Assembly (NCBI GenBank): GCA_947458265.1
Contig: CANGYF010000022.1
Location: forward strand, 1 to 64,000
Direction of reading: 5' to 3'
Length of the DNA: 64,000 bases
Source of the DNA: Betaproteobacteria bacterium
GTDB taxonomy: Bacteria; Pseudomonadota; Gammaproteobacteria; Burkholderiales; CAIKXV01
The position numbers and the translations under genes were made by a program. Positions 1-64,000 of this stretch are shown here, piece by piece; position 1 is the stretch's first letter, and each line of letters starts with the position of its first letter. Under the pieces are notes generated by a model. It was given only the letters and a program-made list of their open reading frames with translations, was not told the DNA's origin and ran no database searches.

Positions 1-1058
1 AGGCGGCAAGGAAGAACACGACGAGCCGGCCACCGGCGAAGAAGAAGACTGCGCAGCCGCGCCGCAGGCGGGTCGACGTGCACAGCCATGTCGTACCGCC
101 CGAACTGCTGCAAGCGATCGAGCACGACCCGGCGCGATTCCAGATGAAGATCGAATCGAGCCAGGGGAGCCAGAAGATCGTACGCGAGGGTGGACATGGA
201 TTCCCGATCTATCCGGAGTTCTCCGATGCGGCGATGAAAGTGGCCGGCATGGATCGCAAGGGGCTCGACGTCTCGTTCATCTCGCCGGCACCGATCGTGA
301 TGATGTACTGGCTCGGCGTCGATGCCGCAGCCGACGCGGCACGCATTACCAACGACGGCATCGCACGCATGGTCGCCACCCACCCGGATCGACTCAAGGG
401 CATGGGCACACTGCCGATGCAGCACCCTGATGCCGCGATCGCCGAACTGGAGCGGATCGTGCGCGACCATGGCTTCCGGTCGGTTGAACTGGGCACTTCG
501 GTCGAGAACGAGCAGTTGTCCGAACCGCGCTTCCGTCCCGTACTGAAGCGTGCGCAGGACCTCAAGGTTTTCATCTTCGCGCACCCGAACGCGGCGACGC
601 CGGAATGCGGCACCGAAAACTATTACTTGCGCAACCTGATCGGCAATCCGCTGCACAGCACGATCATGGCGGCCAACCTCATGTTCAGCGGTGCACTCGA
701 CGAACTGAAGACACTGAAGATCGTGCTATCCCACGGTGGTGGCTACATCCCGTACCAGATCGGGCGATTCGTGCACGGACACAAGGTGCGCAAGGATACG
801 AAGCAGGACACTCGTACCTCTCCGGAAAAGATGCTGCGCCGATTCTGGTACGACGCGCTGGTGCATGACGAGGCCGCGCTGCGCTACCTGATCGAGCGCG
901 TCGGCGCAGACCGGGTGGTGCTCGGAACCGACGCCCCGTTCGACATGGGCGAGGAAAATCCCCTCGAGCGCATGAAGGCGGTGAAGCGGCTGTCGATCGC
1001 AGACCGTGAACTTATCTGCAGCGGTAATGCAATGAAGCTTTATGGCGGAAAGCTGTAG
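1..1058 (+). CDS. Amidohydrolase, ACMSD-like family (5' end outside window)
   Basis: A metal-dependent amidohydrolase of the family that includes aminocarboxymuconate-semialdehyde decarboxylase. The frame is open to the left edge; the codons before position 72 read as a lysine/arginine/alanine-rich leader, so the true start lies outside the window and a GTG at 78 is not the start. The metal-binding HxH motif (VDVHSH) lies at 72-89. Counting from the GTG codon, further likely ligands are His169 (FAHP), His219 (LSHGGG) and Asp285 (GTDAPFD), the usual order for this TIM-barrel family. The substrate is unknown; relatives decarboxylate or hydrolyse unsaturated or aromatic acids. The family assignment is firm, the reaction is not. 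Confidence 0.85.
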   Translation, partial: AARKNTTSRPPAKKKTAQPRRRRVDVHSHVVPPELLQAIEHDPARFQMKIESSQGSQKIVREGGHGFPIYPEFSDAAMKVAGMDRKGLDVSFISPAPIVMMYWLGVDAAADAARITNDGIARMVATHPDRLKGMGTLPMQHPDAAIAELERIVRDHGFRSVELGTSVENEQLSEPRFRPVLKRAQDLKVFIFAHPNAATPECGTENYYLRNLIGNPLHSTIMAANLMFSGALDELKTLKIVLSHGGGYIPYQIGRFVHGHKVRKDTKQDTRTSPEKMLRRFWYDALVHDEAALRYLIERVGADRVVLGTDAPFDMGEENPLERMKAVKRLSIADRELICSGNAMKLYGGKL

Positions 1059-1128
1059 CGACTGCGTGACTGTCGATTAGCAGACGCCCGGACGTATAGT
1101 TCATTCCCAGCTGAACGGGAGGACTGAC

Positions 1129-1245
1129 GTGGCTGCCGGTCCGGAAGCAGGCGCCCGCAAGGTTCGCTGGGGCATGGCGGGCCTTGGCCGCCTGGTCGAG
1201 CAGTGGATGGTGCCTGCGATCGCCCGCATCCGTCCCGACTTCACA
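1129..1245 (+). pseudogene. Truncated Gfo/Idh/MocA-type oxidoreductase start
   Basis: A GTG codon preceded by GGGAGG at good spacing opens a reading frame whose residues 11-31 (KVRWGMAGLGRLVEQWMVPA) match the N-terminal Rossmann strand and GxGR loop of NAD-dependent Gfo/Idh/MocA oxidoreductases. After about 39 codons the similarity stops and the frame runs into the convergent 3' end of the Bug gene at 1341. A family member normally has about 330 residues, so only the first tenth remains. I read this as a gene cut by deletion or rearrangement that kept its ribosome binding site. A short leaderless peptide is possible but less likely. Confidence 0.6.
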
Positions 1246-1340
1246 TGCGGCAGCAACGGCAGCGGTTCATGGCAGGGCCTGCAGCGGGTTCGATCGACCC
1301 AAGATACAAGGCGCCGCCGCGCAGCGTCAAATCGACCGCA

Positions 1341-2354
1341 TCACTCCTGCTCCACGCCAGCCCGCTTGATCACCCTCGCCCACTTTACGATCTCGGCCTG
1401 CACGAACGACTGGAACTGCTCCGACGATCCGCCACCGATGTCACCACCCTGGCTGCGGATCATCTCGCGCACTTTCGGATCGCCGATCGCACGCACCATC
1501 TCGGCGTTGACCTGGCGTACCAGTTCCGCAGGCATCGCGGCCGGGCCGAACAGGCCGAACCAGGCAAGCGCCTCGTAGCCGGGCAGGGTCTCGGCGATGG
1601 CCGGCACCTCAGGCAGCACGTCGGAACGCTTCGCCGAGGTCACGCCGAGCGCGCGCAGCCGGCCGGTCTTCAGGTGCGGCATCGCGGTGGTTATGTTGGG
1701 GAACATGCTCATCACGTTGCCGCCGATGACATCGGTCATACCGGGCGTGCTGCCCTTGTACGGCACGTGCAGCATGTCGACGCCACCGAGGTCGGCGAAC
1801 AGCACGCCCGCCAGGTGCTGCGAGAAGCCGGTCCCGGCCGAAGCATAGGTGACCTGCCCCGGCTTCGCGCGAGCCAGCGCGACCATCGCCTTCACCGACT
1901 TCGCCGGGAACGACGGATGAACCACCAGCGCGTTGGGTACGCTCGCCACCAGCATCAGCGCCGTGAAGTCGCGCACCGGATGGTAGGACAGCGTCTTGCG
2001 CAGACTCAGGTTGATCGCATGCGTGCCGCTGTGGCCCATCAGCACCGTGTAGCCATCCGGCGGCGCACGCATCGCGAGTTCGACGCCGATGATGCCGCTG
2101 CCGCCGGCGCGGTTCTCCACCACGAACGGCTGGCCGAGGTTCTCGGCCATCTTCTGCACCACGGCGCGGGTAAGGATGTCGGTGCCGCCACCCGGGGGAC
2201 CGGGCACGATCGCGCGCACCGGGCGGTTGGGCCATGGTTGCGCGGAGGCCGTGCTAAAGGTCAGAGGCAGCGACAGCACAGCCCCGAGGACAGCCAGCAC
2301 GGGGACCGTTCGCGAAAGTCGAGCATCGGCCACCAGAACTTCGAATACCTTCAT
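1341..2354 (-). CDS. Bug/TctC-family periplasmic solute-binding receptor
   Basis: Extracytoplasmic binding protein of the tripartite tricarboxylate transporter type, 337 residues. The start is the ATG at 2354, chosen because GGAGGAGT precedes it by six bases; an in-frame ATG at 2387 has no such signal. A signal peptide ends near Ala39 (STASAQ). The mature part opens with the Bug signature WPNRPVRAIVPGPPGGGTD, followed by GQPFVVENRAGGSG and the ligand-loop motif PPDGYT. It sits next to an FAD-linked hydroxyacid dehydrogenase gene on the same strand 80 bases upstream, so it may deliver that enzyme's substrate, but the ligand cannot be read from the sequence. No TctA or TctB gene is nearby. Confidence 0.93.
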   Translation of the reverse strand: MKVFEVLVADARLSRTVPVLAVLGAVLSLPLTFSTASAQPWPNRPVRAIVPGPPGGGTDILTRAVVQKMAENLGQPFVVENRAGGSGIIGVELAMRAPPDGYTVLMGHSGTHAINLSLRKTLSYHPVRDFTALMLVASVPNALVVHPSFPAKSVKAMVALARAKPGQVTYASAGTGFSQHLAGVLFADLGGVDMLHVPYKGSTPGMTDVIGGNVMSMFPNITTAMPHLKTGRLRALGVTSAKRSDVLPEVPAIAETLPGYEALAWFGLFGPAAMPAELVRQVNAEMVRAIGDPKVREMIRSQGGDIGGGSSEQFQSFVQAEIVKWARVIKRAGVEQE

Positions 2355-2434
2355 GTGACTCCTCCATGGCCGGTCGCCCCTGCCCATCCGGACGTACCGT
2401 GCTGCGTGCTGCGGTCGCCGATATCAGGCCACGA

Positions 2435-3886
2435 TCAGATCACCTTGCCGGGATTCATGATGCCCTGCGGATCGAGGACACGCTTGAGCCGGTGCATCAC
2501 CTCGAGTTCCACCGCACTCTTATAGTGCGGCAACTCGGCCACCTTGGCCTGCCCAATACCGTGTTCGGCACTGATCGAGCCGGAACGTTCGTGCACCAGA
2601 CGGAACACCACATCGTTGACGTCGGTGGCTGCGATGGCGACAGGATCGTCGCGCATCCGTCCGGGCACATAGCAGTTGTAGTGCAGGTTGCCGTCGCCGA
2701 TGTGTCCGAAGCACACGATGCGCACGCCGGGGAACGCCGCTTCCAGCCGGGCACCGGCCTCTTCGATGAACGACGGGATATCGCTGGTCGGCACGGATAT
2801 GTCGTGCCGGTAGAGCAACCCCTCGCTCTTCGATGCATCCGGGATGGATTCGCGGATCCGCCACAGGGCCTGGGCCTGGGCATCGCTCTCCGCAAGCGCC
2901 GCATCGGTGACAAGTGCGTCCTCGACCGCATCTCCAAGCGCCTGTTCGAGCGCAGACCTGAGATCCGATTCGGTGCGCGGATCATCGACATTGGTCAGCA
3001 CATACCAGGGCGAGGCAGCAGCGAGCGGATCGCGCGTACCCGGTATGTGCGCCAGGACCAGTTCGATGCTGCGTCTGGAAATCAGTTCGAACGCGCTCAC
3101 GCGGTTACCCACCTGCTCGCGCAGACGGCCGAGAAGCGCGATCGCCGCGGCAGGATCGGGGACGGCAGCGAACGCAGTCACCGAAGTACGCGGCATCGGA
3201 AACACCTTCAGTACTGCGCCGGTGATCACGCCCAGCGTACCCTCGGAACCGATGAACAGTTGCTTGAGGTCGTAGCCGGTATTGTCCTTGCGCAGCCCGC
3301 GCAATCCACCGAGCACGCTGCCATCGGCCAGTACCACCTCGAGCCCGAGCGTGAGGTCGCGCGTGTTGCCATATCGCAGGACGTTCACGCCGCCTGCATT
3401 GGTCGCGAGGTTGCCGCCGATCTGGCAGCTGCCTTCCGCACCGAGGGACAGCGGGAACAGGCGGCCAGCCGCCGATGCCGCCTGCTGAACGGTTGCCAGT
3501 ACACAACCGGCCTCGACCGTGATCGTATAGTTGAGCGGGTCGAGAGCGAGCACCCGGTTCATGCGGGCAAGGGACAACACGATCGTACGTCCGTCCATGG
3601 TCGGGGTAGCGCCACCGCACATTCCCGTGTTGCCGCCCTGGGCAACGACCGCGATTCCGGCATCGGAACAGAGACGCACGACTGCCGACACCTCGGACGT
3701 GTTGGCGGGGCGCACCACCGCCATCGCACGCCCCTTGTAGAAGCCGCGCCAATCGCTCAGTGCTGGCGCGACGTCTGCCGCATCGGTCAGCACGTTCGCG
3801 TCGCCGACCGCGTGCGCCAGTCGCTCGATGAATGCCGCCACTGCGGTCCCCGGATATTCCATGTCTGTTTTCATGACTGCCTGCAT
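2435..3886 (-). CDS. FAD-linked hydroxyacid dehydrogenase (GlcD/D2HGDH/D-lactate dehydrogenase type)
   Basis: A 483-residue flavoenzyme expected to oxidise a D-2-hydroxy acid (lactate, glycolate or 2-hydroxyglutarate class) and pass electrons to the respiratory chain or an ETF. The N-terminal FAD_binding_4 domain carries VAQGGNTGMCGGATP near residues 81-95 and an IGGNLATNAGG loop. The C-terminal FAD-oxidase domain carries CFGHIGDGNLHYN and EHGIGQAKV, and ends with LDPQGIMNPGK, all typical of the single-chain family. The length is normal. ATG codons at 3886, 3874 and 3862 are all possible starts. It lies upstream of a Bug receptor gene in the same direction, which suggests import and oxidation of one organic acid. 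Exact substrate unknown. Confidence 0.9.
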   Translation of the reverse strand: MQAVMKTDMEYPGTAVAAFIERLAHAVGDANVLTDAADVAPALSDWRGFYKGRAMAVVRPANTSEVSAVVRLCSDAGIAVVAQGGNTGMCGGATPTMDGRTIVLSLARMNRVLALDPLNYTITVEAGCVLATVQQAASAAGRLFPLSLGAEGSCQIGGNLATNAGGVNVLRYGNTRDLTLGLEVVLADGSVLGGLRGLRKDNTGYDLKQLFIGSEGTLGVITGAVLKVFPMPRTSVTAFAAVPDPAAAIALLGRLREQVGNRVSAFELISRRSIELVLAHIPGTRDPLAAASPWYVLTNVDDPRTESDLRSALEQALGDAVEDALVTDAALAESDAQAQALWRIRESIPDASKSEGLLYRHDISVPTSDIPSFIEEAGARLEAAFPGVRIVCFGHIGDGNLHYNCYVPGRMRDDPVAIAATDVNDVVFRLVHERSGSISAEHGIGQAKVAELPHYKSAVELEVMHRLKRVLDPQGIMNPGKVI

Positions 3887-4372
3887 GCGTGGGTCAACAT
3901 CATTCGTTGCCGAGCTGATGATGTTACCGGTAGGCGAATGCGTCTGGTCGATCGCACAACGCGTGTTGCCCAGGGTTGTTCCACCTCGCCCGGCGTGCGT
4001 GGCGCCGCGCGACTGGGCGAGATCGGTGTCGTCGTTGGGGAGGATCGCGCGTTCTGGGTGAGCCGAGCCGCTATGCGATTGCGGCAGGCTTGGAACGTAT
4101 GCCCCGGCCGCAGTGCGAGCGCTGCTACCAGCGCTCCGGGGCGCCGCTTTGGCTAGAGCGTAGCTCTGCCGGGAATATCTGCCGTTATATCAGAGGGTTA
4201 AGAAAGAGAAAGTGTCCTCTGCGGGCGTTCTGTGCGTGTTGCAATCGGTTCACAGTCTGATTGCAGATGCCCCGTAGAGGCTCACCTTCGGGTGGACGCT
4301 CGGCTCTTTCGCTCTCCGCTTTCTGCTTCGTCGGCGCGCGAGGCGTGGCGCGTCGTCAGTTCCCGTAAAGAC
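3887..4372. other. Gap of 486 bases without a recognisable gene
   Basis: This stretch separates the catabolic genes on the left from the replicon backbone on the right. It holds short open frames on both strands, but none has a recognisable domain. A short inverted repeat, TGCAATC with GATTGCA and a 12-base loop, lies near 4239-4264 and could be part of a transcription terminator or a small binding site downstream of parB. I see no promoter worth naming. Confidence 0.5.
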
Positions 4373-5461
4373 TCACCTGTCCGGATCACGTTTCGGCGCC
4401 TCTGCATCCATCCATCGCGCCACCTGGGCGGCGACGTCCTGCAGATCGACCGCGCGATGGATTTCGACGACGACGCGCTGTGCGTTACCTCGCCGGATTG
4501 TCGCGAGCGTCACGCCGGCGCGCGATAGGGTGATGGGCGTCTCTGGGGCAGTGCCGCTCGCCGCGTCTTCGCCGAGCAGCTCGGCCAGTATGCGCTTCGA
4601 TGGGCGTGGTACCGTACCACGCGCGGCGAGAGCTCGCGCGCGCGCGAGTACCGACTCCGGATCGATCTGCAGCGCCTTGGACAGAGGGCCTGCCCAGTGG
4701 ACCTGCAGGTCCGTCGGCTTTTCGAACGCCGCCACGATGTCATCGGGCAACTCGGCCAGCTTGAGCAGCTTGGCAGCATTGCTGAAATCGATGCCGGCGT
4801 TTTCGGCAAGGCGACGCACGGAGGGAAACAGGCCACTGCGAAGCGCCATCTGGATGCTTCTACCCTGCTCCCACGGACTCAGGTCGCGACGACCACGGTT
4901 CTCCTGATCCATCTGCAGCCACAAGTCCCGGTCCGTGACATCCTCCACGATGGCCAGTACCTCGAGGCCTAGTTCGAGGCAAGCGCGGTGCCGCCGATGG
5001 CCGAACACGATCTCAAAAGTGCCCGAAACGCGGCCTGGTCGAACCTTGATGGGCTGAACGTTCACCCGTGCCTGTTCGATCTCACGTTTGAGTTCCGCGA
5101 AGGCTGGCGAAGCGTACTCGGTCGAATGTCGGTTGGCGAAGGCGCTCGGCTGGATGCGCGCGGGATCGAGCAGCCGGACGGGGATTGTTCCCTCGAACTC
5201 GGCGAGCCGGGCCTTCACTTCCTCGAGTTCCTTGCCGAGCGCGCCCCCCTGCCCCAGCGCAGCCATCATGGCGCCGACGCCGGTAAACGAACGCGACGAC
5301 GCGGATGCGTTCCCGGCAGGGACCTCCGCGCCAGGCGCCACCAGCCCACCGGTCTGGGAAGGCGAGGGCGGAGGTATCTTTCCGCTGGAGGTATCGTCGC
5401 GGCCGGGAAGGGCAGCCGGCGGCAGATTGATCAGTTTCGATTTTTCCGCGATACGCTTCAT
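4373..5461 (-). CDS. parB: ParB/RepB-family partition protein
   Basis: Centromere-binding protein of 362 residues that should act with the ParA ATPase to segregate the replicon. The first 90 residues are low-complexity. The ParB box (FGHRRHRACLELG, 153-165) and the following motif (ENRGRRDLSPWEQGRS, 187-202) form the CTP-binding ParB domain, then a helix-turn-helix covers about 214-239 (SVRRLAENAGIDFSNAAKLLKL). The second half should carry DNA binding and dimerisation. GGGAGG precedes the ATG by nine bases. It is downstream of parA on the same strand with 106 bases between, and that gap holds a candidate parS. A second copy lies inside this gene and encodes residues RGTVPRP (281-287). Confidence 0.93.
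   Translation of the reverse strand: MKRIAEKSKLINLPPAALPGRDDTSSGKIPPPSPSQTGGLVAPGAEVPAGNASASSRSFTGVGAMMAALGQGGALGKELEEVKARLAEFEGTIPVRLLDPARIQPSAFANRHSTEYASPAFAELKREIEQARVNVQPIKVRPGRVSGTFEIVFGHRRHRACLELGLEVLAIVEDVTDRDLWLQMDQENRGRRDLSPWEQGRSIQMALRSGLFPSVRRLAENAGIDFSNAAKLLKLAELPDDIVAAFEKPTDLQVHWAGPLSKALQIDPESVLARARALAARGTVPRPSKRILAELLGEDAASGTAPETPITLSRAGVTLATIRRGNAQRVVVEIHRAVDLQDVAAQVARWMDAEAPKRDPDR
4604..4622. promoter_or_regulatory. Candidate parS site inside parB (19-bp palindrome)
   Basis: GCGTGGTACCGTACCACGC is a perfect inverted repeat around one central base. The identical 19 bases occur again at 5533-5551 between parB and parA, and I found no third copy in the window. Two identical long palindromes inside a par locus are what ParB binding sites look like. 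The match to a centromere is inferred from position and symmetry, not from a known consensus. Confidence 0.6.
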
Positions 5462-5531
5462 GTCTCGTGCCCTCCCTGATCGACGCGTGCCACGGGCCGC
5501 CTGTACGAGGCACGGCCGTGGCGACCCGATC

Positions 5532-5552
5532 CGCGTGGTACCGTACCACGCG
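5532..5552. promoter_or_regulatory. Candidate parS site between parA and parB
   Basis: The same 19-bp palindrome as at 4604-4622, here extended by one matching base on each side to 21 bp. It lies in the 106-base parA-parB gap, 71 bases upstream of the parB start codon, where it could serve both as centromere and as operator for the downstream gene. Both copies have the same central base on the plus strand. Confidence 0.7.
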
Positions 5553-5567
5553 TTGTTCGAATCCTGT

Positions 5568-6752
5568 TCATGTGTCCTGAACCTGCCGGCGCCAGACCGC
5601 CTGAATCAATTGCTCGATGAGTTCCGTCACACGCTCGTAGGCATCCGCCGCCCGCTTGTAGGTTCGGTTGTTGCCGTCATAGCGGGTGATGTCGTAGACC
5701 GTACCGAACTCTGCGGCACTGCTGTTCGCGACCGCCGTCTTCGGGATCTCGACCGGCATCACTTTTCCCTCGTAGGCCTTGCCTATCCATTCACGCACGA
5801 CGGACGCCGTCGCGTCGTTGTTGTCGACCCGGGTCAGCAGCACACGGATGAAGTCGAACTCCTTCGTGATGGCGCGGCGTTCGACGAGTTGGGCCGTCAG
5901 ATCGGAAAACAGCCGCCAGAACTGCGCGGACGAGGCGACGTCAAGTGCATTGGGCGGAAGCGTCATGATGATGCCGTTGGCCGCCATCAACGCATTGATC
6001 GTCACGTAGGACAGCGCCGGCGGCGTGTCGATGATGATGACGTCGTAGTCGCGCCGGACGTCGTCGATGCCGAGGTTCAGTACATCCCAGAAGGCAAACG
6101 ACGGATCCTGGCTCTGGCGCGCCGGCAGCATGAATTCGGCGGCGAACAGCAACGGGGCAGCTGCAACGAGATCGATGCCGTCCCAATAGGTGGACCGAAT
6201 CGCGGGTCTGATCGAGCGCTCGGTCCCGGCGCATAGTTCCAGGATGGTCTCGCTTTCGGCGACCTCGGAATCGGGCAGGATACCGTGCAGCGTGGTCAGG
6301 CTTCCCTGGGGATCGCAGTCGATGCACAGAACCTGATGGCCGCGCAGGCTCAATCCCTGCGCGAGCGACATGGCAGTGGTGGTCTTGCCGACACCACCCT
6401 TGAAGTTTGCGATGGTCAGGACACAGGCCTCGGCATGCTCCGGCCGCCGCGCGGCCGGACGATATGCCCGCACCCACGCACGACTTTCCGCCAGCGTGAA
6501 TTCACGCCGAGCACCGCTCTCGTTCGGCGTCCCTGGGGGCAGGTCGCCCTTGGTCAACCGATAGGCGATCTGCCCGCGTTCGACGCCACACAGTGCAGCC
6601 ACCTGCGAGGCATTGAATCGCGGCGCTGTCTTGCGCGCCGTCGGAGACAGCATCGCGCCCCTGACCTGCGATACGAGAAGAGCAGCACGATCCGCCTGAT
6701 CGATGATGCTGCTCAGTGGTTGTGGCGTGAGATGGATGACTGGAGAATTCAC
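5568..6752 (-). CDS. parA: ParA-family partition ATPase with N-terminal HTH
   Basis: Walker-type cytoskeletal ATPase of 394 residues for replicon segregation. Residues about 45-97 form a MerR-like DNA-binding region (FNASQVAALCGVERGQIAYRL), the arrangement of plasmid type Ia ParA proteins that also repress their own promoter. The deviant Walker A KGGVGKTT is at 118-125, IDCDPQGSLT at 144-153 and the Walker B strand DVIIIDTPPALS near 237-248. The first possible start is a GTG at 6752 without an obvious ribosome binding site; an ATG at residue 34 would cut into sequence before the HTH. It is divergent from the initiator gene, with the iteron region between them, and is followed by parB. Confidence 0.92.
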   Translation of the reverse strand: MNSPVIHLTPQPLSSIIDQADRAALLVSQVRGAMLSPTARKTAPRFNASQVAALCGVERGQIAYRLTKGDLPPGTPNESGARREFTLAESRAWVRAYRPAARRPEHAEACVLTIANFKGGVGKTTTAMSLAQGLSLRGHQVLCIDCDPQGSLTTLHGILPDSEVAESETILELCAGTERSIRPAIRSTYWDGIDLVAAAPLLFAAEFMLPARQSQDPSFAFWDVLNLGIDDVRRDYDVIIIDTPPALSYVTINALMAANGIIMTLPPNALDVASSAQFWRLFSDLTAQLVERRAITKEFDFIRVLLTRVDNNDATASVVREWIGKAYEGKVMPVEIPKTAVANSSAAEFGTVYDITRYDGNNRTYKRAADAYERVTELIEQLIQAVWRRQVQDT

Positions 6753-6960
6753 GTGTCGAGACCGATTGTATGTATCGTTAACGGGACCATGCGTGTTTGC
6801 ACGCGCATGACGTCAATGTACCAGACTGGTTTGCACACGAATTCATTATTACTGGACACCATTGTTCTTTCGTGAAGGTTTTTGTAAATACTCTTTTATT
6901 CCTTCAAAATCTTTATCCTCCGAAAAGGGGATACTCGTCAAGCAGTTACCTTCAATCATG

Positions 6961-7065
6961 TGAGCCTTCACAGGCAGCGATGTGAGGCTTTGCAGGTCTG
7001 AGCGTGAGCGCATTCAGGCAGACGGCGGAGGATCCACAGGCCAGATCGTGTGTGGATACAGGAAG
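6961..7065 (+). repeat. Five iterons with exact 22-bp phasing
   Basis: Seventeen-base units start at 6961, 6983, 7005, 7027 and 7049, exactly two helical turns apart. They read TGAGCCTTCACAGGCAG, TGAGGCTTTGCAGGTCT, TGAGCGCATTCAGGCAG, GGAGGATCCACAGGCCA and TGTGTGGATACAGGAAG. The conserved parts are TGAG at the left and CAGG at the right. Equal spacing on one DNA face is the hallmark of initiator-binding iterons in plasmid origins. Units four and five have drifted on their left halves. Confidence 0.8.
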
Positions 7066-7083
7066 TTGCGCAAAGACCCGTAC

Positions 7084-7100
7084 TTTCCTGTGCAAGCTCA
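7084..7100 (-). repeat. Inverted single iteron
   Basis: On the minus strand this reads TGAGCTTGCACAGGAAA, matching the iteron consensus in both conserved blocks. It lies just after the five direct copies and in opposite orientation, so it may bind the initiator as part of an operator or a looping arrangement. Confidence 0.6.
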
Positions 7101-7262
7101 CCTGGCGGCTACCATACCTCCCGCCGCATCGGCGGCACACGTGCGCTGGCACACGCACGGCGGCCTGGATCACGAGTTATTGGCCTGCCGTATTCGGGAA
7201 CGCAAGCGATCGTGCCCGATGCACCCGGTCGTGAGCACGGCTACCGCCGGACGGTACATGTG

Positions 7263-7279
7263 TGAGCTTCTGCAGGAAA
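7263..7279 (+). repeat. Iteron copy upstream of the rep start
   Basis: TGAGCTTCTGCAGGAAA agrees with the iteron consensus and lies 76 bases before the ATG at 7355. A single iteron close to the initiator start commonly serves as an autorepression operator. It also argues against the GTG at 7262 as the rep start, since that codon directly abuts the repeat. Confidence 0.6.
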
Positions 7280-7354
7280 CCGTCGAGCAACGCGCTACCA
7301 TTCGTTGGTGAGGGTGGGCTTGCGTCTGCGCTCACAAATACATACGCTCCAGCC

Positions 7355-8833
7355 ATGGCCAGCCTCGCACAGCAGCAGGACGACGCGCGCGTGAAAACGG
7401 CGAATGCGTCAGGCGTCACGACGGACGTTGGTGCGAATGCCGACGGTGTCGGAGTGCCATGGACGGGCGAGGAGGGTACCAGCCGACCGGCGCGCGCCGA
7501 TCGCGACGGCGTCGTGCGCAAGCACGTCAATACCATCGCGCTGATGCCGACCGATCGACGCATCGGCCTGCTGACCCGCAAACTCTTCAATGTGATGCTG
7601 CGGCTTGCCCAGCAGCAGGGCGATACCGAGACGTATACCGCCCCCTTGCGCGAACTGATCACGCTCGCGCGGTTCGACTCCAAGGACTACCAGCTTCTGA
7701 AGCGCACGCTGCGACAGATGATCAGCACGGTCGTGGAGTGGCAGAGCCCCACCGACCGCGAGTTCGTGCGCTGGGAAGCCTGTGGCCTGGTTTCGGGGGT
7801 GTCCCTGAGCAAGCCCCCGGAGGCCGGCGGCGCGGTGATCCTGCAGTGGAGTTACGCACCGCAGATACGCAACCAGCTGCTCAGCCCCGAGCGCTACGCC
7901 CGCCTGTCGCTCGAGCTGATGACCCGGCTGCGCTCTCACACCGCGCTCGCTTTGTACGAAATCTGCGCGCGGTACATCGACAATCCCAGCCACCTCACCG
8001 CACGCCAGCCGTGGCGCTGGTGGAAACCCGTGCTCACCGGACAGCCCGACCGCGCGGATGGCGCACAGGCGCAGTACCGCTACTTCAAGCGCGATGTCCT
8101 CCTGCCCGCCATCGCGGAAGTCAATGCACTGACCGATATCGTGGTCGCCGGCCCGATCGAAGCACGCGGACCCGACAACAAGACCATTACCACGATCCAG
8201 TTCGAGGTTCGTCGGCGGGAGGAGGGGGCACGTGCACGCAGCAGCCTGGCGTCCGATCTGGTCGATCTGCCCGTCCTGGGCCATGCGATTCGAAACGGGC
8301 TGTCTCAGGCCGAGGCGGAACGCCTGCTGGAACAATACGATGCCACGCAGCTGCGCGCGGCGGTCGACCAGCTGGTGCAGCGCCAGTCCGTTCCCGAGTC
8401 GGCAGGTCTACCCCGTATCGGCCAGCCGGCGCGATGGGTCGCAGCGGTGCTGGAAGCAGAGCGCAAGCGCAGACCGTCGGCCGACAACTGGAACGCGCGG
8501 CGGATAGGGCAGGGCGTCGCGCCGTCGCGCGAGGCGCGCTGGCGTGAAGAGTGGATCAAGCGTCGCTATCGGGACGTGCACGGCATGTTCGTCGAGCACG
8601 ACGCGGCTGCCCGCGAAGGCTGGCTGGCGCGCTATCGCGAGGCCTTGCTCGCGCAGCGCTCCGTGCTGGTCAAGCGGCTTGACCGCGACGGCTGGGAACA
8701 CCCGATGGTGCGTGTCGATTTCCTGCGCTACTTCGCCCGTGCCGTGATCGGCGAGCAGTGGGACCAGCCCACGGCCGAGGACATCCTCGGGCTTGCGGCC
8801 GAGATCGGCGACGATCCGGCAACGGCCGGCTGA
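7355..8833 (+). CDS. repA: Replication initiator protein, Rep_3/RepB type
   Basis: Initiator of 492 residues that should bind the iterons and open the origin. The conserved initiator domain begins near residue 57 (HVNTIALMPTDRRIGLLTRKLFNVML), followed by the winged-helix body with LMTRLRSHTALALYEICARYI, WWKPVL and YRYFKRDVLLPAIAEVN. The C-terminal third is an Arg-rich extension with predicted helices and no clear domain. I place the start at the ATG at 7355; a GTG at 7262 would add 31 residues and overlap an iteron. The gene is divergent from parA and convergent with the recombinase gene, with 21 bases between the two stops. Large initiators of this kind occur on Burkholderiales megaplasmids and second chromosomes. 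Confidence 0.88.
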   Translation: MASLAQQQDDARVKTANASGVTTDVGANADGVGVPWTGEEGTSRPARADRDGVVRKHVNTIALMPTDRRIGLLTRKLFNVMLRLAQQQGDTETYTAPLRELITLARFDSKDYQLLKRTLRQMISTVVEWQSPTDREFVRWEACGLVSGVSLSKPPEAGGAVILQWSYAPQIRNQLLSPERYARLSLELMTRLRSHTALALYEICARYIDNPSHLTARQPWRWWKPVLTGQPDRADGAQAQYRYFKRDVLLPAIAEVNALTDIVVAGPIEARGPDNKTITTIQFEVRRREEGARARSSLASDLVDLPVLGHAIRNGLSQAEAERLLEQYDATQLRAAVDQLVQRQSVPESAGLPRIGQPARWVAAVLEAERKRRPSADNWNARRIGQGVAPSREARWREEWIKRRYRDVHGMFVEHDAAAREGWLARYREALLAQRSVLVKRLDRDGWEHPMVRVDFLRYFARAVIGEQWDQPTAEDILGLAAEIGDDPATAG

Positions 8834-8854
8834 GCGGGGTGCCCTCGCACGCCG

Positions 8855-9928
8855 TCACGCGACCTCGATTCCGTCCGGGTTGACGATGCCGCGTGCGTAG
8901 GCTGCGGCCGATCCTTCGAGCGCAAGTCCCATCCAGTCGCGCAGCACACGCGCCGGCTTGCCGGCCCGCAGCTGGCGCGCAGCAAAGGCGCCGCGCAGCA
9001 CGCGTGCGCCCTTGTGGGTACGATCGATGCCGGCACGGTCGAGCCAGGCTTCGCAGGCGCGATGGACGGTACGCACGGTGAGTGGCTCGCCGCGCGGCGT
9101 CGCGCAGAAGAGCGCGCCAGCGGCATCGGTGCAGAGCCGTGCACGCACGCAAAGCCAGGCATCCAGAAGCGGACGCACCGACGGGCTGATCGGTGCGACC
9201 CGCTCGGGGCGTCGCCCGTATCCGGCGACGGTCACGAACGGTGGCGTCTCGTCCAGGTGCATGTCCAGACGCCCGAGCGCGACGATCTCGCGTGGCTGCA
9301 GGCCCGATCCGATCGCCATCGCGACGATGGCCGCATCGCGCAGCATGCGCCATCCGCCGTCGGCGCCGGCATCGGCTGCAGCCATGCCCGTTGGCGGCAA
9401 CTCCATGGCTTGCTGAATCGCCGACAGGAGCCGGGTTTCCTCGTTCGCCGTCAGCGATTCTGGCAGCGGCCGCGTCCGGGGAGCGGGATACTGCTGCATC
9501 AGGGTACGCGCCGGATTGTCGCTGCGCAGGCGTGCGTGCGACAGCTCCGAATGCAGCAGTTCCAGCGTGCGCAGGTAGCGGTGGCGGGTGAGGGCGGGCG
9601 TGCCGTCGCGCTGAAGGTGCTCGAGCGTGTCCAGGAAGGTCGCGATCTGTTCTGGCCCGGCATGCTCCAGCGTCGACCCCTGCCTGTCGAGCGAAGCAAG
9701 GTAGCGGCGCACGATCGACAGGTGCTTCTGGATCGTCGCGGGCCGGTACGGCTCGCCGTCGTGCCGTTGCCGGCGCAGCCACTCCAGCGTGCAGGCCAGT
9801 GGCGTCGACTTCCAGTCTGCGGGCAGGGCGCCTGCCTCGGCACGCTCCCGGTCGGTGCCTGCGAACAGGTCTGCCGTCGAGTCCGCGCAGGGTTGTGCCA
9901 TTGGATGTGAGAGTGGTGCGGGAGTCAT
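8855..9928 (-). CDS. Divergent tyrosine recombinase/integrase
   Basis: A 357-residue phage-integrase-family protein with an N-terminal core-binding domain (about 45-140) and a C-terminal catalytic domain. The first catalytic Arg is in SGLQPREIVAL (Arg213) and the Tyr nucleophile is probably in SAAAYARG (Tyr344). The usual HxxR box is RVLR, so the His is replaced, and the LGH box reads MGL, so the second His is also missing. Its place beside rep suggests resolution of replicon dimers, but activity is uncertain. The start is the ATG at 9928; a GTG at 9982 is an in-frame alternative that lies in the arm of a 14-bp inverted repeat. Confidence 0.82.
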   Translation of the reverse strand: MTPAPLSHPMAQPCADSTADLFAGTDRERAEAGALPADWKSTPLACTLEWLRRQRHDGEPYRPATIQKHLSIVRRYLASLDRQGSTLEHAGPEQIATFLDTLEHLQRDGTPALTRHRYLRTLELLHSELSHARLRSDNPARTLMQQYPAPRTRPLPESLTANEETRLLSAIQQAMELPPTGMAAADAGADGGWRMLRDAAIVAMAIGSGLQPREIVALGRLDMHLDETPPFVTVAGYGRRPERVAPISPSVRPLLDAWLCVRARLCTDAAGALFCATPRGEPLTVRTVHRACEAWLDRAGIDRTHKGARVLRGAFAARQLRAGKPARVLRDWMGLALEGSAAAYARGIVNPDGIEVA

Positions 9929-9967
9929 GCGGACAAGTGTAGCGCCCTCGGAGTGACCGCTGCTTGA

Positions 9968-10051
9968 ATGTCCTTTCCCCACAAACGGTGCGAGGTGTCA
10001 GCGCCATGGATGCAGGGGTTTCGTGTCTTTAACGCGATGGGGAAAGGACAT
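9968..10051. repeat. 14-bp inverted repeat upstream of the recombinase gene
   Basis: ATGTCCTTTCCCCA at 9968-9981 is repeated in perfect inverted form at 10038-10051 with 56 bases between. It lies between the divergent recombinase gene and the small HTH gene. It could be a recombinase core site, a resolution site or an operator for the HTH protein. No function is shown by the sequence alone. Confidence 0.55.
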
Positions 10052-10217
10052 CTAAGCGCCTGTGCGATTGCTTTGCCAACCGTGTGCGCAGTAAGCGCCT
10101 GCTTACGTCCTCGTCACGACGATACGGCAGTTGCTCGACCCCGCACGGCTTCAGTGCGCCGTCGGCATGCAACCGCGTACCATTACTGCTCCATTGGTAG
10201 CGAAGGCATCGGTCTAC

Positions 10218-10670
10218 ATGGCAAACCTGACATCGTTGTTGCGGGACGAGATCACCCGCCTCGCCAGGCGGCAGATCAACGCGGAGATCGTCCCGCTGAA
10301 GAAACGCTGGGCACAACAACGCCGCGTGATCGCGGCACTGAAGGAAGAGTGCAGCGCCCTGCGCCGTGAGCTGTCGCAACTGAGCAAGCGCGGCACGACG
10401 GTCGCGCCGAAGGCCGCCCCCCGGACGGCAGAAGGCGGTGCCACCCGGCGGCGCTTCCGCGCTGATGGCCTGCGCGCGTTCCGTGTCCGGCTCGGGCTCA
10501 CGGTGCGCGAGGTCGCGCTGCTGCTGGGCGTCAGTGAACAGACCATCTACAACTGGGAAACCGCATCTACCCGACCGCAGCCGGCGATGATCGACACGAT
10601 CGCGCAACTTCGCGCGCTCGGCAAACGGGAAGTGAAGGCCCGGCTGCTCGAGTTGCAGGACGCGAAGTAA
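10218..10670 (+). CDS. Small coiled-coil protein with C-terminal XRE-like HTH
   Basis: A 150-residue protein. The N-terminal half (about 1-60, MANLTSLLRDEITRLARRQ onward) is a charged helix likely to form a coiled coil. A basic linker follows, then a helix-turn-helix near 96-130 (FRVRLGLTVREVALLLGVSEQTIYNWE) of the Cro/CI class. Such proteins are common in beta-proteobacteria and are annotated as putative DNA-binding proteins without a proven role. I chose the ATG at 10218, where the family-like MANLTSLLRDEI begins; an upstream ATG would add an atypical leader. Its position beside the replicon backbone suggests a regulator or accessory of that module, but this is inference. Confidence 0.75.
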   Translation: MANLTSLLRDEITRLARRQINAEIVPLKKRWAQQRRVIAALKEECSALRRELSQLSKRGTTVAPKAAPRTAEGGATRRRFRADGLRAFRVRLGLTVREVALLLGVSEQTIYNWETASTRPQPAMIDTIAQLRALGKREVKARLLELQDAK

Positions 10671-10721
10671 GGCCCCAGGCCCCAAGGCCCGGCCGCCCGT
10701 TGCGGACGACGACCAGGTGCG

Positions 10722-11627
10722 TCACTCGCCGCTGAACGCGAGCACGTCCGCCTCCGGCCGCCGCAGCAGGGTCTTCAGCAGTGGCGGCTCGAAGTGCCGC
10801 TGCACCGTGATGGCATAGAAGTTCTCGTGCAGGTCCGGCACCACACAGTACTCGGCCAGCGTACCGCTACGAAGTTCGTCCTGCACCACCACCGTCGGCA
10901 CCAGCGCGACGCTGTCGGAATCGCGCGCGAGCAGCCGGAGCAGGGCCATGTCGTCGACCTCGGCGCGCAGGCGGTAGCGCAGGCCACGCTGTTCGCAGAT
11001 CAGGTCGAAGCCCGTCCTGATGTCGTTGTCGCGGCCCGGCAGCAACAGTGGCACGTTCGCCAGGTCGTCGGGAAAGCGGAAGGCACGCCGCTTCGGCCGC
11101 GGCTTGCCCACCAGGCTCACCGGCTGGCGTGCGATCCGGCGGCAGCGCCAGGGATCGTCAACCGTGGCCGGCACCCGCCGGTTGGACAGCACGAGGTCGA
11201 TCGCATGCACGCGCAGTCGCGCGAGCAGTTCCTGCAGGCTGCCCGACTGCAGGGCGAGCGAGACGTCGTCGCGCGCGAGCAGCGGCCGGACGAAGTTCTC
11301 CTGGAAGTTGCGCGACAGCGTGGCCATCGCGCCGATGCGCAGCACCTGCCGCTGTTCACGGTGTCCATCGCGCAGCAGCGCGAGCAGTTCGTTGCCGGAG
11401 GCGAAGATGCTCTCCGAATAGGCGAGCGCCAGGTGGCCTGCCTCGGTGAGCTTGAGCGTGCGGCCGACCCGGGTGAACAGCGGCTGTCCGAACGACTCCT
11501 CGAGTTGCCGGATCTGGCTCGACAGCGCCGACTGCGAAACGTGCAGGCGTACGGCCGCGCGCGTGAGGTTGCCCTCCCGAGCCACGGCCCAGAAGTAGTG
11601 CAGGTGGTGGTAATTGAGCCTTGCCAT
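10722..11627 (-). CDS. LysR-family transcriptional regulator
   Basis: A 301-residue LysR-type regulator. The winged HTH occupies residues 1-62 (LNYHHLHYFWAVAREGNLTRAAVRLHVSQSALSSQIRQLEESFGQPLF) and resembles the NhaR branch in the YHHLHYFW start; the effector domain follows. Translation starts at the ATG at 11627; upstream in-frame ATG codons give no LysR homology. It is divergent from dabB with 135 bases between the start codons, the classic arrangement for a LysR regulator controlling the adjacent operon, so it probably responds to CO2 or bicarbonate status. The inducer cannot be seen in the sequence. Confidence 0.92.
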   Translation of the reverse strand: MARLNYHHLHYFWAVAREGNLTRAAVRLHVSQSALSSQIRQLEESFGQPLFTRVGRTLKLTEAGHLALAYSESIFASGNELLALLRDGHREQRQVLRIGAMATLSRNFQENFVRPLLARDDVSLALQSGSLQELLARLRVHAIDLVLSNRRVPATVDDPWRCRRIARQPVSLVGKPRPKRRAFRFPDDLANVPLLLPGRDNDIRTGFDLICEQRGLRYRLRAEVDDMALLRLLARDSDSVALVPTVVVQDELRSGTLAEYCVVPDLHENFYAITVQRHFEPPLLKTLLRRPEADVLAFSGE

Positions 11628-11762
11628 ACGCGCCTCCAGCGGCTGCCATCGTTCTGTATTGCTTAACGAACTGTACGGAACAATGAATTTTACGCATCCG
11701 CCATGGCTGCGTACATTCATCGCCTCGACCCGCCCCGATGACACGAGTAACCCGGAGCCCGT
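11628..11762. promoter_or_regulatory. Divergent LysR-dabB control region
   Basis: The 135 bases between the LysR and dabB starts include an AT-richer part at about 11650-11696. The imperfect inverted pair ATTGCTT and GGAACAAT, about eleven bases apart, resembles a LysR T-N11-A site. I see no clear -10/-35 pair for either gene. The operator is therefore placed by context rather than by a strong consensus. Confidence 0.4.
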
Positions 11763-13363
11763 ATGGATGCCACTGCGCTGTACCCGCTGCTCCAGGACCT
11801 ACCAGCCTGGCGAAGCGCCCTGTTGCCCGGCCTGCCGGCCGTGTTCGCAGCCGGTGCGCTCATCGCCGCGGCGATGCGCCCTTCGGTGGCCTCGACATGG
11901 TTGCTGGTGCGCTGCTGCGCGGGGCTGGCGCTGGCCATCGCGGCCGCGTCGATGCTGCTGGGCGCGGTGAGCGGCGCTGCCGTGCAGACGTCAGGGCCGC
12001 TGCACCTGCTGCGCGCGGACATCACGGGCGCGGTGATGACGCTGCTGGTGGCGTTCATCGGCTGGGTGATCGCCGGGTATTCGCACCGCTACCTCGCCGG
12101 CGAGCCCGGACAGGTGCGCTATGCCTGCTGGCTGATGGCGACGCTCGCCGGCGTCGGTGGCGTGGCCATCGCAAACGACCTGCTGCTGCTCGCGCTTTGC
12201 TGGATGCTGGCCAGTGCCTCGCTGCAGCGGCTGCTGCTGTTCCAGGGCTCGCGTCCCGCCGCGCGCATCGCCGCGCACAAGAAGCTGATCGCCAACCGCA
12301 TCGCGGAGGTCTGCCTGTTCGCCGCGATCGGCCTGTGCTGGATCGCATTCGACACGCTGCGTATCGATGCGATGCTGCAGCACCCGTCGTTATCGTCGGG
12401 CGAGGTTCCGCTGGCGGTGCATGCCGCGGTCGTGCTGATCGTGGTCTCGGCGCTGCTCAAGTGCGCGCTTCTGCCCTTCCATGGCTGGCTGATCCAGGTG
12501 ATGGAGGCCCCGACACCAGTTTCCGCCCTGCTGCATGCAGGCGTGGTGAACCTGGGTGGCTTCGTGCTGATCCGGCTTTCAGGCCTGCTCGATGCGGTAC
12601 CGCTCGCCCAGGCGCTGCTGGTCCTTGCAGGCACCACGACGGCGGTGCTGGCCGCACTCGTGATGACGACAAGGATCAGCATCAAGGTGTCGCTTGCCTG
12701 GTCGACCTGCGCCCAGATGGGATTCATGCTCATGCAGGTCGGGATCGGCGCCTATCCGATGGCGCTGCTGCATCTGGTCGCACATTCGCTGTACAAGGCG
12801 CATGCTTTCCTGGCCGCCGGCGGTACCGTGCGCCGCACGACGGAGCTCGCGCTCGCCGGCCGGCTTCCCGCGCAGGGCCTGTTCGCAGCGCTCGCAGTTG
12901 CAGTGGGCGCCGGCGCCGTGATGGCGGCTGCCTCGCTCGGATGGGCACTGCTGCCGACGGCGCCAGCATCGATCGGACCTGGCCAGTGGGTGCTGGCTGC
13001 GATCGCGAGCCTGGCGCTGGCCCCGCTGCTGCCGCTGCGCAGGGACCGCGGCGGCCTGCAGCCGGTGGTGCTGCTGTGCTCTGCAGCGGCGATGGCAATG
13101 GCCTGGGTGCTGCTGCACCAGATCGCCAGCCACTGGCTGCCTGCGCGCGAAGCCGGCAGCGGCTGGTTACCGTGGCTGTTGGCCGGTGTCGTGCTCTCGG
13201 CCTTCGCCGCACTCTACCTGCTGCAATCGATGCTGCGCGCCAACCCGGATGGCCCGCTGTCGCGCCGCCTGCACCCCTGGTTCTATGCAGGCCTGTTCCT
13301 CGACGACCGGCTGACCCGGATCGCGTTTGCAGCCTGGCCGCTGCGCAGCCCGCGGAGTCCCGC

Positions 13364-13367
<4 letters not shown>
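11763..13367 (+). CDS. dabB: DabB, proton-channel subunit of DAB inorganic carbon transporter
   Basis: Polytopic membrane protein of 534 residues related to NuoL/MrpA antiporter-type subunits. Hydrophobic segments run along its whole length. The central signature LLKCALLPFHGWLIQVMEAPTPVSALLHAGVVNLGGFVLIR corresponds to the conserved Lys and TPVSAL(L/I)HA stretch of the proton-antiporter family (written here only as the short core TPVSALLHA for reference). With DabA it forms the energy-coupled carbonic anhydrase that hydrates CO2 to bicarbonate inside the cell using the ion gradient. It is shorter than NuoL and lies directly before dabA with the stop and start overlapping (ATGA), so the two are co-translated. 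There are no other Complex I genes nearby, which favours DAB over respiration. Confidence 0.9.
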
Positions 13368-16039
<2,672 letters not shown>

Positions 16040-16099
16040 CCCGCAAGTTCACCGCGCGTCGGTTCAGCCCCGGGACCGGCTGGTAAACGGCGATCCCCC

Positions 16100-19000
16100 T
16101 CAGCGCGGCTCGGGCACGCCGACCGTGAACGTGCCGACCGTCACCTCCTGCCCGCGGCCTGCCAGGCGCAGGATGACCTCCTCGTCGCGCTGCCCGGGCG
16201 TCCCGAATCCGGTCGAGAAATTGAGCATCAGGGTCGTGGCCGGCGCGACGATCTGCTGGTTGTGCCCGTAGAACTGCGCCTTGACCGTGTAGGTGCCCGG
16301 CTTCGCCGTGCGCAGGGAGAACTCCTCGGGTCCGTAGCCGCCGGTGAAGTCGTTCGACATGCGGCCACCCTGGTAGGTAAGCCTGCGCCCGTAGAATGCA
16401 CGCTCACCGTTCGGATCGATCACCCAGAGGTCGATGTCTGTGTTGTCCGCATCCCACGACAGCACGACCCGCAGGTCGAGCGGCAGGTTGCGCAGCAGCC
16501 GCGGGTCGATCGCCCGCGTATCGAGCGCAGGTCCTCCGGCGGCGACAGTGCGCGCGATGATCGCGTTCAGCTCTGCGAGCGCGATCAGTTCTATGTCGGG
16601 GAAACGGTTGTTCCACGGTCGTTCCACGACCTGCCACAGATGGTCGATCGCCGGCTGCGCCTGGCCGGCCTGCGCGAGCGCGAGGCCGAGGTCTCGATAC
16701 GACTGCGGCTCGTCCGGACTCAGCAGCAGCACCTTCCTCAGCACCGGCAGGGCCAGGGCGACCTGCTTCGCCTGCAGCAGGCGATAGCCGAGGATGCGCA
16801 GGATATGGCGGTTCTCGAGGTTCATCTCCGCGAGGTTCGACAGCACCCGGTTAGCGAGTGCCGGCTGACCGCGCTCGAACAGCAGGTCGGCGACGTCGAG
16901 GAAGAACGCCGTGCTGGCCAGGTACGAAGGGCGTTCGTCGAGGTAGATCTCGTAGAGTGCGCTGTCGGGTGCGGCACGCAGGCGCTTTGCATAGGGCGCA
17001 TCCGGCACCCACCTCGCGAGGCGGATCGATGCCTGCGGTGCTGCCGTGGCGTTGCTGGCCGCCGCCTCGGCGGCACTGGATGCCACGGGCGCAGGCGCAG
17101 GCACCGCATTCGCGCGTGGGGCCGATGCGGCTGCTGGCGGCGCTGCACGCTGCTCGGAGCGCCGTGCCGAATCAGCGGCAGACCCGGCGGCTGACCCGAC
17201 GGCGGCACCTGTCGGTGCCGGCACGACCTTCGTCACCGGCTTGGGTGGCTCGTCCTTGGGGAATACCCGCTCCCACCACGACTGCTTCTCCGCGAAGCGG
17301 GCGGCGACCCGGTCGAGCTGGCGACTGCGCGCGAGAAGGTCGGCATCGCGCTGCCGGGCGACCAGCCGCTCGTAGGCCGCGCGCAGCGCAGGCGGCGGTT
17401 CTATGCCATGACGGGCGTAGTCGGCGACCGCGTCGAGCACGATCAGCGAGGTCTCGGGCGTGGGCATCGAGAAGCGCATGCCCAGCCGCCGGATCTCGCC
17501 ACGGTTGCGTTCGGCGTCGGCCTGCAGCGCGGCCAGCCGGAGCGCCGCCCAGCGCTGGGCTGCGAGGCTACCCGATGGGCCGCTCGCGCCGGCCGTGCGG
17601 GCAGTGCTGCCGGACACCTCGATACGACGCAGGGTGCGCGCCCCGTCGGGTGCGACGATCTCCAGCTCGATCGTCGCCACCGGCGAGAGCATCCGGCCGG
17701 CGACGACGACACGCCCGTCCTCCGGATACACGCTCGCCTGCACCAGGTCGGTTGCACCGTCGGCGCGTACAGCGATCGCGCGGCTGCGCTGCGTGCGCAG
17801 TTCACGCACCGCATCGGCGGTTGCCGTGCGCTGCAGGTCGATCAGCGCACCGCCCGATTGTTCGGCCCTGTGGCGCAGTGCGACCGGATCGGCGGCGGTC
17901 GAGGCAATCAGCGCGTACATCGGCACCTGGGCGACAGGTATCGGATCCGGGCCGTAGTTGCCCAGCCCGTCCGAGAACAGCAGCGCGAGCCGTGCCGACG
18001 CCGGGATCGCGATCCCACCCAGGTTAGTCGCGCCATCGTAGACCATCTTCTCGAGCACTGACCGCAGGGCCCGCCAGTCGCCCCCGCTCACCTCGAAACG
18101 CTCAGCTGGCAGCGCGACATCGCGCACTTGGACCAGTTGCACGGTCACGCTGCCGAGCGCGCGGAAGTATCCGTCGAGCACGGCCAGTTCGCGACCATGG
18201 TCACGGTTCGCGCCCGAGCCCGACGCATCCCACACGATCGCAATCTCGGCTGGCGCCGGACGCGGACGGCTTGCCGCCGCGAGCGGTATCTCTGCATACA
18301 GGAAGGTGTCGCCGGCGAACGATGCGGTCGAGACCTGCGCACGGTTGCCGGCGGCCGGCACCTGCACCCGCAACTGCGGGTCGACAGCGGCCGTGCGTTC
18401 GACCACCAGCCGCGCGCTGCCGTCGGGGCCGGGCGAGACCATCAGGCGCTCGGCGCCCAGCCTGGCGGACACCGTACGGGCCTCGGTGCCGGGAAAGCGC
18501 AGGTCTGCCTCGAGACGGCCGATCGGCTGCCCGAACTGGAGCGGCAACTGGTAGTCGAGCCGTACCTGCCCCCCGTCGGTCGTACGCACGAGCGACTCGC
18601 CGATCTCGAGCACGACCCGGCGGGTACCGTTGGCCGGCAGCGGATACACGCGCAGGCGGTAGTTGTTGCCCTCGGTCACCTGCAGCAGCGCTGGGTCGAC
18701 CCGCGCCCGGATCACGTCGTCGAACACCTGTCGGCCGCGCGCCTTCTCCACCGGTACCGCCGGGCGCAGTTCACCATCGATGTCGAGTGCGAAACCGGTT
18801 ACCAACTGGCCGGGGCGCAATGGAAACTGCAGTTCGCCCTCCAGCACGCGCTCGTTAGGATTGCGGAACTCCATCTCGACACGCGTGCGTGCGGCCATGC
18901 CGACGATCTCTGCATCGACCCGCACCCGGACCACCTGGATCGGCAGTCTGGCTTCGGCAGCCACCAGCCGCGGCACCTGCCGCAGCGGCTGAACAAGAGG

Positions 19001-19171
19001 CGGGACGGAACGGGCGGGCAGTTCGGCTGCCCCCGCGGACTGTGCCCGAGCGATCGGGACCGGAGCCAGCAGCCCGGGCAGCAACGCACCGGCCTGCAGC
19101 ACGAGAATGAGCAGAAGAAACCGACGCAGGGCGCGCCGGGCGAGGAAGGGCAGGGAGCGAACGTTTTCCAT
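16100..19171 (-). CDS. Secreted VIT-VWA-TPR-DUF2135 protein
   Basis: Large exported protein of 1023 residues. A positively charged start and a hydrophobic segment (about 14-40) end in ARAQS, a likely signal peptidase site near 44. A VIT domain (about 75-200; EMEFRNPNERVLEGELQFPL) is followed by a von Willebrand A-like domain with the MIDAS strand AIVWDASGSG near 310, then an Ala/Pro-rich linker. TPR-like helices with LRKVLLLSPDEPQSYRDLGLALAQAGQ come next, and a C-terminal DUF2135/YfaP domain (LSWDADNTDIDLWVIDPNGE) closes the protein. VIT-VWA proteins of bacteria are mostly uncharacterised and thought to act in envelope contacts. It is convergent with dabA, and no partner gene is seen. Confidence 0.85.
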   Translation of the reverse strand: MENVRSLPFLARRALRRFLLLILVLQAGALLPGLLAPVPIARAQSAGAAELPARSVPPLVQPLRQVPRLVAAEARLPIQVVRVRVDAEIVGMAARTRVEMEFRNPNERVLEGELQFPLRPGQLVTGFALDIDGELRPAVPVEKARGRQVFDDVIRARVDPALLQVTEGNNYRLRVYPLPANGTRRVVLEIGESLVRTTDGGQVRLDYQLPLQFGQPIGRLEADLRFPGTEARTVSARLGAERLMVSPGPDGSARLVVERTAAVDPQLRVQVPAAGNRAQVSTASFAGDTFLYAEIPLAAASRPRPAPAEIAIVWDASGSGANRDHGRELAVLDGYFRALGSVTVQLVQVRDVALPAERFEVSGGDWRALRSVLEKMVYDGATNLGGIAIPASARLALLFSDGLGNYGPDPIPVAQVPMYALIASTAADPVALRHRAEQSGGALIDLQRTATADAVRELRTQRSRAIAVRADGATDLVQASVYPEDGRVVVAGRMLSPVATIELEIVAPDGARTLRRIEVSGSTARTAGASGPSGSLAAQRWAALRLAALQADAERNRGEIRRLGMRFSMPTPETSLIVLDAVADYARHGIEPPPALRAAYERLVARQRDADLLARSRQLDRVAARFAEKQSWWERVFPKDEPPKPVTKVVPAPTGAAVGSAAGSAADSARRSEQRAAPPAAASAPRANAVPAPAPVASSAAEAAASNATAAPQASIRLARWVPDAPYAKRLRAAPDSALYEIYLDERPSYLASTAFFLDVADLLFERGQPALANRVLSNLAEMNLENRHILRILGYRLLQAKQVALALPVLRKVLLLSPDEPQSYRDLGLALAQAGQAQPAIDHLWQVVERPWNNRFPDIELIALAELNAIIARTVAAGGPALDTRAIDPRLLRNLPLDLRVVLSWDADNTDIDLWVIDPNGERAFYGRRLTYQGGRMSNDFTGGYGPEEFSLRTAKPGTYTVKAQFYGHNQQIVAPATTLMLNFSTGFGTPGQRDEEVILRLAGRGQEVTVGTFTVGVPEPR

Positions 19172-19337
19172 GGTCCTGCCTATAACGCGGCAGCATGGAA
19201 AAAGGGGTAGTCGCGCAGGAAAAGACTTTCATTCCCGATGTGAGCGACATGGTATTCGCGCCGCGTACAGGGCAGCATAGCCCCGTATCGTTCACGCGGC
19301 CCACGAGGACGACCGCAAACCCTTCAGAGGAGTCAGC

Positions 19338-20336
19338 ATGCTTTTCCTGACCGAACGCGACGTGATCGACGCCCTGTCGGGCGGACATCCGGCACTTGAA
19401 TCCGTCGAGCTGATCGAGGAAATGATGCGGCAGCAATCGGCCGGCAGCACGTTCCAGCTCAAGCGCAGCACGATGACCCACCCGGACCATCCCGGCCACC
19501 TGTGGCACAACATCCGGATCCTTCCCGGGATGGTGCCGGACATGGGTACCGCGGCCGTGCGCGTCTACTCGGGCTACCGAGGTACCAACCGCTCCGAGGT
19601 GATCTGTCTGTTCGACTGGGACACGATGCAGATGGTCTCGATCATCTCCGACTACCACCTGCATGCTATCCGCACCGCGTCGCCGTACGGGGTGGCTGCG
19701 AAGCACCTCGCGCGCGAGGACGCGAGTTCCATCGGCATCATCGGCACCGGCCGCTATGCGCGGGCGATGACCGCGGCGACCTGCGCGGTACGTCCGATCC
19801 GGAAGGTAAAGGCCTACAGCAGGGATCCAGCGAACGTACGCGACTTCTGCGAGGTCATGCAGCGCGAGCTCGGCATCGAGGTCGAGCCGGCACCGTCCGG
19901 ACGTGAAGCGGTGCGTGGTACCGACGTGATGATCACGGCGACCTCGGGCAATGTTGTGGTCTTCGAATCGGGCTGGCTGGAACCTGGTGCGCTGCTGATG
20001 TCGCTCGCCCCCGGCGAGTTCGATCCGGAGACGATCCTGCGCTCGCGCGTGTTCCTGTCGAGCACCGAGCAGGTGCTCGGCGACGACCCGCCGCGCAAGC
20101 CGTTCTCGACGGTGCTGGCCGACGGCCGCTTCCGCGCGGAGGATGTCTGCGCCGAGGTCTGCGACGTGGTGGCGGGCAAGAAAACCGGGCGCGCCAGTCC
20201 CGAGGACATCATCCTCTACGAATCGCCGGGCATGGGCATCCTAGATGCCGCCATCGGCCAATGGGTGTATGACCGCGCCAGGCAGAAGGGCCTGGGCACC
20301 GAACTGCCTTTCGGCGAGGCAGTCGGCGGGCACTGA
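19338..20336 (+). CDS. Ornithine cyclodeaminase/mu-crystallin family protein (copy 1)
   Basis: A 332-residue NAD(P)-dependent protein of the OCD/mu-crystallin family, whose members cyclise ornithine, reduce imino acids or oxidise opine-like amino acids. The Rossmann motif is IGIIGTGRYARAM near 132-144. AIRTASPYGVAAKHLA before it and MITATSGN after it are family features. AGAGGAGT precedes the ATG at a good distance. A second, only moderately similar family member is encoded at 28914, at the other end of the nitrogen-catabolic region, so the two may act on different imino or amino intermediates. True ornithine cyclodeaminase activity is not implied. Confidence 0.88.
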   Translation: MLFLTERDVIDALSGGHPALESVELIEEMMRQQSAGSTFQLKRSTMTHPDHPGHLWHNIRILPGMVPDMGTAAVRVYSGYRGTNRSEVICLFDWDTMQMVSIISDYHLHAIRTASPYGVAAKHLAREDASSIGIIGTGRYARAMTAATCAVRPIRKVKAYSRDPANVRDFCEVMQRELGIEVEPAPSGREAVRGTDVMITATSGNVVVFESGWLEPGALLMSLAPGEFDPETILRSRVFLSSTEQVLGDDPPRKPFSTVLADGRFRAEDVCAEVCDVVAGKKTGRASPEDIILYESPGMGILDAAIGQWVYDRARQKGLGTELPFGEAVGGH

Positions 20337-20340
20337 CGAC

Positions 20341-20497
20341 CGCGCGAGATCCTGCGCATGCCGGAGATGAGTACCATCCCGCTCGGACTGGGGGCCGAGC
20401 CCTCGTCGTCCACACCCGAGGCATTCGAGAAATCCTGAAGAGCGAGATCGTGAAATGGGGCAAGGTGATCAAGGCAGCCAGCATCGAACCGATGTGA
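20341..20497 (+). pseudogene. Frameshifted C-terminal fragment of a Bug receptor
   Basis: Directly after the OCD gene, one frame reads EILRMPEMSTIPLGLGAEP and then STPEAFEK. After a one-base deletion the next frame gives LKSEIVKWGKVIKAASIEPM and a TGA at 20495-20497. Put together this is the last 50 or so residues of a Bug/TctC receptor (compare SEIVKWARVIKRAG at the end of the receptor at 1341). No start or N-terminal part is present. It is a remnant of a lost receptor gene that once followed or preceded the neighbouring catabolic genes. Confidence 0.75.
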
Positions 20498-20522
20498 GCA
20501 CACGCCAGCCGCGGAGGCTGGC

Positions 20523-21476
20523 ATGAAGCCGGCTACATCTGGCGGCATCCGGCAGCAGGCCTATTCCTTCATCCAGCCGCTCGCAGGCTCGGCATGGCCG
20601 GCGCACCTGACCTTCGTTCCTACGCGCGACGAACTCTACGTGCCGATCGTGCTGCGCAAGCCGGACGGTGACGGCCCGTTCCCGGTGATCACCATGGGCC
20701 GTGGCGATGGGCACGGCGGCATGCCGCACGTGCTGGAGCAGGTGCAACGGCTGCGGGCCATGCAGGATGTGCTGATCCGGCGCGGCTATGTGATTGTGTA
20801 CGTGAACTACCGGCATGAGATCCCGCGTGCCTACGGCCATGGGCCGGCGGTCGATATCGCCGACGACATCAGCGGCGGCGAGAACCTCGTCCGCAAGTCC
20901 GCCGCCACGCTCGACTCCGACGATCTCGCGGTGATCTGGCAGTACCTGCAGGGCCTGCCGTTCGTACGGCCCGAGGCGATCGGGGCCATCGGCATCAGCC
21001 ATGGCGGCGAAATGATCCTGAAGGCGGCGGCCGAAGGCGCCCCGCTCGCGGCCGGCGTAGTGGCCGAAGGGGCATCGCACGAATTCCTGTCGGTGGACAC
21101 CGGCCCGTCCGCACCGCGCATCGCGGGCGAACTCCAGTACCACGACATCGACGTCGTGAAGCTCCATGCCGACAAGGCGGCGGCGATGGCCCGCATCGCG
21201 CGTATCCGTGCACCGATGCTGCACATGGGACGCTACACCGACCACCTGCAGGGCATCTTCGAGCTGGCCCATGAATGGATGCGAGAGGCGGGCAAGGTCT
21301 CCGACTGGGCCTGCTTCGAGCATCCCGACCACGGCTACTGCCTGGTCTATCCCGGCGCGGACGGTAGCTTCGACCCGGACCCTGTGCAGCGCCTCGCCTT
21401 CGAGCTGTACATGGATTTCTTCGACCGCCACCTGAAGCAGGAGGCGTACGAGGCAGAGGCCTCAAATACCGCGTGA
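20523..21476 (+). CDS. Alpha/beta hydrolase (dienelactone hydrolase/S9 peptidase-like)
   Basis: A 317-residue serine hydrolase. The nucleophile elbow is GAIGISHGGEMI with Ser near residue 159; an early VITMGRGDGHGG loop fits the oxyanion region, and HPDHGYCL near 268 supplies a candidate catalytic His. The family cleaves esters, lactones or peptides; the substrate is unknown. It follows the receptor remnant by 25 bases and precedes a secreted-looking amidase on the same strand by 63 bases, so it may belong to the transcription unit that runs on through the amidase and pyrE-like genes. Confidence 0.8.
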   Translation: MKPATSGGIRQQAYSFIQPLAGSAWPAHLTFVPTRDELYVPIVLRKPDGDGPFPVITMGRGDGHGGMPHVLEQVQRLRAMQDVLIRRGYVIVYVNYRHEIPRAYGHGPAVDIADDISGGENLVRKSAATLDSDDLAVIWQYLQGLPFVRPEAIGAIGISHGGEMILKAAAEGAPLAAGVVAEGASHEFLSVDTGPSAPRIAGELQYHDIDVVKLHADKAAAMARIARIRAPMLHMGRYTDHLQGIFELAHEWMREAGKVSDWACFEHPDHGYCLVYPGADGSFDPDPVQRLAFELYMDFFDRHLKQEAYEAEASNTA

Positions 21477-21539
21477 AGTCACTGATCCCGTCCATCAACA
21501 ACAACTGAAAGCCATGCCTGGAGGCGCTCGAAGCGCGTT

Positions 21540-23135
21540 ATGCGGTTCTCAACTATCCGGACGAGCCCAAAACCACACCTCGGATTTGCACTGGCGATGC
21601 TGCTCTGCATCTGGAGCATCGCCGCACCCGTGCATGCAGCTGCCACGGCGAACATCCCCCGCCTGCGGGCCCTCGACTTCAAACCGTTCGAGACCGCACT
21701 CGCGCGCTTCACGCCGCAAGCGGCCGCGGAGGTCGACGCACTGTTGCGGCATGCGACGATCCCGCAGGTCCAGGCAGCCATGGCCTCGGGCGGCCTTTCT
21801 TCGGAAACGCTCGCGCTGTACTTCCTCGATCGCACTCGACGCCACGATGAACGGCTGCGCGCGTATCTCGAACTGAATCCGGCCGCGCTCGACGAAGCCC
21901 GCGCTGCCGATGCGCGACGCAAGGCCGGCCGACTGCTCGGGCCGCTCGACGGCATACCGATCAGCCTGAAGGACAACATCGAGACCGGGCCACCGATGCA
22001 CACGACTGCCGGCAGTGCGCTGCTGCTCGACCATGTCGCGAAGGCTGATGCACCGCTGGTCGCGCGGCTGCGCACGCAAGGTGCGGTGATCCTCGGCAAG
22101 GCGAACCTTTCCGAGTTCGCGGGCGTCGTGACGCTGGGTCCTCGTATCGGCGGAAGCAGTGCGGTAGGCGGGCAGACGATGAATCCGCACGGCGCGGCGG
22201 TCACTGGTGGCTCCAGTGCAGGCTCGGCAGCCGGCACCGCGGCGCGGCTGGCGATGGCCAGCATCGGCACCGAGACCTCGGGTTCGTTGATAGCGCCGTC
22301 TGCCTGGAACGGCGTGGTCGGCATGAAGCCGGGCAGGGGGAGGGTGGACGGCGCTGGTATCGTGCCGCTGCTGTCCGCAAACGATACGCCTGGACCGGTT
22401 GCACGATCGGTGACCGATGCCGCCCTCCTGCTCGATGCGATCGCGCTGCAGCCCGCGCGTTTCGCGGCAGGCCTGCGCAAGGACGCGCTGTCCGGCGTTC
22501 CCGTCGGCGTGCTGGAGCGCGACATTCTGGAAGGGCGCGGCAACGCCGTGCTGCTCGATCGCGCAAGGAAGGGTCTGGCGGCTGCGGGTGCCTTGCCGCG
22601 TGCGACCCTGCTGCCGCAGTCGCCGGCCTGGGCGGGCGGCGCACCGTTCGTGCAGTTGCTGGCATCCGGCATGCGGCTGGACATGATGGACTACGTGTCG
22701 AAACGGGGCGCCGGTGTCACGACGCTGGACGACCTGCTCGCCTGGTACCGCGCGATGCCGGACCGGCGCGCACCGTTCGGCATCGACATGATCGCCGCGC
22801 TGTCGAAGGTGCCCGCGCTCGACCGACCCGCGCACGAGGCACTCGTTCTCCGACTGCGGGGCGCTGCTGCAGCCATCCTGGATGCGACCTTCGAAAAGAC
22901 CGGTGCACGCGTGCTGGTGAGCCTCGAGAACATGCACTCTACGCTGTACGCGACAGCGGGCTATCCCGCGATCACCGTGCCACTGGGGCTGCGCGAGGAC
23001 AGCGGCACGCCGGCCGGCATCACCTTCATCGGCCGCCGCGGCGAGGACGGCGCACTGCTGTCGATGGCCTACGCATTCGAACAGGCGGCGCGGCTGCGGG
23101 TCGAGCCACCGCTGGATTACACTGGGCGTCCCTGA
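21540..23135 (+). CDS. Exported amidase, amidase signature family
   Basis: A 531-residue amidase with the Ser-cisSer-Lys triad. Lys is in GIPISLKDNIE, the cis-Ser in TGGSSAGSAAG and the nucleophile in GTETSGSLIAPSA. Residues about 12-35 form a hydrophobic segment ending VHAAA, so the enzyme is probably exported, unlike the other amidases of this window. It should hydrolyse an amide to the acid and ammonia; the substrate is open. It lies only one base before the orotate-phosphoribosyltransferase-like gene, so the two are likely co-transcribed. Confidence 0.9.
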   Translation: MRFSTIRTSPKPHLGFALAMLLCIWSIAAPVHAAATANIPRLRALDFKPFETALARFTPQAAAEVDALLRHATIPQVQAAMASGGLSSETLALYFLDRTRRHDERLRAYLELNPAALDEARAADARRKAGRLLGPLDGIPISLKDNIETGPPMHTTAGSALLLDHVAKADAPLVARLRTQGAVILGKANLSEFAGVVTLGPRIGGSSAVGGQTMNPHGAAVTGGSSAGSAAGTAARLAMASIGTETSGSLIAPSAWNGVVGMKPGRGRVDGAGIVPLLSANDTPGPVARSVTDAALLLDAIALQPARFAAGLRKDALSGVPVGVLERDILEGRGNAVLLDRARKGLAAAGALPRATLLPQSPAWAGGAPFVQLLASGMRLDMMDYVSKRGAGVTTLDDLLAWYRAMPDRRAPFGIDMIAALSKVPALDRPAHEALVLRLRGAAAAILDATFEKTGARVLVSLENMHSTLYATAGYPAITVPLGLREDSGTPAGITFIGRRGEDGALLSMAYAFEQAARLRVEPPLDYTGRP

Positions 23136-23136
23136 T

Positions 23137-23892
23137 ATGCATGCCCAGCCCATGACCGACCCCGCGTCGCCGCCTCCGCCCGGCAAGCCACCGATCCCGC
23201 CCGACACGCTGACCGTCGCCGCCGACACCGCGCAGGCCCTGCTCGCGCTGAAGGCGGTCCTGGTCTACGAGCGGCAGCCGTTCATCTACACCACGGGCTG
23301 GGCCAGCCCGGTGTATGTCGACTGCCGCCGCCTGATGTCGCATCCTGGCCATCGCCGGCTGCTGATGGATCACGCCGCCGGGCTGCTGCGTGCGCGGCTG
23401 GGCTCGTCGATCGACGTGATCGCCGGCACCGAGACCGCCGGCATCCCGTTCGCCTCGTGGATCGCAGACCGGCTCGACCTGCCGATGGTCTATGTACGCA
23501 AGAAGTCGGTCGGCTGGGGATCGCATGCACAGATCGAGGGGGACCTGCCAGAGGGCGCACGCTGCCTGCTCGTGGACGACCTCACGACCGACGGTCGCTC
23601 CAAGATCGGCACGGCCCGCGCGTTGCGCCAGGCCGGCGCACGGCTGAGCGACATCTTCGTGATCTTCAACTACGACATCTATCCGCAGAGCCGGCAGGTG
23701 TATGAGGACAACGGCTTCACCATGCACGCGCTGGCCACCTGGAAGGACGTTTTCACCCAGACAAAGTCACTGAGCTACTTCACGCCGCAGCGCGCGAAGG
23801 AGATCAAGGATTTCCTTGCCGACCCGGTCGGCTGGTCCGCGCTGCATGGCGGCGCCGGCGTCGTACCCAGCGGCACGCCCGAACATGGATGA
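23137..23892 (+). CDS. Orotate phosphoribosyltransferase-like protein
   Basis: A 251-residue type I phosphoribosyltransferase resembling PyrE. It has AGTETAGIPFASWIAD in the orotate-side region, the basic loop VRKKSVGWGSHAQIEG and the PRPP-binding motif CLLVDDLTTDGRSK near 147-160. A proline-rich leader of about 25 residues and a tail after residue 225 extend the usual length of about 215. The start at 23137 and a second ATG at 23152 are both possible. It sits inside an amidase-carbamoylase unit and overlaps the next gene by eight bases. A role in salvage or sensing of a pyrimidine-like ring is inferred; housekeeping pyrE would be expected elsewhere. Confidence 0.85.
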   Translation: MHAQPMTDPASPPPPGKPPIPPDTLTVAADTAQALLALKAVLVYERQPFIYTTGWASPVYVDCRRLMSHPGHRRLLMDHAAGLLRARLGSSIDVIAGTETAGIPFASWIADRLDLPMVYVRKKSVGWGSHAQIEGDLPEGARCLLVDDLTTDGRSKIGTARALRQAGARLSDIFVIFNYDIYPQSRQVYEDNGFTMHALATWKDVFTQTKSLSYFTPQRAKEIKDFLADPVGWSALHGGAGVVPSGTPEHG

Positions 23893-25156
23893 GGTGTGTA
23901 TAGATCGGCTCGACCCGTCCCTGAAGGCGATCGCAGGCAAGCTGTTCGACCAGGTCCGGCAGGCCACCTACGACGGCGTCGGTGTCACGCGCGCGAGCTA
24001 CGGCGAGGGCGAGAACCGCGCGATGGCGATCATCGAGGCATTCGCGCGTGACGAAGGTCTCGCCTGCGAGCGCGACGCGGTGGATAACCGGATCATCCAC
24101 GTGCCCGGTGAGCCCGCTGGTGCGCCGGTGCTGATTGGCTCGCACCTGGACTCGGTACCGCAGGGCGGCAACTTCGACGGCCTCGCCGGCGTCGTCGCCG
24201 GACTGCTGGTGCTGCTGCACTACAGCCGCCGCGGGCAGGTTCCGCCGCGGCCGATCCATGTGCTCGCGCTGCGCGGTGAGGAGAGCGCGTGGTACGGCAA
24301 GGCCTACATGGGTTCGCTCTCGCTCACCGGGCAACTCACCGCCACCGACCTCGACCTGACGCAGCGCGAGACCGGCCGTACGATGCGCGAGGACATGCAG
24401 GCGCTGGGCATCGACACTGCGCGCATCGAAGCCGGTGAGCGGCTGATCGATCCGGCCCAGGTCGCGGCCTACCTCGAGCTGCACATCGAGCAGGGCCCGA
24501 CGATGGTCGCGCGCAAGTGGGCGGTGGCGCCGGTCACCGGCATCCGTGGCAACGTGCGGCACAACCGCATCCTGTGCAAGGGCGAGACTGGCCATTCCGG
24601 CGCGGTGCCGCGCTGGTTGCGCAAGGACGCGGTACTGGCGGTGGCAGAACTGATGACCCGTCTCGACGACCACTGGCGCGTGCTGCAGCAGATGGGCATG
24701 GACATGGTGATGACCTGCGGCATGGTGTCCACCGACCCGAAGAGCCACGCGGTGTCGGTGATCCCGGGCGAGGTCGCGTTCAGCTTCGAGGTGCGCAGCC
24801 AGGACAACGACGTGCTCGAGCGCTTCCACAAGCTGATGATGGAGGAGTGCGACCGCATCGGCCGCTCGCGCGGGGTCGAGTTCCAGCTCGACCGGCGGCT
24901 ATACACCGCGCCGGCGACGATGGACCCGGACTGGGTGGCCCGCCTGTCACGCGCCTGCGAGGCAGAGTCTATCGACATGGAACCGATGCCCAGCGGCGCT
25001 GGCCATGACGCAGCGGTGTTCGCCAACGCCGGGGTGTCGTGCGGCATGGTGTTCGTGCGCAACGACCGCGGCTCGCACAATCCGCACGAGGCGATGGACC
25101 TGCAGGACTTCTTCAGCGGCGTCGAGGTGCTGCACCGGGCCATCGTGGCGGACTGA
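23885..25156 (+). CDS. M20-family N-carbamoyl-L-amino-acid hydrolase/ureidohydrolase
   Basis: A 423-residue zinc amidohydrolase of the hydantoinase/carbamoylase (HyuC/AllC/AmaB) family that removes carbamoyl groups from ureido acids. Metal-site motifs are present in order: GSHLDSVPQGGNFDG, the Glu pair in LRGEESAWYG, ELHIEQGP and, near the C-terminus, SGAGHDAAVF. The dimerisation lid domain lies between them. The ATG at 23885 overlaps the end of the preceding phosphoribosyltransferase gene by eight bases, which indicates translational coupling. With the ring-opening amidohydrolase at 27814 it suggests ureide breakdown: ring opening gives a ureido acid and this enzyme would take it on to ammonia, CO2 and an amino acid or acid. 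Confidence 0.9.
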   Translation: MDEVCIDRLDPSLKAIAGKLFDQVRQATYDGVGVTRASYGEGENRAMAIIEAFARDEGLACERDAVDNRIIHVPGEPAGAPVLIGSHLDSVPQGGNFDGLAGVVAGLLVLLHYSRRGQVPPRPIHVLALRGEESAWYGKAYMGSLSLTGQLTATDLDLTQRETGRTMREDMQALGIDTARIEAGERLIDPAQVAAYLELHIEQGPTMVARKWAVAPVTGIRGNVRHNRILCKGETGHSGAVPRWLRKDAVLAVAELMTRLDDHWRVLQQMGMDMVMTCGMVSTDPKSHAVSVIPGEVAFSFEVRSQDNDVLERFHKLMMEECDRIGRSRGVEFQLDRRLYTAPATMDPDWVARLSRACEAESIDMEPMPSGAGHDAAVFANAGVSCGMVFVRNDRGSHNPHEAMDLQDFFSGVEVLHRAIVAD

Positions 25157-25183
25157 TCCGCTCGGCTCGCCGCGGTGCGGGGA

Positions 25184-26185
25184 TCACTCCGCCTTCGCGC
25201 CGGCGAGCTTCACCAGCTTCGCGTACTTCTCGACTTCCTGCCTGAAGAACGCGGGGAACTCGTCTGGGCCCAGGTTGCGCGGGTCGGCGCCGTCGCGAGC
25301 CATCGCGGCCTTCACATCGGCGGCCGCTTGCGCCTTGCGGATCTCCTCGTACAGCCGCGCCACCACCGGCGCCGGCGTGCCGGTCGGTACGAAGAAGCCG
25401 TACCAGGCATCGGTCTCGAAACCCGGGAACATCGAGGCCATGGTCGGTACGTCGGGCAGGTTGGTCGAACGCTGTGCGGTACTCACCGCCAGCGGCCGCA
25501 AGCGGCCAGCCTTCAGGTGCGGCGTCGCGCCGACCGCACCGACGAAGCCCATGTCGACCTCGCCGCCGAGCAGGGCTGTGATCACCGCGCCGGCGCCCTT
25601 GTACGGGATGTGGGTGATCGATGACTTCGTGAGGTCGGCCAGCAGCACGCCCGACAGGTGGCTGGTGGTGCCGCTGCCGTTGGAGCCGAAGTTCAGCCCT
25701 CCGGGACGCTTCTTCGCCAGCGCGACCAGTTCCTTCACCGATTTCGCCGGCACCAGCGGATGCACCACCAGCACCAGTGGCACGGCCGCGACCAGCGCGA
25801 CCGGCCGCAGGTCGGCGATCGCGTCGTAGTTGAGCTTAGGATAGAGGCTCACGTTCACCGCCATCGAGTTGGTAGTGAACATCACCGTGTAGCCGTCGGC
25901 CGGTGCCTTGGCGGTGATCTCGGCGCCGACGTTGCCGCCGGCCCCGGCACGGGTATCGACGACCACGGTGCGTCCGAGCTGCTCGGACAGCTTCTGCGCG
26001 AACAGGCGGCCGAGGATGTCGGCGCCGCCGCCGACGGCGAACGGGACGACCAGGCGGATGGGCTTGGCGGGCCACGCGGGGGCCTGGGCGGCAGCCGGCA
26101 TCGGTCCCATGAGTACCACGGCGCCGGCAAGCGCTGCGGGGGCTGCAAGGGCGGCGATCCTGGGGCGGGAAACACGCGGGGTCAT
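25184..26185 (-). CDS. Bug/TctC-family periplasmic solute-binding receptor
   Basis: A 333-residue receptor. The start at 26185 is supported by AAGGA upstream; a signal peptide ends at about Ala34 (PAAAQA). The mature protein begins PAWPAKPIRLVVPFAVGGGAD and carries LGRTVVVDTRAGAGG and the loop APADGYT. VGGGAD keeps the glycine pair that contacts the ligand carboxylate in this family. It is encoded opposite to its neighbours, convergent with the carbamoylase gene by 27 bases and divergent from the amidohydrolase at 26256. Functional linkage to ureide catabolism is suggested by position only. Confidence 0.93.
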   Translation of the reverse strand: MTPRVSRPRIAALAAPAALAGAVVLMGPMPAAAQAPAWPAKPIRLVVPFAVGGGADILGRLFAQKLSEQLGRTVVVDTRAGAGGNVGAEITAKAPADGYTVMFTTNSMAVNVSLYPKLNYDAIADLRPVALVAAVPLVLVVHPLVPAKSVKELVALAKKRPGGLNFGSNGSGTTSHLSGVLLADLTKSSITHIPYKGAGAVITALLGGEVDMGFVGAVGATPHLKAGRLRPLAVSTAQRSTNLPDVPTMASMFPGFETDAWYGFFVPTGTPAPVVARLYEEIRKAQAAADVKAAMARDGADPRNLGPDEFPAFFRQEVEKYAKLVKLAGAKAE

Positions 26186-26255
26186 GGCTGGTCCTTCATC
26201 GTCGGGATCGGGCATATTAGGGCCATTCCCGAACGTGATCACAGGAAGTATCGCC

Positions 26256-27770
26256 ATGACCCCTTCCCGTAAACCGCTGCTCATCCGCGGCGCCCGCGTC
26301 CTCGACCTGGCCGGTGACCTCGACAACCCGCCCGCCCGGGACATCCTGTGCGAAGGCGGCGCGATCACCGCGGTCGACACCGGCCTGGTCGCCCCCGCCG
26401 GCGCGGACGTGATAGAGGCGTCGGGCATGCTGGCCATCCCCGGCCTGGTCAACTCGCACTACCACTCGCATGACGTGCTGGCCAAGGGCATGTTCGAGGA
26501 CCTCTCGCTCGAGCACTGGGGCGTGCTGGCCGGACCGCTCGGCTCGAAGCGCTCGCTGGCGGAGGTCCGTGCCCGCACGCTGGCCGGCGCTCTGGAATGC
26601 CTGCACAACGGCATCACCACGGTGCAGGACATGAACAGCGCTGCGCCGTTCTCCGATGCGGTGCTGGACACCATCGTCGATGCCTATGCCGAAGCGGGTA
26701 TCCGGGTCATCCTGGGCATGACGGTACGCGACCAGTCGCAGCTCGACACCATCCCCTGGATCGACACGCTCGCGCCGGCCGAGCTGCACGGCATCATCGG
26801 CACCGCACGCGACGAGCCGGCCGCGCAGATGGCCTTCCTGGAAGCCGCGATGGAACGCATCGGCGACCGCGGGGGCATGCTGCGCTGGGCACTGGCACCG
26901 TCGGCACCGCAACGCTGTTCACCGGGCCTGCTGGAAGCGGTGGCCGACCTGTCGCGCCGCCGCTCGCTGCCTGTCTACACCCATGTCTACGAGAGCCGCA
27001 CCCAGCGAATCTTCGCGCACGAACGGCTGCAGGCGCACGGCGGCTCGGCCGTCCGGCTGCTCGAGGACACCGGGCTGCTCGGCCCGCACGTCTCGCTCGC
27101 GCATGCGATCTGGCTCGAGCCCGACGAACTCGAGAAGGTCGCCGCCACCGGCACCAGCGTGGTGCTGAACATGCTGAGTAACCTGAAGCTCAAGAGCGGC
27201 GTGGCACCGATCCTCGAGTATCGCGAGCGCGGGGTGAACATCGCGCTCGGCTGCGACAACTGCAGCTGCAGCGACGTACAGAGCCTGCTGCAGGTGATGA
27301 AGCTGTTCTGCCTGCTGGCCGCAGTCAGTACGCCGGAGCGCACCGGGGTCACCGCCGCCGAGGCACTGCGCGCAGGCACGCTCGGCGGTGCGCGCAGCGC
27401 CGGCCTTGCCGGATCGATCGGCGCGATCAAGCCCGGCCACCGCGCCGACCTGGTGCTGATGGACCTGTCCGACCCAGCCTACCTCCCGTACAACAGCGCG
27501 ATCCGGCAGCTGGTCTATGCAGACAGCGGCCGCTCGATCCGGCGGGTGGTCGTCGATGGCGAGGTGGTGGTGCAGGACGGACGCAGCACCCGCGTCGACG
27601 AGGCCGCGCTGCGTGCGGAGATCGCAGGCCTGATGCCGTCGGTACGCGCCGACATCGACCGTCTCCAGGCTGGCTACGTTAGAGTAAGGCCCTATATCGA
27701 CGAGGTGAACAGGCGCGCATGGTCGATGCCGCTGCCGATCCATCGCCACGTCGGATTGCCACGGCCCTGA
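26256..27770 (+). CDS. Deaminase-type amidohydrolase (AtzA/TrzN/cytosine deaminase superfamily)
   Basis: A 504-residue cytoplasmic metallohydrolase with the composite beta-sandwich/TIM-barrel layout. Ligand motifs are NSHYHSHDVL (HxH), a His in YTHVYESR, a His in LAHAIWLEP and the Asp in LGCDNCSCSD. The C-terminal beta-sandwich strand GSIGAIKPGHRADLVLMDLSD is typical. These enzymes replace an amino or halogen group on a ring by hydroxyl, or open small rings. Directly downstream, 43 bases away, is a cyanuric acid hydrolase/barbiturase-type gene, so this enzyme may prepare the ring substrate by deamination. The start is the ATG at 26256 beneath AGGAAG. Confidence 0.9.
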   Translation: MTPSRKPLLIRGARVLDLAGDLDNPPARDILCEGGAITAVDTGLVAPAGADVIEASGMLAIPGLVNSHYHSHDVLAKGMFEDLSLEHWGVLAGPLGSKRSLAEVRARTLAGALECLHNGITTVQDMNSAAPFSDAVLDTIVDAYAEAGIRVILGMTVRDQSQLDTIPWIDTLAPAELHGIIGTARDEPAAQMAFLEAAMERIGDRGGMLRWALAPSAPQRCSPGLLEAVADLSRRRSLPVYTHVYESRTQRIFAHERLQAHGGSAVRLLEDTGLLGPHVSLAHAIWLEPDELEKVAATGTSVVLNMLSNLKLKSGVAPILEYRERGVNIALGCDNCSCSDVQSLLQVMKLFCLLAAVSTPERTGVTAAEALRAGTLGGARSAGLAGSIGAIKPGHRADLVLMDLSDPAYLPYNSAIRQLVYADSGRSIRRVVVDGEVVVQDGRSTRVDEAALRAEIAGLMPSVRADIDRLQAGYVRVRPYIDEVNRRAWSMPLPIHRHVGLPRP

Positions 27771-27813
27771 AGCAGTCCTGCCCGCAGACCCTGCACGAAC
27801 CGAAGAGACGAAC

Positions 27814-28911
27814 GTGACCGCACATGTGATTGCCTACGACACCGCAAACCCCGGCGATGTCAGTGATTTCAGCCGCAACCTCGCCCGCTTCGAACCGGCG
27901 CGTATCCGGAAGCTCGCGCTGCTGGTGAAGACCGAGGGCAACTCCGACGTCAACGACTTCTCGCGTGAATTCGCGCTGCTCAGTCTGACCGCCGCCATCG
28001 AGGCACATGGCGGCAAGGCACTGGCCGAGCGGTCGACCTTTCTGATCTCGACCGGCTGCGAAGGCGCGATGACACCGTTCGGCTACCTGTTCGTCGACCT
28101 GGAAGACGCGGTTGGCGAATCCGCTGCTGCGCCGTCGGCGACGGCGGGGCAGGGCAGAGCGCTCGCCTTCGGCTGCGCACGCAGCCGCTCGCTGACACCG
28201 GAAGAGATCGGCACCCCGGCGCATGCCGTGATCGTGGCCGAAACGGTGGAAGCCGCAATGCGCGATGCGGGCGTGAAGGCAGACGATGTAGCGCTCGTGA
28301 TCGTGAAGACCCCGGTCACCAGCCACATCCCGGCCACGGCCGGGGCGGTACGCAACACCCGGGTCACCTCAGCGCATTCCAAGGCGGTCGGCGCGCTCGG
28401 TGCCGGCTTGGCGCTGGGCGAAGTGCCGCGCGAGAAGATCGTGCAGGAGGCGTTCAACACCGACCACAGCCTGTACGCGAAACGGGCGATGGTGTTCTCC
28501 GGCGCCGAACTCGACTGCGTCGAGATCATGCTGCTCGCCAACCGGCCCGGCGCCGCCGGCGACCTCAGCGTGCACACCGGCTTCCTGCGCGACGTGCTCG
28601 ATGCCAAGGGGCTGCGCGACATGTATACCGCGGCTGGCTGCACCTTCGATGCGGACGGGCAGGTCGCACATGCGGAGCGCGTGGTCGCCACCCTGATCAA
28701 GGCCGGTTCGGCGCCCGACGGCAAGGTGCGCGGCGTGCGCACCACGATGAAGAGCAGTCACCTCGACATGGACAAGCATGTGCGCGCCGCAATGAGCGGC
28801 ATCATCGGATCGATCCTCGGCTCGACCCGGACCTTCATCTCGGCCAACACGGTGCACCAGGCGCCGCCCGGTGGCGGGTTGTGCGCATGCATCGTGCGCA
28901 AGGCGTCCTGA
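27814..28911 (+). CDS. Ring-opening amidohydrolase, cyanuric acid hydrolase/barbiturase family
   Basis: A 365-residue member of the small AtzD/TrzD/barbiturase family, whose fold has three repeated domains each giving a Lys-Ser pair. All three pairs are visible: Lys39 (LLVKTEGN) with Ser79 (LISTGCEG), Lys165 (VIVKTP) with Ser229 (VFSGAEL), and Lys296 (LIKAGS) with Ser343 (FISANTVHQ). Spacing and length agree with characterised AtzD. Members open cyanurate to carboxybiuret or barbiturate to ureidomalonate; which of these applies cannot be decided here. The start is a GTG at 27814. It lies between a deaminase-type amidohydrolase and an OCD-like gene, all on the plus strand. Confidence 0.9.
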   Translation: MTAHVIAYDTANPGDVSDFSRNLARFEPARIRKLALLVKTEGNSDVNDFSREFALLSLTAAIEAHGGKALAERSTFLISTGCEGAMTPFGYLFVDLEDAVGESAAAPSATAGQGRALAFGCARSRSLTPEEIGTPAHAVIVAETVEAAMRDAGVKADDVALVIVKTPVTSHIPATAGAVRNTRVTSAHSKAVGALGAGLALGEVPREKIVQEAFNTDHSLYAKRAMVFSGAELDCVEIMLLANRPGAAGDLSVHTGFLRDVLDAKGLRDMYTAAGCTFDADGQVAHAERVVATLIKAGSAPDGKVRGVRTTMKSSHLDMDKHVRAAMSGIIGSILGSTRTFISANTVHQAPPGGGLCACIVRKAS

Positions 28912-28913
28912 CC

Positions 28914-29897
28914 ATGGGCCAGTTGCGCATCCTCTCCGAAAAAGACGTGCGTTCGGTGCTCGACACGAGCACCGCTCTCGACCTCGCACGCCGCACCCTG
29001 ATCGACCAGACGGCGGGACACAGCCTGCTGTCTTCGCCGTCCGCGATGTCGCTGGACGCGCGGCCGGTCGGCGGGCCGAAGTTCAAGTTCAAGGCGGCCG
29101 CCGTCGGCTACCTGAACGCTTCCGGCATCCGCCTGCTGTCGCATCCCGGGCCCACCACGATGAACACCAACTACTGCGCGGTGTACGACCACGCGGGCTA
29201 CCAGCTCTCCGGCCTGGTTTCGGATCACTGGCTGAGCCGGCTGCGCACCGCTGCCTTCGGCGCGGTCTCGGCACAGGCGCTGGTGAACCCCGGGCCACTG
29301 GTCGTCGCGCTGTTCGGTACCGGCGGAATCGCGAGCGAGATCGCGCCGATGCTCACGCAGGCGCTCGACGTGAAGGAACTTCGGGTTACCTCGCGCCAGA
29401 TGAAGAACATGGAGGCGTTCATCGCCGCACAGGCGGGCGATGTCCAGGCAGCGATGCGTGCAGAACCCGATGGCCACAAGGCGGTCGACGGCGCCGACCT
29501 GGTGGTCACGCTGACCGAGTCGCCGTCACCGCTCGTGTTCGGTGGGACGCTGAAGCCGGGTGCGGTCGTCTGCTCGATGGGCAGCTACAACGAGGTCGAC
29601 TATCCGGTACTGGCCGAGGCCGACCGCTTCATCGTGGACGACATGGACTTCGCGGCAGAGATGGGCGATGGCGGCGCATGGATCGAGCAGGGTCACCTGA
29701 CCCAATCGACGTTCCGAGCACGCGTCGACGCGCTCGCCTGCGAGGTGCTGTCGGGCACAAAGCCGGGCCGGAAGACGCCATCGGACCGGATCATGGCGCT
29801 GATCCAGGGCATGGCGATCGGCGATGTCGCCTTCGCCGCCCATGCGTTGCGCGAAGGCGAACGGCGCGGCCTTGGCAGGACCGTGCCGCTCGACTGA
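28914..29897 (+). CDS. Ornithine cyclodeaminase/mu-crystallin family protein (copy 2)
   Basis: A 327-residue NAD(P)-dependent family member with the dinucleotide motif VALFGTGGIASEI and the downstream VVTLTESPSPLVFGG strand. The ATG at 28914 comes two bases after the stop of the ring-opening amidohydrolase, so the two are surely co-transcribed. In other bacteria such proteins reduce or deaminate small imino or amino acids. Coupling to a ring-opening enzyme suggests it acts on a nitrogenous intermediate of that pathway, which is an inference. It is convergent with the next Bug gene, with three bases between the stops. Confidence 0.88.
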   Translation: MGQLRILSEKDVRSVLDTSTALDLARRTLIDQTAGHSLLSSPSAMSLDARPVGGPKFKFKAAAVGYLNASGIRLLSHPGPTTMNTNYCAVYDHAGYQLSGLVSDHWLSRLRTAAFGAVSAQALVNPGPLVVALFGTGGIASEIAPMLTQALDVKELRVTSRQMKNMEAFIAAQAGDVQAAMRAEPDGHKAVDGADLVVTLTESPSPLVFGGTLKPGAVVCSMGSYNEVDYPVLAEADRFIVDDMDFAAEMGDGGAWIEQGHLTQSTFRARVDALACEVLSGTKPGRKTPSDRIMALIQGMAIGDVAFAAHALREGERRGLGRTVPLD

Positions 29898-29900
29898 CCG

Positions 29901-30884
29901 CTACTGATCGATCCTGATGTTCGCCCGCTTCACGATATCCGTGTAGCGGGTGGTTTCGGCGCGCAGGAACTTGGCGAACTGCGCCGAATCCATCGGCATC
30001 GGATTCATGCCCTGCTTGGCGAGCGCCGCGCGGAAGTCAGGTGTCGCGACGTTGTCTACGACCAGCTTCGAGATACGGTCGATCGCTTCCCGGGGGGATT
30101 TGGCCGGCATCAGCATGCCGTACCAGAGGCGGATGTCGAGCCCGGGGATGCCGCCTTCGGCGAAGGTCTGCATGTTCGGGAACTCAGGGTCGCGGGCCGT
30201 GCCGGTGACCGCAACCGGCTTGACCTTGCCCGACTTGAACACCGGGTTCATCGAAGCCATCGAACCGAAATACATGTTCACATGGCCGCCCAGCAATGCC
30301 GCCATCGCATCGCCGCCGCCCTTGTAGGGGACCGGCGTCATCTTCACGCCGGTGATCAGCGTGAACAGTTCACCCGCCAGGTGCTGGTTGCCGCCGATCT
30401 GGGTCGTGGCGTAGGTCAACGGCTGCGGCAGCGACTTGCCCCAGGCGATGAACTCCTTCAGGTTCGATGCCGGGACAGACGGATGCACGCCCATGCCCAG
30501 TTCCGCCACCGACATCGCTGCCACAGGCTCGAAGTCCTTGATCGGATCGTAGGGCAGCTTCATCAGCGCGCCGGCAATGGCATGCGTGGTCAGGATGGAC
30601 AGCAATGTGTGGCCATCCGGATTGGCATTGGCCACGTACTGCGTACCGATGCGACCATCCGCGCCCGGTCGGTTGTCGACCAGCACCGGTTGTTTCAGCG
30701 CATCGGAAAGCCTCGGCGCGAGCAAGCGGGCGGCCACGTCGGACGAGCCACCCGAATAAGGTACGACGATGCGGATAGGACGGTTCGGATACTGACCGGC
30801 CGGCTGTGCCGCCTGTGCGACGGTGGCGACGAATGCGGCCGACAGCAGAACTGCGCTAACGGCAGGGATAGCGATCCTGATCAC
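29901..30884 (-). CDS. Bug/TctC-family periplasmic solute-binding receptor
   Basis: A 327-residue receptor. I choose a GTG start at 30884 because AAGGAG stands eight bases upstream and a normal signal peptide (to about Ala26, VAQAAQ) follows; an upstream ATG would add 84 residues without receptor similarity. The mature part begins QYPNRPIRIVVPYSGGSSD and contains KQPVLVDNRPGADG and NPDGHT, so the usual Tyr of the loop is His. It lies 82 bases downstream of the amidase gene at 30967 on the same strand, so the pair may serve uptake and hydrolysis of one amide. Confidence 0.92.
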   Translation of the reverse strand: MIRIAIPAVSAVLLSAAFVATVAQAAQPAGQYPNRPIRIVVPYSGGSSDVAARLLAPRLSDALKQPVLVDNRPGADGRIGTQYVANANPDGHTLLSILTTHAIAGALMKLPYDPIKDFEPVAAMSVAELGMGVHPSVPASNLKEFIAWGKSLPQPLTYATTQIGGNQHLAGELFTLITGVKMTPVPYKGGGDAMAALLGGHVNMYFGSMASMNPVFKSGKVKPVAVTGTARDPEFPNMQTFAEGGIPGLDIRLWYGMLMPAKSPREAIDRISKLVVDNVATPDFRAALAKQGMNPMPMDSAQFAKFLRAETTRYTDIVKRANIRIDQ

Positions 30885-30966
30885 GAAGCTGCTCCTTGGT
30901 GAGGTCCTGTCTGCCGGAGTGTTGCAAAATCCGTGCCGTTGCGCCAGCAGCGCACGGATCGCGTGA

Positions 30967-32352
30967 TCACAGCGGCGGCAGGGCGGGCGGGGGCGGCAGG
31001 CAGCCTTCGGCGACACGGGCAAGCGCCAGCAGCAGGCGCTCATCGCCGCCCGGCGCAGTGAGATGCACGCCTGCGGGCACGCGTGCACCAGGATAGAGCC
31101 CCATCGGCAGCGAGATCGCGCAGGCATCGACCGCATTGGCCGCCCGCACGAAACAGTTCCGGTGCGGATCGATCGGCACGGTACGGCCGCGGACCTCGAG
31201 CGACTGCGTCTCGAGGCCCGGCGCCGCGAACGGCCAGGTGGGGGTCAGCACCGCGCCCGCACCCGCGGTCTTCAATGCGGCCGGCAGCGTACGGCGCAGC
31301 GCGGCGCAGGCCGCACGCGCGGCATCTACCGTCACAGCATCGAGTTTTGCCGCATTGGCCGCGCGCAAGCGGATGCCGTCGCTGGCGAGCGAGATGTCCA
31401 TCCCGGCCAGTGCACGGCCGGATTCGAACAGCGAGACCACGCCGGCCGCATGTTCGCCTGCCATCCAGCCCGGCACCTCACCATCGACCAGTTCGAAGCC
31501 GGCTTCGGCCAGGCGTGCGCAGGCTGCCTCGAACAGAGCGAGCGTCTCGTCGTCGCACATCGTGTCCACCAGCTCGCGCAGCACCAGCAGCCGGCGCCGC
31601 GGCGCATCGATGCGCGCGCCCGGCTCATCGGCCAGCGCGTCCCATGCCGTCTCGACATCCACGACGCTGCGGCCGATCAGCCCGATGGTCGACAGGCTGG
31701 GCGCATGGTTCGCCTTGCCGGCGATCGACAGACCACCGATGCGCGGCATGAAGCCGACCACGCCGCAATGGCAGGCCGGATTGCGGATCGAGCCACCACT
31801 GTCGGTGCCGATGTCCACCTGGGTGATGCCGAGCGCGGAGGACACGCCGCCCCCGGTGGACGACCCTCCGGCAGTGCGCGACACATCCCACGGATTGAGC
31901 CCCATCGGCTCGAACGCGTTGGTCACGCCGTACATCGCAAGTTCGGATAGCGTGGTGGTACCGAGCACGATGCCGCCGGCCGCACGTACCCGCTGCACGA
32001 TACCTGCATCGTGCGCCGCGATGCGCGTGCGGAAGATGTTGCTGCCTTCCGTCCATGGCAGGCCGGCGACCGGTATGCTGCCCTTCACGCTCACCGCCAG
32101 GCCGTGCAACGGACCTCGGATGCGACCTGCGTCGAGTTCGGCCTGCAGGCCTTCGGCACGGGTCATCGCATCGCCGGCCAGGTACGAGAACGCGCGGTAG
32201 GTCGGGTTGAGGCGGGCGATGGCTTCAAGCGATGCCCCGATGAGGGACGGGACGCGCATGGCACCGCTGGCGAGCTCGGCGTGCAGCGCGGCGATGGAAC
32301 GCGAGGATGCGATGGTCACGGTCGTGGCACCGGTTCGGACTAAGTTGGACAC
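30967..32352 (-). CDS. Amidase, amidase signature family
   Basis: A 461-residue amidase. Triad residues are in GLAVSVKGSIP (Lys), AGGSSTGGGVSSAL (cis-Ser) and DIGTDSGGSIRNPA (nucleophilic Ser). Unlike the exported amidase at 21540 it has no signal peptide and so acts in the cytoplasm. It is followed on the same strand by a Bug receptor gene, and the region upstream of its start (about 32353-32650) contains a fragment of a decayed Bug gene on the opposite strand. The substrate is not predictable from the sequence. Confidence 0.9.
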   Translation of the reverse strand: MSNLVRTGATTVTIASSRSIAALHAELASGAMRVPSLIGASLEAIARLNPTYRAFSYLAGDAMTRAEGLQAELDAGRIRGPLHGLAVSVKGSIPVAGLPWTEGSNIFRTRIAAHDAGIVQRVRAAGGIVLGTTTLSELAMYGVTNAFEPMGLNPWDVSRTAGGSSTGGGVSSALGITQVDIGTDSGGSIRNPACHCGVVGFMPRIGGLSIAGKANHAPSLSTIGLIGRSVVDVETAWDALADEPGARIDAPRRRLLVLRELVDTMCDDETLALFEAACARLAEAGFELVDGEVPGWMAGEHAAGVVSLFESGRALAGMDISLASDGIRLRAANAAKLDAVTVDAARAACAALRRTLPAALKTAGAGAVLTPTWPFAAPGLETQSLEVRGRTVPIDPHRNCFVRAANAVDACAISLPMGLYPGARVPAGVHLTAPGGDERLLLALARVAEGCLPPPPALPPL

Positions 32353-32527
32353 ATCGACCCTAGCACACGCGAATGGCTACCCTCCACCGCTGTTCGGGCA
32401 TCGATGCCCTGCATCCGGCGGGATCTGCGATGGTGAAGCAGGCGCGACCGCCATGGATTGGCAGGATATCCATCCGATCCTGAATCATCATTACGTTAAC
32501 TGTTGTCGCCGCTACCAGGCTTCAGCC

Positions 32528-32646
32528 ACCACCGGAACGCCGTCCGATGTGGTGGCGAAGCTGGCCCGCGAGGTCGGCAGGCATCTCGGCGCCACGGATG
32601 TGCGTGAACGAATAGCCTCCGATGGCGCGCCGCTGCAGCCGGCCGA
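32528..32646 (+). pseudogene. Fragment of a Bug receptor gene
   Basis: The plus strand reads TTGTPSDVVAKLAREVGRH and then LGATDVRERIASDGAPLQ, which is the conserved helix pair near the C-terminus of Bug receptors (compare the pattern TP..VV.RLN.E...AL..P.V.ERI.S.GA). No start, signal peptide or last C-terminal helix is present, and upstream sequence shows no continuation. The fragment abuts the 3' end of the MmgE/PrpD gene. It is a relic of an older receptor gene lost by deletion. Confidence 0.65.
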
Positions 32647-34032
32647 TCAAAGGTCTGCGCCGCCTGCAAACCCTCGCATGTCGGTGATTTGTTCGAGCCG
32701 CAGGCTGTCGCGATAGACCGTATCGGCCAGTGCCTCGCCCCAGACCGGCCGTGCGAGATCGAAGAACTTCCGTTCGACCGCTCCGGGTGCATGCGGGTTG
32801 TCCGGCTCGCCCCGCATGACCTCGCATCGCCCCTCCAGCCTGCGGCCGTCCTTGAACACGACGGCCAGCACGCACATCTGCTTCTCCGGATACTGGCGAG
32901 TAAAACCTGCATCCTCCTGCAGGTCCACGCGCAGCATGAGTGCCTTCACCCGCGGGTCTGCGACCGCTGCCTCGCCGAAGCAATCCAGGTCCCAGCGCCT
33001 GTGGACCAGCACCGTCGCCAGTGCGAAAGGCACGGAGAAGCGGGCACCGAACGCGTTGTCCACCACCGTCTTGCCACAGAACACAGCCAGCCGATGCGTG
33101 CGCACCTCGATGCTCGCAATGTCGTCCACGTCGAACGAAACGGCGGGCTGTCGCTCGAACAGATCGCGCAACGCGTCGATCGCCGAATGCAGGTGGCGCG
33201 CCCCCGAGTACAGCTTGATGTAGCCCTCGCCGGCGTACCAGTGCTCGCCGAGGCCGGCGATCGCCCCGGCCGAATCGAAGGCATCGCCCAACACCTGGCC
33301 GAAGGTCACGTCGAGCGCCGCATGCGGCCCGGTGAAGCCGGCTTCGGCGAGCCGGACGGCCATCTGTCCCATCTGGCTACTGTGCCCCGCGTACCAGTTG
33401 CGCACGGTCGCACCGTCGAGCATGGTCTGGCGGTTACCCCCGATCGGCGTGGCGCCCGCGACTTTGATCAGCGACCGCACCTGTGCGTGCGACAGCCCGC
33501 GCATCTTCGCCACCGTCATCGCCGCGCCAAGCACGCCGTAGGTGCCGTGCGGCTGCACCATGATGCGCATCTTCGCCGCACCGCCAACGCGTGCGCACAC
33601 TTCGTACCCGACGACGCAGGCCAGCAAGGTCTCTGCACCGCTGGCGCCGGTGGCCTGCGCCACCGCAAGCGCGGACGGCAGGCAGTGAATGCCAGGATGC
33701 CCGTGCGACTGCGAGTTTCCCGAATCGAGCTCCAGGAACACGCCGGCCGTACCGTTCAGGCTGGCTGCATCCAGCGGGTTCATCCGGCGGCCGCTGCCGA
33801 TCACGCAGGCAGCGCCGGCCGCGGTGAGTGGCGCATGCACCGCCAGCAGCGCCTTCATCTCGCTGGTCTGCATCCCGGCGGCGATCACCGCCAGGGTGTC
33901 GGCGAAGGTGATGCGCATCTCGTCGAGCACCGCATCGGGAATGTCCTCGAGGCGGGTGCTGCAGACGAAATCGGCGATGGCGTCGAGATAGTCCACCTCG
34001 AGCCGCGCTGGATCGATCATCGACGTGCTCAT
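32647..34032 (-). CDS. MmgE/PrpD family protein (copy 1)
   Basis: A 461-residue protein of the 2-methylcitrate dehydratase/cis-aconitate decarboxylase superfamily. The N-terminal all-helical domain carries ITFADTLAVIAAGM near 34-47 and ELDSGNSQSHGHPGIHCLPSALA near 100. The smaller C-terminal domain includes the VRTHRLAVFCGK strand. Members dehydrate or isomerise branched tricarboxylic or other acids; many paralogs in Burkholderiales have no assigned substrate. The start at 34032 (MSTSMIDPA) is preferred over the ATG at 34074. Two further paralogs occur at 50082 and 55212, so the window has three. Confidence 0.88.
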   Translation of the reverse strand: MSTSMIDPARLEVDYLDAIADFVCSTRLEDIPDAVLDEMRITFADTLAVIAAGMQTSEMKALLAVHAPLTAAGAACVIGSGRRMNPLDAASLNGTAGVFLELDSGNSQSHGHPGIHCLPSALAVAQATGASGAETLLACVVGYEVCARVGGAAKMRIMVQPHGTYGVLGAAMTVAKMRGLSHAQVRSLIKVAGATPIGGNRQTMLDGATVRNWYAGHSSQMGQMAVRLAEAGFTGPHAALDVTFGQVLGDAFDSAGAIAGLGEHWYAGEGYIKLYSGARHLHSAIDALRDLFERQPAVSFDVDDIASIEVRTHRLAVFCGKTVVDNAFGARFSVPFALATVLVHRRWDLDCFGEAAVADPRVKALMLRVDLQEDAGFTRQYPEKQMCVLAVVFKDGRRLEGRCEVMRGEPDNPHAPGAVERKFFDLARPVWGEALADTVYRDSLRLEQITDMRGFAGGADL

Positions 34033-34396
34033 CGTCCGCAGGTCACGATGCCGTTTGGTCGACATTGAATACATCGGACAGCCAGTTCATTGCCAGTTCT
34101 CCTGCCCGCTGACCGCGCCGCCACCTTGCTGCGTCTCGCCCAGCGCGCGGCGGAACCGGAGCGACAGCGCAGGGTGGTCGGGCCAGTCGTGTCCGCCGTA
34201 GGGCACGCAATGCTGCACCTTGTTGTCGCTGAGGACATCCAGAAGCACATTTTTCCGAGGCCATGCGATCTCCCTTTGCAGGCAGGTTACCGCAAGACTT
34301 TGTGGCTTGCTCCACCGCAGGCCGGTGACCGCCAGCATCCGCAGGCGGCCGGTCTTTGCGTGCGACATCGCGACCGGCAAAAGGCCGCCGGGCACA
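34033..34396. other. Gap with receptor remnant
   Basis: Between the MmgE/PrpD and hydrolase genes no intact gene is seen. The minus strand holds a Bug fragment at 34294-34383. Further along the same open frame, around 34100-34260, a peptide including PYGGHDWPDHPALSLRFRRAL looks protein-like, but I do not recognise it. It may be the end of another lost gene. Confidence 0.5.
34294..34383 (-). pseudogene. Fragment of a Bug receptor gene
   Basis: One minus-strand frame reads LLPVAMSHAKTGRLRMLAVTG and then LRWSKPQSL. In intact Bug receptors the same region reads like PHLKTGRLRALGVTSAKRS (receptor at 1341), the conserved strand before the VPT(I/F)AE segment. Neither side continues as receptor. This is the third decayed receptor piece in the window and, unlike the other two, comes from the middle of the protein. 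Confidence 0.6.
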
Positions 34397-35218
34397 TCAA
34401 GCTGCTCCGAGCGTTCCTTCGATGAACGCGACCAGGATCGCATCGAACGCCGCGGGCTGTTCGATGTAGCACGCATGTCCGGCGCCAGCGATCACCTGCA
34501 CCGGGGCCCCTGGCCGCACGGACACCACCTCGAGGATGGATGCCGGCACAGTCACCACGTCGTGTTCGCCGTACACCACCTGCACCGGCATCGAGGTCGG
34601 CAGCATGGCCAGGTCGGCCCGGGTATCGGATACCGTCAGGAGCTTCACCGCCTGGGTGAAGCCCTCCGGGCGAAGCAGCGACATGGTGTCGATCACGGCC
34701 TGCCGCTGTTCGTCGGTGGCCTGGTCGCTGAGCAGCCTCGGCCCGCGCTTTTTCGCCATCCCGGCCACGCCAAGTGCGGCGAGATCGGACAGGCGAGCCT
34801 CGCGCAGGCGGGTCCGTTCCGCCTCCGGCAGACGCGCATGGCCGGCAGACATGCTGGCCAGGGTCAGCCCGAGGAGGCGCTCGGGATGCCGGCGCGCGAA
34901 ACGCGCAGCCTGGATGGCGCCGAGAGAATGACCCACCAGGTGCATGCGGTCCACACCCAGCGCGTCGACCAGCTTCAGCAGCGCATCGCTGTAGTCGTCG
35001 GGACCGGGAGCATCCATCGGCAGCGCGGTCGAACCGCCATAGCCGGGACCATCCCAGGCGATCACCCGGCAGCGTGCCGACAGCGTGTCGAGCTGCTGCA
35101 CCCAGGAGCGTGCGCCGGAACCTACGCCATGCAGCAGCACCAGCGGCACGCCGGTGCCCTGCTCCATGTACGTGAACCTCGATCCGTCGGCATCGATGGT
35201 GCGCAGGTCCATGTTCAT
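34397..35218 (-). CDS. Alpha/beta hydrolase
   Basis: A 273-residue serine hydrolase with a normal catalytic set: the oxyanion-loop motif LLHGVGSGARSW near 32, the nucleophile elbow LVGHSLGAIQAARFA (Ser near 102), the acid in VVYGEHDVVT and the His in IAGAGHACYIEQP. The order and length match the HSL/3-oxoadipate enol-lactonase group. I take the ATG at 35218; ATG at 35212 is an alternative. It lies 64 bases downstream of an epimerase gene on the same strand and may share its transcript. The substrate is unknown. Confidence 0.87.
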   Translation of the reverse strand: MNMDLRTIDADGSRFTYMEQGTGVPLVLLHGVGSGARSWVQQLDTLSARCRVIAWDGPGYGGSTALPMDAPGPDDYSDALLKLVDALGVDRMHLVGHSLGAIQAARFARRHPERLLGLTLASMSAGHARLPEAERTRLREARLSDLAALGVAGMAKKRGPRLLSDQATDEQRQAVIDTMSLLRPEGFTQAVKLLTVSDTRADLAMLPTSMPVQVVYGEHDVVTVPASILEVVSVRPGAPVQVIAGAGHACYIEQPAAFDAILVAFIEGTLGAA

Positions 35219-35282
35219 GTCGCCTGGAACGCGACGTTCTCGCGCCCGGGCCCCTTCTCGGCATGACGACCGGCGTTGCGCT

Positions 35283-36242
35283 TCATGCGCGTACGCCGCG
35301 ATACCACTGCGCATAGTCCTGCAGCAGCCGCGCCATCGGATACTGCGGAACATACCCGAGGTGTCTTGCGGCGCGCGAGATGTCCGCCGGCTTCCAGTCG
35401 CCACCGCTCCAGGTCGATCCTTCCGGCTGCGCCTCGATGCGCGTGCGCGTCCCCGGGATCGCGGCCTCCAGTACCGCAGCCAGTTCCTGCGGCCGGTAGA
35501 TGCGCCCCATGGTGATGTTGAAGACGCCGCTGCCCAGGTCGACTGCGTCGATCGCCTGCACTGTGGCCAGCGCGGCATCCTTCGAATACACCCACTCCAT
35601 CGCGGTGCCCGGGATCACCGCTTCCCGCCCGTCGACCGCAGCCTCCAGCATCGCGCGGAAGATACCGCTCGGACCGCCTCCGCCAGGGCCGCTCCAGGGT
35701 CCGGCGACCGGGCAGTAGCGCAGCGCCGCGAACGCGATGCCGAAGCTGCGCGCATAGTTGAGGCCGATGCTCTCGACCGCCTGCTTGGTCGCCGCATAGA
35801 ACGTGTGAGGCCGCGGCACCGCTTCTTCCTTCGACAAGTCTCCGCCATCCTCGCCGCCGCTCTGGTAGCGGTTGAGCACGCTGGAACTCGACGCAACCAC
35901 CCGGCCGATGCCGTGGATGCGCGCGGCTTCCATCACGTTGGCCAGACCCATGATGTTCAGTTCGATCGCGGCGTACGGGTTGCGCTGCGCGCCCAGCGTC
36001 AGCAGCGGATTGGCGGCGGTATGCACGATCGCATCGACCTTTGCGCGCGCGAGCGCTGAACTGATCGACAGCGGCCGCAGCACATCGCCCTCGAACAGAT
36101 CGATTGCCGACGGATCCAGCAGCGTCGCCAGCACCTCGCGCTGCGGACGCGCGTCCATCACCAGCGGTCGCTCGCCGCGCTCGGCGAGGATCCTGGCGAC
36201 TTGCGCGCCGACCAGCCCGGCACCGATGATCAGTGTGGTCAT
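35283..36242 (-). CDS. NAD-dependent epimerase/dehydratase (extended SDR)
   Basis: A 319-residue extended short-chain dehydrogenase. The Rossmann glycine motif is IIGAGLVGAQVA (residues 5-16), DIVH-like AIVHTAANP follows, the catalytic pair is YAATK near 170, and the Ser partner is in VVASSSSVLN. Such proteins act on nucleotide sugars or on simpler hydroxy or keto substrates, and many in catabolic clusters are not sugar enzymes. It is divergent from the Bug gene at 36363, with a short control region between, and is upstream of the alpha/beta hydrolase gene on the minus strand. Confidence 0.88.
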   Translation of the reverse strand: MTTLIIGAGLVGAQVARILAERGERPLVMDARPQREVLATLLDPSAIDLFEGDVLRPLSISSALARAKVDAIVHTAANPLLTLGAQRNPYAAIELNIMGLANVMEAARIHGIGRVVASSSSVLNRYQSGGEDGGDLSKEEAVPRPHTFYAATKQAVESIGLNYARSFGIAFAALRYCPVAGPWSGPGGGGPSGIFRAMLEAAVDGREAVIPGTAMEWVYSKDAALATVQAIDAVDLGSGVFNITMGRIYRPQELAAVLEAAIPGTRTRIEAQPEGSTWSGGDWKPADISRAARHLGYVPQYPMARLLQDYAQWYRGVRA

Positions 36243-36265
36243 GCCTTGTCCTCCATGCTGCCCAG

Positions 36266-36271
36266 TATAAT
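36266..36271 (+). promoter_or_regulatory. Possible -10 element upstream of a Bug gene
   Basis: A perfect TATAAT lies about 90 bases upstream of the receptor start at 36363. The best nearby -35 candidate, TTGTCC at 36246-36251, gives a spacer of only 14 bases, so the promoter is weakly supported. Confidence 0.3.
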
Positions 36272-36362
36272 GCCGGGCAATGCGAGCACTGCTGGAGACA
36301 ACGGCAACACCGGTTGCGTCAGCACGACCCTGACCGGTACCGCATCAACCTGGGGGATGACG

Positions 36363-37355
36363 ATGTCCACACGCAGCCGCCTCGACGGGCCCGTCGCGCG
36401 CCTGATCGCCTCGCTCGCATTTCTTTGGGCGTTCTCAGCCTCGGCAGGCTTCGCACAGGATTACCCATCGCGCCCGATCCGCTATCTCGTGCCTTTCGGG
36501 CCCGGCAGCATCGGCGACATCACCGCGCGGACCGTCGGCCAGAAGATGTCCGAGTCCATGGGCCAGCCCGTCATCATCGACAACCGGCCGAGTGCCGGCC
36601 TGATCGTCGCATCGGTCGCGGCCGCCAAGGCAGAGCCGGACGGCTACACCGTGTTGCATACGGGCAATGGCGCAGCACTGACCGTGTCGATGTTCAACAG
36701 CCTGCCGTACGACATCGTGAAGGACTATGCACACGTCTCGACGCTGGGCTTCTTCGACATGGCCGTACTCGGCGCCGCTGACACGCGTTTTTCGTCGCTC
36801 GCCGACGCGCTGGCGCATGTGCGTGCGAATCCCGGCAAGCTCGACATCGGCACGCTGAACATCGGCAGCACGCAATACCTGGCGGTGGAGCTGTTCAAGA
36901 CGATGGCCGGCATCCGGGCGCAGACGGTGCCCTACAAGACCTCGCCCGCTGCGCTGGCGGCGCTGCGCGGTGGTGAAGTGCAGCTGATGTTCGAAAGCGT
37001 CGGCGCGGTGATCGGGCAGGTTCGCGCGAACACGGTGAAGGCGCTGGCGGTCACCTCGAACCGGCGATCGCCGCTCCTGCCTGGCGTGCCGACCGTCGCC
37101 GAGAGTGGCGTCGTCGGCTACCACGCAGCATCATGGGCCTCGCTGGTCGCGCCGGCGCGCACGCCAGTGGCGATCGTCGATCGGTTGAACCGCGAGGTCA
37201 CGGCTGCACTGGCCTCGCCCGACGTGGTGAAACGCCTGCTTGATGTCGGCGTCGAGGCGCGCGCGAGCACGCCCCGGCAGGCCCATGACCTGATGGTGTC
37301 CGAGATCGGGAAGTGGCGCGAGGTGATCGAACGCGCCGGTATCCCGAAGCAGTAA
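36363..37355 (+). CDS. Bug/TctC-family periplasmic solute-binding receptor
   Basis: A 330-residue receptor. The ATG at 36363 has GGGGGA six bases upstream, and is preferred to the ATG at 36357, which is too close to that signal. The signal peptide ends near Ala31 (SAGFAQ). The mature start DYPSRPIRYLVPFGPGSIGD departs from the usual PGGxxD by having PGSIGD in the ligand loop; MGQPVIIDNRPSAG and EPDGYT follow. This change in a loop that touches the ligand hints at a different specificity from its paralogs. It is convergent with the CocE-type hydrolase gene, with three bases between the stops. Confidence 0.92.
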   Translation: MSTRSRLDGPVARLIASLAFLWAFSASAGFAQDYPSRPIRYLVPFGPGSIGDITARTVGQKMSESMGQPVIIDNRPSAGLIVASVAAAKAEPDGYTVLHTGNGAALTVSMFNSLPYDIVKDYAHVSTLGFFDMAVLGAADTRFSSLADALAHVRANPGKLDIGTLNIGSTQYLAVELFKTMAGIRAQTVPYKTSPAALAALRGGEVQLMFESVGAVIGQVRANTVKALAVTSNRRSPLLPGVPTVAESGVVGYHAASWASLVAPARTPVAIVDRLNREVTAALASPDVVKRLLDVGVEARASTPRQAHDLMVSEIGKWREVIERAGIPKQ

Positions 37356-37358
37356 CGA

Positions 37359-39050
37359 CTACGCCTTCGGCGGTATCAGCGGCAGCAGCAGGTAGGACTG
37401 CCGGTCGCCTCCCGAGTAGATGGTGTTCTCGGCGCCGAGGTTGTAGTCCGCATGGTAGTGACCGTAGAAGTTGCTGCCGATGCCGTCGCGCGGCTGGATG
37501 TCGACGCGGATGCGGTGGCCCTTGCGGAACACCATGCAGGTGGCCCAGACCTCGACCTGGCATTCGACCGGAACGCCGGGCTCGAGCCACTGCCGCTCGT
37601 CATGGGCGTGGTAAGGCCGGTATGGCAGCGACTTCTTCGGATCGAGCTTGCGATGCGAGGCACGCAGGCAACCCTTGGTCAACGGTACAGCCTGTCCCTG
37701 CTGGCCGACTTCCCAGACGTCTTCTCCATCAGGACCTATGTTGCGCAGCGTGACCACGATATCCGCGTCCTCGGACGTACTGGAAATCCACAAGTTGAGC
37801 ACGATCGGCCCGGTGACCTCGGTGTCTTCCTGCATCGGCGGCGTCCAGAACGAGGTACCGAGCTTGTCCTTGCTCGCCAGCATCAGCGCGGTCGATGACG
37901 AGGAGACGCCAGCCTTGGTCGAGCCGCTCGCGCCGTAGGTGACGCTGCGTTCCTGCGCGGGGGGCGTGGTGTTCAGCGTGCCATCGACCTCGCCACCGGC
38001 CTCGTCGATGTCGAGGTGGAAGCGCGTCCACTGCGTGCGCGCGATCGGCCATTCGTCCTCGAAGCGGAACGCGTAGGGCTCGGCAGCACCACCGGTGCGG
38101 ATCTGCAGCTTCACCGGCGGCTCATCCATGATGCCTGTGTCGATGTCCTTCAGCCAGTAGTCCATGAAGCGCAGCTGGTCCATCCGCCCTTCCTCCGAGT
38201 GGAACGGATGGAAGTGGGTGCCGCTGTGGATGCGCAGCTTCTTGTGCTTCGAGGCGGCGCACAGCCAGGCCTCGGTGTTGCCGCGCAGGTGCATGCTGTA
38301 TCCGCTCCAGTTGCCGACGCTATACACCGGCACCTCGATCAGTTCCCAGCGGGCGCTGTTCATGCGCCAGAACCCGGAGTCGAGGTCGTTGCGCATGTAG
38401 TGCCACAGCATGTTGTTGTTGAAGGCGTCCGGGTTGTAGCTGCGCGGCTTGCCCAGCAACTGGTGCGCCATGTTCGTCGTGTGCCAGGACATGATGAAGC
38501 CCATCGCGAACAGCCCGCCGTGATAGGCCTGGTCGCGGTACTGGTCGGCGCGGCCCTCCCACGGGATGATCGCCTTCAGCGACGGCGGCTGCAGGCCGGC
38601 CAGCCGCCACTGGAACGCCGCATGGTAGGACACGCCATTGGTGCCGACCTTGCCGTTGCACCAGGGCTGCTTCGCGATCCACTCGACGACGTCATAGGCG
38701 TCGACCGCTTCCTGGTACGAGCTGGGTTCGGACATGCCGGGCGACTTGCCCGAGCCGCGCGAGTCGACGCGGATCAGCGCATAGCCGCGCGGGCACCACC
38801 ACATCGGGTTGGCGGTCTCCCAGTTCATGTACGGGTTCGGCGCCTCTTCCAGGTCGGCTGGCGGCCGCCACAGCTTGTCCTTCTGGTACGGACCGATGTT
38901 CATGATGCCGGGGAAGGTCTCGACGCCGCCGTCGGGGCGGAACACGTCTGCGTACAGCACGCTGCCGTCGCGCAGCGGGATCTGCACGTCCTTCTCGACG
39001 ATCAGCGGGTAGTCCTTCGGCTGCGAGTGGTTGGCAGTCTTGTCGGTCAT
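37359..39050 (-). CDS. CocE/NonD-family hydrolase (X-Pro dipeptidyl-peptidase-like)
   Basis: A 563-residue serine hydrolase of the CocE/X-Pro dipeptidyl-peptidase family. An N-terminal alpha/beta-hydrolase domain contains YALIRVDSRGSGKSPG near 90 and the nucleophile elbow GTNGVSYHAAFQ near 140. The catalytic His probably lies in HSGTHFHPFHSEEG, and a jelly-roll C-terminal domain follows (TGPIVLNLWISSTSEDADIVVTL). Relatives cleave esters or amides such as cocaine, acyl-proline peptides or glutaryl-7-aminocephalosporanic acid. No signal peptide is seen. It lies 53 bases downstream of a Bug gene on the same strand. Confidence 0.9.
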   Translation of the reverse strand: MTDKTANHSQPKDYPLIVEKDVQIPLRDGSVLYADVFRPDGGVETFPGIMNIGPYQKDKLWRPPADLEEAPNPYMNWETANPMWWCPRGYALIRVDSRGSGKSPGMSEPSSYQEAVDAYDVVEWIAKQPWCNGKVGTNGVSYHAAFQWRLAGLQPPSLKAIIPWEGRADQYRDQAYHGGLFAMGFIMSWHTTNMAHQLLGKPRSYNPDAFNNNMLWHYMRNDLDSGFWRMNSARWELIEVPVYSVGNWSGYSMHLRGNTEAWLCAASKHKKLRIHSGTHFHPFHSEEGRMDQLRFMDYWLKDIDTGIMDEPPVKLQIRTGGAAEPYAFRFEDEWPIARTQWTRFHLDIDEAGGEVDGTLNTTPPAQERSVTYGASGSTKAGVSSSSTALMLASKDKLGTSFWTPPMQEDTEVTGPIVLNLWISSTSEDADIVVTLRNIGPDGEDVWEVGQQGQAVPLTKGCLRASHRKLDPKKSLPYRPYHAHDERQWLEPGVPVECQVEVWATCMVFRKGHRIRVDIQPRDGIGSNFYGHYHADYNLGAENTIYSGGDRQSYLLLPLIPPKA

Positions 39051-39103
39051 CTGGTCATTCCCCCTTGTCTGTCATTCGGTCATTGGTATTTCGCGCGGTC
39101 AAA

Positions 39104-40117
39104 TCAGTCGACTTGCAACGCGCCGGTCTTAACCAGCCGCGCCAGGCGTGCCACTTCCGATTTCAGCAGTTCCGCATAGCGCGCCGGCGGCCCGCCCTCG
39201 ATCTCGATGCCGAGCGTGTCGAAGCGGGTACGCACGTCGGGCATCGCCAGCACCTTGTCGACATCGGCATTGATACGCTCGACGATCGCGCGCGGCGTCT
39301 TTCCCGGGGCATCCAGACCGAACCAGACGATCGCGTCCGCGCCCTTGATGCCCTGCTCCTGGAAGGTCGGCACGTTCGGCAGCGAGGCCATGCGCTTCGC
39401 GCCAGCCGTCGACAGCACGCGCAGCCGCCCGGCCTTGACCAGCGACTCCGCCGACACCCAGGTGGTGAACATCAGCTGGATCTGTCCGCCGGCGATGTCC
39501 GCCAGCGACGGACCCGTGCCCTTGTACGGCACATGGGTAGCCTGGATGCCGGTGGCCGCCTTGAACACCTCGAGCGCGGTATGCAGGTTGCTGTTGTTGC
39601 CGGCCGAGCCCCAGTTGATCTTGCCCGGATTGGCCTTCGCATGCTCGACCAGCTCGCGCGCATTGCGCGGCGGGAAGGCCGGGTTGGCGACGATGATCAG
39701 CGGCGAATAGCCGATGAAGATCACCGGGGCGAGTTCCGCCATCGTGAACTGCGGCTTCGCGCTGAGCACCACATGGTTGACCGTCGGCCCCGGGTTGGTC
39801 ACCAGCAGCGTGTAGCCGTCCGGCGTGCCTTTCGCGACCAGTGCCGCACCGAGCGCTCCGCCAGCGCCGGGCCGATTATCGACCAGCACCGCCTGTCCCC
39901 AGGCGTCGGACAGCTTCTGGCCGATCAGCCGGCCGATGATGTCGTTCGAGGCGCCGGGCGTGAACGGCACCACCATGCGGACCGGGCGGGACGGGAAGGC
40001 GTCTGCAGCCAGCACGGTGCCGGGCTTGGTGCCCAGACCTAATGCCAGCCCCACCCCTGCCGACATCAATGCCACCGCTCGCGCGCCAGCGGCCGCAGCC
40101 GAAAGCCTTACTGCCAT
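39104..40117 (-). CDS. Bug/TctC-family periplasmic solute-binding receptor
   Basis: A 337-residue receptor. Two ATG codons (40120 and 40117) follow GGAGGAGGG; the second is at better spacing. The signal peptide is long and ends near Ala38 (TVLAADA). The mature part shows AFPSRPVRMVVPFTPGASND, so the second glycine of the usual PGG is Ala. WGQAVLVDNRPGAGG and TPDGYT follow. It is encoded directly upstream of the CocE-type hydrolase gene, which makes these two a likely uptake-hydrolysis pair. Confidence 0.93.
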   Translation of the reverse strand: MAVRLSAAAAGARAVALMSAGVGLALGLGTKPGTVLAADAFPSRPVRMVVPFTPGASNDIIGRLIGQKLSDAWGQAVLVDNRPGAGGALGAALVAKGTPDGYTLLVTNPGPTVNHVVLSAKPQFTMAELAPVIFIGYSPLIIVANPAFPPRNARELVEHAKANPGKINWGSAGNNSNLHTALEVFKAATGIQATHVPYKGTGPSLADIAGGQIQLMFTTWVSAESLVKAGRLRVLSTAGAKRMASLPNVPTFQEQGIKGADAIVWFGLDAPGKTPRAIVERINADVDKVLAMPDVRTRFDTLGIEIEGGPPARYAELLKSEVARLARLVKTGALQVD

Positions 40118-40260
40118 CATCCCTCCTCCAATACGGATGACCCCGTCGCGGAGATCTTCCCCTTGATCATTTATGCATCCAGACTCCGAGCATACGATGA
40201 GCGCCACCGGGTGCGCACCATCGACATCGCCCGGCAGCTGGCCAGCCTCGGCCCCGACTG

Positions 40261-40310
40261 AAAACCCGGGTCAGACACGCATTTTCAAATGCGTGTCTGA
40301 CCCGGGTTTT
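40261..40310. repeat. 50-bp perfect palindrome, REP-like hairpin/terminator
   Basis: Two 24-base arms are perfectly complementary around a two-base centre. The core is CCCGGGTCAGACACGC, flanked by AAAA on the left and TTTT on the right, so the transcript would fold into a very stable stem ending in U residues on either strand. The same core GGGTCAGACACG recurs at 41841 and 41938. This resembles REP or MITE-type palindromes mobilised by RAYT transposases; it could also end transcription in both directions. No transposase gene is in the window. Confidence 0.7.
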
Positions 40311-40384
40311 GCACATTTCCAGCCGTGCTAGGATTCTGCAGGGCAGGACGCCACTGACGAGCGGCCGCTGATACTGGGGGAACG

Positions 40385-41833
40385 ATGGAACAACCGATGA
40401 TCCGCCGGCGCTCGCTGCTGAAGGCAGCCGCAGCAGCAGCCACGACCGGACTGGCCGCCTGCATGACGCAGGCGCGCGATGGCAGCTCGATGGGGAGCGG
40501 TACCGCCCGCCTGCCCACCCGCGGCGAGTACCTGATCCGCGGCGCGACCATCCTCAGCATGGACGCCGCCGTCGGCGACTACGAACGCGGCGACGTGCAT
40601 GTGCGCAACGGTTCGATCGTCTCGGTCGGCGCCGCACCTTCAGCAGCCACCGCCAATGCGACGGTCATCGATGCCGCCGGCATGATCTGCATGCCCGGCT
40701 TCATCGACACCCACTGGCACCTGTGGACCAGCATCTGCCGGCCGATCATCCGCATCGACGATCCGAAGCGCGGCTACTTCCCGGTCACCAGCTTCCTCGG
40801 TCGCTTCTACACACCCGAGGACAGCTACCGCAGCGTGCGCCTCGGCCTTTCTGAGGCGATCACCGCCGGCGCGACCACGGTGCACAACTGGGCGCACAAC
40901 ATCGTGACGCCGGAGCATGCGGACGCCGAGCTGCGCGCGATGCGAGACACCGGCCTGCGCGGCCGCTTTTCCTACGGCCCGGCGCAGGGCATGCCCGACG
41001 ACAAGCCGATGGACCTCGCGGGCCTCGCGCGCACCCAGAAGGCGTGGATGCCCAACGATGGCCTGCTCACGCTGGGCATCAACTCGCGCAATGTCGGCAC
41101 CGATCCGAATCCGCTGCGCGGCAACATCCCGCTCGAGATCGTGCGCGCCGACTGGGGCGGTGCCCGCGCGCTGAAGCTGCCGATCACGCTACACACCTCG
41201 GGCCCCAGCCCGATCACCTTCCTCGAACAAGCCGGCCTGCTCGGACCGGACGTGCAGCTGGTACATCCGCTGCTCACCACCGCCGCCGAGCGCAAGATCC
41301 TGCGCGAACGCGGCGTGAGCTACAGTATCTCGCCGCTGGGCGAGTCGCGCCGACCCGCGAGCGCCGGCGTGATCCAGCTCGGCGAGCTGCTCGAGGCTGG
41401 CGTGAAGACCAGCTTGTCGATCGACCACACCGGCACCTACAGCGTCGACTACTTCAACTGCATGCGGCTTCTGTACAACCTGCACCAACACCGCATCGGA
41501 CCGAAGTTCCCGCTGACTGCGCGCCGGCTGGTACAGCTCGCGACGTTCGACGGCGCGATCGACCTGGGCATCGCCGACCGCACCGGCTCGCTGACTCCGG
41601 GCAAGCGCGCCGACCTGATCCTGGTGCGTACCCGCGACGTGAACATCGCGCCCTCGGGCGATCCCTACGAAGCGCTGGTGTCGTTCGCGCAGCCGCAGAA
41701 CATCGATACCGTTATCGCGGACGGCCGGGTGCTGTGGCGCGCAGGACGGTTCACCGCGCTCGACCACAGGCGGGTGCTCGAGGAAGCGGAGCAGGCATCA
41801 GCGTCTGTACGGGCGCGGGCGAAATGGGGATAG
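40385..41833 (+). CDS. Tat-type exported lipoprotein amidohydrolase
   Basis: A 482-residue metal-dependent amidohydrolase with an unusual leader. It begins with IRRRSLLKAAAAAATTG, a twin-arginine signal, and ends the hydrophobic stretch in GLAACM, a fair lipobox, so the enzyme should be folded before export and attached to a membrane. Metal ligands of the deaminase-type TIM barrel are DTHWHLW (HxH), LHTSG, QLVHPLL and SIDHTG, and the C-terminal strand GSLTPGKRADLILVRTRD is typical. Most relatives are cytoplasmic. GGGGGAACG precedes the ATG at 40385; an ATG at 40397 is an alternative. The gene is framed on both sides by GGGTCAGACACG repeats. Confidence 0.88.
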   Translation: MEQPMIRRRSLLKAAAAAATTGLAACMTQARDGSSMGSGTARLPTRGEYLIRGATILSMDAAVGDYERGDVHVRNGSIVSVGAAPSAATANATVIDAAGMICMPGFIDTHWHLWTSICRPIIRIDDPKRGYFPVTSFLGRFYTPEDSYRSVRLGLSEAITAGATTVHNWAHNIVTPEHADAELRAMRDTGLRGRFSYGPAQGMPDDKPMDLAGLARTQKAWMPNDGLLTLGINSRNVGTDPNPLRGNIPLEIVRADWGGARALKLPITLHTSGPSPITFLEQAGLLGPDVQLVHPLLTTAAERKILRERGVSYSISPLGESRRPASAGVIQLGELLEAGVKTSLSIDHTGTYSVDYFNCMRLLYNLHQHRIGPKFPLTARRLVQLATFDGAIDLGIADRTGSLTPGKRADLILVRTRDVNIAPSGDPYEALVSFAQPQNIDTVIADGRVLWRAGRFTALDHRRVLEEAEQASASVRARAKWG

Positions 41834-41837
41834 AGAG

Positions 41838-41956
41838 AACCGGGTCAGACACGGATTCTGCGCTGATCTGGCAAGGCCAATTACGCCTGGGGGTCAGAGC
41901 CAGGGGTATCTGACCCTCAGTCTGACCCCGAAAACCCGTGTCTGACCCGGGTTTTC
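41838..41956. repeat. Nested inverted repeats of the GGGTCAGA type
   Basis: The outer arms CCGGGTCAGACACGG (41840-41854) and CCGTGTCTGACCCGG (41936-41950) are perfect complements, with the same core as the palindrome at 40261. Between them lie further inverted copies, GGGGGTCAGAGCC near 41889 and CTGACCCTCAGTCTGACCCC near 41910. The compound structure lies between two convergent genes and would also terminate transcription. It looks like a small non-autonomous repeat element related to REP/RAYT units. Confidence 0.65.
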
Positions 41957-41959
41957 GGA

Positions 41960-43255
41960 TCAGCCAGTAGCGAGCACCTGCTCAACCCAAGCAGCCGCCC
42001 GCATCAACTCCGCGTCGTTCCCCGCTGCCGCGATCAGCTGCACGCCCAGCGGCAATCCACCTGGCCCCTTCCCTGCCGGCACGGTGATGCATGGCAGCCC
42101 GAGCTGCGTCCACATCAGCCCGAACGTCGGCTCGCCGGTGCCCTCTATGCCGGGTGCCTCGCCGGGTGTGCTGGGCGCCAGCATGATGTCGCAGCCGTCG
42201 AAATGCCTCGCCATCAGAGCCATGCAATGGTGCGTATCGGCCTGTGCCGCCCCGTAGGCAGCGCGGGTCACCTTGCCGCCAGCTGCGAGCCGCCCGGTCA
42301 GACTGGGCGAGATCAGCTCCGCATGCCGGGTGCGCTCATGCGTCAGCGCCCGGTAGAACTCGTACGAGCTGAACGCGATCTGGATTTCGTTCATCCGGTC
42401 GAACGCCGGCTCGAGGGCAACCGACGACACCTTCGCACCGGCCGCGGCAAACCGCGCCGCAGACGACTCGATCAGCGCCTGCATAGCCCCATCCGCCTTG
42501 TCCCACCACGGCGTGCGACACACGCCGATACGCGGCGCCACCGCAGAGGGCGCCGCATCCAGCATGAGCCCGGTCAGCCCCTCCGTCAGCAGAGCAGCAT
42601 CAGCTACGGTGCGCGACACCACACCCAGCGTATCCAGCGACTCGGACAGGAACTTTAGCCCCGCCCGGTTGATCAGCCCGAACGTCGGCTTGTAGCCCAC
42701 CACGCCACAGTATGCCGCCGGCCGGATGATCGACGATGACGTCTGCGTCCCGAGCGCCAGCGGCACCATGAAGTCGGCCACCGAAGCACCCGATCCACTC
42801 GACGACCCGCCCGGCGTATGTAGCGGCGAATGCGGATTGCGCGTCTTGTTGGGATGCCGGGTCGCGAACTCGGTCGACACCGTCTTGCCGAGGATCACCC
42901 CGCCCAGTTCGCGGATCAGCGACACGCAGGCGGCATCGGCCGCCGGGCGATGGTCGGCATAGATCGGCGAGCCGTACTGCGTCGGCATGTCGTACGTATC
43001 GATCACATCCTTGATGCCGACCGGCATGCCATGCAGCGGCGAGCGCGCCCCGCCCTTGGCCCGCAACGCATCCGCTGTACGCGCCTGTGCCAGCGCCTGC
43101 GCCGGATCGATGAACGCCCACGCGCGCACATCCTCCTCGCGGGCGGCAATGCGCTCGAGGCAGGCCGACACCAGCGCCTCGGAGGTCAGACGCCCCTCGG
43201 CCATCGCCTGCGAGGCCTGCACCGCAGTGAGTTCGTTCGCGCGTGTCGTCGTCAT
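41960..43255 (-). CDS. Amidase, amidase signature family
   Basis: A 431-residue amidase with Lys in GMPVGIKDVIDT, the cis-Ser in GGSSSGSGASVADF and a nucleophile in LGTQTSSSIIRPA, where the usual GGS is SSS. The ATG at 43255 begins one base after the stop of the upstream Bug gene; a GTG at 43264 would overlap that stop. This tight junction shows it is expressed together with the receptor. Together with the amidase at 44290 and the small protein at 45702 it forms a four-gene minus-strand unit. Confidence 0.9.
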   Translation of the reverse strand: MTTTRANELTAVQASQAMAEGRLTSEALVSACLERIAAREEDVRAWAFIDPAQALAQARTADALRAKGGARSPLHGMPVGIKDVIDTYDMPTQYGSPIYADHRPAADAACVSLIRELGGVILGKTVSTEFATRHPNKTRNPHSPLHTPGGSSSGSGASVADFMVPLALGTQTSSSIIRPAAYCGVVGYKPTFGLINRAGLKFLSESLDTLGVVSRTVADAALLTEGLTGLMLDAAPSAVAPRIGVCRTPWWDKADGAMQALIESSAARFAAAGAKVSSVALEPAFDRMNEIQIAFSSYEFYRALTHERTRHAELISPSLTGRLAAGGKVTRAAYGAAQADTHHCMALMARHFDGCDIMLAPSTPGEAPGIEGTGEPTFGLMWTQLGLPCITVPAGKGPGGLPLGVQLIAAAGNDAELMRAAAWVEQVLATG

Positions 43256-43256
43256 C

Positions 43257-44234
43257 TCATTCACCCGTGATGTTCGCCGCCTTGATCACCTTGGCCCACT
43301 TCACCGTCTCGCTCTCCATCAGCTTGGCGAACTCGGCGATGGAACGGCGCGACGGGTCGATGCCCTGCTCGTCCATGCGCTTTAGCATGTCCGGCGACTC
43401 GAGCGAGGTGTTCACCGCCGCATGCATCTGCGCGACCAGGTTGGCCGGCGTGGTGCGCGGCGCGAACAGCCCGAACCAGATGTAGGTCTCGTAGCCGGGC
43501 AGGCCCGACTCGCTGATGGTCGGCACGTCGGGCAGCAACGGGTTGCGCTTCGGCCCGCCAACTGCGAGCGCTCGCAGCCGCCCTGCGCGCACCTGGCCCA
43601 GCACCGAGGGCAGCGACCCGATCTGCACCTGCGTGTTGCCGGCCGAGGTATCGGCCACCGCCGGACCGGCGCCCTTGAACGGAACGTGCGCCATGTCGAC
43701 ACCAGCCATCATCTTGAACAGCTCGGTGTTCAGGTGCGGGAAGCCGCCTATGCCCGACGATGAATAGTTCAGGGAGCCCGGCTTGCGCTTCGCGAGCGCG
43801 ATCAGCTCCTTGACGTTCTTCACCGGCAGGCTCGGATGCACCACCAGCGCGCTGTCGCCGAAGCCGAGCAGCGCCACCGGCGCGAAACTGTTCACCAGGT
43901 CGATCTTCGCCTTGTTGATGATGAAGCCGTAGCCGGTGGAGGTGAGCATGAAGTTGTGCCCATCCGGCGGCATCGCGGCCGAGAACTCCATGCCGACGAT
44001 CGAGCCCGCACCGGCGCGGTTCTCGATCACTACCGTCTGGCCAAGCCGCTTGCCGAGGTCCGCACCCAGCAGCCGGGCGACGATGTCGGTGCTGCCGCCC
44101 GGTGCCCAGGGCACGACGATGCGCAGTGGCTTGTCCGGCCACGCGGCCGCGCTCCAGCCGATGGCCGGCGACAACAGCGAGGTGGCAACGATGATCGAGG
44201 CCGGCATGCCGGCACGCAGGGACGATGCTTTCAT
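43257..44234 (-). CDS. Bug/TctC-family periplasmic solute-binding receptor
   Basis: A 325-residue receptor beginning at the ATG at 44234. The signal peptide ends near Ala29 (IGWSAA). The mature part starts AWPDKPLRIVVPWAPGGSTD and has LGQTVVIENRAGAGS; the loop usually reading PDGYT is PPDGHNF. It lies between two amidase genes, one base from the downstream one and 55 bases from the upstream one, so it most likely brings in the amide that these enzymes hydrolyse. Confidence 0.93.
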   Translation of the reverse strand: MKASSLRAGMPASIIVATSLLSPAIGWSAAAWPDKPLRIVVPWAPGGSTDIVARLLGADLGKRLGQTVVIENRAGAGSIVGMEFSAAMPPDGHNFMLTSTGYGFIINKAKIDLVNSFAPVALLGFGDSALVVHPSLPVKNVKELIALAKRKPGSLNYSSSGIGGFPHLNTELFKMMAGVDMAHVPFKGAGPAVADTSAGNTQVQIGSLPSVLGQVRAGRLRALAVGGPKRNPLLPDVPTISESGLPGYETYIWFGLFAPRTTPANLVAQMHAAVNTSLESPDMLKRMDEQGIDPSRRSIAEFAKLMESETVKWAKVIKAANITGE

Positions 44235-44289
44235 CTCTTCTCCAGGGGAAGGTGTGAGGGGGGTGGCCTGCAGGCGATGCAGGCGCCGA

Positions 44290-45687
44290 TCAGGCCTGCA
44301 GCACCGGCTGCCGTTTCGTCCAACCGGCCGCAGCCTCATAGGCCTGCGCCACCCGATAGATCGTCGCCTCGCCGAACGGCCGGCCGACGATCTGCATGCC
44401 CAGCGGCAGTCCGTCAGCACTGAAGCCGGTGGGCAGCGCGAGCGCCGGGTTGCCGGTGAGGTTGAACGGCGCACGCGCCTGGCGTGCGTAGGTGTATTCG
44501 ACCTGCTTCGGATCGTCGATCCGGCACGCTGGGTCGTGCGCGCTCGCGGTGACCACCACGTCGACATCGTCGAACAGGCTGTTGAACGCCGCGGTCATCT
44601 TCAGCCGCATGCGCGAGGCGTTCACGTACTCGGCCGCGCTCACGAACGCACCCGGAAAAAGGCGCTCACGGGTGAGATCCCCATAGTCCTGCGGACGCTC
44701 GCGCAGCCAGCGCTCGTGCACCGCATAGGCTTCCGACACCAGCAGCGTACGGTTGCAGGCGGCGAACTGCTGCAGTGGCAGGGTCTCGACCTCGCGCACC
44801 ACCGCGCCCAGCGCTTCGAGCTGCGACAGCGCCTGCTCGATCGATGCGGTCATCTCGGCATCGGCCACCAGGTCGCGCGTGTAGAAGTGGCGCACCACGC
44901 CGATGCGCAGGCCTTCGACGCCGCGGTCGAGCTGCGCGGTGCAGTTGCTGCCGTCGCGCGGCACGCTACCAGGGTCGTGCGGATCATGCCCGGCGATCAG
45001 GTCGAGCACGATCGCGTTGTCGCGCACGGTGCGGGTGAGCGGCCCGACATGATCGAGCGAGTAGGCCAGCGGAAACACGCCACGCCGGCTCACGTAACCA
45101 TAGGTCGGCTTCATGCCGGTGACGCCGCACATCGACGCCGGGTTGCGGATCGAGCCGCCGGTATCGGTGCCGATCGCCACCGGCACGAAGCCGGCCGCGG
45201 TCGCGCTGCCCGAACCGCTCGACGAACCGCCGCAGAAATGGTCGCGGTTCCACGGGTTGCGCGCCGGTGGCCAGGGCAGGTCGAAGCAAGGCCCGCCGAT
45301 CGCGAACTCGTGCGTGGACAGCTTGCCCATGAACACGCCGCCAGCCGCGCGCAGCTTGCGCGTGACGAAGGCATCGGTAGCCGCTGTGCTGTCCTTCAGG
45401 ATCGCCGAATGCCCCGTGGTGGACAGACCGGCGTAGTCGATGATGTCCTTCAGCCCGTAGGGCACGCCATGCAGCGGGCCGCGCCAGCCGCCGACCATGA
45501 TCTCGGTCTCGGCGCGCTGCGCATCGGCCAGCGCGATCTCCGGCGTGAAGCGCAGGAAGGCGTTCAGCTTGCCGTCATGGCGCTCGGTGTGTTCGACCAG
45601 CGCACGGGTGTACTCGACCGGCGACAGCTTGCGGTCTCGGATCAGCGTGGAGGCTTCGGACAGGGACAGGGTATGCAGGTCGCTCAT
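44290..45687 (-). CDS. Amidase, AtzE/GatA-like
   Basis: A 465-residue amidase. Lys is in GVPYGLKDIIDYAG, the cis-Ser in GGSSSGSGSATAAG and the nucleophilic Ser in IGTDTGGSIRNPAS, with the classical sequence throughout. Its length and its position 14 bases after a 68-residue GatC-like protein resemble the AtzE-AtzG pair, in which AtzE hydrolyses 1-carboxybiuret with AtzG as a small subunit. A link to the cyanurate-type ring-opening enzyme encoded at 27814 is attractive but unproven, since the two genes are 16 kb apart. Confidence 0.88.
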   Translation of the reverse strand: MSDLHTLSLSEASTLIRDRKLSPVEYTRALVEHTERHDGKLNAFLRFTPEIALADAQRAETEIMVGGWRGPLHGVPYGLKDIIDYAGLSTTGHSAILKDSTAATDAFVTRKLRAAGGVFMGKLSTHEFAIGGPCFDLPWPPARNPWNRDHFCGGSSSGSGSATAAGFVPVAIGTDTGGSIRNPASMCGVTGMKPTYGYVSRRGVFPLAYSLDHVGPLTRTVRDNAIVLDLIAGHDPHDPGSVPRDGSNCTAQLDRGVEGLRIGVVRHFYTRDLVADAEMTASIEQALSQLEALGAVVREVETLPLQQFAACNRTLLVSEAYAVHERWLRERPQDYGDLTRERLFPGAFVSAAEYVNASRMRLKMTAAFNSLFDDVDVVVTASAHDPACRIDDPKQVEYTYARQARAPFNLTGNPALALPTGFSADGLPLGMQIVGRPFGEATIYRVAQAYEAAAGWTKRQPVLQA

Positions 45688-45701
45688 CGCAGGTATCCCC
45701 C

Positions 45702-45908
45702 TCAGTCGAGCCGGTAGACATGGGCTGGCTCGTCCGCCGCCACCAGGGAGCGGGTGTCGAGTACCGAGCGGCGCGACTGCGCCACCTGCGCGGCCTTCAT
45801 GAACTGGCGCAAGTCCGCGTCGGTAAGCTTGTCCAGCCCGAGGGCCTTCGCCTGCGCCCGGATGTCGTCCGGGATCGGTTGATCCGACCCGCCTTGTTCA
45901 TGCGCCAC
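45702..45908 (-). CDS. Small GatC/AtzG-like protein upstream of an amidase
   Basis: A 68-residue protein: a charged start, two short helices (PDDIRAQAKALGLDKLTDADL and MKAAQVAQSRRSVLD) and a tail AADEPAHVYRLD. Helix-helix-extended tail ending in PA.V(Y/F)R is the plan of GatC and of the AtzG/DUF4089 subunits that wrap amidase partners. It ends 14 bases before the amidase start on the same strand. I consider an amidase accessory subunit the best reading; similarity is of pattern only, and a different small protein cannot be excluded. Confidence 0.6.
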   Translation of the reverse strand: MAHEQGGSDQPIPDDIRAQAKALGLDKLTDADLRQFMKAAQVAQSRRSVLDTRSLVAADEPAHVYRLD

Positions 45909-46087
45909 GGCTGTCCCCTCTCGTCAGGAAGCGGGCAGTCTAGCAAAACGCACGTCCCCGCCCGGGGCGTCGGGGGGCGGGAGGTGCCGGACCGCGCCGG
46001 ATAGCCGGTATGATGCTTTCCCCTTGCTGCATCGACAGCGACGGCACCGTATCGAATGCCGTCCACGTTACCTGGAGGAAGACGACC

Positions 46088-47059
46088 ATGAACACCCGCC
46101 GCAGCCTTGTCCGGATGTCCGCCGCCTTGCTCACCGCAGGCGCACTCTCCACCCCGGTCCTGGCACAGCAGTTCCCGGTTAAGCCGATCCGCACCATCAT
46201 CCCGTTCACCCCCGGCTCGACCACCGACGTGATCGGCCGCATCGTCGCCGAAGGCCTGTCCGCCTCGCTCGGCCAGCCGATCATCATCGAGAATCGCAGC
46301 GGCGCCGGCGGCTCCGTCGGCTCGGCCGTGGTCGCCCGCGCCGACGCGGATGGCTACACCTGGCTGATGAATGCCGCCGCGCACTCGGCGTCGCTCGCCG
46401 CGTTCCCGAACGCGCCCTACCATCCTGGCAACGACTTCGCCGGTGTCGCCGTGTTCGGCGTGGTGCCGAACGTGCTGGTGATCTCGCCCGAGAAGGGGCT
46501 GAAGACGGTCAAGGCGCTGATGGATGCCGCACGGAAGAACGAGATGACTTTCGCATCGGCCGGTATCGGCAGCGCAACCCACTGGGCCGCCGAGCGGCTG
46601 CTGCTCTCCGCCGGCATCAAGGCCACGCACGTGCCGTTCAAGGGCGGGCCCGAGGCGCTGGCCGACGTCGCCGCCGGCCGGGTCGACTTCCTTTCGATCG
46701 GCACCTCGTCCGGGCTGCCCTTCATCAAGTCCGGCCGCCTGATCCCGCTGGCGGTCAGCACCCGCAGCCGGTCGAGCGTATTCCCCGACGTGCCGACCAC
46801 GATCGAAGCCGGTTTCGCCGACAGCGACTACACCTTCTGGAACGGCCTGCTGCTGCCGGTGAAGACGCCGCGCGCGCTGATCGACCGGCTGCATGCCGAG
46901 ACGACGGCCGTGCTGAAGCAGCCCGCCGTGATGGAGCGTCTGGTGAAGATCGGTCTCGAACCGATGCCGATGACGCCGAAGGAGTTCGATGCGCTGATCG
47001 CGGCGGAGATCAAGGCGAACCTGGCGATCGTCAAGGCGGCGGGGTTGAAGTTCAACTGA
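46088..47059 (+). CDS. Bug/TctC-family periplasmic solute-binding receptor
   Basis: A 323-residue receptor starting at the ATG at 46088, which follows GGAGGA. The signal peptide ends near Ala26 (TPVLAQQ). The mature part has QFPVKPIRTIIPFTPGSTTD, in which the ligand-loop glycine pair is GS, then LGQPIIIENRSGAGG and DADGYT. It is divergent from the small GatC-like gene of the amidase unit, 179 bases away, and may be controlled from the same region. The ligand is unknown. Confidence 0.93.
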   Translation: MNTRRSLVRMSAALLTAGALSTPVLAQQFPVKPIRTIIPFTPGSTTDVIGRIVAEGLSASLGQPIIIENRSGAGGSVGSAVVARADADGYTWLMNAAAHSASLAAFPNAPYHPGNDFAGVAVFGVVPNVLVISPEKGLKTVKALMDAARKNEMTFASAGIGSATHWAAERLLLSAGIKATHVPFKGGPEALADVAAGRVDFLSIGTSSGLPFIKSGRLIPLAVSTRSRSSVFPDVPTTIEAGFADSDYTFWNGLLLPVKTPRALIDRLHAETTAVLKQPAVMERLVKIGLEPMPMTPKEFDALIAAEIKANLAIVKAAGLKFN

Positions 47060-47106
47060 GGCGGGAATCGCCGCACCGCAGTCGGCCGTGGGCATCTCTA
47101 CAGTAG

Positions 47107-47196
47107 AATCGTTTCATGAATCGTTTCAGGTATAGTAATTGCAGCCGAAGATAGTCCTTCGGCTCAATTACTTGTGTTTTTACTGATCGTTTCATG
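47107..47196 (+). repeat. Three 12-bp operator-like repeats before the HipA-like gene
   Basis: AATCGTTTCATG (47107-47118) and AATCGTTTCAGG (47119-47130) are in tandem without a gap, and GATCGTTTCATG (47185-47196) covers the start codon at 47194. TATAGT at 47131-47136 could be the -10 box, so the first two copies would lie over the -35 and spacer. This is a good arrangement for autorepression by the DNA-binding part of the gene product. Confidence 0.6.
47135..47171. promoter_or_regulatory. Hairpin in the leader of the HipA-like gene
   Basis: GTAATT and AATTAC form the ends and GCCGAAG with CTTCGGC the core of an imperfect 37-base inverted repeat between the operator-like repeats and the start codon. 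It may fold in the transcript and affect translation, or serve as a protein site. It is not followed by a U-run, so it is not a simple terminator. Confidence 0.5.
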
Positions 47197-48555
47197 GATG
47201 TCGACGCTCTCCTGCGGCTGCTCGCCTCCGACGGTCCTTCACCGACCGCGCGGGTGCTTGACCGCCAGGGCGTCAGCCGCGCCACCCTGATGCGCACCGT
47301 CCGCGCGGCCGGCGACCGGGTGGTCGTGCGCGGCCGCGCCCGGCGCACGACCTATGCCGCCGCGCGCCCGCTGCGCGGCCGCCGTGAGCCGATCCCGCTG
47401 TTCCAGATCGATACGGAAGGCCAGGCTCGCGAAGCGGGACGGATCCAGATGATCGAGCCGCACGGCTGCGCACTGGATGCCCCCGGATTCGCATGGCCGA
47501 TGGACGAAGCCATGCGGGACGGCTGGTTCGAAGGCCTGCCCTACCCGATCGCGGACATGCGGCCGCAAGGCTACCTCGGCCGCGCCTTCGCACGCACCCA
47601 CGCGCCGCTGCTGCAGGTGCCAGAGGATCCTCGCTTCTGGAGCGATGACGACGTGCTGCATGGGCTGTCCGTCATCGGTGCCGACCTGCCGGGCAACCTC
47701 ATCGTCGGCGAAGCGTCGTACCGGCAGTGGCAGGCCAGCCGGCAGCGAGACATGATCGATCCGGCGATGCACGATGTCGAACGGACATGGCCTTTACTGG
47801 CGCAGCAGTCGATGCTGGGTCAGATGGTCGGCTCGTCGGCCGGCGGCGAATTTCCGAAGTTCACCACCGTACGCATGATCGATGGCCGGCCGGTGCCTGT
47901 GCTGGTGAAGTTCTCAGGGTCGGACGACTCGCCGGGGTCACGACGATGGTCCGACCTGCTGGTCTGCGAGCATCTGGCGGCGCAGGTCATCGCCAGGCAT
48001 CTCGAGATTCCGACCGCGACAACGCGCATCCACCATGCGGGCGACCGCACCTTCCTCGAAGTCGAGCGCTTCGATCGACACGGCCTGCACGGTCGCTCCG
48101 CCCTCTGCTCGTGGGCATCGCTCAACGACGCGTTGTTCGGCCTTGCCGGCCGGCCCTGGACGGAAGCGGCACGACGGCTGCGCGAGCGGGGATGGATCGA
48201 TGCCGCGACCGACGATGCGATAGGGCGGCTGTGGTGCTTCGGCCTGCTGATCGGAAACACCGACATGCACGACGGGAACCTGTCGTTCACGCCGGTCGAA
48301 GACGGACTGGCGCTCGCGCCGATCTACGACATGCTCCCGATGATGCATGCGCCGCAGCGGGGGATCGAACTGCCGGAGCGGAACTTCGAGCCTTTACTGC
48401 CGATGCCGTCGGAGCAGGACCGGTGGCGATCAGCCGCGCGGGCGGCCGTCGCGTTCTGGAGAGCGGCAGAAGGCGACGAGCGGATCAGTCCGGATTTCCG
48501 CGAGGTTTGCCGTGCGACGGCGGCGACGATTGCGCGGATCCTGTATCAGCACTAA
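47194..48555 (+). CDS. HipA-like serine/threonine kinase with fused N-terminal HTH
   Basis: A 453-residue HipA-type protein kinase. The first 60 residues (LLRLLASDGPSPTARVLDRQGVSRATLMR) look like a winged or simple HTH, so DNA binding usually supplied by a separate HipB is built in. No hipB gene lies beside it. The kinase part has the ATP loop GSSAGGEFPKF, a Lys in PVLVKFSG, the catalytic stretch LLIGNTDMHDGNLSF and the metal Asp in APIYDMLP. It could phosphorylate a tRNA synthetase or another target and slow growth. Three 12-bp repeats at the promoter and start codon are likely binding sites. No partner antitoxin is visible. Confidence 0.82.
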   Translation: MDVDALLRLLASDGPSPTARVLDRQGVSRATLMRTVRAAGDRVVVRGRARRTTYAAARPLRGRREPIPLFQIDTEGQAREAGRIQMIEPHGCALDAPGFAWPMDEAMRDGWFEGLPYPIADMRPQGYLGRAFARTHAPLLQVPEDPRFWSDDDVLHGLSVIGADLPGNLIVGEASYRQWQASRQRDMIDPAMHDVERTWPLLAQQSMLGQMVGSSAGGEFPKFTTVRMIDGRPVPVLVKFSGSDDSPGSRRWSDLLVCEHLAAQVIARHLEIPTATTRIHHAGDRTFLEVERFDRHGLHGRSALCSWASLNDALFGLAGRPWTEAARRLRERGWIDAATDDAIGRLWCFGLLIGNTDMHDGNLSFTPVEDGLALAPIYDMLPMMHAPQRGIELPERNFEPLLPMPSEQDRWRSAARAAVAFWRAAEGDERISPDFREVCRATAATIARILYQH

Positions 48556-48580
48556 GGTGACCACGCGAAGGAGCACGACG

Positions 48581-49267
48581 ATGGACGATCAGGACACCGG
48601 AATCTGGGCGCTGTGGTACGACCTCGCCGAGGACACGCGCGACGCATACTGCGACTGGTTCCACCATGTCCATATCCCGGAGAAGCTTTCACGTCCGGGG
48701 TACCGCTGGGCGGCGCACTACCGGCTCGGCCACGGCGGACGCGGCCAGGGTTGGCTGGCGCTGTTCGGCGGCGCGTCGGCGCATACCTTCCTCGCCCCGC
48801 CGCCTTCCGAGCTCGCCACGCGGCAGAGCGATCTTACGCGGCGCCACATGGCGATGCGCCGGCCGCTCGGCTCGGCGATCTTCGCGCAGGAGGTGCGCAT
48901 CGACGGACCGGAAGCCGGGCATCGCGACCCGCGCGCCTCGGCCCCGGTCGTGCAGTTCGGCCACTACGACGCCCCCGACGCGGCCACCGACGAGGCGATC
49001 GGCAGCTTCTACGCGCAGCAGCGCTTCCCGCTGCTCGCGCGGCTGCCCGGCGTGGTGGCCACGCGCAAGCTGCTGGCGAGCGTCGGCGGCTGGCGCCACG
49101 GCGTCATGTACGAGTTCACCTCGCTCGCCAAGCGCGAACACCACTACGAACCGCTGGAAGCCGAGGCGCGCGACCCGTCGACGCGCATGGGACAGGTCGT
49201 GCCCAGGCTGCGGCATGCGCCGTTCTCGCCCGCAGTCGGCGTGCGCGTATGGCCGCCGGTCGGCTGA
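48581..49267 (+). CDS. Dimeric alpha+beta barrel-like protein
   Basis: A 228-residue protein I recognise only at fold level. It has two similar halves: WALWYDLAEDTRDAYCDWFHHVHIPEKLSRPGY at the start and a second unit near 125 (QFGHYDAPDAATDEAIGSFYAQQRFPLLARLPGV), each like an EthD/antibiotic-monooxygenase ferredoxin-like domain. Such double-domain proteins bind or transform small hydrophobic compounds, often without cofactors. AAGGAG stands upstream of the ATG at 48581, 25 bases after the HipA-like gene, and a convergent hydrolase gene follows. No reaction is assigned. Confidence 0.65.
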   Translation: MDDQDTGIWALWYDLAEDTRDAYCDWFHHVHIPEKLSRPGYRWAAHYRLGHGGRGQGWLALFGGASAHTFLAPPPSELATRQSDLTRRHMAMRRPLGSAIFAQEVRIDGPEAGHRDPRASAPVVQFGHYDAPDAATDEAIGSFYAQQRFPLLARLPGVVATRKLLASVGGWRHGVMYEFTSLAKREHHYEPLEAEARDPSTRMGQVVPRLRHAPFSPAVGVRVWPPVG

Positions 49268-49276
49268 GATTCGCGC

Positions 49277-50074
49277 TCAGTCGCCGCTCAGGAACCCCAG
49301 CACCGCCTGCGCACACGCCTGCGCATCACTCGCCGCCACGTGGTACGACTTCCCCGGCAGCACCAGCAACCGTGAATCCGGGATCTGCGCCTGCCACGCC
49401 CGCGTCCGCTCCACCGTCCCCAGCCCGCTCTCCTCGGTCGTGATCACCAGCGTCGGGCACTGGATCTTCGGCAGGTCCGCGCGGATGTCCGCATAGTTGA
49501 TGCCGCGGTTGAAGCCGACCAGCGACGACACCGGTGCGCGTCCCATGAACTGCGTCCACCACTCGACGCCTTCGTCGGGGAAGTGTTCGCCCAGCCGCCC
49601 GGCCATCGTCCGCCGAGCCCAGTGCTCCGCGCCCTTGGTCTCGAATTCCTCGATCAGTGCGGGCACCTTCTCCACGCCGGGCCGAAGCGCCTGCGGCGTA
49701 CCTACCACCACAAGCGACTTCACCCGGTCTGGCCGCCGCGCGGCGAACGCCCGCGCGATCGTCCCGCCGATCTTCGCCGCGACCAGGTGGAAGCGCTCGA
49801 TGCCGAGGTGGTCCATCAGCCGGCAGTAGTCGTCGATCAATGCATCCAGCGTCCACGTGTACTCGCGCGGCATCGGCGTCGACTGTCCATACCCGCGCAT
49901 GTCCGGACGAACCACCTTCAGGTGGCGGGCCAGCACCGGCACCCAGGCGTACCAGGCGAGAGCGCTCTCGGCGTTGCCGTGGAGCATCAGCACCGTCTCC
50001 GCCTCGGTCCACGGGTCGGTGAAGTCGTCGACCTGGTAGAACAGGTCGCAGTCGGGCAGCTTCAGCGTCGGCAT
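49277..50074 (-). CDS. Alpha/beta-hydrolase-fold protein lacking the nucleophilic Ser
   Basis: A 265-residue protein with a clear alpha/beta-hydrolase fold: VLMLHGNAESALAWYAW near 28-44, PDMRGYGQSTPMP, and a C-terminal LPGKSYHVAAS holding the expected His. The nucleophile elbow, however, reads FHLVAAKIGGTIA where GxSxG is normal, so a Lys takes the place of Ser. The protein may be a non-hydrolytic relative or use another mechanism. It lies seven bases downstream of an MmgE/PrpD gene on the same strand and so is part of the MmgE-Bug unit. Confidence 0.82.
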   Translation of the reverse strand: MPTLKLPDCDLFYQVDDFTDPWTEAETVLMLHGNAESALAWYAWVPVLARHLKVVRPDMRGYGQSTPMPREYTWTLDALIDDYCRLMDHLGIERFHLVAAKIGGTIARAFAARRPDRVKSLVVVGTPQALRPGVEKVPALIEEFETKGAEHWARRTMAGRLGEHFPDEGVEWWTQFMGRAPVSSLVGFNRGINYADIRADLPKIQCPTLVITTEESGLGTVERTRAWQAQIPDSRLLVLPGKSYHVAASDAQACAQAVLGFLSGD

Positions 50075-50081
50075 GTTCGGT

Positions 50082-51518
50082 TCAGCGCCCGGACAGCAGC
50101 TGCATCAACCGGGCAACGCCACCGGCCGCTGCAAGCCCCTGCACTTCCGCCTGCAGCGCATCGACGCGCGATGCGTCGAACCGTCGTCCGAGTTCCGCAC
50201 GGAAACGCGCGACATGGTCGTCCATCGTGAACGGCCGCGACACGCTGCCCTTCGGTGCCTCGATGAAACGCTCGACCACCTTGCCGCTCTTCAACCGGAA
50301 CGTGACCTTCGCACCCACCGACTGCTCGGTACTCACCCGCTCCGCATCGTCGTCGAGCTCGCACGACACCCGGGACGAGATCGCCATCACCGACGGATCG
50401 GCCAGCGTGGTCTCGAAGTCGTCGATGTTGAGCGTGAAGCCTTCGGGCACCGCGCGGCCCTGCTTGAGCACCATCGCCATGCAGAACGGCAGGCTCATCT
50501 GTGCGGCCTGGATGTCCTTCGGCTCGTTCACGGTCAGTCGTCCCTGGATAACCTTCGGGATGCCGACGCGGATGCTTTCGATGTCGTCGATGGTCAGCCC
50601 GTGTTCGGTGCACAGCGACGCGGTGGCCTCGATCGCCGACAGCACGCGCGCGCTGCTGGCATGTGGCTTGATCGCGGTCTCGAGAAGGCGCCACTGCTCG
50701 CCGAGACCGGACAGGCCCTTGTCGAAGTCATGGCCGTCGGCATAGGCGCGCGCGAAGCCGTCCTTGCCTTCCAGGATGTCGGCCGGGCCGGAGAAGCCGG
50801 CGGACGCGAGCAGCGCCGCATGCACGCCCTCGCCCGCCGCATGCGCGGCATGGATGCGCTTGACCGTCGAACCGGAGTGGTAGAACTGGGTCAGGCCGCC
50901 ACTGAACGAGGCGACCAGCCCGAGCGTCTCGGCGATGCGCTCGGCGCGGTCGGATCCTTCGAACATCAGGCAGGCGGCCGCAGTCGCCGCGCCGAAGCCG
51001 CCACACGTGGCGGTACTCTGGAAGCCGCGCCGGAAGTGCGACGGCTGCAGCGACAACCCGATCCGGATCATGTTCTCGTAGCCGGCCGCGATCGCAGCGA
51101 GGATGCGCTCGCCCGACGCGCCGCGGGCCTCGCCCACCGCCAGCGCGGCGGAGATCACGATGCAGCCTGGATGCAGCATCGAGCCCACGTGCACGTCGTC
51201 GGCGTCGATGCTGCCAGAGAAGGTCGTATTGACGAAGGTCGCGCGCTCCGGGTCGGTGCGGTCGGTCGAGAACAGGATCGTCGACTGGCCGTTTCCGCCG
51301 AGTTCGGCGGCCAGCTTCACCGCCCAGCCGCTCCACGGCATGCGCTGGCCGAGCGAGGCGACACGCAGGTAGTCGAGCAGGAAGATGGTGAGGTGCTCGC
51401 GCACCACCGGCGGCAGCGCGTCGTGCGTGAGCCCTCCGGCGAACGCGGCGAAGCGGCGGGTGACTGCATCGTTGCCGGGCATCGAGATGCCCGGCGCTGC
51501 GGCTTGCGGATGCACCAT
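50082..51518 (-). CDS. MmgE/PrpD family protein (copy 2)
   Basis: A 478-residue member of the MmgE/PrpD superfamily. Typical regions are LTIFLLDYLRVASLGQ near 43, the central GSIDADDVHVGSMLHPGCIVISAALA, where family members carry a His-Pro turn of the active site, and IQGRLTVNEPKDIQAAQMSLPF. The ATG at 51518 overlaps the TGA of the upstream Bug gene by one base less than its length (ATGA), so receptor and enzyme are translationally coupled. That coupling suggests the imported solute is the substrate of this protein. Confidence 0.88.
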   Translation of the reverse strand: MVHPQAAAPGISMPGNDAVTRRFAAFAGGLTHDALPPVVREHLTIFLLDYLRVASLGQRMPWSGWAVKLAAELGGNGQSTILFSTDRTDPERATFVNTTFSGSIDADDVHVGSMLHPGCIVISAALAVGEARGASGERILAAIAAGYENMIRIGLSLQPSHFRRGFQSTATCGGFGAATAAACLMFEGSDRAERIAETLGLVASFSGGLTQFYHSGSTVKRIHAAHAAGEGVHAALLASAGFSGPADILEGKDGFARAYADGHDFDKGLSGLGEQWRLLETAIKPHASSARVLSAIEATASLCTEHGLTIDDIESIRVGIPKVIQGRLTVNEPKDIQAAQMSLPFCMAMVLKQGRAVPEGFTLNIDDFETTLADPSVMAISSRVSCELDDDAERVSTEQSVGAKVTFRLKSGKVVERFIEAPKGSVSRPFTMDDHVARFRAELGRRFDASRVDALQAEVQGLAAAGGVARLMQLLSGR

Positions 51519-52507
51519 CAGTTGTTCTCCTTGATGCCGGCGGCGGCGATCACCTTGCCCCACTTGTCGTAGTCGGCCTTGTGGTACGCGGCCAGCGTGG
51601 CCGGGCTACCGCCCGCCGGTGCCGCACCTTCGAGCGCGAGCGCCTTGCGGAACTCCTCCGTCGTCAGGGCGCGGTTGGCGGCCTTGTTCAGCACCTCGAC
51701 GATCGCGCCGGGCAGGCCGGCCGGGCCGTACAGGCCCCACCACTGGCTCGACTCGAAGCCCGGGACGCCGGCCTCGGCGATGGTCGGCAGTTCCATGGCC
51801 ACCGCGATACGCTGGGCGCTGGTGACCGCCAGCGCCCGCAGCCGGCCGGCGCGCACCTGCGAGCCGACGCTCGGGAACGCGGCGAACAGCACCGACACGT
51901 TGCCCGCGACAGTATCGATGGTCGCCGGTGCAGCGCCCTTGTACGGTACGTGCAGCATCTTCACGCCCGCGCCCTGCGCGAACAGTTCGCCGGTCAGGTG
52001 GCTCAGCGTGCCGTGACCGTTGGACGCATAGGCGAGTGCATCCGGCCGCTTCTTCGCCAGCGCGATCAGGTCGCGCACGGTTTTCGCCGGTACCGATGGA
52101 TGCACCACCAGCACGTTCGGCGCATGGCCGATCAGCACGATCGGGGTGAAGCTCTTCAGCACGTCGAACGGCGCCTTGCCGCCCAGGTGCGGGTTGATGG
52201 ACAGCACGCTGGAGGATGCGAACAGCAGGTTGTAGCCGTCGGCCGGCGCGCGCGCGATGTTGTCCGCGCCGATGTTGCCGCCGGCGCCGCCGCGATTGTC
52301 GACCACCACCTGCTGGCCGGCCGTCTCGGACAGCCGGCTGGCGAAATGACGCGCGACGATGTCGGCAGCACCACCTGGGGGAAACGGTACGACCATGCGC
52401 ATCGGCTTGTCGGGGAATCCCTGGCCGTGTACCGACGTGGACAGGCACGCGGCGAACGCGAGCGCGAGCGGAACAGGTACGAATGGAACCTTGGATTGCA
52501 GCGACAC
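51518..52507 (-). CDS. Bug/TctC-family periplasmic solute-binding receptor
   Basis: A 329-residue receptor. I start it at a GTG at 52507, six bases after AAGGAAG; the open frame upstream to 53149 lacks receptor or signal-peptide features. The signal peptide ends near Gly28 (STSVHGQ). The mature part shows GFPDKPMRMVVPFPPGGAAD, AGQQVVVDNRGGAGG and APADGYN, so the loop Thr is Asn. Its stop overlaps the start of an MmgE/PrpD gene, and an alpha/beta-hydrolase-fold gene follows in the same unit. Confidence 0.92.
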   Translation of the reverse strand: MSLQSKVPFVPVPLALAFAACLSTSVHGQGFPDKPMRMVVPFPPGGAADIVARHFASRLSETAGQQVVVDNRGGAGGNIGADNIARAPADGYNLLFASSSVLSINPHLGGKAPFDVLKSFTPIVLIGHAPNVLVVHPSVPAKTVRDLIALAKKRPDALAYASNGHGTLSHLTGELFAQGAGVKMLHVPYKGAAPATIDTVAGNVSVLFAAFPSVGSQVRAGRLRALAVTSAQRIAVAMELPTIAEAGVPGFESSQWWGLYGPAGLPGAIVEVLNKAANRALTTEEFRKALALEGAAPAGGSPATLAAYHKADYDKWGKVIAAAGIKENN

Positions 52508-52560
52508 GTTGCTTCCTTCGAATGCAGCGACGAAGCCGGTGGCGGCTTCGGCGACGGTTT

Positions 52561-53067
52561 TCAGTGGTTGTGGCCCGGCGGCGGCTTTCCGTCGGTGCGC
52601 GGTTGCTGCACCTGCACGACCACGTCGTGTTCTCCAGCGCGCTCGAACTTGAGGCGCACGGTGAAGCGGTCGCCGTTCTTCAGCGGCGCCTTCAGGCCGA
52701 TCAGCATCAGGTGGATCTCGCCGCCATGGCGCACCTTCAGGTCGGCGCCGGGGGGCAGGTCGATCGCGGCGAGCGGACGCATCCGCATCACGTTGTCGAC
52801 GATGGTGCTGCTGTGCAGTTCCATCGACTCGGCCGCAGTCGTGGTTGCCGAAAGCAGCCGGTCGGCCTCGCGCCCGGTGTTCTTCAGCGTGCGGAAGTAC
52901 ACCGCGCCGGTGCGTGCACCGCCAGGCGTCGGCGTTGCATACGGATGGTCGATCACGATCGCGCCAGCACGGAAGCCATGCGCGCCCGCGGATCGCACCG
53001 CGATCAGGCCGGTGGCCAGCAGGCCGACCGGCGCCAGCAGCGAGATCGCCCGTCGGCGCGCCTGCAT
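52561..53067 (-). CDS. PCu(A)C-type periplasmic copper chaperone
   Basis: A 168-residue secreted protein. An N-terminal hydrophobic stretch ends in SAGAHG, a probable signal peptide. The copper motif is complete: MELHSS, then MRMRPL, then HGGEIHLMLIGLK, the spaced Met/His set of the PCu(A)C family that passes Cu(I) to cytochrome oxidase CuA. A His-rich tail (GHNH) may add metal binding. Its ATG overlaps the stop of the dienelactone-hydrolase gene in an ATGA junction, a surprising pairing because the two functions are not obviously linked. Confidence 0.88.
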   Translation of the reverse strand: MQARRRAISLLAPVGLLATGLIAVRSAGAHGFRAGAIVIDHPYATPTPGGARTGAVYFRTLKNTGREADRLLSATTTAAESMELHSSTIVDNVMRMRPLAAIDLPPGADLKVRHGGEIHLMLIGLKAPLKNGDRFTVRLKFERAGEHDVVVQVQQPRTDGKPPPGHNH

Positions 53068-53768
53068 CAACCGAGGTGCTTCTGGAAGAAATCGACCGAC
53101 AGCGCCAGCGCGCGGTCGGCCTCTTCCTTGCGATACGGTTTGCCGCCATGGCGCGCGAAGGCGTGATCGGCTTCGGGATACTTGTGGATCGTCACCAGCG
53201 GGTTCGGCGACAGACGCCGCTCGAGCATCTCGTTCACCTCTGCCTGCACCCAGCGGTCCTTCATCGCCATATGCAGCATGAACGGCCGGTGCAGGTTCGG
53301 TGCCTCGCGGATGTTGTGTTCGATGTAGGTGCCGTAGTACGCGACCGCGCAGTCGATATCGGTGCGGCAGCACATCAGGTAGCAGAGCTTTCCGCCGAGG
53401 CAGTAGCCGACGCTGCCGACCTTGCCGGTACCGCCGGGCACGGTGCGCAGCCACTGCATGGTGTCTTCCATGTCGCGCACGCCGAGGTCGTAGTCGAAGT
53501 CGTAGTAGAGGTCGAAGGCCTTCTGTCCGTCGGCCGGATTCCGGTCGGACAGTTCCACACCCGGCTCCTGGCGCCAGAACAGGTCCGGCACGAGGCAGAT
53601 ATACCCGGCCTCGGCGAACTCCTGCGCATGCTTGCGCATGGTGTCGTTCACGCCCCAGATCTCCATGATCGCGATGATCGCGCCGGCGGGCTTGCGGTCG
53701 GGCCACGCAATGTGCGCGCCCATTTCGCCGTCGCGCAGCTTCAACTTGATGTCTTCGGTCCTGGCCAT
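53067..53768 (-). CDS. Dienelactone hydrolase family protein
   Basis: A 233-residue hydrolase. The Cys nucleophile is in VGYCLGGKLCY near 115, the acid in the segment after VTIHKYPE and the His in ADHAFARHGG. IAIMEIWGVND near 33-43 carries the Glu that activates Cys in dienelactone hydrolases. The start is the ATG at 53768; longer forms have no support. Dienelactone hydrolases open lactones made during ortho-cleavage of (chloro)aromatics. Here no other ring-cleavage gene is near, so the substrate is open. Confidence 0.9.
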   Translation of the reverse strand: MARTEDIKLKLRDGEMGAHIAWPDRKPAGAIIAIMEIWGVNDTMRKHAQEFAEAGYICLVPDLFWRQEPGVELSDRNPADGQKAFDLYYDFDYDLGVRDMEDTMQWLRTVPGGTGKVGSVGYCLGGKLCYLMCCRTDIDCAVAYYGTYIEHNIREAPNLHRPFMLHMAMKDRWVQAEVNEMLERRLSPNPLVTIHKYPEADHAFARHGGKPYRKEEADRALALSVDFFQKHLG

Positions 53769-54058
53769 TGCGTCGGGCTCCGGATGTGCATGGGAAGGCG
53801 AGAGTAATCCAACGCCGGAATTCGTACCGGGCCGGGCTGCCGTTCGTCGGTGGCTGTGCACCTCGCGCAGGTCGGCTGCGTTGATGGATGCACGAGGCCA
53901 GGCAGGGCCCGGCGGCGTGGCTGGTTCCTGACTGACAAGTGTTTCGAGACTGTAACCGCGGCAATGTCCGCTTGCATCACTGACGGTTGCGCACGCTGCA
54001 CCGGACTACGCTTGCTGCAAACAGGACCCCTGCCATCCGAGGGTCCGAGGAGGGAAAG

Positions 54059-54577
54059 ATGTCTTCAAGATCCGTCATGTCATCGAGCCCAGGCCGCGCG
54101 GCGATCGCTGCCTCGCTGCTGGCTGTAGCCGCCCTGGCGATGCCGGCGCCGGTGATGGCCGACCGCGGGGGACACCGCGGCCACGGCTATGGTCACGTTC
54201 ATGGCCATGGGGGCGGCCACCACTGGAACGGTGGCCCGCGCATCGGTGTGTACGTGCCGGCACCGGTCTATCGGCCTCACCACTATGCTCCGCCACGGGT
54301 GTACTACGCGCCGCCGCCGGTGTACCACGCCCCGCGCGTGATCCATTCGGCACCGCTCGTGTACGTGCCGCCGGTCGTCTATTCAGCGCGCAGCTATCCG
54401 CCGCCAGTCTACGTCGAACGCAACGACCTCGCCGCGATCCCGCCGGCGCCGGCCCCCGTGGCCGACACCGCGTCCTGGTTCTTCTGCGCAGATTCGAACA
54501 CCTACTATCCCTACGTGCGCGAATGCGCATCGCCGTGGCAGCGCGTGCCGGCACAACCTGCGACGAGTCCGCGGTAG
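54059..54577 (+). CDS. Small exported His/Tyr/Pro-rich protein
   Basis: A 172-residue protein of unknown function. A signal peptide ends at about Ala33 (APVMADR), then comes a His/Gly-rich stretch (GHRGHGYGHVHGHGGGHH), then a Pro/Tyr/Val-rich part with repeating PPxVY units, and a conserved-looking end WFFCADSNTYYPYVRECASPWQRV, with two Cys that could be bridged. Such proteins are common in beta-proteobacterial envelopes. The His stretch could bind metal ions, which fits the copper chaperone gene 990 bases upstream, but this is speculation. GGAGGG precedes the ATG. Confidence 0.75.
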   Translation: MSSRSVMSSSPGRAAIAASLLAVAALAMPAPVMADRGGHRGHGYGHVHGHGGGHHWNGGPRIGVYVPAPVYRPHHYAPPRVYYAPPPVYHAPRVIHSAPLVYVPPVVYSARSYPPPVYVERNDLAAIPPAPAPVADTASWFFCADSNTYYPYVRECASPWQRVPAQPATSPR

Positions 54578-54593
54578 CCGAAGGAGACATGCG

Positions 54594-55211
54594 ATGACAT
54601 CTGCCTTGATCCCCCTGCGCGATGCGCGCCTTCGGCGCCGCATGCGCACCGGCGCGCTTGCTGCGATCCTGCTCGCGCTAGGCGGCTGCGTGTCGATCCC
54701 GACCGGGCCAAGCGTGGCCACCTTCCCCGGCACTGGCCGCAGCTTCGACCAGTTCCGGGTCGACGAGGCGGACTGCCGCCGCTACTCGTCCGATTCCATC
54801 GGCGGCAGCGATCCTTCTCGGGCGCAGGCCAACAGCGCGGTGACCAGCGCGGCGGTCGGCACGGTAGTAGGCGCGCTGGCCGGTGCAGCGCTCGGTGGCA
54901 GCCAGGGTGCGGCCACCGGTGCCGGCGTCGGGCTGCTGTTCGGCGGCGTGGCCGGTGCCGGCGCGGCCAACGCGTCCGGCTACACCACCCAGCAGCGCTA
55001 CGACAACGCGTTCGTGCAGTGCATGTATGCCAAGGGCAACAAGGTGCCGTCCACCGGCCTGGCGCGCAGCAGCGCGCCGGTGGCTGCCCCCCGCACGCCG
55101 GCGCCTGCGGTATACAGCCCGCCGCCGCCGCCGCCGAAGGCCACCGTCTACGGCCCACCGGCCGGCTATGACCCGCGCTACCCGCCACCGCCGCCGCCCT
55201 TGCGCAACTGA
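54594..55211 (+). CDS. Glycine-zipper lipoprotein
   Basis: A 205-residue protein with a basic start and a hydrophobic segment ending in LALGGC, a good lipobox, so it is probably a lipoprotein. Residues about 80-120 (AAVGTVVGALAGAALGGSQGAATGAGVGLLFGG) form a glycine-zipper segment able to insert in or pack on a membrane. A Pro-rich tail (YSPPPPPPKA) ends the protein. It follows the His/Tyr/Pro-rich protein gene by 16 bases and probably shares its transcript. A role in outer membrane or envelope structure is likely in general terms only. Confidence 0.8.
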   Translation: MTSALIPLRDARLRRRMRTGALAAILLALGGCVSIPTGPSVATFPGTGRSFDQFRVDEADCRRYSSDSIGGSDPSRAQANSAVTSAAVGTVVGALAGAALGGSQGAATGAGVGLLFGGVAGAGAANASGYTTQQRYDNAFVQCMYAKGNKVPSTGLARSSAPVAAPRTPAPAVYSPPPPPPKATVYGPPAGYDPRYPPPPPPLRN

Positions 55212-56573
55212 TCAAGCGCTGGCGTTGCGTCCACCCGTGCGCAATGCATCCAGCAGCGGTGCCATCGACGGCCATTCCTCGCAGCGTTCGATGGCTGACT
55301 CTACAGCCGCCACGCCCACGTCTGTCAGCACCAGCCCGGCCAGCTCGCGATACTTGGCGCGCACTGGCGCCTCGTCGAAGGCCTCGCCGACCCGGCGGTC
55401 GTCTTCCACCGAGCCGACCTCGCGCCGGCCGTCCTTCAGTACCAGCGTGACCCGTGCCGGTTTCGACGCAGGCAGCCGGGCGGTCATCGCCTTGTCCTCG
55501 ACCACGTGCACCCGGTGGCGTAACGCGGTGAGCACCGGATCGCGTACCGCGGCGTCAGTGAAGGAGGCGTAGCCGAGATGGCCATTGACCACCAGGGCCG
55601 CGGCGGCATGCGGCAGCGAGTAGCGCGCACCGAAATGCCCGGGTGGCTCCTGCACGCCCAGCCCGGCAGCGAAATCGTAGGTCTCGACATCGATGCGCTC
55701 GATGTCCTCGGCGCGGGGCTTCAGCCGCGCCAGCACGTCGGCCAGCGCGTCGAGCGCCGGGTAGATCGGGTTACAGCAGGCGCGCAGCCGGAACAGCACC
55801 TGCGCGATCTCCCAGCGCGTACCGAGCCCGTCGAACACCGGTGCAGGGTCGAAGCCGACCGACAGCAGTTCGGTCATCGTCTGCTCGATCGCATCGTGCT
55901 GCGCAGTGAAGCCGGCTAGCACGAGTTCGGGCGCGTTCACCGCCGCCATCGCCGACATGCCACCGACAGCGTTCAGGGTGGTGGCACCGGCGACGACGTT
56001 TCCGTAGCCGGCGGTGACCATCAGGTTGCCGCCGATGCGGATCGCGGTGCCGATGCCCGCTGCATCCAGCCCGCGCAGGCGCGCGCCGGCGGCGATCGCA
56101 CCGAGCATCCCCGCCTGCCCCAGCGGATGCGCGAGCGGACGCCGGGTGGTCGCGGCACCGAGCCGGATCGCCACGTCGTACCCGGTGACCAGCGCCTCGA
56201 GCAGGTCGCGGCCATTGCGGCCAGCACGCTCGGCCACTGCCAGCGCCCCGGGTATCAACTGTATCGCCGCCTGGCAGGACACCTTGCCGTGCGTCTCGCA
56301 CATCTCGATCGCGCGGCCCGCGACACCGTTCAGGAAGGCGGTGCGGCCAGCGTCGTTCACCGGCCAGCCGCGCGCGAGCACGGTGGCACCGCTGCCGGCA
56401 CCGGCAGAAAGGCCGGCGCGCAGCCGCGCGACCTCGGGCTGTTCGGATCCGCCGAGGATCACCCCGATCGTATCGAGCAGCACCAGCCGCGCCAGCCGCT
56501 GCACCCCGGCCGGCAGTGCCTCCCAGTTAGTTCCCGCCACCATGCCGGCCAGCGCATCGATCGCCTTGCTCAT
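55212..56573 (-). CDS. MmgE/PrpD family protein (copy 3)
   Basis: A 453-residue MmgE/PrpD member with LVLLDTIGVILGGSEQPEV near 30 and MCETHGKVSCQAAIQLIPGALA near 90, in place of the usual Asp-containing D.G.. loop. The C-terminal smaller domain has RIDVETYDFAAGLG. The start at 56573 fits the family N-terminus (MSKAIDALAG). It is downstream of an amidohydrolase gene, with 11 bases between, so the two form a unit. The substrate is unknown; the three paralogs in this window differ from each other in the active-site loop. Confidence 0.87.
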   Translation of the reverse strand: MSKAIDALAGMVAGTNWEALPAGVQRLARLVLLDTIGVILGGSEQPEVARLRAGLSAGAGSGATVLARGWPVNDAGRTAFLNGVAGRAIEMCETHGKVSCQAAIQLIPGALAVAERAGRNGRDLLEALVTGYDVAIRLGAATTRRPLAHPLGQAGMLGAIAAGARLRGLDAAGIGTAIRIGGNLMVTAGYGNVVAGATTLNAVGGMSAMAAVNAPELVLAGFTAQHDAIEQTMTELLSVGFDPAPVFDGLGTRWEIAQVLFRLRACCNPIYPALDALADVLARLKPRAEDIERIDVETYDFAAGLGVQEPPGHFGARYSLPHAAAALVVNGHLGYASFTDAAVRDPVLTALRHRVHVVEDKAMTARLPASKPARVTLVLKDGRREVGSVEDDRRVGEAFDEAPVRAKYRELAGLVLTDVGVAAVESAIERCEEWPSMAPLLDALRTGGRNASA

Positions 56574-56584
56574 CGTCGTTACCT

Positions 56585-57478
56585 TCAGTCGAAGCCGTAG
56601 AGCCGGCGTGGGTTGTCGACCAGTATCCGGTGCCGCACCGCCTCGTCGGGTGCCCATTCGCCCAGCATGTCGGCGAGGTCGCCATCGTCGGGCATCTTCT
56701 CGCGCGCGCTCGGGTGCGGCCAGTCCGACCCCCAGACCACCCGGTCGGGCGCCACCTCGATCATGCCGCGTGCGAACGGCACCAGGTCGGGATAGTGAGG
56801 CACCGCGTCGGAGACGAAGTAAGGGCCCATCAGCTTGGCCCAGACGTTGTCGCGCGCCAGCAGCCGCAGCAGCGCACGGAAGGCCGGCGACTGCAGACCC
56901 TCGACCGTCGAGATGCGCGCGAAATGATCGATCACGACGTCGATGTCGAGTTGCTCCAGCGCCTGCTCGATCTGCGGCATCGTGCGCAGGTCGAGGTAGA
57001 ACTGCAGGTGCCAGCCGAGTGGCTTGATGCGCTCGGCCAGGCGTGGCGCATCCTCGATGCGCAGCCCGGGCGTAGCCGAGGCGGTGTTGATGCGGATGCC
57101 GCGGAAGCCGAGGCCATGCAGCCGCTCGAGTTCACGATCGTCGATGTCGGCCGACACCACGGCCACTGCACGCAGGTCGAAGGTGCGCGAGGCCAGCGCC
57201 TCCTCGATCAGCGTATTGTCGGTGCCGTACACGCTGGGCTGTACCAGTACGCCGCGCTCACAGCCCAGCGTGCGCAACATCTTCACGTAAGCCGGTAGCG
57301 GCGTCTCGTGCGGCACGAAATGCGTCTTCGACAGCAGCCGGTAACGCGACTGCGGACCAAACACATGGGCGTGGCAGTCGCAGGAACCCGGCGGGAACGC
57401 GCGCCTCGGCGGATGCGGGGCTGCCGCAGGCGGCGGGATGTCAGGCGTTCGTATCGTCGCGTCGTTCATCGCAGTCAT
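56585..57478 (-). CDS. Amidohydrolase family 2 protein (PDC-lactonase-like)
   Basis: A 297-residue TIM-barrel hydrolase related to 2-pyrone-4,6-dicarboxylate lactonase. Signatures are SCDCHAHVFGP (HxH) near 32, VLVQPSVYGTDN, a His in VVIDHFARI and the C-terminal WGSDWPHPSAR with the catalytic Asp. Relatives hydrolyse lactones made in lignin-type aromatic degradation. The start is uncertain: ATG codons at 57478 and 57469 both fit. It is upstream of the third MmgE/PrpD gene and divergent from a GFA gene 49 bases away. Confidence 0.88.
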   Translation of the reverse strand: MTAMNDATIRTPDIPPPAAAPHPPRRAFPPGSCDCHAHVFGPQSRYRLLSKTHFVPHETPLPAYVKMLRTLGCERGVLVQPSVYGTDNTLIEEALASRTFDLRAVAVVSADIDDRELERLHGLGFRGIRINTASATPGLRIEDAPRLAERIKPLGWHLQFYLDLRTMPQIEQALEQLDIDVVIDHFARISTVEGLQSPAFRALLRLLARDNVWAKLMGPYFVSDAVPHYPDLVPFARGMIEVAPDRVVWGSDWPHPSAREKMPDDGDLADMLGEWAPDEAVRHRILVDNPRRLYGFD

Positions 57479-57527
57479 TTCCAGGGTTACCCTTGCGCCG
57501 GACGATATCACTCCGGGAGCATCCCCC

Positions 57528-57932
57528 ATGCATGTCGACGGCCAGTGCCATTGCGGCCACATCCGCTATGAAGCCCAAGCCGACCCGTCCCGGGTCGCGA
57601 TCTGCCACTGCACCGATTGCCAGGTGCTGACCGGTTCACCCTACCGGGTGTCGGTCGTGGTGCCGGCAGCCGACTTCCGGCTGCTCGCCGGCGAGCCGAC
57701 CATCTACGTGAAGACCGCCGAGAGCGGCAACCGGCGCGCGCATGCGTTCTGCCCGGTCTGCGGCACGCCGGTGTTCGCCCGGCCAGACAGCGATGCGCCG
57801 CAGACCTTCACCCTGCGCATCGGCGGCCTCGCGCAGCGCGCGAGCCTGCCGCCGCAGCGCCGGATCTGGTGCCGCTCGGCCGTCGACTGGTCGATCGACA
57901 TCGGCGCATTGCCGGCTTCGGCACAGCAATGA
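57528..57932 (+). CDS. GFA/Mss4-like zinc protein
   Basis: A 134-residue protein of the GFA (glutathione-dependent formaldehyde-activating enzyme) fold. Zinc ligands are CHCGHIRY at residues 7-14, AICHCTDCQ near 30 and FCPVCGTPVF near 78-87. Most members of this family have no proven formaldehyde activity, so it is best read as a zinc protein of unknown substrate. The ATG at 57528 follows GGGAG. The next gene on this strand begins 121 bases downstream. Confidence 0.88.
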   Translation: MHVDGQCHCGHIRYEAQADPSRVAICHCTDCQVLTGSPYRVSVVVPAADFRLLAGEPTIYVKTAESGNRRAHAFCPVCGTPVFARPDSDAPQTFTLRIGGLAQRASLPPQRRIWCRSAVDWSIDIGALPASAQQ

Positions 57933-58053
57933 TGCAGGCCGCAGACACTGCCCGGCGCGGTGTGGCGGCGGGTACCTGGCCATCCCGTCGTTCCACGGCG
58001 GCACGCTTTTGGGTAGATTGACGTACTCTGGAACCCAGCAGGGCGACCCCGCC

Positions 58054-58749
58054 ATGTCCGAACGCATCCTCGTCATCAACCCGAACAGCACGCATGCGGT
58101 CACCGAGCAGATGAGCGCAGCGGTGTCAGCGATGCGCCTGCCCGGCGGCCCGCAGATCCTCTGCGAGACGCTGCACGAAGGTCCGCCTGGCGTCGAGACG
58201 CAGGCGCAGGTCGATGCAAGCACTGGCCTGCTGCTCGACTGGCTGGCGCGACGTCCCGAGATGGCGGCAAGCGACGCCATCATCATCGGCTGCTTCTCCG
58301 ACCCCGGCCTGCATGCGCTGCGCGAGGTGTACCGCCAACCGGTGCTCGGCATCGGCGAGTCGGGCTTCAACACCGCCTCGGCGCTGGCCGAGCGCTTCGC
58401 ATCGATCGCGATCGTATCGGGCTCCCTCGTGCGCCACCGGCGCAAGATCCGGGCGCTGGGCTTCGAGCATCGCTACTGCGGCGGAATCGCCGTCGAAATG
58501 AGCGTCACCGCGCTGGCAGACGTCAAGCGCACCCGCGAGCGCCTGGAATCGGTCGGCCGGCGGCTGCGCGACGAGATGGGTGCGCAGGCGATCGTGCTCG
58601 GCTGCGCCGGCTTCTCCGAGCATCGCGAAGGGCTGGAACAGGCCCTCGGCGTGCCAGTGGTCGAACCGACCCAGTCAGCCGTGGCGCTGGCCCTGGGGCA
58701 GGTTCTGGCTCGGCGCGCGCTGGCCGAACCGGGCCGCGCCGCAGCCTGA
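58054..58749 (+). CDS. Aspartate/glutamate/hydantoin racemase family protein
   Basis: A 231-residue member of the Asp/Glu/hydantoin racemase superfamily. It opens with ILVINPNSTHAVTEQM, typical of hydantoin racemases. The two catalytic Cys are in IIIGCFSDPG near 80 and VLGCAGFSEH near 180, one from each half of the pseudo-symmetric fold. Racemisation of a hydantoin, or decarboxylation as in arylmalonate enzymes, are both possible. The N-carbamoyl-amino acid hydrolase encoded 34 kb away would be its natural partner if the role is hydantoin use. Confidence 0.88.
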   Translation: MSERILVINPNSTHAVTEQMSAAVSAMRLPGGPQILCETLHEGPPGVETQAQVDASTGLLLDWLARRPEMAASDAIIIGCFSDPGLHALREVYRQPVLGIGESGFNTASALAERFASIAIVSGSLVRHRRKIRALGFEHRYCGGIAVEMSVTALADVKRTRERLESVGRRLRDEMGAQAIVLGCAGFSEHREGLEQALGVPVVEPTQSAVALALGQVLARRALAEPGRAAA

Positions 58750-58852
58750 AGACACGCCGCCTGGGCGATCGACACGTTCGAAAAGATGGGCACCCCCGGG
58801 TCCACCGCCTGGGGCGCATCGTCCTGCAACAGGGTCGGTACTCAAGTGGTTT

Positions 58853-59227
58853 TCAGGCCGGCCGGAAGCCGCCCTCTGCCGGCAGCGGCGGACTGTAGAT
58901 CACGACCACCTTCGCCGGCCCGTCCACCGCACGCGCGCCGTGCACGCATTTCGGCGGGATACGGATCACGCTGCCCGGGCCGCAGCGCTGCGGCGGCAGG
59001 CCAGGCTCGGAATGCTCAAGGAAGCCCTCGATCACCATCACGATCTGCCAGGCGGTGTCATGCGAATGCGGATGTGCCGCACCGCCAGCTGCGACCTCGC
59101 CCAGCACCATTTCGAGCCCGGCGCCGAGGGAGGCCTCGACCAGCCGTCGGTTGACCGTACCGCCATGACCGGGCGGGGAGTAGGACGGCAACGTGTCGGG
59201 GTGGACGATGCGCGGGGGCTGTTCCAT
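58853..59227 (-). CDS. Cupin-domain protein
   Basis: A 124-residue single-domain cupin. The metal-binding half-motifs are HPHSHDTAWQIVMVIEG, giving two His and the spacing to Glu, and KCVHGARAVDG with the last His. AGGAGA precedes the ATG. Small cupins of this type bind a metal and often act as isomerases, sensors or dioxygenase-like enzymes; the function here is open. The gene is followed by a CaiB-family gene on the other side of 57 bases in the opposite order, both on the minus strand. Confidence 0.82.
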   Translation of the reverse strand: MEQPPRIVHPDTLPSYSPPGHGGTVNRRLVEASLGAGLEMVLGEVAAGGAAHPHSHDTAWQIVMVIEGFLEHSEPGLPPQRCGPGSVIRIPPKCVHGARAVDGPAKVVVIYSPPLPAEGGFRPA

Positions 59228-59284
59228 CGAGGGTCTCCTGCAGGGTCGTTCTGCGCGGCCCGGCCATGGCGGGCCGCAGGGGTC

Positions 59285-60487
59285 TCAGGCAAGCGCGCGT
59301 GCGCCACCCGAGGCGAGCAGCGCGCCGATGCCGGCCTCGTCGTAGCCCGCCTCGCGCAGCAGCACGCGGGTGTGCTCACCCAGCCGCGGCGCATTCATCG
59401 GATGCCGCGCCGCGACACCGTCGAAAAAGCCCGGCGAGGACAGATGCTTCACAGGCCCGATACCGGCGAACTCGCGGGTCTCGGTGGCGCCACTGCGTTC
59501 CAGTTGCACATCGCCAGCGACATCTGCGAGCGACACCACCGGCATCGCCGGCATGTTCAGCTCGCGCGCCAGCGCGATCCATTCGGCGACGGTGCGGGTA
59601 TGCGCGACCGACTCGACCACGTCGTACAGCTCGTGGAAGCGGGTGCCGCGCACCGCCGGATCGGTGACGCGCGGATCGGTCGCCATGTCGGTCCGTCCGA
59701 CGGCGGTGAAGAATCGCGCCCACTGCTCGTTGCTGTAGGGCGTCATCGACACATGGCCGTCCTTCGCGCGGTAGATGCGCCGGCCCTCGCGCGTCACGCG
59801 GGTGTAGCCGACGCTGCCCTGCGGCGAGAACGTCGCGCCCTGGAGATGCTCGACCAGGCAGAACGAGGCGAGCGTCTCGTACATCGGCACATCGATCGTG
59901 CCGCCCTGCCCGGTGGTGCGCTGGCGCACCAGTGCCGCGAGCATCGCCGAGGCGAGCGCAAGGCCGGCGACCTTGTCGGCGATGAGGCTCGGCACCAGCC
60001 GCGGCGTGCCGTCGGCGTCCGCGTTGAGGCCGGACAGGCCAACCGCGCACTGGATCACGTCGTCGATCGCCGGCGCATCGGCAAGCTCATGCGCTTCGGC
60101 GAAGCCGGTCGCCGCGCAGTAGAGCAGCCGCGGGTTCAGCGCCGCGCAGGCCTGCGGCGAGAAACCCAGCCGGGCCATCGGCTTACGCCGCACGTTGTGC
60201 ACCAGCAGGTCGGCACCGCGGATCAATGCCTCGAGTGCAGCCTTGCCGTCAGGCTTGCGGATATCGAGCACGATGGACCGCTTGCCGCGGTTCAGGTTCA
60301 TGAACACCGGGCCCATGCCGCGCTCGGGCGCATGGCCGGCATAGCGCATGATGTCGCCCTCGGGCACCTCGACCTTGACCACGTCCGCGCCGTAATCGGA
60401 GAGGATCTGCGTCGAGTACGGGCCGAACACGACCGAGGTCAGGTCGATCACCCGTACCCCGTCGAGCATCTTCGCTGCTGCTGTCAT
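59285..60487 (-). CDS. CaiB/BaiF family CoA-transferase
   Basis: A 400-residue family III CoA-transferase. The N-terminal signature DGVRVIDLTSVVFGPYSTQILSDYGADVVKVE and GKRSIVLDIRKPDGKAAL are typical, and the later DKVAGLALASAMLAAL and MSMTPYSNEQWA-like region match CaiB/Frc. It moves CoA between carboxylic acids, for example to activate an imported organic acid. It is divergent from the Bug-MaoC-RidA unit by 133 bases, so its substrate may be the acid brought in by that receptor. Direct evidence is lacking. Confidence 0.92.
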   Translation of the reverse strand: MTAAAKMLDGVRVIDLTSVVFGPYSTQILSDYGADVVKVEVPEGDIMRYAGHAPERGMGPVFMNLNRGKRSIVLDIRKPDGKAALEALIRGADLLVHNVRRKPMARLGFSPQACAALNPRLLYCAATGFAEAHELADAPAIDDVIQCAVGLSGLNADADGTPRLVPSLIADKVAGLALASAMLAALVRQRTTGQGGTIDVPMYETLASFCLVEHLQGATFSPQGSVGYTRVTREGRRIYRAKDGHVSMTPYSNEQWARFFTAVGRTDMATDPRVTDPAVRGTRFHELYDVVESVAHTRTVAEWIALARELNMPAMPVVSLADVAGDVQLERSGATETREFAGIGPVKHLSSPGFFDGVAARHPMNAPRLGEHTRVLLREAGYDEAGIGALLASGGARALA

Positions 60488-60620
60488 TGCCGATCCGGGA
60501 TCCGTCTATATGCAGGCGGTGATGGTACCTCAGCGACCGCCGATGCCGTCGCGTCGGCGCGGACGGTGCAGGGCAGCCGGCGTATCATCGTCGGTCTTCG
60601 CCAAGGATGGAAAGATCGTG

Positions 60621-61640
60621 ATGCGTCCTGAACCGGCCCTCAACGGCCACAGCCTGCGGCGCGCGCGGCGCGCCGTGCTGGCCGCCGCCACCGCCCTGCT
60701 GCTGCCGGGTGCCGCAGTCGCACAGGCCGTTGACGGTGCCGCCTTCCCGTCGCGGCCGATCCGCATGGTCGTGCCGTACGTGCCCGGCGGCCTGCCCGAC
60801 ACCCTCGGCCGTATCGTCGCGCAGCGCCTTGGCGATACCTTCAAGCGGCCAGTGCTGGTCGACAACCGGCCGGGCGCTGGCGGCATCATCGGCACCGAAC
60901 TGGTGGCGCGCGCACTGCCCGATGGCTACACGCTGCTGGTGGCCGACCTCGGGCAGACGGCGATCACCCCGGCGATGACGCCGAAGCTGCCGTACGACAT
61001 CCGGCGCGACTTCGCGCCGGTGAGCCTGCTCGGCACCTCGCCATTCTTCCTCGCGGTGAACAGCAGCACCGGCATCTCGACGCTCAAGGAGTTCGTCGCC
61101 TACGCACGCGCGCGCAACGGCAGCGCGTCGTACGGCTCCTCTGGCATCGGCAGCCCGCACCACCTGGCGATGGAGATGCTCCGCCTGCGGCTGGGCATCG
61201 AACTGGTGCACGTGCCATACAAGGGCAGCGGCCAGTCGACGCCGGCGATCGTCTCGGGCGAGGTGCCGGCGCTGTTCACGGTGCTGCCGACGGTATCGGC
61301 CCATGTGAAGTCGGGCACGCTCAGGCTGCTCGGCGTGGCGAGCGCCACGCGCAGCGCGCAGGCCCCCGACGTGCCGACGTTCGCCGAACTCGGGGTGAAG
61401 GACTTCGTGCTGCTGCCCTCGGTCAGCGTACTCGCGCCGTCCGGCACGCCGGGCCCGGTGATCGATCGGCTGGCCGCCGAGATCGCCAAGGCGGTCAGGC
61501 ATCCGGACTCGGTGCAGAAGCTCGCCGCGATGGGTATCGACCCGGTCGGCAGCACGCCGGCCGAGTATGCGAAGCAGCTGCGCGCCGACATCGAGCTGTT
61601 CGTACAGGCGGTGCGCGCCTCGGGCGTGAAGGCGGAATGA
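60621..61640 (+). CDS. Bug/TctC-family periplasmic solute-binding receptor
   Basis: A 339-residue receptor. The ATG at 60621 is supported by AAGGATGGAAAG upstream; an immediately preceding GTG would change little. The signal peptide ends near Ala35 (AAVAQA). The mature start is AFPSRPIRMVVPYVPGGLPD, followed by FKRPVLVDNRPGAGG and LPDGYT. Its stop overlaps the ATG of the MaoC gene (ATGA), and a CaiB CoA-transferase gene is divergent, so it probably imports an acid that is activated and dehydrated or hydrated by these enzymes. Confidence 0.93.
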   Translation: MRPEPALNGHSLRRARRAVLAAATALLLPGAAVAQAVDGAAFPSRPIRMVVPYVPGGLPDTLGRIVAQRLGDTFKRPVLVDNRPGAGGIIGTELVARALPDGYTLLVADLGQTAITPAMTPKLPYDIRRDFAPVSLLGTSPFFLAVNSSTGISTLKEFVAYARARNGSASYGSSGIGSPHHLAMEMLRLRLGIELVHVPYKGSGQSTPAIVSGEVPALFTVLPTVSAHVKSGTLRLLGVASATRSAQAPDVPTFAELGVKDFVLLPSVSVLAPSGTPGPVIDRLAAEIAKAVRHPDSVQKLAAMGIDPVGSTPAEYAKQLRADIELFVQAVRASGVKAE

Positions 61641-62155
61641 CCGGCCCGGCCGCCAGGGACGGCACGCACACCGAGGACGCGACCGGAAACGGCCAGCTCT
61701 ACTTCGAGGATTTCGCGCCCGGCCAGTGCTGGCCCGGCCAGGAGCGCCGCCTGGATACCGCCGCGTTCCGCACCTTTGCCGCCCTCACCGGTGACGCCCA
61801 TCCGATCCACTACGACGCCGACTATGCGCGCGGCACCCGCTTCGGCGCACCGGTCGCGCACGGGCTGCTGGTGGCGGCGATCGGCGCGCTGGGCGCCACC
61901 GCCCTGTCGCCGCGGCTGGAGTCGTCGATGGTCGCCTTCCTGGAACAGGGAATGCGCTTCCTGGCCCCGGTGCTGGAGGGCGACACGATCCGCACCGCGT
62001 TCGAGGTGGAGAGCACCCGGCCCTCGCGCGAGGGCAGCCGCGGCGTGGTGCGCTTCATCGTGCGCGTGACCAATGCGGCCGGTACGCCGGTCGCCGAAGG
62101 CTTCCACGCATACCTGATTTCCGGCCGGACACGACCCCGGCCAGCCACACCGTAG
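61637..62155 (+). CDS. MaoC-family hydratase/dehydratase
   Basis: A 172-residue single hot-dog domain protein. The hydratase-2 motif is TGDAHPIHYDADYARGTRFGAPVAHGLL, with Asp and His of the catalytic pair, near 45-72. Family members hydrate enoyl-CoA or dehydrate hydroxyacyl-CoA esters. It overlaps the preceding receptor gene in an ATGA junction and precedes a RidA gene by 11 bases. With the divergent CaiB CoA-transferase it makes a compact pathway: uptake, CoA transfer, dehydration. Confidence 0.9.
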   Translation: MTGPAARDGTHTEDATGNGQLYFEDFAPGQCWPGQERRLDTAAFRTFAALTGDAHPIHYDADYARGTRFGAPVAHGLLVAAIGALGATALSPRLESSMVAFLEQGMRFLAPVLEGDTIRTAFEVESTRPSREGSRGVVRFIVRVTNAAGTPVAEGFHAYLISGRTRPRPATP

Positions 62156-62166
62156 AGGAGCCCGAC

Positions 62167-62562
62167 ATGGCCAAGCCCTTCACCGCAGTCGTGCCGCCAG
62201 GCGGCTGGAATCCGCGCTACACCTTCTCCGCCGGCGTGCGCGCCGGCAACCTGCTGTTCATCTCCGGCATGACCGCCGCGAACGAGCAGGGCGAGATCGT
62301 CGGCGAAGGCGACATCGTCAGGCAGACCGAATACATCTTCGAGAAGATGGGCCGCGTGCTGGAGGCGGCTGGCGTCTCGTTCGCCAACGTGGTCGAGACC
62401 ACAGAGTACTACCTGACGCTGGACGGATACGCTGGAACCGCAGCGGTACGCCGCAAGGTCTTCGGCGACGCGCCCTGGCCCGCGGCGACCGGTGTGCAGG
62501 TCGCCGGGCTGATCCGCCCGGGTGCGCTGATCGAGATCAAGGCGACCGCGCTGCTCGACTGA
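62167..62562 (+). CDS. RidA family protein
   Basis: A 131-residue member of the RidA/YjgF/Rid superfamily. It opens GGWNPRYTFSAGVRAGNLLFISGMTA and ends LIRPGALIEIKATALLD. RidA itself hydrolyses reactive enamine or imine intermediates; catabolic paralogs act on pathway-specific imines or ureides. It is the last gene of the Bug-MaoC unit and converges with another Bug gene. The Arg of the canonical RidA active site is in GLIRPGALIEI, so hydrolase activity is plausible. Confidence 0.9.
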   Translation: MAKPFTAVVPPGGWNPRYTFSAGVRAGNLLFISGMTAANEQGEIVGEGDIVRQTEYIFEKMGRVLEAAGVSFANVVETTEYYLTLDGYAGTAAVRRKVFGDAPWPAATGVQVAGLIRPGALIEIKATALLD

Positions 62563-62581
62563 GCTGTGGCGCGCCAGTCGC

Positions 62582-63598
62582 TCAGTTGACGCCGGCGCCG
62601 GAGGCGCGCACCACCTTCTCCCATTTCACCAACTCGCTGCGGATCAGTGCACCCAGCTGTTCAGGCGTGCCGGGTGCCGGTTCGTCGATGCCCTGCCCGG
62701 CCAGCTGCGTGCGCACCTCCGGGTCGGCGAGCACCTTGCGCAGCTCGGTGTTCAGCCGGTCGATGACCGCCCGCGGCGTACCGCCGGTGGCGGCGAGCCC
62801 GTACCAGGTGGTGGCGATGAAGCCGGGAACGCCAGCCTCCTGCACCGTCGGCAGGTCGGGTGCAGCGGCGCTTCGTTTCGCGCTCGTCACGGCCAGCGCG
62901 CGTACCTTGCCGGCACGGGCAATCGGCAACAGGGTGCCGATGCTGCTGATCACGATCTGCACCTCGCCCGACATCAGCGCCGTCAGCGCCGGCGGCGCGC
63001 CCTTGAACGGCACGCGTACGGTCTGGATGCCGGCGAGGGTGTTCAGCAGTTCGGTCGCCAGGTGGGTCGGGCTGGACGTGGCGCCGTAGAACAGGCCGCC
63101 CTTCTTCGCGCGAGCCAGCGCGAGCAGCTCCTGCATCGTGTTCGCCGGCAACCCGTTATGCACCGCGACGATGTTCGGCGATTCACCGATCAGGCTGATC
63201 GGCGCGAAGTCCTTGATCGGGTCGAATGGCACCTTGCCGTACAGCGGCGGGTTGATCGCCACGCCCGGCTGGATCAGCAGCAGCGTGTAGCCATCCGGGC
63301 TGGCCCGCGCGACGACTTCCATCGCGATGTTCGCATCGGCACCGGGGCGGTTCTCGACGATCACCGGCTGCCCGAGCGGAACCGACAGCCGCGGCGCGAC
63401 GATGCGCGCGACCAGGTCGACCGGACCGCCGGCGGTGAAGCCGACGACGATGCGCAGCGGCCGCGAAGGCCACGCCTGCGGCTGCGCCTGAACCGGTTGG
63501 CTGGACAGCAGGAAGGGCACCGCGAACAGTGCCGGGAGGCTGGTCAGGGCCGCCAGGGCGGCCAAGGTCTTGCGTCGGGTCTGCATCGACTCATCCAT
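62582..63598 (-). CDS. Bug/TctC-family periplasmic solute-binding receptor
   Basis: A 338-residue receptor; ATG codons at 63598 and 63586 are both possible, neither with a strong ribosome site. The leader contains RRKTLAALAALTSLPALFAVP and ends PVQAQPQ. The mature part shows AWPSRPLRIVVGFTAGGPVD, LGQPVIVENRPGADA and SPDGYT, close to the family consensus. It follows another Bug gene at the right edge by 27 bases, forming a tandem receptor pair that may have duplicated, and converges with the RidA gene. Confidence 0.93.
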   Translation of the reverse strand: MDESMQTRRKTLAALAALTSLPALFAVPFLLSSQPVQAQPQAWPSRPLRIVVGFTAGGPVDLVARIVAPRLSVPLGQPVIVENRPGADANIAMEVVARASPDGYTLLLIQPGVAINPPLYGKVPFDPIKDFAPISLIGESPNIVAVHNGLPANTMQELLALARAKKGGLFYGATSSPTHLATELLNTLAGIQTVRVPFKGAPPALTALMSGEVQIVISSIGTLLPIARAGKVRALAVTSAKRSAAAPDLPTVQEAGVPGFIATTWYGLAATGGTPRAVIDRLNTELRKVLADPEVRTQLAGQGIDEPAPGTPEQLGALIRSELVKWEKVVRASGAGVN

Positions 63599-63625
63599 CG
63601 GGTTGCGTTGAAGGGCGGGCGGCGT

Positions 63626-64000
63626 TCAGTCCGGGCGGATGCCCACGCGCGGGATCACCTCGCGCCACTGCGCGATCTCGGCATGCACCCGCTTGGTGAA
63701 TGCCGGCGGTGGCACCAGCAGCGACCGTGCGCCCTGCGCGGCGAACAGGTCGCGCAGCCGCGGCCGACCCGCCGCGCGTACGATCTCGGCATGCAGGCGA
63801 TCGAGCCGTTCGGCAGGTAGCCCCGCCGGGCCGATGATGCCGAACCAGATCGGCATGTCGTAGTCGCCGAAGCCGGACTCTGCGAAGGTAGGCACCTCGG
63901 GCAGCAGCGGGTTGCGCTCCTTGCCGGTTACCGCCAGCGCGCGCATCCGACCCGCCTGAATCGGCCCGGCCGCGCTGGCGATGCTGGAGGTGCCGACATC
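63626..64000 (-). CDS. Bug/TctC-family receptor, N-terminal part outside window
   Basis: The last 124 codons of a Bug receptor whose frame is open to the right edge. Codons from 64000 down read DVGTSSIASAAGPIQAGRMRALAVTG, the region preceding the conserved LPEVPTFAESG strand; then follow WFGIIGPAGLPAERLDRLHAEIVRA and the terminal AEIAQWREVIPRVGI. An ATG at 63946 is internal and not the start. It is encoded directly before the receptor at 62582 on the same strand, 27 bases apart, so the two are a tandem pair. Confidence 0.92.
   Translation of the reverse strand, partial: DVGTSSIASAAGPIQAGRMRALAVTGKERNPLLPEVPTFAESGFGDYDMPIWFGIIGPAGLPAERLDRLHAEIVRAAGRPRLRDLFAAQGARSLLVPPPAFTKRVHAEIAQWREVIPRVGIRPD

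Follow-up and report, generated by a model that had tools for sequence, protein, structure and literature searches.

Orotate is a pyrimidine and a building block of RNA. Its reductive fermentation by Clostridium oroticum leads through dihydroorotate and ureidosuccinate to aspartate. The literature searched yielded neither a gene set for reductive orotate catabolism nor a gene for N-carbamoyl-aspartate hydrolysis in the Clostridium oroticum-type pathway. Another comparable arrangement is the Rhodococcus barbiturase locus, where a uracil phosphoribosyltransferase gene adjoins that of barbiturase. Reductive uracil catabolism involves dihydropyrimidine dehydrogenase, dihydropyrimidinase and beta-ureidopropionase (PMC2713857). 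In PMC4051656 and PMC6557486, a Ser226–Lys156 dyad (Azorhizobium enzyme numbering) is reported to be absolutely conserved in the cyanuric acid hydrolase (CAH)/barbiturase family; the R188K substitution leads to a 5,000-fold loss in the Azorhizobium enzyme, although the paper giving this loss also reports a Bacillus subgroup with Lys at this position.

The window, which designates here the whole stretch of 64,000 nucleotides that was analysed, comes from a Burkholderiales genome (contig CANGYF010000022.1). As judged from its sequence, it probably encodes half of an orotate-type system for pyrimidine catabolism, split between two contigs.

Gene content of the window

All the genes listed in the first-pass annotation are present at the positions given there, between 19,338 and 32,352, except that it had counted a single OCD gene where there are two. 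Families were assigned by Pfam and NCBIfam profile matches, and gene starts were chosen by us among the candidates (Table 1). The 8-base overlap of the PRT end with the M20 start and the two-base gap between ROP and OCD2 are as it had described.

Table 1. Predicted genes between positions 19,338 and 32,352 of the window.
Gene	Position	Strand	Basis and remarks
OCD1, OCD/mu-crystallin	19338-20336	+	Pfam/NCBIfam; flanking gene, weak membership
Alpha/beta hydrolase, Peptidase_S9-type	20523-21476	+	Pfam/NCBIfam; flanking gene, weak membership
Amidase 1, Amidase	21540-23135	+	Pfam/NCBIfam; flanking gene, weak membership
PRT, orotate phosphoribosyltransferase-like	23137-23892	+	NF001729
M20 amidohydrolase, predicted N-carbamoyl-L-aspartate hydrolase (ureidosuccinase activity)	23885-25156	+	Pfam M20
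Bug/TctC receptor between M20 and AHY	25184-26185	-	PF03401; membership uncertain
AHY, deaminase-type amidohydrolase, accessory	26256-27770	+	Amidohydro_1
ROP (ROPa clade), ring-opening amidohydrolase family	27814-28911	+	PF09663, E 2.8e-73
OCD2, second OCD/mu-crystallin gene	28914-29897	+	Pfam
Bug/TctC solute receptor adjoining OCD2	29901 to about 30884	-	PF03401; possible substrate uptake
Amidase 2	30967-32352	-	NCBIfam amidase families only, all below cut-off

Gene order was compared as the first-pass annotation had suggested, and the neighbourhood proves to be conserved in relatives rather than confined to this genome. Two blocks recur there, the PRT–M20 pair and AHY-ROP-OCD2-Bug-amidase 2, and in one genome (G144, locus L044) PRT and M20 do not adjoin AHY-ROP. 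ROP and OCD2 are adjacent in all ten fetched same-genus loci, and the Bug gene is present in all of them. Amidase 2 lies close to ROPa in nine of them, the tenth contig ending first, and also in L063, L065, L067, L069 and L073 but not in L068, L070 and L072.

Linkage of the three genes at the left edge is weak: no separate place was found for OCD1 in the fetched loci of relatives, the alpha/beta hydrolase occurs among these loci only in L037 and L041/L060, and amidase 1 only in L037 and L038/L057. With such linkage, their membership of the pathway is not supported. The numerous Bug and amidase genes of the window could suggest a chance assembly of unrelated catabolic genes in a replicon rich in Bug genes. 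As a general explanation this is most improbable, since the same families are linked across classes and on plasmids while cluster genes are seen in none of 20 control loci. For PRT, M20, ROP and OCD2, the conserved clusters already contradict it; for OCD1, amidase 1 and the serine hydrolase it may be correct.

Orotate-type genes on two contigs

The window PRT reaches 273 bits with NF001729 (cut-off 245) and is the sole copy shown by this search of the genome. With TIGR00336 it scores only 98 bits, below the cut-off of 106.8, compared to 178 for a copy on contig C10; this stronger match rules out PRT as the housekeeping pyrE and makes it the second pyrE-type gene of the genome. The catalytic loop of canonical orotate phosphoribosyltransferases (OPRT) carries Lys and His. 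In PRT this loop is altered (RKKSVGWG in the genus, NRKEIKDHG in the C10 copy), without the canonical His and, in the window's genus, without the Lys, and normal OPRT activity is uncertain because of this alteration. The closest solved structure to the neighbouring M20 is an N-carbamoyl-L-amino acid hydrolase (3n5f). M20 falls among the M20s of the conserved clusters described below (47 of 53 rows, SH-aLRT 100) in a tree built by a quick method without bootstrap, whose 53 rows, 51 of them different, include overlapping fragments of one M20. From sequence comparison, it is predicted to be a candidate N-carbamoyl-aspartate hydrolase.

A complementary unit lies on a different contig, C9, in the order HTH-PyrK-PyrD-PyrC-CoxG-FAD-FeS-Mo subunit. 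The genome thus has extra copies of three types of pyrimidine genes, namely the pyrE-type gene in the window and the DHO_dh and pyrC genes on C9. The C9 PyrC scores 404 bits with TIGR00856 (cut-off 293), the presumed housekeeping copy on C10 461, and it matches solved dihydroorotases over nearly its whole length (best E 9.5e-114). The best solved matches of the C9 PyrD are a dihydroorotate dehydrogenase (DHODH, 5ue9) and a DHODH B (1ep1), with SCPT replacing the SCPN of DHODH B. Among ten genus loci, this one included, HTH and PyrK are present in all, PyrD and PyrC in nine, one locus being cut short, and the Mo hydroxylase in eight. Upstream of PyrK, the genus conserves the sequence TTGCTTTTTGGACA, which has no match in the window at up to three mismatches and sporadic near-matches in other loci. 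DNA motifs thus give no regulon support to an operator common to both loci.

In the route suggested by this gene content and by the residues, an orotate-like carboxylate would be imported, then reduced to L-dihydroorotate by PyrK–PyrD, a putative dihydroorotate dehydrogenase B running reductively with NADH. The second PyrC, from C9, would open this ring to N-carbamoyl-L-aspartate, from which the window M20 would take off the carbamoyl group to give L-aspartate, CO2 and ammonia. PRT might turn some of the orotate into OMP by salvage, or act as an orotate sensor. An accessory branch may feed the same end point: an amino-pyrimidine precursor would be deaminated by AHY and a ring amide hydrolysed by ROP, and OCD2 would reduce the imino or enamine acid so formed, yielding an N-carbamoyl amino acid on which M20 could act. 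The nearest solved relative of OCD2 is thiomorpholine-carboxylate dehydrogenase, which is a ketimine reductase. Several findings weigh against this overall reading: the location of the two halves on different contigs, the absence of TTGCTTTTTGGACA from the window, the separation of PRT and M20 from AHY-ROP in G144, the PRT loop and TIGR00336 score, the SCPT of PyrD and, as described below, the regulator regions without PyrK-PyrD-M20 and the ROPa genomes without a clear catabolic PyrK.

The conserved cluster in relatives and on plasmids

In relatives, a conserved cluster brings together an HTH regulator, a transporter, PyrK-PyrD (dihydroorotate dehydrogenase B), M20, the dihydroorotase PyrC and PRT. 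The PRT and M20 of the window are members of it, and its HTH-PyrK-PyrD-PyrC part is the one on C9. Of 20 regions from an alphaproteobacterial order (that of genome G883), 15 combine HTH, PyrK, PyrD and M20, as do 9 of the 10 plasmid regions, four of which are near-identical Klebsiella ones; these counts come from tblastn hits above thresholds that we set. An MFS or TRAP transporter occurs in 13 of the 20 and 9 of the 10 regions, respectively, and PRT is present in 10 of the alphaproteobacterial ones. Genes were called with a simple G+C-by-position script, which missed some. The five other alphaproteobacterial regions have the regulator without PyrK-PyrD-M20, which implies that this HTH family is not confined to orotate.

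The two halves also meet. A Polaromonas metagenome-assembled genome (L070) carries ROP-OCD-PyrK-PyrD-M20-HTH-PRT on one strand, and in L230 an AHY relative (48%) directly follows PyrK-PyrD-M20 inside the cluster. HTH or PyrK of the unit occurs in all ten same-genus ROPa genomes (G301 and G330 included), and the module in five of the eight ROPa genomes outside the genus. No clear catabolic PyrK was found in the other three (none in G1306 and G1309, a 32% match only in G1310). The G1310 region L231 has PyrK, PyrD, PyrC and PRT matches without M20 or HTH, hence its PyrK-PyrD may be biosynthetic. Dactylosporangium (L072) also has a ROPa relative, but there M20 belongs to a different type and the search for a catabolic PyrK gave no match.

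On the Klebsiella plasmids, the cluster lies about 1.4 kb from lacY, followed by lacZ, in all four inspected, and it is found at a level of at least 99% on 53 plasmids. Mammalian milk contains orotic acid (PMC10608620), and the presence of lacYZ beside the cluster fits a milk substrate. This suggests that Klebsiella lac plasmids may carry pyr-like genes for the use of milk orotate.

The first-pass annotation had proposed a possible catabolic route for a cyclic ureide or pyrimidine-like compound. A pyrimidine-type route that ends in carbamoyl removal, with conservation in relatives, is supported in kind. The conserved partners (PyrK-PyrD, PyrC, PRT, M20 and one regulator) point towards orotate and dihydroorotate, not a ureide of the cyanurate/barbiturate type. 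A tentative alternative, appreciably short of probable, is that the substrate of the focal system is an analogue of orotate, such as a pyrimidine carboxylate, aminated or less oxidised, that the Mo hydroxylase and AHY would supply; the pyr-like enzymes would then be duplicates retuned to the analogue ring. The Mo hydroxylase of most genus loci, the AHY genes of the window and L230, and the altered PRT loop and PyrD residue would all suit such a substrate; the strong similarity of the C9 PyrC to solved dihydroorotases and the lac-plasmid context do not, and most clusters outside the genus show no matches to AHY, ROP and the Mo hydroxylase. This alternative overlaps the orotate-type system, which allows for an orotate-like acid, and their probabilities are not mutually exclusive.

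The ring-opening enzyme and comparison with known systems

ROP exceeds the TIGR02714 cut-off (191.9 bits for 153.1) and stays below that of the CAH equivalog model NF052395 (239.6 for 360). It retains the three lysines, Lys156 included, and the serines of domains 1 and 3. The first-pass annotation had credited it with all three Lys-Ser pairs, but the domain-2 catalytic serine (Ser226) is replaced by Phe, with a Ser at the next position. All 12 ROPa representatives share this Phe, have Lys instead of the partner residue Arg188, and keep Lys156. ROPa forms a deep clade apart from five solved CAH/barbiturase references in a tree of 64 proteins, obtained from 97 at 93% identity, in which the program marked one long row (L030) as perhaps falsely joined. 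The relatives of ROP on plasmids (132 records) are all below 60% identity, and all below 36% among the 40 matches listed.

It is thus quite improbable that ROP acts as a barbiturase or cyanurate hydrolase, in an s-triazine route or in an oxidative pyrimidine route where a Mo hydroxylase would turn uracil into the barbiturate opened by ROP. PF09663 membership, the TIGR02714 score and the Mo hydroxylase encoded in the genome agree with such a role. The separate clade, the low NF052395 score, the Phe at the nucleophile position and the Lys at position 188, costly in the Azorhizobium enzyme though found in the Bacillus subgroup, argue against it, and OCD2, PRT and PyrKDC would be left unexplained.

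ROP is rather a divergent branch of this ring-cutting family, added on to the conserved module, since ROP genomes often have the module while ROP of the window type occurs in none of 19 other HTH-positive genomes. None of the 14 genomes with the HTH-PyrK-PyrD-M20 cluster searched besides G883 has it either, and a central role for ring opening by a cyanurate/barbiturate-family enzyme is not supported. ROP is not needed as a PyrC replacement, as there are PyrC-less clusters that have no ROPa either (L190, L191, L157). Among 20 loci fetched around further ROP homologues, none gave a match to PRT, M20, PyrK, catabolic PyrD, PyrC, OCD or HTH. A PyrE of the housekeeping type lies in one of them, and several contain distant matches to the amidohydrolase (28-29%), an amidase (28-36%) or the Mo hydroxylase (32-40%).

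ROPa or ROPb and OCD could also form a two-step route opening the pyrimidine ring before reduction, which we consider unlikely. ROP would hydrolyse orotate, or an analogue made by AHY, to an N-carbamoyl imino or enamine diacid, which OCD would reduce to N-carbamoyl-L-aspartate, in the order opposite to PyrD-PyrC. ROP would then rely on a different catalytic dyad from that regarded as invariant in the family.

Under the preferred reading, an orotate-type system, this compact cluster, present in several classes and on plasmids, provides candidate genes for a biochemically known pathway, including a candidate N-carbamoyl-aspartate hydrolase. Plasmid genes annotated as 'dihydroorotase', 'dihydroorotate dehydrogenase' and 'orotate phosphoribosyltransferase' become a catabolic trait that can be tested. 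For members of the ROPa clade, the annotation cyanuric acid hydrolase should be avoided.

The predicted intermediates and end product are those of Clostridium oroticum, here with proteobacterial clusters comprising an M20 hydrolase, a transporter, an HTH regulator and PRT. The logic of ring reduction, ring opening and carbamoyl removal is also that of reductive uracil catabolism, but with enzymes of the DHODH B and dihydroorotase types, and the product would be aspartate, not beta-alanine. ROP belongs to the same family as the cyanuric acid hydrolases and barbiturases, from which it differs by its two substitutions and its deep separation. Like the Rhodococcus locus, the window system pairs a phosphoribosyltransferase with a ring-opening enzyme, but its PRT is of the orotate type and is associated with dihydroorotate enzymes.

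Active site and surroundings of the ring-opening enzyme

According to excerpts of a study of the Azorhizobium cyanuric acid hydrolase (PMC4051656), Ser226-Lys156 is, across 119 family members, the sole dyad with absolute conservation and the likely nucleophile, the R188K exchange lowers activity about 5,000-fold, and barbiturase has Gln at position 188 where a Bacillus subgroup has Lys. The ring-opening amidohydrolase of the window (ROP) has Phe at 226, Ser at 227 and Lys in place of Arg188, in a part of the alignment free of gaps, and the "all three Lys-Ser pairs" credited to it by the first-pass annotation are thus not present. The same pattern at the three positions is observed in 12 of 12 representatives of its clade (ROPa). 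A second group (ROPb) has Phe or Tyr at 226 in six of six and retains Arg188. Ser occupies position 226 in 43 of the 46 other rows of the 64-row alignment, the exceptions being L013, L014 and L030. L013 and L014 represent a third ring-opening subgroup, with the domain-1 serine replaced by Ala and Ile or Val at 226; at its two loci (L047, L048), no gene of the cluster (HTH regulator, transporter, PyrK-PyrD, the predicted carbamoylase M20, dihydroorotase PyrC and the orotate-phosphoribosyltransferase-like PRT) was found. In the corresponding tree, ROPa (100/96) and ROPb (99/93) each form a single group, and both, with two further rows, are separated from all five solved references (100/100).

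Matches to ROP occur in 27 of 399 genomes sampled from its own order. The strong ones (78-99% identity) belong to its own genome and ten of the same genus, the others reaching at most 42%, save a 57-residue piece in G104 (52%). Its own genome is the sole strong one among the 14 matching genomes of the phylum sample (398 genomes), and the family of genome G432 gives matches in 83 of 295, two of them at 66-68% (G883, G773). A scan of genome contigs yielded 17 loci, 11 of which (74-96%) are assigned by identity to the genus or near kin; the other six are from Pseudolabrys (L067), Xanthobacteraceae (L068), Rhodospirillales (L069), Polaromonas (L070), Dactylosporangium (L072) and Acuticoccus (L073). 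Two metagenome-assembled genomes labelled Bordetella parapertussis (L061, L065) contain ROPa; these labels look wrong.

All the genes named in the first-pass annotation could be located in the window sequence. The overlap it described between PRT and M20 amounts to 8 bases, and the tight spacing between ROP and the second OCD/mu-crystallin gene (OCD2) is indeed a 2-base gap. ROP, OCD2 and a Bug solute receptor gene are found together in 10 of 10 fetched same-genus loci, and the deaminase-type amidohydrolase (AHY) precedes ROP in all eight with a contig long enough, two of these being only partial. Upstream of these genes, L037, L038 and L041 carry PRT and M20, whereas L044 does not; the other six contigs end first. 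The linkage broadens outside the genus: in L070, ROP-OCD-PyrK-PyrD-M20-HTH-PRT all share a strand, and L069 combines ROPa, amidase 2, ROPb, OCD, PRT, M20, PyrD, PyrK and HTH. ROPa, ROPb and OCD are accompanied by HTH in L067 and L068, and by PRT and M20 in L073. L063, L065 and L072 associate ROPa with OCD, but without PRT, PyrK, PyrD or HTH within the stretch examined, and only L072 gives an M20 match, a distant one.

Since some ORFs elsewhere in the window resemble partition and replication proteins (see table), the contig is possibly of plasmid or secondary-replicon origin.

Coordinates of individual features in the window and in related loci
Feature	Source	Coordinates	Strand	Remark
ROP	window	27814-28911	+	
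ORFs resembling ParB, ParA and a plasmid-type replication initiator	window	4373-8833		by eye
LysR-like regulator	window	10722-11744		by eye; near DabA-like gene
DabA-like protein (inorganic carbon uptake)	window	11738-16039		by eye
Several further Bug receptors and amidases	window	36201-53149		read from translations
Second amidohydrolase	window	40385-41833		read from translations
Protein of about 100 aa	L192	12019-12321		
MFS-PyrK-PyrD-M20-PyrC-HTH	L234, Klebsiella plasmid	5046-12283		also in L238, L239, L240; no PRT match
TTGCTTTTTGGAC	L088	about 9478		between HTH and PyrK

The cluster with and without ROPa

In the order of G883, HTH relatives at E<=1e-20 are present in 20 of 297 genomes, at 24 places. 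Twenty regions were fetched, spanning 21 of these places and 18 genomes, plus the G883 place (L120); G1219 and G1165 were left out. HTH, PyrK, PyrD and M20 occur together in 15 of the 20 regions, PyrC in 8, PRT in 10 and a transporter of the MFS or TRAP type in 13, some regions ending early. The five without the four-gene set (L193, L200, L205, L208, L209) imply that the regulator family serves further genes too; Mo-hydroxylase matches are found in L193, L200 and L205, the latter also containing a 44% AHY relative. A small protein, without any NCBIfam match, lies in or beside the cluster in seven of the 20 regions (L192 and relatives).

With G883 set aside, the ROP search detected ROPa in none of the 19 HTH-positive genomes (five have some match, the best at 40%), and 14 of these 19 are among those seen with the cluster. 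Conversely, among eight other ROPa genomes, a catabolic PyrK is clear in five (G773, G883, G1305, G1307, G1308), one has a 32% match and two have none. ROPa thus often accompanies the cluster but is an add-on to it. The catabolic route proposed in the first-pass annotation stands as a general idea, the system being conserved, whereas its ring-opening-centred order does not.

The window M20 groups with the cluster M20s (47 of 53 rows, SH-aLRT 100, by a quick tree method that flagged long branches); two solved carbamoylases, the L072 M20 and that of a second L229 gene fall outside. In L230, a 48% AHY relative directly follows PyrK-PyrD-M20, which ties this deaminase to the pathway.

Plasmid copies and the unit on contig C9

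The L069 HTH protein matched 73 plasmid records at E<=1e-15. Ten regions were opened, from Klebsiella (four), Variovorax (two), Nitratireductor, Paracoccus, Alicycliphilus and Cupriavidus (without annotation), and all except Alicycliphilus contain HTH, PyrK, PyrD and M20. On the Alicycliphilus plasmid pDP3 (L235), the HTH relative has Mo hydroxylases, XdhC, an amidase and a gene of the polysaccharide deacetylase family for neighbours, and pyr genes are absent; here a member of this regulator family may control a different N-heterocycle regulon.

At >=99% identity, 55 records match the Klebsiella cluster, covering at least 80% of the query in 53 and only 3% in two; a near-identity search of the E. 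coli genome collection gave no match. In the four Klebsiella plasmids inspected, lacY starts about 1.4 kb from the cluster and is followed by lacZ, together a possible milk-use cassette. Among the rows listed, milk or mastitis is named as source for 9 of the 53 plasmids, a raw hand count. A term search of the main text of a mastitis plasmid paper (PMC12724306) did not retrieve 'dihydroorot', 'orotic', 'pyrimidine' or 'pyrC'.

The second DHO_dh gene of the window's own genome is on its contig C9, where HTH, PyrK, PyrD, a second dihydroorotase, CoxG, FAD/FeS/Mo subunits and a Bug gene share a single strand. Its PyrD is nearest to solved type B dihydroorotate dehydrogenases (DHODHs), and a relative in L069 passes NCBIfam DHODH models. 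Its PyrC is nearest to solved dihydroorotases and scores 404 bits, against 461 for the copy on contig C10 (cut-off 293). HTH matches occur in 44 of 300 genomes of the window's own order. Only 11 are full-length, those of G180, G097 and nine genomes of the genus, counting the own genome and G104, where the match is in two pieces; the remaining 33 are short, at about 30 bits or less. A C9-type unit is present in 10 of 10 genus relatives with ROPa (HTH in eight, PyrK plus HTH in G301 and G330). Within the genus, the segment TTGCTTTTTGGAC is also conserved in L158-L162 and L165, with one mismatch in L161, and may be an operator or promoter.

Proposed route and likeness to known enzymes

The enzyme set, together with the direction implied by the carbamoylase and the transporter, suggests a core route that would lead from orotate through dihydroorotate and N-carbamoyl-L-aspartate to aspartate. 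In principle, the DHODH reaction can run both ways, and sequence therefore does not prove this direction. The Mo hydroxylase may oxidise a more reduced ring to an acid resembling orotate. Within the genus the PRT loop reads RKKSVGWG, while L069 and L155 show RKKPKGFG, as compared with NRKEIKDHG in the C10 copy, an alteration that makes PRT activity uncertain.

AHY matches several deaminases and triazine hydrolases with similar scores. The best solved matches of OCD2, at a modest E-value of 1.5e-15, are thiomorpholine-carboxylate dehydrogenase and mu-crystallin, both ketimine reductases; such a likeness would fit reduction of an imino acid left by ring opening.

Among the literature matches listed, mostly outside subscription journals, nothing relevant to orotate catabolism genes was found, and excerpts of a 2026 review handle orotate uptake as salvage (PMC13328217). 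The catabolic system is real and conserved, and is best read as orotate-type pyrimidine catabolism with a putative ring-opening branch.
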